In this document: positions 1-32,925 of the stretch, one piece after another
Position numbering within the stretch: the first letter of the stretch is position 1
Layout of the letters: each line of letters begins with the position of its first letter
DNA from: Meiothermus sp.
Lineage (GTDB): Bacteria; Deinococcota; Deinococci; Deinococcales; Thermaceae
Assembly: GCF_025056915.1 (NCBI RefSeq)
Contig: NZ_JANWVH010000028.1
Coordinates: 1-32,925, forward strand
DNA: 32,925 nucleotides
Reading direction: 5' to 3'
Position numbers and translations under genes: made by a program
The notes under the pieces: model-generated
Seen by the model: the letters and a program-made list of their open reading frames with translations, nothing else
Database searches by the model: none
Told to the model about the DNA's origin: nothing

Positions 1-355
1 CGGCTGGTGGCGTGAAGGGCCAGGTCAGCCACCCCACCGGGCCTCCCCACAAGGTAGGGGAGGGACAGAGCGAGGCCAGGCGAGGTTTGACTTGATTCAC
101 TCACTGTGCGGGAGTGGTTGTACGGGCTTTTATGCGACACAGTACAAATACCATGGGCGCTCGAATGCTTTGCGGCGGTAGGAGCGGAAGGGCAGGGTGC
201 AGAGTCTGGGGGTGAGAGACCAACGACCCACCTCAGACCCCCCACTCTCACCTTGTGCATCCTCGAGAGTGGCTCGTACGCTTGAGGCTGTAACCACCCC
301 GGTTTTCGCTGGCCCATCCTGCGAAGGGCTTTCGTTTGTGCCCTAGACTGAGCGT
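1..355. other. Intergenic region upstream of rlmB, no gene recognised
   Basis: No convincing protein or tRNA is visible here. A 7-bp inverted repeat (CCTCCCC at 42-48, GGGGAGG at 57-63, 8-nt loop) has no T-run on either strand. A weak promoter-like pair, TTGTAC at 118-123 and TACAAA at 143-148, has a 19-nt spacer, longer than ideal. It precedes only a 20-codon reading frame starting at 153, which I do not call. The last bases hold the candidate -10 of rlmB. Confidence 0.4.
344..349 (+). promoter_or_regulatory. Candidate -10 box of rlmB (leaderless-type spacing)
   Basis: TAGACT fits the TAnnnT form of a -10 element and ends 6 nt before the rlmB ATG, so transcription would begin at or next to the start codon. 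No Shine-Dalgarno sequence lies between. No good -35 is visible, so this is suggestive only. Confidence 0.35.
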
Positions 356-1066
356 ATGCTGATCTACGGGCGCAACCCGGTCTTGGAAGCCCTGCGCGAG
401 GGCCAGGTGGGGCAGGTTTGGGTGGCCAGGGGCGTGGAGAACTGGCTTTTGAAGGAACTCGAGAAGCTGGGAGCCCCCTACAAGCTGGTGCCCCGCATCG
501 AGCTCGACCAGATGGTGCGAACCACCCAGCACCAGGGCCTGGTGGCCGAGATTGAAGAGGCCACCTATGCCGACCCGGAGGCCCCCTTCCGGCTGGCCCA
601 AAAACGCGGCGAGCAGCTCTTGCTGGTGGTGCTGGACGGTGTGACCGACCCGCGCAACTACGGGGCCCTCATTCGCAGCGCCTTTGCCCTTGGAGCGCAC
701 GGGGTGGTCACGGAAGAGCGCCGAAGTGCGCCCTTGTCGGCCCTGGTGCTCAAAGCCTCGGCAGGCACGGCCCGCAAGATTCCCCTGGTACAGGTCAAGA
801 ACATTGCGCGGTATCTGGAGCAAATCAAACAGCAGGGGGTCTGGGTGTATGGCACCAGCGGCAAAGTCAACAAGACCATTGCGGAGCTGGACTACCGCCG
901 CTCCCTGGCGGTTGTCATCGGCTCGGAAGGCGAGGGTATGCGCCGCTTAGTGACCGAGCACTGCGACGAGCTGGCCCGGATTCCCCTGGCCGAAGGGGCC
1001 GAGAGCCTGAACGCGGCAGTGGCCTTGGGGGTGGTGCTGTACCAGGTGCGGTTGGGGCGTGATTAA
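356..1066 (+). CDS. rlmB: RlmB/TrmH-family RNA 2'-O-ribose methyltransferase
   Basis: SPOUT-class SpoU methyltransferase of 236 aa, the usual length. Family members of the RlmB type methylate the 2'-OH of G2251 in 23S rRNA using S-adenosylmethionine. An N-terminal substrate-binding domain (about residues 1-75, starting MLIYGRNPVLEAL) precedes the knotted catalytic domain. The three SpoU motifs are visible: motif 1 with Asn101 and Arg107 (DGVTDPRNYGALIRSA), motif 2 IGSEGEG at 188-194, and motif 3 ESLNAAVA at 216-223. The ATG at 356 has no Shine-Dalgarno sequence but has a TAnnnT box 6 nt upstream, suggesting a leaderless message. It converges on mltG. The exact target nucleotide cannot be told from sequence; TrmH-like tRNA methylation is the alternative. 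Confidence 0.9.
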   Translation: MLIYGRNPVLEALREGQVGQVWVARGVENWLLKELEKLGAPYKLVPRIELDQMVRTTQHQGLVAEIEEATYADPEAPFRLAQKRGEQLLLVVLDGVTDPRNYGALIRSAFALGAHGVVTEERRSAPLSALVLKASAGTARKIPLVQVKNIARYLEQIKQQGVWVYGTSGKVNKTIAELDYRRSLAVVIGSEGEGMRRLVTEHCDELARIPLAEGAESLNAAVALGVVLYQVRLGRD

Positions 1067-1202
1067 GGCGGTTTCGGCAACACTAATTAGTTCATAGTGC
1101 AGCCTCGAGGGCCTGCGAGGCCAAAGGTGTGTGCCAACCGGTTATGTGCTGCAGGCCATTAAACACGGATTGTCAAGTTATGAGCCCTGGGTCATGGGCA
1201 GA

Positions 1203-2276
1203 CTAGCGGTAATACTTTGCTGTATCGCGCAGGTGCCCCTGAAAGTCCACGTTCAGGAACAAACGCCCCTGGGCGTGCAGGAAGTACAGGTATTTCTGGC
1301 CCTTATCGTTGGTGCGGGTGGGGTTGAGCACGGCCCGCAGGGCTTCAGCACCGGGGTTGCCGATGGCCCCGGGGGGCAGGCCGCGCCGGGTATAGCTGTT
1401 GTAGGGGGTGTCTTTCTCAAAGTCGCCGGCGCTGCGGTTGAGTTCGGGCAGGCGCTTGCCCAGGCCGTAGGCCACGGTAGGGTCGGCCTGGAGGGGCATC
1501 CCGAGTTCCAGGCGGTTCAGGAATATGCCAGCTATAACGGGCTTTTCGCTGCTGTTGGCGGCCTCGGCCTGCACGATGGAGGCCAGCGTGACCCAGTCGT
1601 GGATGCTCAGTCCAAGCTGCTTCAGGCGGCTCTGGGCCGAGGGCGTGAACTCCTGTTGCATGCGGCGGGTCATAGTCCGGATGACGTCCTCGGCGGTGTA
1701 GTCGAGGGGGAACTCGTAGGTCGCGGGGAAGAGGTAGCCCTCGAGGCTTGGCCCAAGGGCCTCAGCGGGGCGCAGCTCGGCGGGCGGGCTGTTGACCAGC
1801 TCCAGGAACCGGGGGCCGTCCAGGTTGTTTTCGCTCAGGCGCTGGGCCATGTCCACCGCCCGCCAGCCTTCGGGGAAGGTGATGCGCACCGTGAGGGGGC
1901 GTGATTCGTCGGTAATGGCCAGGGCCAGAGCCCGCAGGCCCTTGCCCTCGAGCTTGTAGTAGCCGGGTTTGAGCTCTTTGTCCTGCCCGGAAAAGCGCAG
2001 GTACAGGGCAAACAGGTAGCCCGAGCGCACCAGCCCGGCCTGCTCGAGCAAGCGCCCCACGGCGGCGGCCCCGCTGCCCTTGGGAATGCGAATCTCGGCG
2101 GTGGTGCCGGTGGGCCCCATCAGGTAGAGGGCGTAGCCCAGCATCCCCGCCACCAGCGCAAACATGAACAGCACCCCCCGCAGAATCCAGCGGTTTGGCG
2201 ACTTGCCCCGCTCCTGGGGGTCGTCGGGGCTGGCGGGCGGCGGGTCGGGCAGGGGGGGCTTGTTGGTTTCGTCCAT
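1203..2276 (-). CDS. mltG: Endolytic murein transglycosylase MltG (YceG-like)
   Basis: Inner-membrane lytic transglycosylase that cleaves nascent glycan strands and is thought to end peptidoglycan polymerisation. The 357-aa protein has a Pro-rich cytoplasmic N-terminus, one membrane segment at about 32-52, a LysM-like region at about 60-120 and the YceG catalytic domain. The conserved LASIVQAEA segment places the probable catalytic Glu at 238, followed by the family signature GMPLQADPTVAYGLG at 259-273 and PYNSYTRRGLPPGAI at 291-305. ATG at 2276 has GGAG about 9 nt upstream. It lies 23 nt downstream of ruvX and is probably co-transcribed; ruvX-mltG adjacency is also known in Firmicutes, where alaS is close by. 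Confidence 0.93.
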   Translation of the reverse strand: MDETNKPPLPDPPPASPDDPQERGKSPNRWILRGVLFMFALVAGMLGYALYLMGPTGTTAEIRIPKGSGAAAVGRLLEQAGLVRSGYLFALYLRFSGQDKELKPGYYKLEGKGLRALALAITDESRPLTVRITFPEGWRAVDMAQRLSENNLDGPRFLELVNSPPAELRPAEALGPSLEGYLFPATYEFPLDYTAEDVIRTMTRRMQQEFTPSAQSRLKQLGLSIHDWVTLASIVQAEAANSSEKPVIAGIFLNRLELGMPLQADPTVAYGLGKRLPELNRSAGDFEKDTPYNSYTRRGLPPGAIGNPGAEALRAVLNPTRTNDKGQKYLYFLHAQGRLFLNVDFQGHLRDTAKYYR

Positions 2277-2299
2277 GCGGGATACTCCGTAATGTGGGG

Positions 2300-2704
2300 T
2301 CAGGCCCGTGCCAAATACGACTCGAGCAGCGCAATGGCGGCTGCTTCGTCCAGCTTACCCTTCTCCTGCCGGATGCGCTTAGGGGCGCTCATCAGGCGTT
2401 GCTGGCCTTGCTTGGTGGTGAAACGCTCGTCCATCAGCTCAACCTGCATTCCTCTTCCCCGCATGGCCTCCACCAGGGCCAGCACCCGCTCGGCCTGGGC
2501 GCTCAGGCTGCCATCGGTACGCAGGGGCAGGCCCACCACAAAGCGCTCGGCCCGCTCCTGCTCGGCCAGGGCAGCCAGGGCTTTGAGGTCGGCCTCCAGG
2601 CTGGTGCGCACCAGATAGCCCCGACCAAAAGCCCAAGGCGAGCCCGTCTCGCCGACGGCCAGGCCAATCCGGGCCTCTCCCACATCCAGCGCCACCACTT
2701 TCAC
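2300..2704 (-). CDS. ruvX: Putative pre-16S rRNA nuclease / Holliday junction resolvase YqgF
   Basis: RNase H-fold YqgF/RuvX protein, 134 aa, normal for the family. The E. coli homologue matures the 5' end of 16S rRNA; a Holliday-junction role was the earlier proposal. Conserved acidic residues are visible: Asp7 ([13 protein letters not shown]), Glu93 in DERFTT and Asp119 in DEAAA, together with [11 protein letters not shown] at 56-66. The start is GTG at 2704 with no clear Shine-Dalgarno sequence; an AATAAT box at 2712-2717 (minus strand) lies 7 nt upstream, hinting at a leaderless transcript. It is the first gene of the ruvX-mltG pair and divergent from the reductase gene. Confidence 0.92.
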
Positions 2705-2780
2705 CCTTGCTATTATTTCGTTTAGCCGCCTCGAGAAAATGAGGATTTAAGGCCGAGTTCAATTTCGTGCCTGGGGGGCG

Positions 2781-2813
2781 CTGCCGTGAGGGCAGTTCAC
2801 CGGGCGAAGCCGG
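2781..2813 (+). other. Two adjacent small hairpins in the ruvX/reductase divergent region
   Basis: CTGCC (2781-2785) pairs with GGCAG (2791-2795) over a 5-nt loop, and CCGG (2800-2803) pairs with CCGG (2810-2813) over GCGAAG. They sit in a 262-bp divergent intergenic region, about 150 nt ahead of the reductase start, together with a TATGAT box at 2896-2901. No known riboswitch was recognised. Short GC-rich stems are common by chance in such a genome. Confidence 0.25.
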
Positions 2814-2966
2814 CCAGCCATGGCGTTTGCAATCAGAGGGGGCGTTCCCTTGCGGCTTACCGCTCAGGCCATGCGAAGACCCCCTGCCGATGGGATATGA
2901 TTTGCAGAGTCGGTACGGAGCCGACCCACCACCCTATTTCACAAACAGGCCGGAGGAATGTACAAA

Positions 2967-4334
<1,368 letters not shown>

Positions 4335-4370
4335 GCAGGGCCGAGGGTTGGTGGTCTATGGACAGCAGCC

Positions 4371-4476
4371 TATCGCGCCCTTTACAGACGTGACTGCCTA
4401 TCCAGGCGGCCACTGTTCTGTCCAGGACAAAGCTTTCTTATAGTCGAATGGCTCTAAATATGTGAAGAGCGCTCTA
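4371..4476 (-). repeat. MITE-like dispersed repeat, copy A (106 bp)
   Basis: Read on the minus strand this intergenic block begins TA-GAGCGCTCTTCACATATT and aligns over almost its whole length with copy B (24715-24864, plus strand). Both ends are bounded by TA, and the ends form imperfect terminal inverted repeats (10 of the first 14 bases after TA match by eye). Internally it has the GCTCT...AGAGC subterminal stem and the GTCCTGGACAGAAC imperfect hairpin. It fills the gap between the convergent reductase and peptidase genes. No transposase is encoded, so any mobility would need a transposase elsewhere. Confidence 0.7.
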
Positions 4477-4491
4477 GACCATCAACCTTGA

Positions 4492-5073
4492 CTATCGCTG
4501 TACCCAGCCTGTCCAGCGATAGGCGGTGGCCATGGCCCGGCGGAGGGTTGCTGGGTCGGGTGGGTGGGTGAGCAGGCGCTCGAGGTCGGCCTCGGAGATG
4601 GAGGCAAAGGCCGGTGCGGTGGGCCTTTCCCCAGCAAAGCGCATGGCCATCCCCTCGGCCTTCCAGCGCGGCCAGCCCTCGGGCTGGGCCAGGTGGAACA
4701 GCTCGTGGCGCAGGGTGCGCTCGAGGCCTCCCCGCAAAAGAACCGGCAGACGCTGGGTGTCAATCCGGTTCTGGCCTCGGTGGGCCGCCGCCAGCACAAA
4801 CCAGGGCAGCCGGGTGGAGGCCGTGTAGGACTTCAGGTCGGGGTGGATGACCACCCGCACGGCGGGCAGCAAGTAGCCCATTTGTTGCAGGTCCCGCCGG
4901 GCTTGCCGCAAGACCCTGAACACCTCGGGGAGGTGTAGCGCGTCGGGGCTCCGGGCGTACTGCACCACGAAGCCGGGGGCCAGGGCCTTTTGCCAGGGCT
5001 GGGCCAGGGCCGGAGGCAGGGCCATGAGCCAGACCGCGCACAGCAACAGGAGGGGCAGCCGAGGGGAGGCCAT
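4492..5073 (-). CDS. Exported MA-clan metallopeptidase-like protein
   Basis: A 193-aa protein with an N-terminal signal peptide (about residues 1-24, ending ALA before QPW). It contains a zinc-metallopeptidase motif HELFH at 123-127 and a candidate third ligand Glu140 in WPRWKAEGMAM, the spacing and context of peptidase-MA-like gluzincins. It lies 30 nt downstream of the alpha-2-macroglobulin gene and is probably co-transcribed. GGAG lies about 8 nt before the ATG at 5073. The substrate is unknown. A role alongside the macroglobulin is only an inference from position; the domain is small and could be a degenerate peptidase, although the core zinc motif is intact. Confidence 0.75.
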   Translation of the reverse strand: MASPRLPLLLLCAVWLMALPPALAQPWQKALAPGFVVQYARSPDALHLPEVFRVLRQARRDLQQMGYLLPAVRVVIHPDLKSYTASTRLPWFVLAAAHRGQNRIDTQRLPVLLRGGLERTLRHELFHLAQPEGWPRWKAEGMAMRFAGERPTAPAFASISEADLERLLTHPPDPATLRRAMATAYRWTGWVQR

Positions 5074-5103
5074 CCGGCTTCTCCGGCAAGAGGTGCTGCT
5101 TCC

Positions 5104-8100
5104 TCACTCCGTAACCCGCACCTGCCGCACCGTGCCCACCCCCCGCACCTCCGGCTCGTACATCAGCCAGGCCAGGGTGGGCAGAGCGGTGAAGAGGCCC
5201 GGGGTCTCGGCCCGCAGGACGTAGGTGAAGGTGACGGGGCCCTGGAGGTAGCTGAAGAAGAACTCCACCTGCCGGTCGCGGATCTCCCGCCCGTCGAACC
5301 AGTAGTTCCAGCCGTAGTAATCGTCGCCGAAGCGGGAGCGCACGCCGGCGATGCGGAAGGAGTCGTCGTTTTCCACCACGCTAAAGCCCGCCGGGGTGGG
5401 CTCTTCCACCACCACATACCGCACCGCCCCCTGCTCGGGGCGCAGGGTGAGGGTGACCACCAGAAGCTCGCCCGCCTTCACCGGGCCGCCCAGGGGGCTG
5501 CGCTCGTACACGTAGCGTTCGGCCTTGGCGTCGTAGCGGGGGGTGAGCTTCTCGTAGGTGCGGGCCACCCGCAGGCCCCGGGCCTCGGGGCGCAGGTACT
5601 CGCGTTCTTCGAAGTAGGCCACGCTGCCGCTTAGGTAGATGCGGCTCTGGCTCGTGACCTGCACCTCGTTGGCACCCACCCGCAGGCCTTCCAGGGCCAG
5701 TTCGGCGCCCTGGGCTGGCACCCGCAGGGTCTGGGTCTGCCCGTTGACCGCGACCTCGACTTCTTGCTCGAGGGGTTGCTCGCCGGTGGCTCTGGCCAGG
5801 GCCAGCGCGGCCACCACCACGGCGGCGGTGTCCTTGGTGGAAACCCAGCGGGCGCCTTTGCGCTCCAGGAGGAGCCAGTTCACGATTTTCGGGATGGCCG
5901 GGTGGTTCGGGCGCAGTTTGGCCAGGGCTTCCAGACCCCGGGCGGTGGCCTCGAGGCGGTCGTCGTTCCAGGCAAAGCGGGGGGCCCGCACCTCCCAGTA
6001 GGCGCTGCGCTCCCGTTCGGTCAGTTTAGTCAGCAGGCCATCCAGGGCCCGCTCGGCCTGGGCCCGGTTGCCGTTCTGCTGGTAGGCCAGCACGATTAGC
6101 GCATGGCCGTAGGGGGTGAGGTCGCGCCGGGTCAGGTAGTCTTGCAGGTAGCCCAAATCCAAGGGTTGGGTGGACTGGAAAGCGGTGCGGCTCAGCAGGG
6201 GACGACCCGCTTGTAGTACGCCAGGTCGCCAGCCCTGGGGCAAATAGCGGGGCCCGGCCAGGGCGAAGGCATAGGCGGCGTAGGCCACCGCGTCGGCGGC
6301 GTAGGTTTCGGCGTCGGGCCGGTTCAGGGTTTTGAGCAGGTACTCTACGCCCCGCCTGAGCACGTCCTCCCGCACCACATAGCCGGCCTCCTGGGCTTGT
6401 AAAAGCCCGGTGAGCACGTACGAGGTGATGTACAGCGAGGAGTCGTCGTTTTGCCAGAAGCCCCAGCCACCGTCGTCGTGCTGGAGGTCGTAGAGGCGCT
6501 TCAGCCCGGCGGCCACGAAGTCGTCGAGGTTGGCCGCAACCTCCTGGGGTAGCCGGGCCAGCGCCCCCGCTTGCTTGGCCAGCAGGCTGGGCAGGAAGCG
6601 GCTCATGGTCTGCTCGGAGCAGCCATAAGGATACCCGGCCAGATACCCAAGCGCCGGGGTGACGGCGGCGGCCAGCGAGGGGGTCAGGTAGAGCTTGCCC
6701 CTGGTCTGGACGAGGTCGGTATTGGGTGGCAGGGTGAATCTCCAGCTATCACCCGATTGAGAGGCCCAGCCCAGCTCTTGCTTGAGCCCTTTGGGGAAGA
6801 TGGGCAGCTGGGTACGCAGGGCATCCGAGGCCGCAGGGGTGAGGGCCGAGGCTTGCAGGGTGGCGGTACCGCTCTGGTCGGCCCGCACCCGGTAGCCTGC
6901 CGCCGTCCGGCCCCCAGTGGGGAGCTGAGCCAGGGTGGTGGGGGGCGTGAGCAGGCTCAGACCGGTGGCCTCGAGCCTGAGCTGCCCCGCCTGGTTTTCG
7001 CTCAGGTTGTTCTGCCCAATCACCCGCAGGGTGGCCTCGTCCCCGCGCACCAAAAAGCGCGGGGCGCTGAGGCGGGCAATCACCGGCAGGGTGGTGGTGA
7101 CGGTCTGGGTGGCCTGCCCCACGCTGTCCGAGAGGGTGATGGCCCTGGCGGTCAGGCGCCACTGGGTCAGGTTGTCGGGAAACCTGGCCTCGAGGGTGGC
7201 CTCGCCCTGTTCGCCCGTCTCCACGCTGGGCAGCCACAGGATGGTATCGCGGAAGTCCTCGCGCACCCTGGGCAAGGCCGCCGAGTCCTTGGCCTGCCCG
7301 AAGACGGCCTTGTCCAAAGGAGCCCGGGCCGCCGTGCTGGGGGCGGGGGCCACATTGCCGAAGTAGTAGCCCCCGGCGGTCTGGGTGCCCACCAGGTTGT
7401 TCTTCAAAGCCCAGAAGAAGGCGCGGATGTCCGGGGCCTTCTCGGGGCGCACCAGGTAGATGGCCTCGTCCACCAGCCCCAGCGTGACCTGGCTTTTCAC
7501 CGGGCGGCCCTGGGCATCGGTCACCTTGAGCCGGTAGGTGGCGGTCTCGCCGGGCTTGTAGGTGGCTTTATCCGAGGCCACCGCGACGTTCAGGAATTTC
7601 TCGCTGGGCGGCAGCAAAAAGCCGGCCACTTCGGTGTAATACTCTCCACCGCCCAGCACCGTGACCGAGAGGTAGCCGTTGGGGGCCATCTCCGGGGTGA
7701 GCTTGAGTGCGTAGGTGAAGGTGGAGCCCCTAAAGCGCACAATCTCGGGCCGGGCCAGGCGCTCCCCTTCCAGGTTGACCAGCGCCCAGCCGTCCGCCAC
7801 CGGCGACTGCACCACGAAGCGGGCGGTTTCGCCGGGGCGGTACTCGGGTTTATCGGGGGTAATTTTCAGGCTTTTGTAGCCCCAGAACCAATACGAACCG
7901 TCCGAGACCCAGACCTGTTCCTCGGCCTGGGTGGCCCGTCCGGCCCCGTCGCGGGCCTCCACCACCAGGGCGTAGGCCCCCTGCCGGGGCAGCCGCAGGC
8001 GCAGGGTGGCCTCACCCCTGGCGTCGGTGCGGCCTTGCAGGCGCAGGGTGCGCTCGCGCTGCTCGCCCTGGCCCCGCACCCAGTAGGCGCGGCTCGCGGT

Positions 8101-9570
8101 CAGGCTGAAGGGCAGCGAGACGGGGTTGCCCTCGAGGTCCTGGGCCCGCACGGTGGCGATCAGGGTGTCCTGGGTCTGGTAGGCGTACTGGTCGGTACGG
8201 ATGTCCAGCACAACCCCCGCGCGGTAGGCGGTGATGAAGCCGGTGCCGCTAATCTCGCGCCCGGCCTCGTCGCTGACGCCGGCCTCGAGGGTCAGCCGGT
8301 AGTCCTCGGCCTCGGGCTTCAGGGGCAGCTCCACCACCAGTTCCCCCTGGGCATTGAGCCGCCCCTCGCCCCGCTCTATGATCTTGCCCTCGTAGCTGTC
8401 CTCGAACTCGTAGCTCTGGTAGAAGCCGTAGCTCGAGGTATACGCAAAACGGTAGTAGGGCCGCTGAATGAGGGCATAGCTCACCCGCCCCCCCGCCACC
8501 GGCCCGCCAAAGAGGTACTCCCCCTTCACCAAAAAGCGGGCCTTTTCTCCCTGCACCGCCACCTTTTTCTCCGAGGTGACCTCCACCCGATACTCCGGCT
8601 TGACGAACTCCTGCACCTCGAACTCGCCCGAGTGCTCCTCGCCCCCCAGCCGGGCCACCAATGTGTAGGTGCCCAGCCGCGCGTCCAGCCCAAGGCGCAG
8701 CTGCCCGCTAAAGCTGCCGTAGGCGTCGGTGGTGAAGCGGCCCGAAAACACCTCGGCATCGTCGCTGTCGCGCACCACCGCCTCCACCGGCTGCCCCGCC
8801 ACCGGCTTCAGACCGCTTGCGCTGCGGGCCGTCCCCTTGAAAAACACCGTATGGCCGGGGCGGTAGACCGGGCGGTCGGTGACCAGGTAGACCCGGTTTT
8901 GCTCCCGGTTCCAGCTTTGCCAGTAGGCGTTGCTGAAGGCCCAGGAGGTGCCCGAGCGGGCAGCCACAAAAAGGCCATCGGTGCTCTTCAGCTGGCTTCT
9001 AAGCTGCGCCAGCCCGCCTTCGGCCCGTACCTGCTGCACGATGCGCCGGTTTTGCGAAAGGAACACCTGTGCGGTGCGGGGCTGCCCATTGCTCAGGCTG
9101 GCGGTGTAGACCAGCAGGCTCTGTGGGTCGGACTTGACCACCAGCCCCAGGCGGGTGACCAGAACCAGGGTGGCCGAGGTGGGGCGTGGGGCGCCGATCT
9201 GGGCCAGGTACAGCCCTTCGGGCAGGCGCCCCAGGGTCACGTTGCCATAGGGGTTGTTGCGGGCGCGAAAGACCGGCACGGTTCGCACCGGCGACAGACT
9301 GAGCTCGCGGGTTCGCTGAAAATCGCGCGGCCCGCCCAGCTCCACCACCCTCTCGGGGTTTTGAATCTTGAGGAGGCGAATCTGGCTGCGGCCCCCCTCT
9401 GGCAGAAAATACTCCAGCCGCACCGGCTGGGTGGGGCTATAGGTGCCGCCCCCATACAACTGGGGTTCCTGGCGCTGGGCCGAGCTGGGGAGGCCCATCA
9501 AGATTAGCCCCAGCAAACCCATTCCCGTTTTCCAAAAACGCTTCAGACCCTGCCAGTAGCTGCCTTTCAT
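5104..9570 (-). CDS. Alpha-2-macroglobulin family protein with intact thioester motif
   Basis: Large 1488-aa exported protein. Eukaryotic alpha-2-macroglobulins trap proteases through a bait region and a reactive Cys-Gln thioester; bacterial ones are proposed to protect the cell envelope. The signal peptide is residues 1 to about 31, with no lipobox Cys, so it is probably soluble in the envelope rather than a lipoprotein. Repeated beta-sandwich MG domains carry motifs such as PVYRPGHTVFFKG, PEYRPGETARF and ATYKPGETATY, followed by the conserved LVDEAIYLV and REDFRDTILWLP (about 770). The thioester motif GCSEQ is at 983-987, in a helical domain with Gly/Trp-rich repeats. The stretch between LVDEAIYLV and REDFRDT is the candidate bait region. 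ATG at 9570 follows GAGGTGGT. It lies downstream of the DUF1175 gene, as in the E. coli yfaS-yfaT neighbourhood. Confidence 0.9.
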   Translation of the reverse strand: MKGSYWQGLKRFWKTGMGLLGLILMGLPSSAQRQEPQLYGGGTYSPTQPVRLEYFLPEGGRSQIRLLKIQNPERVVELGGPRDFQRTRELSLSPVRTVPVFRARNNPYGNVTLGRLPEGLYLAQIGAPRPTSATLVLVTRLGLVVKSDPQSLLVYTASLSNGQPRTAQVFLSQNRRIVQQVRAEGGLAQLRSQLKSTDGLFVAARSGTSWAFSNAYWQSWNREQNRVYLVTDRPVYRPGHTVFFKGTARSASGLKPVAGQPVEAVVRDSDDAEVFSGRFTTDAYGSFSGQLRLGLDARLGTYTLVARLGGEEHSGEFEVQEFVKPEYRVEVTSEKKVAVQGEKARFLVKGEYLFGGPVAGGRVSYALIQRPYYRFAYTSSYGFYQSYEFEDSYEGKIIERGEGRLNAQGELVVELPLKPEAEDYRLTLEAGVSDEAGREISGTGFITAYRAGVVLDIRTDQYAYQTQDTLIATVRAQDLEGNPVSLPFSLTASRAYWVRGQGEQRERTLRLQGRTDARGEATLRLRLPRQGAYALVVEARDGAGRATQAEEQVWVSDGSYWFWGYKSLKITPDKPEYRPGETARFVVQSPVADGWALVNLEGERLARPEIVRFRGSTFTYALKLTPEMAPNGYLSVTVLGGGEYYTEVAGFLLPPSEKFLNVAVASDKATYKPGETATYRLKVTDAQGRPVKSQVTLGLVDEAIYLVRPEKAPDIRAFFWALKNNLVGTQTAGGYYFGNVAPAPSTAARAPLDKAVFGQAKDSAALPRVREDFRDTILWLPSVETGEQGEATLEARFPDNLTQWRLTARAITLSDSVGQATQTVTTTLPVIARLSAPRFLVRGDEATLRVIGQNNLSENQAGQLRLEATGLSLLTPPTTLAQLPTGGRTAAGYRVRADQSGTATLQASALTPAASDALRTQLPIFPKGLKQELGWASQSGDSWRFTLPPNTDLVQTRGKLYLTPSLAAAVTPALGYLAGYPYGCSEQTMSRFLPSLLAKQAGALARLPQEVAANLDDFVAAGLKRLYDLQHDDGGWGFWQNDDSSLYITSYVLTGLLQAQEAGYVVREDVLRRGVEYLLKTLNRPDAETYAADAVAYAAYAFALAGPRYLPQGWRPGVLQAGRPLLSRTAFQSTQPLDLGYLQDYLTRRDLTPYGHALIVLAYQQNGNRAQAERALDGLLTKLTERERSAYWEVRAPRFAWNDDRLEATARGLEALAKLRPNHPAIPKIVNWLLLERKGARWVSTKDTAAVVVAALALARATGEQPLEQEVEVAVNGQTQTLRVPAQGAELALEGLRVGANEVQVTSQSRIYLSGSVAYFEEREYLRPEARGLRVARTYEKLTPRYDAKAERYVYERSPLGGPVKAGELLVVTLTLRPEQGAVRYVVVEEPTPAGFSVVENDDSFRIAGVRSRFGDDYYGWNYWFDGREIRDRQVEFFFSYLQGPVTFTYVLRAETPGLFTALPTLAWLMYEPEVRGVGTVRQVRVTE

Positions 9571-9682
9571 ACCACCTCGCCTGGTTGCGGTTTCCTGATG
9601 ATGCGCCTACCCCTCGTACGCTTTGGTGGTTCGGCGGGAGGGGCGAGGACGGACTGGGAATGGGGTCTCATATGGGCCTGGG

Positions 9683-10435
9683 CTAGCTCACGATTTTCCA
9701 GCGGTAAAACCCCAAAAAATAGGGGTTCTCGGGCCTGGGGTGCCAGTATTTCTGGGGGTGCTGGTTCAGGGTTTTCAGGCTGACCAGCCGCACTTCTCCG
9801 CCTTCCGAAGGGGCGTAGCCGGTGTGATAGACCACCAGGCCGTTCCCCAGATAGACCATGCTGTGGTAGGCCGAGCCTTTGGCCAGGGGGCGCACGAAAA
9901 AGAGCAGGTCGCCCCGCCGGGCCTTGTCCGGGGTGCGGCCCAGGAGGACGCTCGAGTACCGCATCAGGTACATGGCGCTGGCCCACCCCACCAGCCGACC
10001 CTCCTTCACATCGTTGGAGCGGTAGGGCCCCGGCGCCACCCGGAAGACCGCGCGGCCAATCTGCGGCAGGGGAAACGCGCCCAGGGGCGGGGCCTGCACC
10101 CGGGGCAGGTAGGGGAACTGCTGAAACCAGTCCTGGGTCTTGGGCTTGAGGGCTTCTACAAAGGCAAAGCGCAGCAGGCCGGAACAGTCCTGCGCCTCGG
10201 CGGGCCAGGCCGGCGAGGGGGCGGTGAACTGGGCCTCGGCAATGGCCGCAAACCACTCTAAAAAAGCCTCGCGCCAGGCGGTGCTGTGGAGCTCGGCCAC
10301 ATCGGGGTAGCCGTCCTGGTCGAGGTCGGAGAGGTCGGGCCGGGCCGGGCTGAGCGGCGCCGCCGACCCCAAGCTCCAAAACCCCAGAGCCATCCATCCG
10401 AGCACCAGCCCCACCCACCGTGTACCTTGCAGCAT
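9683..10435 (-). CDS. DUF1175 (YfaT-like) exported NlpC/P60-like protein
   Basis: The chosen ATG at 10435 gives 250 aa beginning with a signal peptide (MLQGTRWVGLVLGWMALGFW); an upstream in-frame start would only add a non-signal extension, and GAAGGGAAC precedes this ATG. Features match the DUF1175 family found next to alpha-2-macroglobulin genes. Residues 37-45 form a DxDxDGxxD calcium-loop motif (DLDQDGYPD). The rest resembles an NlpC/P60 papain-like fold: candidate catalytic Cys84 in DCSG, ARRGDLLFF at 172-180, His191 in YHSMVYLG and His204 in VYHTG. Envelope cell-wall amidase or peptidase activity is therefore plausible but unproven. A TACAAT box lies at 10446-10451 (minus strand). Confidence 0.78.
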   Translation of the reverse strand: MLQGTRWVGLVLGWMALGFWSLGSAAPLSPARPDLSDLDQDGYPDVAELHSTAWREAFLEWFAAIAEAQFTAPSPAWPAEAQDCSGLLRFAFVEALKPKTQDWFQQFPYLPRVQAPPLGAFPLPQIGRAVFRVAPGPYRSNDVKEGRLVGWASAMYLMRYSSVLLGRTPDKARRGDLLFFVRPLAKGSAYHSMVYLGNGLVVYHTGYAPSEGGEVRLVSLKTLNQHPQKYWHPRPENPYFLGFYRWKIVS

Positions 10436-10445
10436 GTTCCCTTCG

Positions 10446-10451
10446 ATTGTA
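10446..10451 (-). promoter_or_regulatory. Candidate -10 box of the DUF1175-macroglobulin operon
   Basis: On the minus strand TACAAT lies 10 nt before the DUF1175 ATG, with a GAAGGGAAC ribosome site between. No convincing -35 was found. It sits in the 74-nt divergent gap shared with the YhhN gene. Confidence 0.35.
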
Positions 10452-10509
10452 GCGCGAACCAAGGTAAGCTGGGGGTCGTCTAAAGGCTGTCTCAAGTCGT
10501 GGGAGCGCA

Positions 10510-11121
10510 ATGAACGAATGGAGTGGGCTTTGGCTGGGATGGGGCGGTTTAAGCCTCCTGGGGCTGCTCTGGGCCGAGTGGCGGCAGCGGCGTGCTTTGC
10601 GGGCTCTCTTCAAGGTGTTCTGCTCGCTGGGGTTTTTACTCTTTGCCCTGAGCCTGGGCCTCGAGGGTTGGTTCGCACAGTTTGTTTTTACGGGGTTGCT
10701 GCTTTCGGCGGTGGGGGATGTGCTCTTGCTGTTCAGGTCGAACCGGGCCTTTCTGGCGGGTCTGGTGGCCTTTCTGCTGGCTCATCTGGCCTACCTGGGG
10801 GCCTTTGTACAGGTGGGCTCACCGAGCCTGTGGGGCTTGCTGCTGGTGTGGCTGGGGGGATATTTCTGGTTGCGCTGGCTGTGGCCGCACCTGGCGGGCT
10901 GGCGGGGGCCGGTGCTGGCCTACGGCGTGGTCATCAGCCTGATGCTCTGGGTAGGGCTGGGGGTGCCCAGGCCGGAGGTTTTTCTGGGTGCACTGCTTTT
11001 TTACCTGTCCGACCTGTTGGTGGCCCGGGAGCGCTTTGTGGTACAAGAACCCCTGAACCCCTTGCTGGGGCTGCCGCTCTACTACGCGGCCCAGTATTTG
11101 CTGGCCGGGTCGGTGCGGTAG
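10510..11121 (+). CDS. YhhN-family membrane protein (lysoplasmalogenase-like)
   Basis: A 203-aa, very hydrophobic protein with about eight predicted membrane segments and the YhhN/TMEM86 pattern: LFALSLGLEGW, then GLLLSAVGDVLLLF with a conserved Gly-Asp, then FLAHLAYLGAF and a late FYLSDLLVARERF with a conserved Asp. TMEM86 members hydrolyse the vinyl-ether bond of lysoplasmalogens. Whether bacterial members do so is known for only a few, so the activity here is inferred. ATG at 10510 has GGGAG 4-5 nt upstream. It is divergent from the DUF1175 gene and ends 2 nt from the stop of the convergent GH36 gene. Confidence 0.85.
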   Translation: MNEWSGLWLGWGGLSLLGLLWAEWRQRRALRALFKVFCSLGFLLFALSLGLEGWFAQFVFTGLLLSAVGDVLLLFRSNRAFLAGLVAFLLAHLAYLGAFVQVGSPSLWGLLLVWLGGYFWLRWLWPHLAGWRGPVLAYGVVISLMLWVGLGVPRPEVFLGALLFYLSDLLVARERFVVQEPLNPLLGLPLYYAAQYLLAGSVR

Positions 11122-11123
11122 GG

Positions 11124-12971
11124 CTACGGAAGCTGGGTGGGGATGGGGGGGTCGCCCAGGAAAATCAGGGCGCCCTCGTGCGGGGCCAGGTGCAAGGAAA
11201 GCTGTTTTTGGGGTGGCAGGAATTCCTGGCGGTGCCAGTGGTAGCCCGGTAGCGGGGCCGGCAAGCCCAGCTCGAGCAGGTCATAGGTGCGCTGCACGGT
11301 TTCTTGGCTGGGGTTGAAGGCCAGCACCGCCGCCGGACGCTGGCCCCGCACCTGCACCAGAACCTGGTCTTCACGTCCCAGCAAGGGAAAGCGGCAGGAG
11401 CCCGCTGCTGCGTTTAGCAGCATCCGCCACAGGGCCAGGCGTTCGGGAGAGAGTTCCTCCAGCGCATCGCTGGTGAGCAGGGCCCCACCCATCATCCCGG
11501 CAAAGAGGGCCAGCGCGGTCTGTTCGTCCGGGCGCAGGTGGTGGAACCGCTCGCGCAACAGCACGCAGTCGGGGTCGGCTTCCCAGAGCAGGTGGTTGGC
11601 AAAGTTGCGCAGAGCCAGCCCGTGCAGGCGCTCGAGGGCGTCGGGGAGCCACTCCGCCCCCACATCGCGCCCGGTGCGGTTGCCCTCGACCAGCCCCACC
11701 GAGGCCCACAGGGGCATCCCGCAGCCCATCCAAAGGGCCTCGCCGATTTCCTCGCGGATCATCCGGGCCACCCTGTGCCAGACCTCCATTCGGCTCAGGC
11801 CGGGGGTGTGGTAGGCTGCCCGATCCGGGCCGTATTCCGCGCCCCAGAACATAAAATCGGTCTTGAAGTATTCGCAACCCCAGTCATGCCGCCAGGTGCG
11901 GAAAACCCTGCGCAGGTATTCGAAGGCCTCCGGGTGGGTGGCATCCAGAATGTAGTACTCCTCGCTTCGCTTGTGCCAACGGAACTCGCCGTAAAAGCGC
12001 ATCTGCACCAGCGGCTGGCCCGTTTCTCGCTCGCGCAACACCCAGTCGGGGTGCTGCCGGTAAAGCTGGCTGCGGTTGCCTACGGTAAAAGGGGCGATCC
12101 ACAGGCCAGGCCGGAAGCCCGCCGCGCGGATTTCCTCCAGCACGGGCTTGAGGCCCCGGGGAAACTGGGGTTTGACCAGGAGCCAGTCGCCCATCTCGGG
12201 GGTGAAGCCGTCGTCGAGCTGAAAAACCTGCATGGGAAGGTGTTCCCGCCGGGCCACCGCCTCCACCCCGCGCAGGTGCTCCAGGATGTTCTGCTCGCTG
12301 ATGGCCGCATACAGGTGGTACCACGAGCACCAGCCGGTGATGGGCTGGGCGGGAATGCGCGGCGGAAAGGGGGCGGCCTGGGCCACCCGGCGGGCCCACT
12401 CGCGCAGGGCTTCCTCCACCCCCGCGTGCTCGAAAACCAGCAGGGTCTCGGACTCGATTCGCCCGGCCTTTTTTCGATCCCACAAGGTCTGGATGCAAAG
12501 CGTGGGGCCTGCAAAGGTGAAGGTGTGCTGGAAGCGGTCGTGCCGCTCAAAGCCCAGCACCAGGCTGCCCGTACCCAGTGCGGGGAGCAGCTGGGTGAGG
12601 GCGTAGCCGGTCTGGGGGGCTCCGCCCAGCGCCACATACGCCGCCCCGTCCCAACTGTGGTAGCCCTGGCGCAGGTACTTTTGCGCCCCCTCCACCTCGA
12701 AGCAAAGCCCCAAGGCATCCAGGGTGAAGTGCTGGGGAAGCTCCTCCAGCCCGTAGCGAAGCCTCCAGACAGGGCCTTCCTGTAAAGCCTGCACCCAGAA
12801 GCTTCCATGTGGGGTTCGATACCGTACCCGCCAGTGGTTGGGGTCGTTTTGTTCCACCCTGGTGGCGACCCTTTCGACCAAAGCTCCGTTAACGAGTGGC
12901 CGGGCCCGAAGCAGTTTGATCGAACTTCCCAGCAGGTTGAAGGTCTGGTCGGGGTTGAGCGTCAGCCTCAC
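11124..12971 (-). CDS. GH36-type alpha-galactosidase-like glycoside hydrolase
   Basis: Retaining glycosidase of clan GH-D, 615 aa. An N-terminal beta-sandwich (about 1-200) precedes the (beta/alpha)8 barrel, which begins ITGWCSWYHLY at 211. Barrel motifs: VFQLDDGF at 249-256, GLWIAPFTVGNRSQ at 289-302, nucleophile Asp372 in YFKTDFMFWG, and proposed acid/base Asp436 in EGNRTGRDVGAEW. Family activity is usually alpha-galactosidase, but GH36 includes other alpha-glycoside specificities. GTG at 12971 overlaps the Gfo/Idh stop by 4 nt, so translation is probably coupled. This is the last gene of the glycoside operon. In this setting its substrate may be an oxidised or epimerised glycoside rather than a raffinose-type sugar; that is an inference. 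Confidence 0.85.
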   Translation of the reverse strand: MRLTLNPDQTFNLLGSSIKLLRARPLVNGALVERVATRVEQNDPNHWRVRYRTPHGSFWVQALQEGPVWRLRYGLEELPQHFTLDALGLCFEVEGAQKYLRQGYHSWDGAAYVALGGAPQTGYALTQLLPALGTGSLVLGFERHDRFQHTFTFAGPTLCIQTLWDRKKAGRIESETLLVFEHAGVEEALREWARRVAQAAPFPPRIPAQPITGWCSWYHLYAAISEQNILEHLRGVEAVARREHLPMQVFQLDDGFTPEMGDWLLVKPQFPRGLKPVLEEIRAAGFRPGLWIAPFTVGNRSQLYRQHPDWVLRERETGQPLVQMRFYGEFRWHKRSEEYYILDATHPEAFEYLRRVFRTWRHDWGCEYFKTDFMFWGAEYGPDRAAYHTPGLSRMEVWHRVARMIREEIGEALWMGCGMPLWASVGLVEGNRTGRDVGAEWLPDALERLHGLALRNFANHLLWEADPDCVLLRERFHHLRPDEQTALALFAGMMGGALLTSDALEELSPERLALWRMLLNAAAGSCRFPLLGREDQVLVQVRGQRPAAVLAFNPSQETVQRTYDLLELGLPAPLPGYHWHRQEFLPPQKQLSLHLAPHEGALIFLGDPPIPTQLP

Positions 12972-13954
12972 AGCCTGACCTCGGTGCCGCTTTCAGCGGA
13001 GGTGCGGGCGGCCAGCACCAGCTCCAGCGACTTCGCCCCTTCGCGCAAGGGCGTGCGGGTGGGGCCGCCGGTGCGGATGGCCCGGATCAGGTCTTGCATC
13101 TGGGCCAGGTACAGGTCGCGGCCCGACTGGAGGGTGTGGGTGGTGACCTCCGGCCCGGCGGTGAAGAAGAAGCGGGCCTGGTTGGTATCGCCGAACTCGG
13201 CGGTGAGGTTTTGCGCGACCAGTTTGAAATCCTTGATCCACTGGCCCGGAATGGCCCCGTTGCTGGCGTAGACCACGCCCAGGCCGCCGTTGGCAAAGGT
13301 GACGATGGTGGCGCTCACATCCTCGATGGTGTAGCCGGGGGTGTTTTGGTGGAAGAGGTTGGCCTGTTTGGCGTAGACCGTGCGGGGCTCGCCCATCAGG
13401 TAGCGCATCAGGTCGAACATGTGAATGACCTGCTCGACCAGTTGCCCCCCCGATTTAACCTTGTCGCGCCACCAGGGGGCGTGCAGGGCGTTGCAGAAGT
13501 AGCGGGCGCTGAAAAGCCCGATGGGGCCGGTGTCCAGGCCTTGCAGGTATTCCAGCGCCTCGCCAAAGCGGTACATGAAGCCCGCCTGGGTCTGGATGCC
13601 GGCCTGCTCGCTGGCTTCCACCATCTGCCAGGCTTTTTCCTGCGTAAGCGCGATGGGTTTTTCCACCAGCAGATGAATGCCCCGCCGGGCGGCCTGCTCC
13701 ACCTCGTCGGTATGGCCGTAGGGGGGCAGGCAGACGATCAGAATATCCAGGTCGGTGGAATCCAGCATCTCGGTGGGGTGGGTGAAGACCTGGGCCCGGC
13801 CCGCGCTGTACTGGCCCGATAAGGCCTGGGCTTTCCAGGCGTTGCGGTCGCAGCAGGCCACCAGCTCGACTTCGCTGCCGAGCTGCTTAAGCACCTGGGC
13901 GTGGCGCTGGGCAAAGCCGCCGCAGCCGAGGATGGCGGTTCGGAGGGGTTTCAT
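12968..13954 (-). CDS. Gfo/Idh/MocA-family oxidoreductase (YcjS-like role)
   Basis: NAD(P)-dependent sugar oxidoreductase, 328 aa. The N-terminal Rossmann motif GCGGFA is at 10-15, and the nucleotide/substrate-junction motif EKP with the usual Lys is at 98-100. The C-terminal substrate domain begins about residue 125; the conserved segment GGQLVEQVIHMFD (169-181) provides His178 and Asp181. It overlaps the upstream dehydrogenase by ATGA and the downstream GH36 gene by GTGA, an arrangement for tight co-production. In the E. coli ycj cluster the matching gene, ycjS, interconverts a glucoside and its 3-keto form. The same chemistry is likely here but is an inference from context. Confidence 0.88.
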   Translation of the reverse strand: MKPLRTAILGCGGFAQRHAQVLKQLGSEVELVACCDRNAWKAQALSGQYSAGRAQVFTHPTEMLDSTDLDILIVCLPPYGHTDEVEQAARRGIHLLVEKPIALTQEKAWQMVEASEQAGIQTQAGFMYRFGEALEYLQGLDTGPIGLFSARYFCNALHAPWWRDKVKSGGQLVEQVIHMFDLMRYLMGEPRTVYAKQANLFHQNTPGYTIEDVSATIVTFANGGLGVVYASNGAIPGQWIKDFKLVAQNLTAEFGDTNQARFFFTAGPEVTTHTLQSGRDLYLAQMQDLIRAIRTGGPTRTPLREGAKSLELVLAARTSAESGTEVRL

Positions 13955-14985
13955 GGGAACTCCAGGACGACCTGCACAGCCTCGCCGGGCTGCCGGTCGA
14001 GCAGTTGGTAGGCCGCTTCGATTTGCTCAAAGGGAAAGGTATGGGTGATGAGGGGTTGCCATTGCAGCCGTCCCTCGGCGGCCAGTTGGACGACGGTCTG
14101 TTCCTGCCGCAGCCGATCCCAGCGGTGGGCCCGCCGGGGGGCGATGCCCTGGGTTTGGGAGGAGAGGAGCTCGAGGCGGTTGTGGTGGAACTCCTCGCCC
14201 AGCCGCAGGCCCACCCCCTCGCCTTGCAGGAAGCCTGCTGCCACCACCCTCGAGTTGTAAGCGGTGGCCCGCAGGGCCTCCTGCAGGGCTGCATAGGCCC
14301 CGCTCAGCTCGAGGCTCACATCGGCCCCGCGCCCCTGGGTCAGGTCTTTGATGGCCTCGCCCGGAGAGGTTTGGCGAAAGTCCAGGACGTGCGCCGCGCC
14401 GAGCCTGCGGGCCAACTCGAGCCGCAGCTCGAGGCCGTCCACCACAATCACCGTAGCCCCGCTAAGCCGGGCCAGTTGCAGGGCCAAAAGCCCCAGCACC
14501 CCCAGGCCAAAGATCGCCACCGTTTCGCCCAGGTGCACCTCGGCGTCGTGGACCGCATTGAGCGCAATGGCCCCGATCCGGGCAAACACCCCCAGGCGGG
14601 GGTCGGCCCCCTCGGGCAGAACGCGTGGTGCTGCCAGGTTTTCGGCTAGCACCGTGTGGCTTTGGTGGCCCCAGGAACCCCAGACCCGTTGCCCCAGCCG
14701 CACTTTGCTGACCTCCGGCCCCACCTCCACCACCTCGCCCACCTGTTCGTAGCCCACCCCCTTGAGGGGATAGGCCAGACCCGGCTGGTTAACAAACAGC
14801 CGTCGCTCCGGGTCGAAGCGCTTGTGCAGGTAGGGGTTGGTGCCCCGGTACTGGGTCAGCTCGGTGCCCGCCGAGATGCCCGAGAACAGGGTACGCACCC
14901 GCACCTCACCGGGCTTCAGAGGGGGGTCGGGGGTGGCCTCGAGGGCCACCTGTCTGGGTGCTGTAAAAACGAGTTGTGTTCCCAT
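13951..14985 (-). CDS. Zinc-type medium-chain dehydrogenase (YcjQ-like), catalytic zinc Cys apparently absent
   Basis: MDR-superfamily oxidoreductase, 344 aa from the ATG at 14985 (MGTQLVFTAPRQVAL); a longer frame from 15066 would overlap the phosphorylase gene and adds an unlikely extension. The N-terminal GroES-like domain carries LFSGISAGTELTQYRG, where classical alcohol dehydrogenases have a zinc-ligand Cys; here the position is Ser. The structural four-Cys zinc lobe is replaced by a Cys-less loop, as in YcjQ/BchC-type relatives. The NAD(P) motif is FGLGVLGLLALQLA. In E. coli YcjQ oxidises gulosides at C3. It lies 58 nt after the phosphorylase and is coupled by ATGA to the Gfo/Idh gene. 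Substrate and metal dependence are unknown. Confidence 0.82.
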   Translation of the reverse strand: MGTQLVFTAPRQVALEATPDPPLKPGEVRVRTLFSGISAGTELTQYRGTNPYLHKRFDPERRLFVNQPGLAYPLKGVGYEQVGEVVEVGPEVSKVRLGQRVWGSWGHQSHTVLAENLAAPRVLPEGADPRLGVFARIGAIALNAVHDAEVHLGETVAIFGLGVLGLLALQLARLSGATVIVVDGLELRLELARRLGAAHVLDFRQTSPGEAIKDLTQGRGADVSLELSGAYAALQEALRATAYNSRVVAAGFLQGEGVGLRLGEEFHHNRLELLSSQTQGIAPRRAHRWDRLRQEQTVVQLAAEGRLQWQPLITHTFPFEQIEAAYQLLDRQPGEAVQVVLEFP

Positions 14986-15043
14986 ATTCGCAAAGATGCC
15001 GTTGTTCCGGGTAGCCGGTCGAGCGCCTGCAGGGTCGGGTGCC

Positions 15044-16714
15044 TTACACCAGCCATAGCACGCCATACGGCGGAATCTGCCCGGAAAAGTATTTGCCGCT
15101 GATCAGGTCGCGCCCCACGCGGTTGATGGGCTGGGGCCTGGGGGTCACATTGATATAACACCCCACCTGCCGGTCGCGGTAGCCCCGGATGATGCGCAGC
15201 ACCTCCCTGGACTCCATGACCACCTGGGGGGCGCCTGGGTGAAACGCCGGGTGAGCGGCCCGCACTTTGAGGAGATGGGTGTAGCGGGCCAGCACCCTGT
15301 GGGCGCGGGTGTTCGGGCTGCTCAGCAATCCCTCCAGCTCCGGCCCGCTGAACTTGTGTCGGTTGAGGCGGCGGTTGATCCCGCTTTCTTCCAGGCCCGC
15401 ATGGTCGGAGGGGGAACCCAGGAGGCTATGGATATAGATACCCGGCACCCCTTGCAGGCTCAGTAGGATGGCATTGGCCGCCATAAAGCGGTTAATTTTT
15501 AGGTCTTCGCTCTCGTCGCTGTGGGGGTGGTTCAGGGCATCGAACAGGGTCAGGCAAAGCTCATAGGGCACCGGGCCCTCCGGGGTGTCTTTGTAGTTGA
15601 CCCGGCCCCCATGATCGAGGGCCTGCTGCACCAGGGCCGCGATTTCTTCAGGTTCCAGAAGGCCCTGGGCTGGCACCACCCCCAGCCCGTCGTGGGAGGC
15701 CAGAAAGTTGAAGAAGGTGGTCTGTTCGCTGGGGGGTTTTAGGCCCGCCGCCCAGGCCGCCAGCTTGCTGGCGTCGCCGGTACGGAAGGTGTTCAGCACC
15801 AGCGGGGGCAGCGGGAACTGGTAGACCATCTGGGCTTCATCCTGCCCGTTGCCGAAGTAGGCGATGTTGTCCTTATGCGGCACGTTGGTCTCGGTGATCA
15901 GAACCCCCGGCGGCGCCACCACGTCCAGCACCAGCCGCATCAGCTTGACGATGCGGTGGGCCCCTTCCAGGTGCACACAAGCGGTGCCGATCTCTTTCCA
16001 GATAAACCCTACCGCATCCAGACGAATCAGCTGGGCGCCGTTTTTGGCGTAGAACAACAGCGCGTCCAGCACCTCCAGCAGCACCTCGGGGTTGGCAAAG
16101 TTGAGGTCAATCTGGTCGGTGGAGAAGGTGGTCCAGACCAGCTTCTCGCCACTCTTGGTCTGGAAGGGGGTCAGCAAAGGCAGGGCGCGGGGCCGGAAGA
16201 CTCTGGAGAGGTCGGTGCCGGGCGCGACCACGGTGAAATAGTCTTGGTACTTGGGTTCGTCGCGCAGGAAGGCCTGAAACCACGGCGAAGAGGCCGAGGC
16301 ATGGTTGCAGACCAGGTCGGCCATCAGGCGGAAGTCCTGGGCGATGGCCTGGATGTGCTCCCAGGTGCCCCACTCGGGTTTGACCTGCTTGAAGTCCACC
16401 ACGCTGAAGCCGTCGTCGGAGGTGTAGGGGTAGAAGGGCAGGATATGCACCCCGGAGAGCACCCCCTGCAGGTATCGGCGCAAAAAGCGGTGCAGGGTTT
16501 GCAGGGGGGCTTCCCCGGCTTGGGTGATCTGGTCGCCGTAGGTGATCAGGATGGCATCTTTTTCGCTCCAGGGCGGGGTTGGGGTGGGTTGGGCCAGGTT
16601 GGGGTAGCGTTTCAGCAGGGCCTGGAGTTGCTCGAGTACCGCCCCGCCCCGGCCTGGGTAGAGGAACTCGAGGTGCTCGAGCATTTTTTGTTCGAGGTGG
16701 CTGGTGAGGGTCAT
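15044..16714 (-). CDS. GH13_18 sucrose-phosphorylase-like enzyme, probably glucosylglycerate phosphorylase
   Basis: (beta/alpha)8 retaining phosphorylase, 556 aa. Catalytic residues: nucleophile Asp233 (LIRLDAVGF), acid/base Glu275 (LITETNVPH) and transition-state Asp342 (FLASHDGLGV). GH13_18 contains sucrose, sucrose-6-phosphate and 2-O-glucosylglycerate phosphorylases. The compact loop after SHDGLG (VVPAQGLLEPEEI) and the length are closer to E. coli YcjM-type enzymes than to sucrose phosphorylase as I recall them. The neighbouring GH63 hydrolase, and a known glucosylglycerate phosphorylase from Meiothermus silvanus, favour reversible conversion of glucosylglycerate plus phosphate to glucose-1-phosphate plus glycerate. 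The ATG at 16714 lacks a Shine-Dalgarno sequence; a TTG at 16750 preceded by AGGGTAGG would add 12 residues. No phosphoglucomutase is nearby. Confidence 0.85.
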   Translation of the reverse strand: MTLTSHLEQKMLEHLEFLYPGRGGAVLEQLQALLKRYPNLAQPTPTPPWSEKDAILITYGDQITQAGEAPLQTLHRFLRRYLQGVLSGVHILPFYPYTSDDGFSVVDFKQVKPEWGTWEHIQAIAQDFRLMADLVCNHASASSPWFQAFLRDEPKYQDYFTVVAPGTDLSRVFRPRALPLLTPFQTKSGEKLVWTTFSTDQIDLNFANPEVLLEVLDALLFYAKNGAQLIRLDAVGFIWKEIGTACVHLEGAHRIVKLMRLVLDVVAPPGVLITETNVPHKDNIAYFGNGQDEAQMVYQFPLPPLVLNTFRTGDASKLAAWAAGLKPPSEQTTFFNFLASHDGLGVVPAQGLLEPEEIAALVQQALDHGGRVNYKDTPEGPVPYELCLTLFDALNHPHSDESEDLKINRFMAANAILLSLQGVPGIYIHSLLGSPSDHAGLEESGINRRLNRHKFSGPELEGLLSSPNTRAHRVLARYTHLLKVRAAHPAFHPGAPQVVMESREVLRIIRGYRDRQVGCYINVTPRPQPINRVGRDLISGKYFSGQIPPYGVLWLV

Positions 16715-16924
16715 GGCAGTATGGGGGATGAACAAGGCCTTGAGCTGCAAGTCCTACCCTAAGCAGGGCGCGGAAAACCAGGGGGATTCAAGCCGGTGTT
16801 GCAGGAAGGCTGTAGCCTCGAGGGGTTCTGGTCTAGGACAAAGGGGGGCTGGCTCGGTCGCTTTATACGTGTTTAGCATACGATGTTCTGCGCAGGGCTA
16901 TTGGCAAGGCCGCCAACCACCGGC

Positions 16925-18211
16925 TCAGCGCACGGGGCCCGCAGCCTGGCCCCAGGCCAGGTATATGGCTGCCGTCCAGGAGAACGCGCCACCCCCCAAC
17001 CCCTGTCCTGTCAAAGGATGGAAGTACTCGCTAAAACCTGTGACCTCGCACAGCTTCAGGGTATCTTGACGAATACGCTCGGCCATCTCGGGGTAGCCAT
17101 ATTCGGCGAAACCCAGGGCGATCAAGTAGTTGACCACCGCCCACACCGGGCCACGCCAGTAGCGCTGGGGTTCGAAGCGAGGGCTATAGGGGTCGGTGCT
17201 GGGAATCAGGTAGCGCACCTGCTGGGCCCAATCCTGGAGGGTGCGTAGCAAGCGCTCGGCCCGGGCCGGGCTGGCCGTTCCGGCGTAGAGGGGCAGGAAA
17301 GAGGCCGAAACCCCTACCCGGATGGCCTCACCGGTGCGGAGGTCGCGGTTGAAATAGAGCCCTGCTTCCTCGTCCCAGAGGCTTTCGATGCCCTGTTGGC
17401 TGGCCTTTAGCCACCCCTCAATCTCGGCCTCGTTGCCCAGGCCCAACCGGCGCGAAAGCCACAGGAGATCGCGGTTGGCCCGGTGCAGCACGCAGTCAAT
17501 CAAGAGGCTCGCCACCCGGAAAGGGCATTCGCGCAGCAGGCCAAGCTGGTCGAAACCGGCCCGCTTGTAGACCTCGAGCAGGGTCAAAAAGCGGTCGTAT
17601 TCGGTCTGGTGGGGGCGTTGGCTGGGGTCTACGTGGGCGGTATCGCGTCGGGTGTAGGGCGGCAGTGCCGGGTCTACCTCCACGCGGGCCAGGGCTTCGT
17701 CCCAGGCGGGGCTGTTGTCGGCCCCGGTCTCCCAGGGGTGCAGGACGGTGATGAGGCCGGTATTTGCTGGGTCGCGTTCGCGCTTGAACCAGCGGTGGTA
17801 GGCCAGGATTTTGGGATACAGGCTCCGGGCTTTGGCCTCGGCCAGGGCCTGGTCTTGGGCCTGCTCGAGCATCCAGCGCACAAAGGTAGCGACCACCGGC
17901 GGCTGGGTGATGGCCGAGGTGGGCGGGGTGCGGGCCACCCCCCAGCGCTCGGGGCCGGGGAAGTAGGTGGGCTCGGGCCGGTGGAAGACGATGTGCGGCA
18001 GCATGCCGTTCTCCCACTGCCCCAAGAAGAGCCGGTCAAACTCCTCCCAGGCCCGCCGTTCATCAAACTGCATCCAGCCCAGGGCGGTAAAGCCCGCATC
18101 CCATAGCCACTGAAACGGGTAGAGGCCGGCGGTGGGAATGGTGAAGCCCCCCCGGTCGTTGGCGCGCAGGATGCGCTGGGCTTCTTGTTTGAGCGATTCC
18201 TTGGTTTGCAT
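16925..18211 (-). CDS. GH63 mannosylglycerate / glucosylglycerate hydrolase
   Basis: Inverting (alpha/alpha)6-barrel hydrolase, 428 aa, of the GH63 subgroup known from Thermus thermophilus, Rubrobacter and mycobacteria that splits 2-O-mannosyl- or glucosyl-glycerate to free sugar and glycerate. Visible signatures are YPFQWLWDAGF at 31-41, the conserved HPWETGADNSPAWDEAL at 158-174 with candidate acid Asp165, RYWRGPVWAVVNYL at 350-363, and candidate base Glu395 in FSEYFHPLTG. No signal peptide is seen, so it acts in the cytoplasm on imported substrate. ATG at 18211 has GAGGT a few nt upstream and lies 2 nt after the ABC ATPase stop. Mannose versus glucose preference cannot be read from sequence. 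It may also recycle the cell's own compatible solute. Confidence 0.88.
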   Translation of the reverse strand: MQTKESLKQEAQRILRANDRGGFTIPTAGLYPFQWLWDAGFTALGWMQFDERRAWEEFDRLFLGQWENGMLPHIVFHRPEPTYFPGPERWGVARTPPTSAITQPPVVATFVRWMLEQAQDQALAEAKARSLYPKILAYHRWFKRERDPANTGLITVLHPWETGADNSPAWDEALARVEVDPALPPYTRRDTAHVDPSQRPHQTEYDRFLTLLEVYKRAGFDQLGLLRECPFRVASLLIDCVLHRANRDLLWLSRRLGLGNEAEIEGWLKASQQGIESLWDEEAGLYFNRDLRTGEAIRVGVSASFLPLYAGTASPARAERLLRTLQDWAQQVRYLIPSTDPYSPRFEPQRYWRGPVWAVVNYLIALGFAEYGYPEMAERIRQDTLKLCEVTGFSEYFHPLTGQGLGGGAFSWTAAIYLAWGQAAGPVR

Positions 18212-18213
18212 AC

Positions 18214-19275
18214 CTACCTCGCGGCGAGGGCCTGACCACTGCCGGGGTCCAGCCAGCGCAGGCGATCCGGCTGGGGTTTGAACCAGAGGGTCTGGCCCGC
18301 CCTGACCCTGAAGTCGGGGGGTACGGTGGCTTTGAGGAGCTGCTGGCCAAAGCGCAGGGTTAGCAGAAGGTGGGGCCCCAGGGGTTCGACAACCAGCACC
18401 TCGGCGGTAAAGCTCTGCGGTTGCGGCTCGAGGTAGGCTTCCAGGTCTTCGGGCCGCACCCCCAGCAAGACTTCCGGGCCGGGCGCTGGCGTGGGTATCT
18501 TCAGGCTGAGTGACTGAAGCTGGGCTTGCTGACCCTCCACCCGAACCTTCAGAAAATTCATGGGGGGGCTGCCGATGAAGCCGCCCACGAAGGTATTGGC
18601 GGGCTCCTGATAGACCTTCATGGGCTCGTCGTACTGCACCACATAGCCGGTGTTCATCACGGCAATGCGGTCGGCCAGGCTCATGGCTTCCACCTGGTCG
18701 TGGGTGACGTACAGGGTGGTGGTGCGGCTCTCGGCCAGCAGGCGTTTGAGTTCGGCCCGCATCTCCAGGCGCAAGAGGGCATCCAGGTTGGAGAGGGGCT
18801 CGTCCATGAGCAGTACCTCGGGCTCGACCGCCAGGGCCCGGGCCACCGCCACCCGCTGGCGCTGTCCACCCGAGAGCTGCGCGGGGTAGCGCTCGAGCAG
18901 GTTCTCGATGTGCATCAGGGTAGCGGCCCGCTCCACGTTGGCCCGCAGTTTTTCAGGCGTGGCTTTCTGCATCCGCAGGCCAAAGGCGATGTTCTCGAAC
19001 ACCGTGAGGTGCGGAAAAACCGCGTAGTTCTGGAACACCATGGCGATCTTGCGCGCGCGTGGGGGGAGTTCGGTTACATCCCGGTCGCCAATCCAGACCC
19101 GCCCCTTTTCGGCCTGCTCGAGGCCCGCAATGATGCGCAACAAAGTGGTCTTGCCACAGCCCGAGGGCCCCAGCAACACCACGAATTCCTGGTCGCGCAC
19201 CTCGAGCGAAACCCCGTTCAGGGCCTTGAACTTGCCAAAGGTTTTCTCGATGTTTTCCACTCGGATGGAAGCCAT
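18214..19275 (-). CDS. Sugar ABC transporter ATP-binding protein (MsmK/UgpC type)
   Basis: Energising ATPase of a carbohydrate importer, 353 aa. Walker A GPSGCGKTT at 36-44, Q-loop Gln82, signature LSGGQ at 134-138, Walker B LLMDEP at 155-160 and a C-terminal TOBE/regulatory region (about 240-353) typical of MalK-like CUT1 ATPases. The start at 19275 (MASIRVENIEKTFGKF) is set by a perfect AGGAGG at 19279-19284 (minus strand); a longer in-frame extension to 19353 is rejected. It follows the two permeases by 79 nt and precedes the GH63 gene by 2 nt, so the transporter and catabolic genes are probably one operon. Such ATPases can serve several importers; here it is dedicated by position only. 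Confidence 0.93.
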   Translation of the reverse strand: MASIRVENIEKTFGKFKALNGVSLEVRDQEFVVLLGPSGCGKTTLLRIIAGLEQAEKGRVWIGDRDVTELPPRARKIAMVFQNYAVFPHLTVFENIAFGLRMQKATPEKLRANVERAATLMHIENLLERYPAQLSGGQRQRVAVARALAVEPEVLLMDEPLSNLDALLRLEMRAELKRLLAESRTTTLYVTHDQVEAMSLADRIAVMNTGYVVQYDEPMKVYQEPANTFVGGFIGSPPMNFLKVRVEGQQAQLQSLSLKIPTPAPGPEVLLGVRPEDLEAYLEPQPQSFTAEVLVVEPLGPHLLLTLRFGQQLLKATVPPDFRVRAGQTLWFKPQPDRLRWLDPGSGQALAAR

Positions 19276-19278
19276 AAA

Positions 19279-19284
19279 CCTCCT
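19279..19284 (-). promoter_or_regulatory. Strong ribosome-binding site fixing the ATPase start
   Basis: Minus-strand AGGAGG ends 3 nt before the ATG at 19275. It decides this start over the in-frame upstream extension. Confidence 0.75.
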
Positions 19285-19354
19285 AGGGGGTCGAAAGCTG
19301 ATAAAAGCAGGGGGCAACTGCCATTGGAAGCCACTGCGACCATTCTGCCCCACC

Positions 19355-20155
19355 TCACCGGTTGGCGATGCCCCACAGGGTAAACAGGTAGCGCCGGATG
19401 ATGAAGATGAAGATCAGGGCCGGCACAATCAGAAAGAAGCCCCCGGCAAAGCGGAAGGGGAGGGGGGAGTCGTTGAGCGAGGTCAGCAAGAAAGCGGGCA
19501 GGGTGCGCTCGCGCAGGGTGAGCAGGGTGGCGGCAAAGACCTCGTTCCAGGAAATCACAAAGGCAAAGATGGCGGTGGCCGCCAGTCCGGGCAGGGCCAG
19601 CGGCAGCACCACCCGCAAAAAGGCCTGGATGCGGTCGCAGCCCAGGGTCCAGGCCGCCTCTTCCAGCTCTTTGGGGATACCCAGAAACAGGCTGCTGGTC
19701 ACCAGCACCGCAAAAGGCAGGGCCAGCGCGGTGTGGACCAGCGCCACCCCAAAGGCGGTGTCGTAGATGCCCAGCTGGATGAATTGCACCGCCAGCGGGA
19801 TGGCCAGAATGGCCAGGGGAAAAGCCCGCGTCATCAGAATCAGCAGGCGGTAAGCATCGGCGCCCGCAAAACGGTAGCGGGCCAGGGCATAGCCTGCGGG
19901 GGCCCCCAGCAAGACCGAGAAAACCAGGGTCATGGCGGCCACGGTCAGGCTATTGCGGATGGCTTTCCAGACCCCCTCCACCCCAAAAAAGAAGGCGATG
20001 GTCTCCAGCGAAAACTGCTGGGGCAGGAGGCCCTTGGGCCAGGCAAAGACCGAAGAGCGGTCGCTGAAGGCCAGGGTGGCGATCAGAAAGATGGGCAGCA
20101 GCACCCAGACCACCAGCACCCCCGCCAGCAACATATAAAGTACGCGCAGGTTCAT
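19355..20155 (-). CDS. Sugar ABC transporter permease (MalG type)
   Basis: Second membrane subunit of the CUT1-type importer, 266 aa with six predicted membrane segments. The cytoplasmic EAA loop that contacts the ATPase is visible as LEEAAWTLGCDRIQAFLRVV, followed by LPLALPGLAATAIF. ATG at 20155 overlaps the stop of the upstream permease (ATGA), so the two are translated in a coupled way. It is followed by 79 nt and then the ATPase. It corresponds to YcjP in the E. coli ycj cluster. Substrate specificity comes mainly from the binding protein. Confidence 0.92.
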   Translation of the reverse strand: MNLRVLYMLLAGVLVVWVLLPIFLIATLAFSDRSSVFAWPKGLLPQQFSLETIAFFFGVEGVWKAIRNSLTVAAMTLVFSVLLGAPAGYALARYRFAGADAYRLLILMTRAFPLAILAIPLAVQFIQLGIYDTAFGVALVHTALALPFAVLVTSSLFLGIPKELEEAAWTLGCDRIQAFLRVVLPLALPGLAATAIFAFVISWNEVFAATLLTLRERTLPAFLLTSLNDSPLPFRFAGGFFLIVPALIFIFIIRRYLFTLWGIANR

Positions 20156-21003
20156 GCTGCACCCTCCCTCTTGGAGCGCATCAGGCGCAAATAAAGCATG
20201 GTGGCCACCACCGAGATGCCCAGGATGATGACCGAGTAAGCAGCCGCCACCCCAGGATTTTGATAGGCGTTGTACCAGTAGTAGGCTTCCCCGGCCAGCA
20301 CCGGCAGGTTGCGCCCGCCCAGAGCGACCACCACCGCAAAAACCTCGAGGGCCAGAATCGTTCGCAGAATCAGGGCCACTTGCAGGCTGGGCATGAGCAG
20401 GGGCAGGGTGACTTTCCAGAAGCGTTGCCAGGGGGTGGCGCCAAACACCTCGGCGGCCTCGCTGTACTCCTTGGGAATCAGTTGCAGGCCCGCCACTAGA
20501 ATCACAAACACGATGGCCGTGGCCCGCCAGACTTCAGCAGCCACCACGGCCACGAAAATCATCGTGGGGGTCTCGTAGCTGAGCCACAACTGCGGCTGCT
20601 GAATCACCCCGATGCCCTGCAAAAAGCTGTTGAGATAACCCCGCTCGGTGAAAATGGCCAGCCACACAATACCGGCGGCCAGATCGGAAATACCCAGCGG
20701 GATGGTCCACACATACAAGAACAGATCTCGGCCCCTGGAGATGCCCCCCAGCAGCATGGCCATTCCCAGGGCCATCACCACCTGTAAGGGCACAATCACC
20801 ACAGTCAGGAGCAGGGTGTATTTGAGGGCATCCTTGAAGTAGAGGTCGGCGGCCATGCGCTGGAAATTCTCCAGCGTCCACTGCCCCCCGCTGCCCCGCA
20901 CCGACAAGAGCAGGGCTTCCAGGAGCGGCCAGGCAAACAAAAACAACAGAAACAGCACGCTCGGCAGAATGAGCACGTAGGGGATGTACCGTTCACTACG
21001 CAT
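20152..21003 (-). CDS. Sugar ABC transporter permease (MalF type)
   Basis: First membrane subunit of the importer, 283 aa with about six membrane segments, starting MRSERYIPYVLILPSVLF. The EAA loop is EYSEAAEVFGATPWQRFWKV, followed by TLPLLMPSL. A TTG eight codons upstream (21027) is possible, but GGAAGGG at 21008-21014 (minus strand) supports the ATG at 21003. It lies 185 nt downstream of the binding-protein gene, with a terminator-like hairpin in the gap, and overlaps the second permease by 4 nt. It corresponds to YcjO by cluster position. Confidence 0.92.
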   Translation of the reverse strand: MRSERYIPYVLILPSVLFLLFLFAWPLLEALLLSVRGSGGQWTLENFQRMAADLYFKDALKYTLLLTVVIVPLQVVMALGMAMLLGGISRGRDLFLYVWTIPLGISDLAAGIVWLAIFTERGYLNSFLQGIGVIQQPQLWLSYETPTMIFVAVVAAEVWRATAIVFVILVAGLQLIPKEYSEAAEVFGATPWQRFWKVTLPLLMPSLQVALILRTILALEVFAVVVALGGRNLPVLAGEAYYWYNAYQNPGVAAAYSVIILGISVVATMLYLRLMRSKREGAA

Positions 21004-21048
21004 CAGACCCTTCCACTTTGGTTCCAAACCGGCTGAGTGCCCTTGGAA

Positions 21049-21079
21049 AAGGGGCCGGTGCCCCGATGACCGGCCCCTT
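21049..21079 (-). terminator. Intra-operon terminator-like hairpin between binding protein and permeases
   Basis: On the minus strand a perfect 10-bp stem, AAGGGGCCGG and CCGGCCCCTT with an 11-nt loop, is followed by two further T residues (TTTT in all). It lies about 110 nt after the binding-protein stop and 46 nt before the permease start. Such hairpins commonly stop part of the transcription or protect the upstream message, giving more binding protein than membrane subunits. The short T-run suggests partial rather than full termination. Confidence 0.6.
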
Positions 21080-21188
21080 CCCTAAGTCCAAACTGAACCG
21101 ACACGGTTGCTGTTTGCGCGCACACCACCTGCATCGTTGCCCAACGTCAAAGGTGGGGCTCTTGGCTCGCAGCTTTCGGCCTTTCGCG

Positions 21189-22478
21189 TTAGTTCACCGG
21201 ACAGGCCCCGCTGCTGGCCGGGTCGGGCGACCAGCAAGGAGCCCTGGTTTCGTTCATGATGCGGCGCAGATTGGCGGCTTCGCTGTCGAGCACCCGGCGG
21301 ACATCTTCGTTGCGCAGGACGATGCGCGCAAAGGTATCCTGGAAGACTTTGTTGTACTCGCCGCCCCTTGCGCCCAGGCCCACCGGCAACAGGCTGGGCA
21401 GGGCCACGTTGCTCTGGGCCTGCCGTGCGATGGCATCGGCGGCCATGCGAATGCCCTGGGGCAGGTTGTCGGGCAGCCGAATCTGGATGACCGGGAAAAA
21501 GCCGTTTTGGACCAGGGTGGTGATCTGTACGTCGGGGCGGGTCAGGTACTCGATGGCGGTGACCGCCGCAGCCCGGTTGGGGCTGCCCTTGGGAATGGCC
21601 AGCCCGGCCAGCACCGGCATGAAGCCCCGGCCATACGGCCCGATGGGGGCCGGGAAAGCCACAAAGTCGCCCGGTTTTTGGTTTAGCGCATCGCGCAAGC
21701 GGGCGATGTGATCCCAGGCGATCCAGACCTCACCCGCCAGCAGGGGTTCCTGCATAAAGTCGTAGCTGGTGGACTGGGGGTTCACGTGCTGCCAGAGGTT
21801 CTTGAACTCGAGCCACATGCTCTCGGCCTCGTCGCTCCTGAACTTGGTGACCGCGCTTTTGGTGTAGGAGGGATACAGATACCCCTGCGTGAAGCGGTGC
21901 ATCAAACCCCTGGGGCCTGCCGGGAAGCCCAGCATGCGCCGCCCTGTGGCCCGCTGGATGTTGGCGGCCCACTCCTTGAGCTGGGTGTAGGTGAGGGTGT
22001 TGACGTTGGCGCCCGCCGGCAAATACTGCAAGGCCTGTCGGTTGGCCACCATGATGTAGGTGGCTTGCATCCAGGGGATGTAGAGCTGGTTGCCCGTGCC
22101 CATCTTGCCCAGGTTCACAAACGTCTGTGAGAAGCGGCGGTCTTTGAGCTGGGCCATCACGTCGTCCAGGGTGTCCAGCGCCCCCGCTGCGATCAGCGGC
22201 GGGAAGTCGCCGTGCAGACCTCCGGCCAGGCCCACATTCACCCGGCCTGCCCGAACTTCGGAGAGAATCCGGTTGGTAAAGGGGGCGTTGTCCTCGGGGA
22301 TGAACTCCACCCGCCCCTGGAAGTCCTTCAGGATCACCTGCCGCATCCGCTGGGCCTCCTCGATGGGGGTAAACTGGGTCGAGACAAACAAAAGCGGCGC
22401 CGTCTGCTGCGCCAGCACCCCGGACAGCACCAGCAAGGTGCTCAAGAGACCCCACCACAACCACTCCCTCTTCTTCAT
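21189..22478 (-). CDS. Sugar ABC transporter substrate-binding protein
   Basis: Extracytoplasmic solute-binding protein of the CUT1 type, 429 aa. A signal peptide (MKKREWLWWGLLSTLLVLSG) cleaves probably after Ala23, before QQTAP; there is no lipobox Cys. The mature part shows the bilobal pattern of family 1 binding proteins, with aromatic residues likely to stack on sugar (for example LYIPWMQATYIMVANRQAL and the VWIAWDH segment). ATG at 22478 has an excellent AAGGAGGAAGGC site, consistent with high expression. It lies 12 nt after the LacI-type gene, so the regulator heads the operon. The ligand is inferred from the downstream enzymes to be a glycosyl-glycerate or related alpha-glycoside. Confidence 0.92.
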   Translation of the reverse strand: MKKREWLWWGLLSTLLVLSGVLAQQTAPLLFVSTQFTPIEEAQRMRQVILKDFQGRVEFIPEDNAPFTNRILSEVRAGRVNVGLAGGLHGDFPPLIAAGALDTLDDVMAQLKDRRFSQTFVNLGKMGTGNQLYIPWMQATYIMVANRQALQYLPAGANVNTLTYTQLKEWAANIQRATGRRMLGFPAGPRGLMHRFTQGYLYPSYTKSAVTKFRSDEAESMWLEFKNLWQHVNPQSTSYDFMQEPLLAGEVWIAWDHIARLRDALNQKPGDFVAFPAPIGPYGRGFMPVLAGLAIPKGSPNRAAAVTAIEYLTRPDVQITTLVQNGFFPVIQIRLPDNLPQGIRMAADAIARQAQSNVALPSLLPVGLGARGGEYNKVFQDTFARIVLRNEDVRRVLDSEAANLRRIMNETRAPCWSPDPASSGACPVN

Positions 22479-22490
22479 GCCTTCCTCCTT

Positions 22491-23537
22491 TTAAGGTTGC
22501 GGGGGACCATCCGACCCCCGCAGTACCAACTCGGGAACCCAGACCTCCTGCAACGCCGAAACCGGCGCTCCACCCAGCCGCGCCAGCAACATCTCCACTA
22601 ACCGTTTGCCGGTGTCGCGAAAAGGCTGGTGCACCGTGGAGAGGGGTGGGTCGGTGTACTGGGCCTGGGGGATGTCGTCGTAGCCAATCACCGAGACCTC
22701 CCGACCCCCCTTGAGCCCTCGCTCGCGCAAGGCCCGCAGAACCCCCAGGGCCATCAGATCGTTGGCGCACAGGATGGCGGTGGGCATTTCGGGTGGCGCC
22801 AGCAGAATTTGGGCCAGCTGGTAGCCGCTGTTCTCGCTGAGATCGCCCTCGAGCAGCCATTCGGGCCGGATGGGGATTCCGGCCTCGAGCATGGCCTGCC
22901 GGTAGCCTGCCAGGCGGTGAGTGGCAAAGTTGAGTTCGCGTGGGGCCCCAATGAAAGCGATGTTCCGGTGGCCCAGGTGCAGCAGATGCTGCGTGGCCAT
23001 ATAAAAACCCTGCTGCCCATCCACATCCAGATAGGGGTAGGGGGTGCTGATGAGGTCACTACGTCCGTGCGACACGAAAGGGATGTTTTGCGCGAGCAGA
23101 TAGGCAATGCGTTCGTCGTAACGGCGGGTGCGGGCTACCACCAGACCGTCTACCCGTTTGCCCTCCACCAGTCGCCGATAACAGCCCAGCTCCTCCGTGC
23201 CCGGCGGGCAAGTGGCGACCAGCAAATCCAGACCGGCATCCGAAAGCCCCTCGCCCAGTCCGGCCAGCAACTCCAGAAAAAATGAATCGGCAAAACGCCC
23301 CGGCGGAGAGGGAATCACCAGGCCGATGGTCTCGGCACGGCCCTTGCGCAAACGCTTTCCATTCGGGTTGGGGCGGTATCCCAGACGGGTCGCAATCTCC
23401 AGCACTCGCTCGCGGGTCTGGGGGCTAACGCGACTGGGGTTATTGAGCACCCTCGAGACTGTGGCAATCGAAACACCGGCCTCCGCTGCTACGCGGCGGA
23501 TATCAACAGCCAGGGGAGAGGGTTTATGGCCAGACAT
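22491..23537 (-). CDS. LacI-family transcriptional regulator
   Basis: DNA-binding repressor of 348 aa. The N-terminal helix-turn-helix (about 13-34, DIRRVAAEAGVSIATVSRVL) and hinge helix (about 48-62, IATRLGYRPNPNGKRL) are typical. A periplasmic-binding-protein-like effector domain follows from about 68 (ETIGLVIPSPPGRF). It is the first gene of the glycoside operon. A near-palindromic LacI-type operator and a promoter lie 38-82 nt upstream, so it probably represses its own operon until the sugar ligand binds; E. coli YcjW is the positional counterpart. ATG at 23537 has no strong ribosome site, which fits low regulator levels. Confidence 0.92.
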   Translation of the reverse strand: MSGHKPSPLAVDIRRVAAEAGVSIATVSRVLNNPSRVSPQTRERVLEIATRLGYRPNPNGKRLRKGRAETIGLVIPSPPGRFADSFFLELLAGLGEGLSDAGLDLLVATCPPGTEELGCYRRLVEGKRVDGLVVARTRRYDERIAYLLAQNIPFVSHGRSDLISTPYPYLDVDGQQGFYMATQHLLHLGHRNIAFIGAPRELNFATHRLAGYRQAMLEAGIPIRPEWLLEGDLSENSGYQLAQILLAPPEMPTAILCANDLMALGVLRALRERGLKGGREVSVIGYDDIPQAQYTDPPLSTVHQPFRDTGKRLVEMLLARLGGAPVSALQEVWVPELVLRGSDGPPQP

Positions 23538-23574
23538 AGACTATTCGCCCAAAGAGAACTACTCTGGTACGTGA

Positions 23575-23590
23575 TGTAAACGTTTTCCAT
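23575..23590 (-). promoter_or_regulatory. LacI-type operator upstream of the glycoside operon
   Basis: TGTAAACGTTTTCCAT (plus strand) is close to the LacI/GalR operator consensus, with a perfect AAACGTTT core and G/C pairs two positions beyond it on each side. It lies directly next to the candidate -10 box at 23591-23596, where a bound repressor would block RNA polymerase. The natural ligand is the regulator encoded 38 bp away. Confidence 0.7.
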
Positions 23591-23619
23591 ACCTTATCAT
23601 GACAGCCCACTTTCTGCAA
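23591..23619 (-). promoter_or_regulatory. Candidate promoter of the lacI-ABC-glycoside operon
   Basis: On the minus strand TTGCAG (23614-23619) and TAAGGT (23591-23596) are separated by exactly 17 nt, a good sigma-70-type layout. The operator sits immediately downstream, giving a leader of about 50 nt before the regulator ATG. Confidence 0.5.
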
Positions 23620-23734
23620 GCCCCTCTGGGGTCACACCAGGTCAACCCGGCATTCCTTGCGGTCAGCGCTACAACACCTCTCGTAGCAGCGTAATAGCAG
23701 CCTCAACGCGAAGAAGGGTTGTACCCTAGTGGTC

Positions 23735-24640
23735 ATGTGGCCTTTGTTGTGGCTGATGCTTCTGCTGGCGGCCTGTGTGCCTCTTCCACCGCAGCGCAAC
23801 CTGCGTCCGCTGGGCAGCCCTGATGTGGTGGTGATCGGCTTTGCGGGCCGCTGTGCTTCGCTGCCGGTGGTGGGAGATGGCTGCAACCCGCCGTTTGACA
23901 ACTACGGCTACCTCGACGACGAGGTGTTTCCCCGCAGCAGCACCCCGCGCCAGACCGCTCAAACGGTGGCCGAGGCCTTTCGGAATCTGGGCCATACCAC
24001 GGAATATTTTGATGTCTCGGCTTTTCTGTATGCCCACACCAGCGGTATCTCGAGGCAGCAGGAGAACGGCTACCTCGAGGCCCAGGGCTACTTGCGGCGG
24101 GTCTACGATTACTGGATCAGGGGATTCGAGAACCCCACCCGGGTGGTGCTGCTGGCCCACTCCCACGGCACGGTCTGGGCCAGCCTGCTGGCCTGGAACC
24201 ACCCCGAGGTGCGCTTCGACTACCTCATCTACCTGGATGCCATATGCAGCTTCTGGGATGCCGACAACCTTCGCAACAATCGTATTATTCAGGACTACTA
24301 CGATGTCCGGGGGCTGCGCCGTCCGTTCCCGCTCAACAGCGACGAGGGCGGCAACCCCTGTAAGGTGATCGCGGTGCCGGGTCAGAGCGCCAAACAGGAC
24401 CTGAACGACGTGGTGCCGCCCAACGTGCGGGTAGGCCTCGAGGTCGTGAGCCGCAGCCCGCTCAACCTCGCGCCGGTTAACTTCATTCACGATGACGATC
24501 TCGATTACCGCCTCGACGGTTCTCAGACCAACCTATTCCGCTTCCAGTCGCGTGCGGATCACAGCGGGGTTACAGCCCGCAGCAGCGATGCCATGCAGTG
24601 GGTAGTGACCAGGATTCGCGAGACTGGACTGCCCAGGTAA
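23735..24640 (+). CDS. Predicted lipoprotein with alpha/beta-hydrolase fold
   Basis: A 301-aa protein not assigned to a named family. The hydrophobic N-terminus ends in a lipobox-like LAAC (Cys14), suggesting a lipid-anchored envelope protein; unusually, no Lys/Arg precedes the hydrophobic run. The nucleophile elbow AHSHG places Ser143 after a beta-strand (TRVVLLAHSHGTVWASLL). Candidate partners are Asp168 in YLDAICSF and His276 in ADHSGV near the C-terminus. Several Cys residues (RCASL, DGCNPP, GNPCKV) could form disulfides. Esterase or lipase-like action is plausible but the substrate is unknown. Start choice: ATG at 23735, or GTG at 23729, which has AGAAGGG 10 nt upstream. Divergent from the lacI-type operon. 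Confidence 0.7.
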   Translation: MWPLLWLMLLLAACVPLPPQRNLRPLGSPDVVVIGFAGRCASLPVVGDGCNPPFDNYGYLDDEVFPRSSTPRQTAQTVAEAFRNLGHTTEYFDVSAFLYAHTSGISRQQENGYLEAQGYLRRVYDYWIRGFENPTRVVLLAHSHGTVWASLLAWNHPEVRFDYLIYLDAICSFWDADNLRNNRIIQDYYDVRGLRRPFPLNSDEGGNPCKVIAVPGQSAKQDLNDVVPPNVRVGLEVVSRSPLNLAPVNFIHDDDLDYRLDGSQTNLFRFQSRADHSGVTARSSDAMQWVVTRIRETGLPR

Positions 24641-24714
24641 GCACACCGTCGTGGAGATGCTTGTGGCGAGAGTGCGTTCCGCTTGGGCCTCCGGATGCGG
24701 TTGAATGGCCAGCC

Positions 24715-24864
24715 TAGAGCGCTCTTCGCATATTCAGAGCCACTCGAGTTCGAGAAAACCTGGTTCTGAACAGAACCGTGGCTGCCTGGAAACTCGAAAA
24801 CATGCGTCTTGGCCCAGACGCCTTCTCGTTTTCGTGGGCGGCCACGTTTGTGAAGGGCGCCCTA
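24715..24864 (+). repeat. MITE-like dispersed repeat, copy B (150 bp, best preserved)
   Basis: The block starts TA-GAGCGCTCTTCGCATATT and ends GTTTGTGAAGGGCGCCC-TA. The ends form imperfect terminal inverted repeats (about 11 of 14) and TA borders both ends, as in elements moved by Tc1/mariner-IS630-type transposases. Internal structures: GCTCT...AGAGC stem, GGTTCTG-AA-CAGAACC hairpin, and a nested hairpin of CGAAAAC/GTTTTCG and CGTCT/AGACG around 24793-24833 that copy A lacks. It lies in a 374-bp gap between the hydrolase and DUF4388-like genes and has no coding capacity. Confidence 0.72.
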
Positions 24865-25000
24865 AGAGTCCAGGCCGCTCGTTGAGCTGCCCTCTGGGTT
24901 GTATGGCTTCCTGAACTTGGCTGCCTAGCCAGATGCATGAGGGCGGGCTTGAAAAATCATTTTGTCCGGGAACAAAACGTTGCTGGGGTTTGCTAAATTT

Positions 25001-25006
25001 TATATA
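25001..25006 (+). promoter_or_regulatory. Leaderless-type -10 box of the DUF4388-like gene
   Basis: TATATA ends 8 nt before the ATG at 25015, so the transcript would start at about the A of the start codon. TTGCTG at 24980-24985 is a possible -35, but the spacer is only 15 nt. No Shine-Dalgarno sequence is present. Confidence 0.45.
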
Positions 25007-25014
25007 GCCGCCAT

Positions 25015-25662
25015 ATGCCCTTATTTGGGAACTTAAGATACATCCCTTTCACCGAGCTTATCCGGCCCCTGGTCAAGCGCACCGGTGGTCTGGTGGTGCA
25101 GATGCCTTCGGCAGCCATTGTCCTGGAGGTTAGCCAGGGCACGCTGGTTCGGGCCTATCGCAACCAGGAGCTGCTGAGCCTCGAGCAGGCCAGGGAAATT
25201 CTGCTGGATCTGGTTCTGGTGCCCGAGGCTGCCTTCGAGTTTACGGGCCGGCCAATCCAGGCCAGAACAGGCGACCTCAATTATTTTCTGCCCAACATGC
25301 TGGTGGATCTGGTGGCCCTGACCAACGCTCGCCCCACCTACGCCGATCAGTTCATTGACCCCAGCACCCGCTTCTGCCGAACCGACAAAAGCGGCCATCC
25401 GCCGGGCAATCCAGGGCGTTTTTTGATCGAGGCCAGCTACTGGCTCGAGTCGCCCAAAGGGGCCTCCTCCCACGAACTCTCGAGCCATCTGCGGGTCTCC
25501 CTGGAAACCGTGCTGTACAACCTCTACAGCCTGCGCCAGTCGGGCTACGTGCAGGCCCTGGACGCCTTTCGCTTGCAACAGTTGGGCCAGCCCCAGGGCA
25601 GGCCCCGCCCGGGCCTGTGGAGCCGCCTGGCCCGGGGCCTGCGAGGGGGGCCGGGGTTGTAG
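25015..25662 (+). CDS. DUF4388-like protein with C-terminal helical (winged-helix-like) region
   Basis: A 215-aa cytoplasmic protein with no signal peptide or membrane segment. The N-terminal half (about 1-80: LFGNLRYIPFTELIRPL, then GGLVVQ, then a region around FEFTG) has the layout of DUF4388/PATAN-like domains found in bacterial signalling proteins. Residues about 145-185 (SSHELSSHLRVSLETVLYNL and what follows) look like a winged-helix or helix-turn-helix. The C-terminus is basic and Gly/Pro-rich. A regulatory role is an inference. The gene stands alone, convergent with alaS and 48 nt from its stop; its promoter looks leaderless. Confidence 0.6.
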   Translation: MPLFGNLRYIPFTELIRPLVKRTGGLVVQMPSAAIVLEVSQGTLVRAYRNQELLSLEQAREILLDLVLVPEAAFEFTGRPIQARTGDLNYFLPNMLVDLVALTNARPTYADQFIDPSTRFCRTDKSGHPPGNPGRFLIEASYWLESPKGASSHELSSHLRVSLETVLYNLYSLRQSGYVQALDAFRLQQLGQPQGRPRPGLWSRLARGLRGGPGL

Positions 25663-25710
25663 GGGCGGGTTGAAATCCGCCCCTACATCGCCGTGTTTTT
25701 GCGCTACGCC

Positions 25711-28362
25711 TTACCCTAGCGCGGCCTCTAGCGCCCCAAACGCCTTGTCCAGATCGAATCCCCCACCCTGGGCTAAGGCCCCCTTGCCCCCGCCGCGTCC
25801 CCCGGCGGCCTCGGAGAGCTTCTTCATCACCGCGCCCGCATCCAGCCCCCGGCCCTGGGCGGCCTTGCTGACCTTGATCACCAGGTTCTGCCCCGAGCCC
25901 ACCGCCACCAGGTCGGCTTTGTGCTTGTCCAGCAGCTCGTCGGCTGCGCCGCGCAAGGCCCCGGCCTCGAGGCCCTCGAGCCTGACCACCAGATAGGTGT
26001 AGCCGTTGGCCTCCTGGAGCCGGGCTCCCGCCGAGCTGCCCCCAAGCTGGGCTCGAGCCAGCTCCAGCCTGAGCCGCTCGATTTCCTTTTCGCGGGCCTT
26101 GAGCTCCTCTTGCAGCTTGCTCACCCGTTCCGGCAGGCTTTCGGGGGCCGTGCCAAGCTCGCGGGCCAGACCGTTCACCCGGTCCAGCATCTCGCGCACA
26201 AACCGGGTCGCGCCGCTACCGGTGAGGGCCTCGATGCGCCGCACCCCCGCCGCCACCGACTCCTCCCCTACCACCACAAACGCGCCAATCTCGCCGGTGC
26301 GCCGCACATGGCAGCCGCCGCACAGCTCCTTGGAGGCCACCTGATCCACCGTGCCCTCCACACTCACCACCCGCACCACGTCGCCGTATTTCTCCCCAAA
26401 AAGGGCCATAGCCCCTTCCTTGCGGGCTTCTTCCAGGGGCTTGTAGGTGTAGCTGACCGGGAAGTCGGCCTGAATCCAGCGGTTGACCAAAAGCTCGACC
26501 CGGGCCAGGTCTCTGGGCGCAATCGGCTCGAACTGGCTGAAGTCGAAGCGGAGCCGGTCTGGCCCCACATAGCTGCCTTTTTGCTGGACATGGGGGCCCA
26601 GCACGGCCCGCAGGGCCGCGTGCAGCAGGTGGGTGGCGGTGTGGTTTTTCTCGGTCTCGCGGCGCTGGATGTCCACCAACGCCCGCACCACCGTGCCGGC
26701 CTCGAGGCGGCCCTCCTCCACCCGTGCTAGGTGCAGGAAGATGCCGTCGGGGTTTTTCTGGGTGGTGCTGACCCTAGCCCAGCCGCCCTCCCACTCCAGA
26801 ATGCCCGAATCCCCCACCTGGCCGCCCCCCTCGGCATAGAAGGGGGTTTTGTCCAGCACCACCTGCACCTCGCTTCCGGCGGGGGCTTCCTCCAGGGTTT
26901 GCTCGCCCAATAGCAGCAGCTTGACCTGAGCCTGGGCTTCCAGCGCCTCGTAGCCCACAAAGTTCGTGCCCCCGTAGTCGGCGGCTAGGGCCGAGAGGGC
27001 CTCGTTGGATTTCTTGAAAAGCGTCTTGTCGAAGGCCATGCGCCGCCGGGCCAGCTCCTGGGCCTCTTCCAGGGCCTTTTCGTAGCCCTCGGTGTCCACC
27101 TTAATCCCGCGCTCGTCGGCTATTTCCAGGGTGAGGTCGAGCGGGAATCCGTAGGTATCGTAGAGGGTGAAGGCGTCCCGGCCCGAAAGGACACCCCCCG
27201 GCGCCAAGCCCGCCAGCATCGCATCCAGGCGCTTGATGCCGCTTTCCAGGGTACGCAGGAACTGCTCCTCTTCAATCCGAATTTGCTTCTGCACGCTCCC
27301 CAGGTGCTCCTTTAGCTCGGGGTAGACCCCACCCATCACCTCGGCCACCACCTCGGCCAGCCGGTACATGAAGGGTTCGCGCAGGCCCAGCAGGTAGCCA
27401 AAGCGCACCGCCCGGCGCAGCAGGCGGCGCACCACGTAGCCTCGCCCGGTGTTGGAGAAATGGGCCCCGTCGGCCAGGATGAAGGCCACCGCGCGGGCGT
27501 GTTCGGCGATCACCCGGTGCGCCACCGAGCGGGGGCCTTCGTAGCTGATGCCCGTCAGCTCTTCAATTTTGGCAATCAGGGGTCGGAACTCGTCGGTCTC
27601 GTAGAAGTCGGTGACGCCCTGCAACACCATCGCCACCCGGGCTAAGCCCATCCCGGTATCAATGTTGGGCTTGGGCAGAGGCTCCAGCACGCCGCCGTCC
27701 TTGCGGTCGTACTGCGGGAAAACCAGGTTCCAGATTTCCACAAAGCGGTTGCTCTCGCGGGTCTCGTAGTAGTCGGCCCAGGTGTCGCTGCCGAACTCGG
27801 GCCCCCGGTCGTAGTAAATCTCGCTGCACGGCCCGCAGGGGCCGTTGGGGCCTTTGGTGGGGGCGTTTTGCGGCCAGAAGTTTTCGTCGGCGTCGAAGCG
27901 GTGGATTTTTTCCGGGGGTACGCCCACCCGCGTCCAGTGCTCGAAAGCCTCGTCGTCATCCTTGTAGATGGTGACGTAGAGGCGCTCGGGTTCCAGGCCC
28001 AGCCACTTCGGGTCGGTCAGAAACTCCCAGGCCCACTCGATGGCTTCTTTCTTGAAGTAGTCGCCAAAGCTGAAGTTGCCCAGCATCTCGAACACGGTCT
28101 GGTGGCGGTTGGTGCGGCCCACATTCTCGATGTCGCCGGTGCGTACCGACTTCTGGCAGGTGGTAACCCGGTACCACTCCCCTTCGTGGCCGGGAAAGAC
28201 CGGCTTTTTGCCGGTGAAGTAGGCTTTGAGGGGGGTCATGCCCGCGTTGATAAAGAGCAGGGTGGGGTCGTCCTGGGGAATCACGCTAAAGCTCGGCAGG
28301 CGCAGATGCCCCTTGGACTCGAAGAACTGGAGGAATTTCTCACGGATTTCGGCGGTTTTCAT
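25711..28362 (-). CDS. alaS: Alanyl-tRNA synthetase
   Basis: Class II aminoacyl-tRNA synthetase charging tRNA-Ala, 883 aa, standard length. The catalytic domain begins MKTAEIREKFLQFFESKGH, with motif 2 region TCQKSVRTGDIENVGRT and the AlaRS hallmark HQTVFEMLGNFSFGDYFK. The editing domain that clears mischarged Ser/Gly has its zinc ligands: His574 and His578 (NHTATHLLH), Cys681 and His685 (CGGCH). A coiled region (EELKAREKEIERLRLELARA) leads into the DHHA1-type C-terminal domain, which ends in a Gly-rich tail. ATG at 28362 has GAGAGG upstream. A 17-nt-spaced promoter lies at 28384-28412. In Firmicutes alaS lies near ruvX-mltG; here they are about 23 kb apart. Confidence 0.97.
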   Translation of the reverse strand: MKTAEIREKFLQFFESKGHLRLPSFSVIPQDDPTLLFINAGMTPLKAYFTGKKPVFPGHEGEWYRVTTCQKSVRTGDIENVGRTNRHQTVFEMLGNFSFGDYFKKEAIEWAWEFLTDPKWLGLEPERLYVTIYKDDDEAFEHWTRVGVPPEKIHRFDADENFWPQNAPTKGPNGPCGPCSEIYYDRGPEFGSDTWADYYETRESNRFVEIWNLVFPQYDRKDGGVLEPLPKPNIDTGMGLARVAMVLQGVTDFYETDEFRPLIAKIEELTGISYEGPRSVAHRVIAEHARAVAFILADGAHFSNTGRGYVVRRLLRRAVRFGYLLGLREPFMYRLAEVVAEVMGGVYPELKEHLGSVQKQIRIEEEQFLRTLESGIKRLDAMLAGLAPGGVLSGRDAFTLYDTYGFPLDLTLEIADERGIKVDTEGYEKALEEAQELARRRMAFDKTLFKKSNEALSALAADYGGTNFVGYEALEAQAQVKLLLLGEQTLEEAPAGSEVQVVLDKTPFYAEGGGQVGDSGILEWEGGWARVSTTQKNPDGIFLHLARVEEGRLEAGTVVRALVDIQRRETEKNHTATHLLHAALRAVLGPHVQQKGSYVGPDRLRFDFSQFEPIAPRDLARVELLVNRWIQADFPVSYTYKPLEEARKEGAMALFGEKYGDVVRVVSVEGTVDQVASKELCGGCHVRRTGEIGAFVVVGEESVAAGVRRIEALTGSGATRFVREMLDRVNGLARELGTAPESLPERVSKLQEELKAREKEIERLRLELARAQLGGSSAGARLQEANGYTYLVVRLEGLEAGALRGAADELLDKHKADLVAVGSGQNLVIKVSKAAQGRGLDAGAVMKKLSEAAGGRGGGKGALAQGGGFDLDKAFGALEAALG

Positions 28363-28383
28363 CGTGGCCTCTCAAACTAACCC

Positions 28384-28412
28384 AGCATAAGAAAAGATGC
28401 CCGGCCAGGCAA
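28384..28412 (-). promoter_or_regulatory. Candidate alaS promoter
   Basis: Minus-strand TTGCCT (28407-28412) and TATGCT (28384-28389) are spaced by 17 nt and would give a leader of about 15 nt carrying GAGAGG before the alaS ATG. There is no room for a T-box or other long leader. Confidence 0.45.
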
Positions 28413-28516
28413 ACCTCACTGGCTCCCCGAAAGGAGGGGGCGAGAGGGCAGCACAGCCCTAACTAATGATACCGGCGCCGTGCAGCAACGGACGGCAGGG
28501 TGATGAGCGTGCCTGC

Positions 28517-28674
28517 GGTCTCGAGCCAAATGAACGGTATTTGTATTTTGAAGAGATTTCAGGGCAGCTCAGGCACGCTCGCACCTTCGGTCTCGAGCCA
28601 AATAAACGGCATCGGTGTCGTAAAGAACCTTTGCGATAGGCTACACATGCTCGCACCTTCGGTCTCGAGCCAAA
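28517..28674. repeat. Three copies of a 14-bp core at an exact 72-bp period
   Basis: GGTCTCGAGCCAAA occurs at 28517-28530, 28589-28602 and 28661-28674, exactly 72 bp apart. The two later copies share a longer upstream block, GCTCGCACCTTC. The intervening stretches of the first two units are still roughly half identical, so this looks like a decayed tandem duplication. Because 72 is a multiple of 3, a minus-strand frame (28459-28740) reads as a 24-residue repeat FGSRPKVRAC. It fills the 486-bp gap between the alaS start and the IMPDH/GMPR gene. Function unknown. Confidence 0.7.
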
Positions 28675-28810
28675 ACTTGCCGCTGCCTTCCAGGGCGGCA
28701 GGCCTCTGGCACTGCCGGAATGGCCGTTCTTTGGCTTCAAGGCGTGGTCAGGTGGGATCCTGGAAAGGGCGGCCCGGCCCCGATGGCCTTCAGGAGTGTG
28801 GCGCTATTTA

Positions 28811-28840
28811 TGGACGCTCTTGGCTTGGCTCGAGTACAAT
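28811..28840 (+). promoter_or_regulatory. Leaderless promoter of the IMPDH/GMPR-family gene
   Basis: TGGACG (28811-28816) and TACAAT (28835-28840) are spaced by 18 nt. The -10 ends 8 nt before the GTG at 28849, so the message would start at about the start codon; no Shine-Dalgarno sequence is present. This pattern sets the start of the gene. Confidence 0.55.
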
Positions 28841-28848
28841 CTTCGTCT

Positions 28849-29961
28849 GTGAACTACGGGATTTTCGACGACATCGCCCAGGAAGCCCTGGAAAAAACCC
28901 AGGCTGACCTGGCCCGGTATCCCTACGAACGCTTTGAAACCTACTATACCTTCGCCGACAAAACCATTATTCCCACCTTCCTGACCCAGCCGGTCTCGCG
29001 CACCCAGGTCAATACCCGGCAACTCTTCTACACCACCAAAGGCCCGCGGGAGCTTTTTCCGGCGTTCGGGGCCTCCATGAGCATGATGCGGAGCCGCTTT
29101 GCCCGCGACGTGTGGGACGAAGGGAATGGGGGCGTGCACATTTTGCCGCGGGTGGGCCTGTCCGAAGAGGAACGCTTAGCCGATGTGCGGGCCAGCGCCC
29201 CGGCCCTGGTGGGGGCGGCCCTCGGCACGAACGAGAAGGAAGATTTCCTGGCCGAACTCTTCGCCCAACCCAACCTAATCTTCGCCTCGATTGACATTGC
29301 CCACGGGGCCAACGCGGCGGTGCTGCCGGTGCTGGCCAAGATTCGCGGGCTGGGCCTGGACAGCGGCATCATCCTGGGCAACGTGGGCTCCATCGAGGGC
29401 TTCGCCTATGCCTACTGGTTGATGAAGCTTTCGGGCTTCCAGCACTTCATCCTGAAGGTGGGGGTGGGGCCAGGCTCGGTCTGCACCACCCGCATCAATA
29501 CCGGCGTGGGGGTGGGCCAGCTATCGCTGCTCGAGGAAATTCGCAGGTTCCAGGCGGTGGTGGGCTACACCGACGCGCAGGTCATTGCCGATGGGGGGGT
29601 GAACAGCTCGGGCGACTTCGTGAAGGCCCTGGCCTACAGCGATGGGGTGATGATGGGCAAGTTCTTTGCCTCGGGGAGCTTCGAGGACGAGGTGCTCATC
29701 AAGAAGGACGGGCAGCTCGAGGGCGTGCTGCTGTACGGCATGGCCTCCACCCTGGTCACTGAAAAACGCAACTTCATCGAGGGCTCCTCGCAAACCCTGC
29801 GGGCCTTCCACCACACCGCCCAGGAAGCGATTGCGCGGCTGCGCGAAGGTTTGCAAAGCGCCATGACCTACGTCAACGCCACCAACCTGACCGAGTTCCG
29901 GGGCAACGTGCGCTTTGCCAGGAACTCGGCGGCGGCCATTACCGAGGCGGGGGTGCATTAG
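28849..29961 (+). CDS. IMP dehydrogenase/GMP reductase family protein, GMP-reductase-like
   Basis: Purine-nucleotide (beta/alpha)8 oxidoreductase, 370 aa from the GTG at 28849, chosen because of the -10 box 8 nt upstream; a longer frame from 28720 runs through the promoter. The catalytic-Cys loop GVGPGSVCTTR (Cys212) and phosphate-binding IADGGVNSSGD (Asp248) are intact. There are no CBS domains, which most IMPDHs have, and the segment LLYGMAS (295-301) and VCTTRINTGVG look more like GMP reductase than IMPDH. The region after EKRNF, where the IMPDH Arg-Tyr flap would lie, does not match either closely. It may reduce GMP to IMP with NADPH for purine salvage, but a divergent role is possible. 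Confidence 0.85.
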   Translation: MNYGIFDDIAQEALEKTQADLARYPYERFETYYTFADKTIIPTFLTQPVSRTQVNTRQLFYTTKGPRELFPAFGASMSMMRSRFARDVWDEGNGGVHILPRVGLSEEERLADVRASAPALVGAALGTNEKEDFLAELFAQPNLIFASIDIAHGANAAVLPVLAKIRGLGLDSGIILGNVGSIEGFAYAYWLMKLSGFQHFILKVGVGPGSVCTTRINTGVGVGQLSLLEEIRRFQAVVGYTDAQVIADGGVNSSGDFVKALAYSDGVMMGKFFASGSFEDEVLIKKDGQLEGVLLYGMASTLVTEKRNFIEGSSQTLRAFHHTAQEAIARLREGLQSAMTYVNATNLTEFRGNVRFARNSAAAITEAGVH

Positions 29962-30040
29962 AGGTCTGGGCGCAGGCTTCAGGTTCCGTCCAACGAGATT
30001 TCGAAGTTGGTGGGGCGTCCAAGGCCATCAGGCTATCGGG

Positions 30041-30325
30041 CTACCCCTCATCACTTGCAGGCTCCAGGCCATAGATCTCCAGATACCGCCTCACCCTCCA
30101 CTCTAGCGTTGGCAATGGCGCGACCTCGCCGCAGACCCAGTCCGGGGTGTAGTGGCGGCAGACCTGCGGGCGGGTTTCGTAGATGGCGCATTGACACCTG
30201 CCATCCAGATGTTTGCAGGGCACGCCTAAGGGCTTTTGCAGAGCGGCAATGTCTGGGGCGGTACAGCAAGCCCCGCAAAGGGTGCATTCCTGGTGCCAGA
30301 AGGTAGAAGGATAGACCGAGCTCAT
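30041..30325 (-). CDS. YkgJ-family cysteine-cluster protein
   Basis: A 94-aa protein with the UPF0153/YkgJ pattern of Cys residues thought to chelate Zn or Fe: CTLCGACC at 14-21, Cys37, CQC at 44-46, and YETRPQVCRHY with Cys56, plus Cys65. Molecular function is not established for the family. The start at 30325 (MSSVYPSTFWHQEC) overlaps the upstream DinB stop by ATGA; an upstream in-frame extension lies inside the DinB gene and is rejected. Confidence 0.85.
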   Translation of the reverse strand: MSSVYPSTFWHQECTLCGACCTAPDIAALQKPLGVPCKHLDGRCQCAIYETRPQVCRHYTPDWVCGEVAPLPTLEWRVRRYLEIYGLEPASDEG

Positions 30326-30795
30326 CGGGCTTGCTGCAACACCTCGCGGATGCGCCAGAAGGCCAGGTAGAGGTGGTGGGCCTCGTGCACCAGGAAGAGC
30401 TCGAGCCACGCCCGCAGCGGCATGGGCCCGGCTGCGCTGTGGACGCCCACCCGATCCAGTTGGGCTTCGCTCAGGGCGGCGACCTGCTGATTGAGCTGGG
30501 CCCGAAGCGACTTAAGCTCGGCCAGCACCTCCTCGGGTGAACGCTCCACCAGCAGCAAAAAGGCTGGCTCGCTGTCGGGCTTAAGGCGCTCGATCAGGGG
30601 GGCTTCTTCTTGCAGGATGCGGGCCATGCGATCCTGGGTGACCAGGGTGAAGTGGGCCAGGTGGGCGAAGTTCTCGTGGGCCGACCACTTTTCGGGCAGG
30701 CTGCGCCGGCGCAGTTGCTCAGGGGTTGCCGGGCCCACTATTTGCGGCAGTCCGGCCAGGGAAAGCTCAAATCGGGTCAAAAGGGTGTTGTTCAT
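30322..30795 (-). CDS. DinB-family (YfiT-like) four-helix-bundle protein
   Basis: A 157-aa, all-helical protein. DinB/YfiT members bind a metal through three histidines and include thiol transferases; many are uncharacterised. Candidate ligands are His45 or His48 in WSAHENFAHLAHF and His137/His141 in FLVHEAHHLYLAFW, the usual spacing. The ATG at 30795 begins a two-gene unit with the YkgJ gene (ATGA overlap), and it is divergent from the FtsX-like permease. The thiol cofactor and substrate are unknown. Confidence 0.85.
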   Translation of the reverse strand: MNNTLLTRFELSLAGLPQIVGPATPEQLRRRSLPEKWSAHENFAHLAHFTLVTQDRMARILQEEAPLIERLKPDSEPAFLLLVERSPEEVLAELKSLRAQLNQQVAALSEAQLDRVGVHSAAGPMPLRAWLELFLVHEAHHLYLAFWRIREVLQQAR

Positions 30796-30910
30796 AGTCT
30801 TAGCCTATACCGCCTGGGCAGGCATATTCCAGTTTGGCCCCGGCCCTTTCCATTTTGAACCACACAGCCGGGCCCATATCCCACTTTTTTCGGCAATAGC
30901 GGTTATTCTG

Positions 30911-32056
30911 ATGGGCGTGGAAGTGCTGGCGCTGGTCTATCGCAATCTGCGGGCGCGGCCCATTCGCAGCATTCTGACCCTGCTGGGGATTGTGGTCTCG
31001 ACGGCCTCGATGGTGCTTTTTTTGTCGTTTGGCGAGGGGCTTCGCAAGGCCCTGGGAGCAGAGCTGTCCAACGTGGGGCCGGCCATTCTGGTGCTGCCCG
31101 AGGGTGTGGAGGCCATCAGCCCCGGCTACCCCGAGCTACGCCCCGACACCTTACGGCAGATCCAATCCGCCGCAAAAGAACTCGGCCTTACCCAGGTCAT
31201 CCCCACCGCCACCTTTGCCAGGGGGGGGTTCGACCCCTCGAGCAGCTTCATCTTTCAGGGCCTGCCCCAGGGGTTTGGGCCCAAAGACCTCTACCCCAAC
31301 GCCCAGCTCGCCTCCGGCAGCCCCACACCCGGCACGGCAGGGGCGGTGGTGGGCGGTGGCATTGCCCAGCGCAACAACCTTTCGGTGGGCAAAACCCTGC
31401 GCCTCAACCCCCAGGTCTCGCTCAAGGTGGTGGGGGTGCTGCAAAAAACCGGCGGCATCACCGACAGCTTTATCTTTGTGCCCATCGAGGCAGTGCAGAC
31501 CGTGCTGAACACCGAAAACTTCACCTCCATTCTGCTCTCCATCGAGCCGGGCCGCCGGGCCGAAGAGGTGGCCCAGCTTGTCAAGCAAAAAATTGCCGGC
31601 GTGGAAGCCCAGACCGCCGGCGATGTGATGCGCTTTGCCGAGCGGGCGGTGCGGATTTCCGACCTGGTGCGCTTCGGTATCAGCCTGGTGGCCCTGATTG
31701 TGGGCGGGCTGCTGGTGGCCAACACGGTCATGATGTCGGTTTACGAGCGCATCCGCGAGTTTGGCCTGATGCGGGCCTTGGGGGCCAAGCGCAACTTCAT
31801 CTTTGGCCTGGTGCTGCTCGAGGCGCTGCTGCTGGGTGTGGTGGGGGGGCTGCTGGGCCTGCTGCTGGGGCAGGCAGCCTCGGGGCTGGTCAACTGGTAC
31901 ACCGGACGGGAGGTGGGCCTGGCCCTCTCGGCCATCACCTTCCGCCTGGCTTCCTTTGCCCTGCTGGTGGCGGTGGTGCTGGGGCTTTTGGCCGGGTTCC
32001 TGCCGGCCCGCACCGCCAGCCGCCTGAAGGTGGTCGAGGCCTTGGGGAGGGTGTGA
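30911..32056 (+). CDS. ABC transporter permease, MacB/FtsX type
   Basis: Membrane subunit of a MacB/LolCE-like ABC system, 381 aa. One N-terminal membrane helix (about 20-40, [20 protein letters not shown]) precedes an extracytoplasmic domain (about 45-250). Three C-terminal helices follow in the FtsX domain, starting near [17 protein letters not shown] and carrying the typical [16 protein letters not shown] and the final [17 protein letters not shown]. The true start is ATG 30911 ([17 protein letters not shown]); longer upstream reading overlaps the divergent DinB gene. Its TGA overlaps the ATG of the ATPase gene (TGATG), so they form a unit. Such pairs move lipoproteins, peptides or drugs, or act as mechanotransmitters; the cargo is unknown. 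Confidence 0.9.
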
Positions 32057-32760
32057 TGCTCGAGGCCATCAACCTGCACAAGCGCTACCACCAGGGCGAG
32101 ATTGACGTGGTGGCAGTGGATCACTTCACCTATCGCTTTCCCCCCGGCCTGACCGCCATTGTGGGGCCTTCGGGTTCGGGCAAGACCACCCTCTTGAACC
32201 TGCTGGCGGGCTTCGACGTGCCCAGCGAAGGGGAGGTACGGCTGGACACCACCCCCCTTTCGACCCTGCCCGAGGATGGCCGTTCGGAGGTACGCCTGAA
32301 GCACATGGGCTTTGTGTTTCAGCAGTGGAACCTGATTCCCACCCTGACGGCCCTGGAGAATGTGGCCTTTCCCCTGATGCTGGCGGGCTATGGCTTCAAG
32401 GAGCGCACCGCCCGGGCCAGCCAACTGCTGGAAGCGGTGGGGCTGGGCCAGCGGGGCCGCCACCTGCCCAGCAAACTCTCGGGCGGGGAGCAGCAGCGGG
32501 TGGCCATTGCCCGCGCACTGGCCCTGAACCCGCCCATCCTGTTTGCCGACGAACCCACCGGCAACCTCGACTCGGTTTCGGGGGCCCGGGTGGTGGAGCT
32601 GCTGCTGCGCCAGGCCCAGGAGGGCCGCACGGTGATTCTGGTCACGCACGACCTCGAGCTTGCCCGCAGGGCCGAGCGCATTCTGCACCTCAGGGACGGG
32701 CGCTTGTTGCGGGTGGAGGAAATGCGCACGGCTCAGGCAGTCGAGGCGCTGGAGCGTTGA
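32056..32760 (+). CDS. ABC transporter ATP-binding protein, LolD/MacB type
   Basis: ATPase partner of the preceding permease, 234 aa. Walker [10 protein letters not shown] at 37-45, Q-loop at [14 protein letters not shown], signature LSGGEQQR at 141-148, Walker B and D-loop [12 protein letters not shown] at 161-172, and H-loop THD at 197-199. The motif order and DEPTGNLD are typical of LolD/MacB/FtsE ATPases. ATG at 32056 follows GGGGAGGGT; a GTG one codon earlier is the alternative. No periplasmic fusion (MacA-like) protein is seen inside the window. Confidence 0.93.
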
Positions 32761-32870
32761 ATCGAGTGAAAAGGGGAGAGCGCCGAGGTACAACCGCGCA
32801 AGCTACGTTCGAGGCTGCACAAGCTGAAAGGGTGGTCGGGCGCAGGTTGTGGGCCTGCTACCCCTAAGGT

Positions 32871-32925
32871 ATTGTGAGCCATTCTGAGAAAGCCTGGTTC
32901 TGAACAGAACAGTGGCCGCCTGGAA
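32871..32925 (+). repeat. MITE-like dispersed repeat, copy C (cut by window end)
   Basis: From GAGCCATTC onward this matches copies A and B: CCTGGTTCTGAACAGAAC is shared exactly with copy B, and CAGAACAGTGGCCGCCTGG is shared with copy A. The 5' end has diverged: the GAGCGCTCTTC terminal repeat is not visible. The 3' part lies beyond the window. It lies about 110 bp after the ABC ATPase gene. Confidence 0.6.

Follow-up and report, generated by a model that had tools for sequence, protein, structure and literature searches.

Gene organization

Ten genes lie on the minus strand at 11124-23537 of the window (the whole 32,925-nt stretch of Meiothermus sp. DNA that was analysed). The genes and an upstream operator are as follows (percentages are identities to E. 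coli proteins).

23574..23589, minus strand: operator TGGAAAACGTTTACAT, a LacI-type palindrome just upstream of lacI, predicted from conservation
22491..23537, minus strand: LacI-family repressor, 348 aa (Pfam LacI 65.5 bits, Peripla_BP_3 137 bits; YcjW 27%)
21189..22478, minus strand: extracellular solute-binding protein (SBP), 429 aa (SBP_bac_1 63 bits; no BLAST match to YcjN better than chance)
20152..21027, minus strand: ABC permease 1, 291 aa (BPD_transp_1; YcjO 32%)
19355..20155, minus strand: ABC permease 2, 266 aa, overlapping permease 1 by 4 nt (BPD_transp_1; YcjP 33%)
18214..19353, minus strand: MalK/UgpC-type ATPase, conserved start near 19275 (ABC_tran, OB_MalK, TOBE_2; YcjV 44%)
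16925..18211, minus strand: GH63, predicted mannosylglycerate/glucosylglycerate hydrolase, 428 aa (MGH1-like_GH 367 bits; TTHA0978 476 bits; 15/16 MhGgH active-site residues)
15044..16750, minus strand: GH13_18, predicted glucosylglycerate phosphorylase, longest open reading frame 568 aa, conserved start near 16714 (YcjM 47% over 97% of the query)
13951..15066, minus strand: MDR dehydrogenase, cassette gene 1, conserved start near 14985 (ADH_zinc_N 84 bits; YcjQ 33%; model pLDDT 86)
12968..13954, minus strand: Gfo/Idh dehydrogenase, cassette gene 2, 328 aa (GFO_IDH_MocA 84 bits; YcjS 28%; model pLDDT 91)
11124..12971, minus strand: GH36 alpha-galactosidase-like enzyme, cassette gene 3, 615 aa (TmGalA 1zy9 161 bits; 9/9 checked residues)

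All ten were found in the order and orientation of the original prediction, each with its best Pfam family above the gathering cut-off. Several 4-nt overlaps had also been claimed, and three of the nine junctions have them (20155/20152, 13954/13951, and 12971/12968). The starts of the ATPase (~19275), GH13_18 (~16714), and MDR (~14985) are suggested to lie inside the longest open reading frames because of conservation in relatives. The order of all ten genes is repeated in G019 (L043) and Calidithermus chliarophilus (L049/L087), and that of the seven core genes (LacI through GH13_18) in G005, G007, G015, and G018; within Thermaceae the arrangement is kept, as expected.

The stretch originally delimited, ending at 23619, includes the operator. 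This site is identical in all ten aligned upstream regions (window counted), while the flanks have otherwise diverged. An exact copy, one per genome, is found in nine of the 23 genomes searched, all nine from the window's genus. As to a possible wider regulon, sites with one or two mismatches number 23 in the 23 genomes versus 20 for the reversed control pattern, and 20 versus 5 in the 15 genomes of the window's genus. The six mismatch sites examined (five with two mismatches, one with one) are all inside open frames of at least 154 aa, as is one true operator (L176), so that such a position does not discriminate. The ten genes are a predicted single operon of the LacI type.

The predicted glycosylglycerate core

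The core of the operon is of a known type. Likeness to E. coli ycjMNOPQRSTUV-W extends to the GH13_18 GGaP (47%), MDR (33%), Gfo/Idh (28%), permeases (32-33%), ATPase (44%), and LacI (27%), so that the description of the locus as a ycj-like cluster holds in part, the two dehydrogenases having low identities. It does not hold for YcjR, YcjT, and YcjU, which are absent, or for the SBP, which is unlike YcjN; GH63 and GH36 are extra. Also, lacI comes first in the window's operon, whereas E. coli ycjW is at the far end of the cluster on the opposite strand.

GH63 closely resembles the Thermus mannosylglycerate hydrolase TTHA0978 (476 bits) and, at 247-255 bits, Mycobacterium hassiacum GgH. It keeps 15 of the 16 MhGgH residues checked, including both catalytic ones (Asp182 and Glu419), and has Phe at the position of MhGgH Gln434, as does TTHA0978. 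Against the glucosylglycerate hydrolase equivalog NF047898 it scores 399 bits, under the cut-off of 550; TTHA0978 is closer. T. thermophilus TTHA0978 (MgH) and M. hassiacum GgH have the same catalytic Asp and Glu; the window's GH63 differs from them in sitting inside an importer operon.

GH13_18 is 47% identical to YcjM over 97% of the query. A GGaP phosphorolyzes glucosylglycerate but not sucrose. It is reported that GGaPs are marked by a (T/S)ETN motif and by a conserved Glu in loop A, which is Gln in most other clades (PMC7178133). Both the motif (TETN in the window) and the loop-A Glu (PYE) are found in YcjM and in 12 of 12 Thermaceae GH13_18 proteins, window counted. Sucrose phosphorylase is rejected on these two features and on NCBIfam TIGR03852 (190.5 bits against a cut-off of 334). 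GH13_18 is thus of the YcjM/GGaP type, a predicted glucosylglycerate phosphorylase, as originally proposed. Among the GGaPs reported as characterised is that of M. silvanus (PMC7178133).

The proposal that the operon acts on glycosyl-glycerates is well supported by sequence as far as the substrate class of the core is concerned; which classes the individual core enzymes take, we infer. That the bacterium makes or recycles an osmolyte of its own is rejected. MpgS has no match in the window's genome and in 0/18 genomes of its genus, and is present in three of the 50 family genomes, all in one genus (code g4). Neither MggS nor GpgS is above cut-off in any of the 50, with one weak match for MggS and weak matches in all 50 genomes for GpgS. 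Because the genome lacks an MpgS match and has neither GpgS nor MggS above cut-off, scavenging of glycosylglycerates is the most likely role of the operon.

The MDR, Gfo/Idh, and GH36 proteins

As had been supposed, the closest ycj proteins to the two dehydrogenases are YcjQ for MDR (33% identity, covering 92% of the query) and, for Gfo/Idh, YcjS (28%). The expected catalytic triad of Gfo/Idh enzymes is Lys-Asp-His. In the window's Gfo/Idh clade, Glu (Glu174) is found in place of the YcjS Asp. The nearest solved structures to the Gfo/Idh model (pLDDT 91) include sugar dehydrogenases; levoglucosan dehydrogenase, WlbA, and DgpA are 21-25% identical to it among the matches listed.

GH36 keeps all nine of the -1 subsite (galactose-contact) and catalytic residues checked against Thermotoga maritima TmGalA (nucleophile Asp327, acid/base Asp387, and galactose contacts). 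These are identical in 25 of 25 aligned proteins, window counted (a divergent protein from L161 is outside this set). The window's enzyme is longer (615 aa versus 564-575 residues in crystallised TmGalA chains). It also differs from TmGalA in its setting: in the 24 loci with all three genes, GH36 is encoded third, behind MDR and Gfo/Idh.

Exchange of the cassette for an epimerase

In all 24 loci that hold the three genes (tblastn), the order is MDR-GFO-GH36 on one strand. The trio is distributed patchily in Thermaceae and is also found in Chloroflexota and Pseudomonadota, and in a divergent form in one Bacillota locus. GH36, described earlier as an addition to the cluster, is more than that: in several phyla it forms a joint cassette with MDR and Gfo/Idh.

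The cassette occupies the position where other relatives carry MDR and an epimerase. For example, in G001, which we take to be Meiothermus (Allomeiothermus) silvanus, LacI-SBP-P1-P2-ATPase-GH63 and a GH13_18 that is 70-71% identical to the window's are present, but MDR-epimerase is found in place of MDR-Gfo/Idh-GH36. This epimerase-like partner is 37% identical to YcjR, which is annotated as 3-dehydro-D-guloside 4-epimerase. Both versions exist downstream of GH63 inside the window's genus (G010, G012).

Among 80 MDR-anchored loci, a YcjR-like epimerase (EPI) adjoins MDR in 38, this GFO clade in 30, and both in none, kinship being ignored in the test. GH36 is found in 0/38 EPI loci versus 21/42 of the others. 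Ten loci have MDR-GFO and no BLAST-detected GH36 (one, L161, has a divergent GH36), and L144 has MDR-GH36 and no GFO of this clade. Some other Gfo/Idh-like gene exists in 13 of the 38 EPI loci and also, missed by BLAST, in L130. GH13_18/GH63 accompany 17/30 GFO loci versus 3/38 EPI loci, an association that is not significant when kinship is allowed for (three independent pairs).

The partner label changes six times on an 86-row tree and four times on a 40-row tree, two of the latter forced by well-supported branches. The MDR of the window falls among epimerase-type MDRs, and its placement beside the Calidithermus cassette MDR is rejected (AU p 2e-5, in a test performed after the first tree had been seen). 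The window's GH36, in contrast, joins that of the Calidithermus cassette with support of 100/100.

Proposed mechanism and alternatives

We propose that the LacI-repressed operon scavenges 2-O-alpha-glycosyl-D-glycerates and carries a cassette for a further hexoside, an explanation that, taken whole, has about an even chance of being right. The ABC importer would bring the solute in, GH63 would hydrolyze mannosylglycerate and/or glucosylglycerate, and GH13_18 would phosphorolyze glucosylglycerate to glucose 1-phosphate and glycerate. This scavenging by the core is quite probable. MDR would then oxidize C3 of the further hexoside, giving a 3-keto-glycoside; we lean slightly toward such a 3-keto step by the cassette. 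Gfo/Idh would reduce the product from the opposite face with NADH recycled, so that C3 is inverted overall (for instance from alpha-D-guloside to alpha-D-galactoside), and GH36 would cut off the resulting alpha-galactosyl unit. More speculative are the chemistry at C3, the direction in which it runs, and the identity of guloside and galactoside, and the conversion of guloside to galactoside is a tentative suggestion that we consider rather unlikely. To our knowledge, no natural source of alpha-D-gulosides has been described.

More generally, though we hold this doubtful, the cassette may deglycosylate its substrate by a route not recognised so far. Two NAD-dependent dehydrogenases that prefer opposite faces would invert C3 of an alpha-D-guloside (or a hexoside like it), perhaps the outer residue on a decorated glucosylglycerate, to an alpha-D-galactoside cleaved by GH36. 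The MDR step would alternatively be coupled to a C4-epimerase, leading to glucosides. If so, the cluster type would predict the sugar: gluco-type ends with the epimerase and galacto-type ends with GH36.

A simpler possibility, unlikely in our estimate, is that an imported alpha-galactoside, such as floridoside (2-O-alpha-galactosylglycerol) or a galactosylglycerate, is just hydrolyzed by GH36, and that MDR and Gfo/Idh oxidize the released sugar or aglycone. The fully conserved galactose site agrees with this, as does galK, which is present in 17 of 18 same-genus genomes including the window's own (the one genome with no match, G019, has the cassette and is an assembly of 490 contigs). The red microalga Galdieria sulphuraria lives in hot habitats. 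It is reported to make floridoside (PMC5020028). Simple hydrolysis, however, accounts neither for the pairing of MDR with an epimerase in some loci and with Gfo/Idh and GH36 in others, nor for the second, shorter GH36 on the galK contig of the window's genome. Alternatively, the 3-keto-glycoside from MDR may be cleaved by beta-elimination, with the xylose-isomerase-like partner as the eliminase and with Gfo/Idh and GH36 as the other exit in the window. An Agrobacterium operon protein annotated as a sugar phosphate isomerase/epimerase is reported to be a 3-keto-O-glycoside beta-eliminase (PMC10628242), an analogy consistent with this idea. The Rhodobacteraceae loci L130 and L143 (importer-MDR-EPI-ATPase-ThuA-Gfo/Idh) have no glycosidase among their annotated genes. 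But the partner in G001 resembles YcjR, an annotated epimerase, and the window has no xylose-isomerase-like partner gene, making elimination decidedly improbable.

It is very unlikely that the cassette serves galactinol and inositol, with GH36 splitting galactinol, Gfo/Idh as inositol dehydrogenase, and MDR as an IolM-like inosose dehydrogenase. Although the best PDB sequence matches include TM_0414 and inositol dehydrogenases, the NCBIfam scores for IolG (TIGR04380, 125 bits) and IolM (96 bits) are far under their cut-offs (355 and 450). MDR aligns with YcjQ at residues 31-370 but with IolM only at 175-358, and no further inositol pathway gene is found within the operon. The full ycj pathway, in which MDR, an epimerase, and Gfo/Idh turn a D-guloside into a D-glucoside supplying the phosphorylase, had been part of the original prediction and is already largely refuted, with hardly any likelihood left. 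YcjM-, YcjQ-, and YcjS-like proteins are present in the operon, but no YcjR relative exists in the cluster, nor at E<=1e-25 elsewhere in the genome (94% complete). This route is unsupported because YcjR, YcjT, and YcjU are absent, the SBP is unlike YcjN, and the Gfo/Idh has Glu for the YcjS Asp.

Significance

What GGaP does in vivo and which ligand the E. coli ycj importer takes are described as open questions (PMC7178133, PMC11543891). That one kind of dehydrogenase is followed by either a YcjR-like epimerase or Gfo/Idh with GH36, in an otherwise recognisable operon, may give a direct handle on both, since the hydrolase closing each version would predict the sugar that the dehydrogenases produce. 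Proteins of this thermophile operon are promising targets for expression and crystallisation. If the proposed C3 inversion is true, rare gulosides or galactosyl-type glycerates would be nutrients in hot springs.

Organization of the operon and its operator

The original prediction described a ten-gene glycoside operon, and this observation is confirmed: ten genes lie on one strand in the predicted order, with 4-nt overlaps at three junctions. The window corresponds to contig C112; its genome comprises 3.02 Mb in 191 contigs and is 94% complete.

11124-23537, minus strand: ten-gene operon encoding LacI, a solute-binding protein (SBP), permease, permease, ATPase, GH63, GH13_18, MDR dehydrogenase, Gfo/Idh dehydrogenase, and GH36
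23574-23589: 16-mer operator TGGAAAACGTTTACAT, located ahead of lacI and recognized by identity among aligned upstream regions

The operator is unchanged in all ten aligned upstream regions (window included), while its flanks have diverged. A search of 23 genomes found a single exact copy in each of nine, all of them members of the window's genus, which we take to be Meiothermus. In one of the nine, G013 (L053, G013:C15, near 48877-49570), the exact operator stands before a C-terminal (3') fragment of GH13_18 (96% identical), which looks like the remnant of a deleted operon. Since near matches (1-2 mismatches) are four times commoner in the genus than in a reversed control (20 vs. 5), the operator may have further targets there. 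Just downstream of the operon, the minus strand of 5104-10510 encodes a 1488-aa bacterial alpha-2-macroglobulin and, ahead of it, a DUF1175 protein (9683-10510), a yfaS/yfaT-like pair.

Core enzymes and probable scavenging of glycosylglycerates

The GH63 protein scores 476 bits against the mannosylglycerate hydrolase TTHA0978 of Thermus thermophilus and 247-255 bits against mycobacterial enzymes. Among 16 checked substrate and catalytic residues, as named in PMC6608630 for the glucosylglycerate hydrolase of Mycobacterium hassiacum, 15 are kept; the sole exception, Gln434, is Phe in both the window GH63 and TTHA0978. The GH13_18 protein is 47% identical to E. coli YcjM. The marks described in PMC7178133 for glucosylglycerate phosphorylase (GGaP), (T/S)ETN and a Glu in loop A, are both found in YcjM and in all 12 GH13_18 proteins of Thermaceae (window included); the same paper has the M. 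silvanus GGaP among characterised enzymes. Sucrose phosphorylase was rejected for the window protein (190 bits, below the 334 cut-off).

The synthase MpgS was found in none of the 18 genomes of the genus and in 3 of the 50 of the family. Neither MggS nor GpgS exceeded the cut-off in the 50 family genomes, GpgS giving weak matches in all 50. With no synthase over the cut-off in the genus and a dedicated importer in the operon, scavenging of glycosylglycerates fits better than recycling.

Variation at the 3' end among Thermaceae

The 3' end of the operon is variable. All ten genes are found in the window's genome (G000) as well as in G019 and Calidithermus (G003). In G010, the MDR-Gfo/Idh-GH36 cassette directly follows GH63 without GH13_18, and G016 has GH13_18-MDR-Gfo/Idh-GH36 with no importer adjoining and 1.3 kb between MDR and Gfo/Idh (L045:11788-13036). 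The seven-gene core (lacI to GH13_18) exists without the cassette in G005, G007, G015, and G018; in G004 it is followed by an MDR gene interrupted by the contig end. In G001 (presumably Allomeiothermus silvanus) and in G012, a member of the window's genus whose contig begins within permease 1, MDR is followed by a YcjR-like protein (in G001, 37% identical to YcjR, Pfam AP_endonuc_2). A close relative (≥69%) of the window Gfo/Idh is found in 5 of the 50 family genomes.

Mutual exclusion of the epimerase and the window's Gfo/Idh clade

Scanning one genome per species with an MDR alignment gave at least 562 relatives; the analysis retained the 80 closest in sequence, which biases the sample in favor of MDRs like the window's. 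In tblastn searches, a YcjR-like epimerase gene is nearby in 38 of these loci (within 1.5 kb in 35) and a Gfo/Idh gene of the window's clade in 30 (all within 2.5 kb); none of the 80 has both, 11 have neither, and one has GH36 only (Fisher's p 2e-12, kinship ignored). Among the 59 loci flanked by at least 4 kb in each direction, 29 have the epimerase, 23 have Gfo/Idh, and 0 have both. GH36 is absent from all 38 epimerase loci vs. present in 21 of the 42 others. The exclusivity applies to the window's Gfo/Idh clade only, because other Gfo/Idh-like genes exist in 13 of the 38 epimerase loci and in L130, where BLAST missed it. GH13_18 or GH63 accompanies 17 of 30 Gfo/Idh loci vs. 3 of 38 epimerase loci (p 1e-5); no signal is left once kinship is allowed for (3 independent pairs).

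Wherever tblastn detected all three cassette genes (24 loci: 20 from the set of 80 and four from Thermaceae), they lie in the order MDR-Gfo/Idh-GH36 on one strand, both gaps being at most 500 bases in 22. These loci belong to Chloroflexota, Pseudomonadota, and Deinococcota; Halanaerobium (L161, Bacillota) has an additional, divergent GH36 behind MDR and Gfo/Idh. Inquilinus (L125) and Pelagibacterium (L147) have LacI-SBP-permease-permease-ATPase-GH63-MDR-Gfo/Idh-GH36, the window operon minus GH13_18, and in a Chloroflexi MAG (L091) the complete set of ten is split into two divergent units. The cassette GH36 is rare: at E≤1e-90 it is found in one of 385 genomes in the class of Inquilinus, namely Inquilinus.

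Other arrangements are also found. Two Rhodobacteraceae loci, L130 (322-9481) and L143, have LacI-SBP-permease-permease-MDR-epimerase-ATPase-ThuA-Gfo/Idh with no glycosidase among the annotated genes, possibly an oxidoreductive route without hydrolysis. Three Paenibacillus loci (L137, L141, and L152) have MDR and Gfo/Idh of the group. In L137, Gfo/Idh has an AraC regulator in front and, behind it, a GH78-like rhamnosidase that may be a third closing enzyme; L141 and L152 have relatives of both neighbors.

Proposed chemistry of the cassette

In TmGalA, Tyr191, Trp257, Asp220, Asp221, Lys325, and Arg383 contact the C3-, C4-, and C6-OH of a galactose mimic, and Asp327 and Asp387 are catalytic (PMC6089974). 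These eight residues and Trp190 are identical in the window GH36 and in 25 of 25 proteins aligned. Because galactose-contact and catalytic residues are kept, the most likely end point of the cassette is an alpha-galactoside.

In E. coli, YcjQ is annotated as D-guloside 3-dehydrogenase, YcjR as 3-dehydro-D-guloside 4-epimerase, and YcjS as D-glucoside 3-dehydrogenase. Gulose differs from galactose at C3 alone and from glucose at C3 and C4. In the absence of the C4-epimerase, a YcjQ-like and a YcjS-like enzyme would convert a guloside to a galactoside, a substrate accepted by GH36; the presence of the epimerase would instead give a glucoside, in keeping with the GGaP and the kojibiose phosphorylase that E. 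coli has. We infer that such a split would account for GH36 and the epimerase not occurring together. Identities are low (YcjQ to MDR, 33%; YcjS to Gfo/Idh, 28%), and the window's Gfo/Idh clade has Glu174 (12/12) where YcjS has Asp. A structural model of the Gfo/Idh protein (pLDDT 91) has levoglucosan dehydrogenase, WlbA, and DgpA as its closest matches, alongside many others of equal rank; these three oxidize C3. The original interpretation is partly right: it stands for glycosylglycerates, not for a complete ycj pathway.

Galactose released by GH36 could enter metabolism through GalK, which 17 of the 18 genomes of the genus have; it was not found in G019, a cassette carrier. A second GH36 of the window's genome, shorter (open frame 491 aa) and 37% identical, shares a contig with galK (G000:C22:5041-8899); such a gene is found in 16 of 18 genus genomes.

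Glycosyltransferase clusters are found in 6 of the 80 MDR loci (L123, L126, L150, L155, L156, and L161). Against mannosylglucosylglycerate synthase (cut-off 640), the two members tested, from L155 and L161, reach 420-430 bits, and Thermaceae have no such synthase gene over the cut-off. These synthase-like genes at MDR loci suggest that the theme of decorated glucosylglycerates persists, with removal of an outer sugar as a possible role of the cassette.

Apparent exchange of the MDR partner

The partner label requires six changes on an 86-row MDR tree and four on a careful 40-row tree, two of the latter being forced by well-supported branches. The window MDR clusters with its epimerase-type counterparts from G001 and L084 (support 100/94), and its grouping with the Calidithermus cassette MDR was rejected (AU p 2e-5, in a test run after the first tree was seen). 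The window GH36 groups with that of Calidithermus (100/100); the Gfo/Idh tree is compatible with either grouping (AU p 0.13). Since the MDR sides with epimerase types and its GH36 with the Calidithermus cassette, the epimerase and Gfo/Idh-GH36 seem to have traded places behind one MDR lineage, as would alternative uses of the same MDR product. The new element here is this exchangeable MDR-Gfo/Idh-GH36 cassette.
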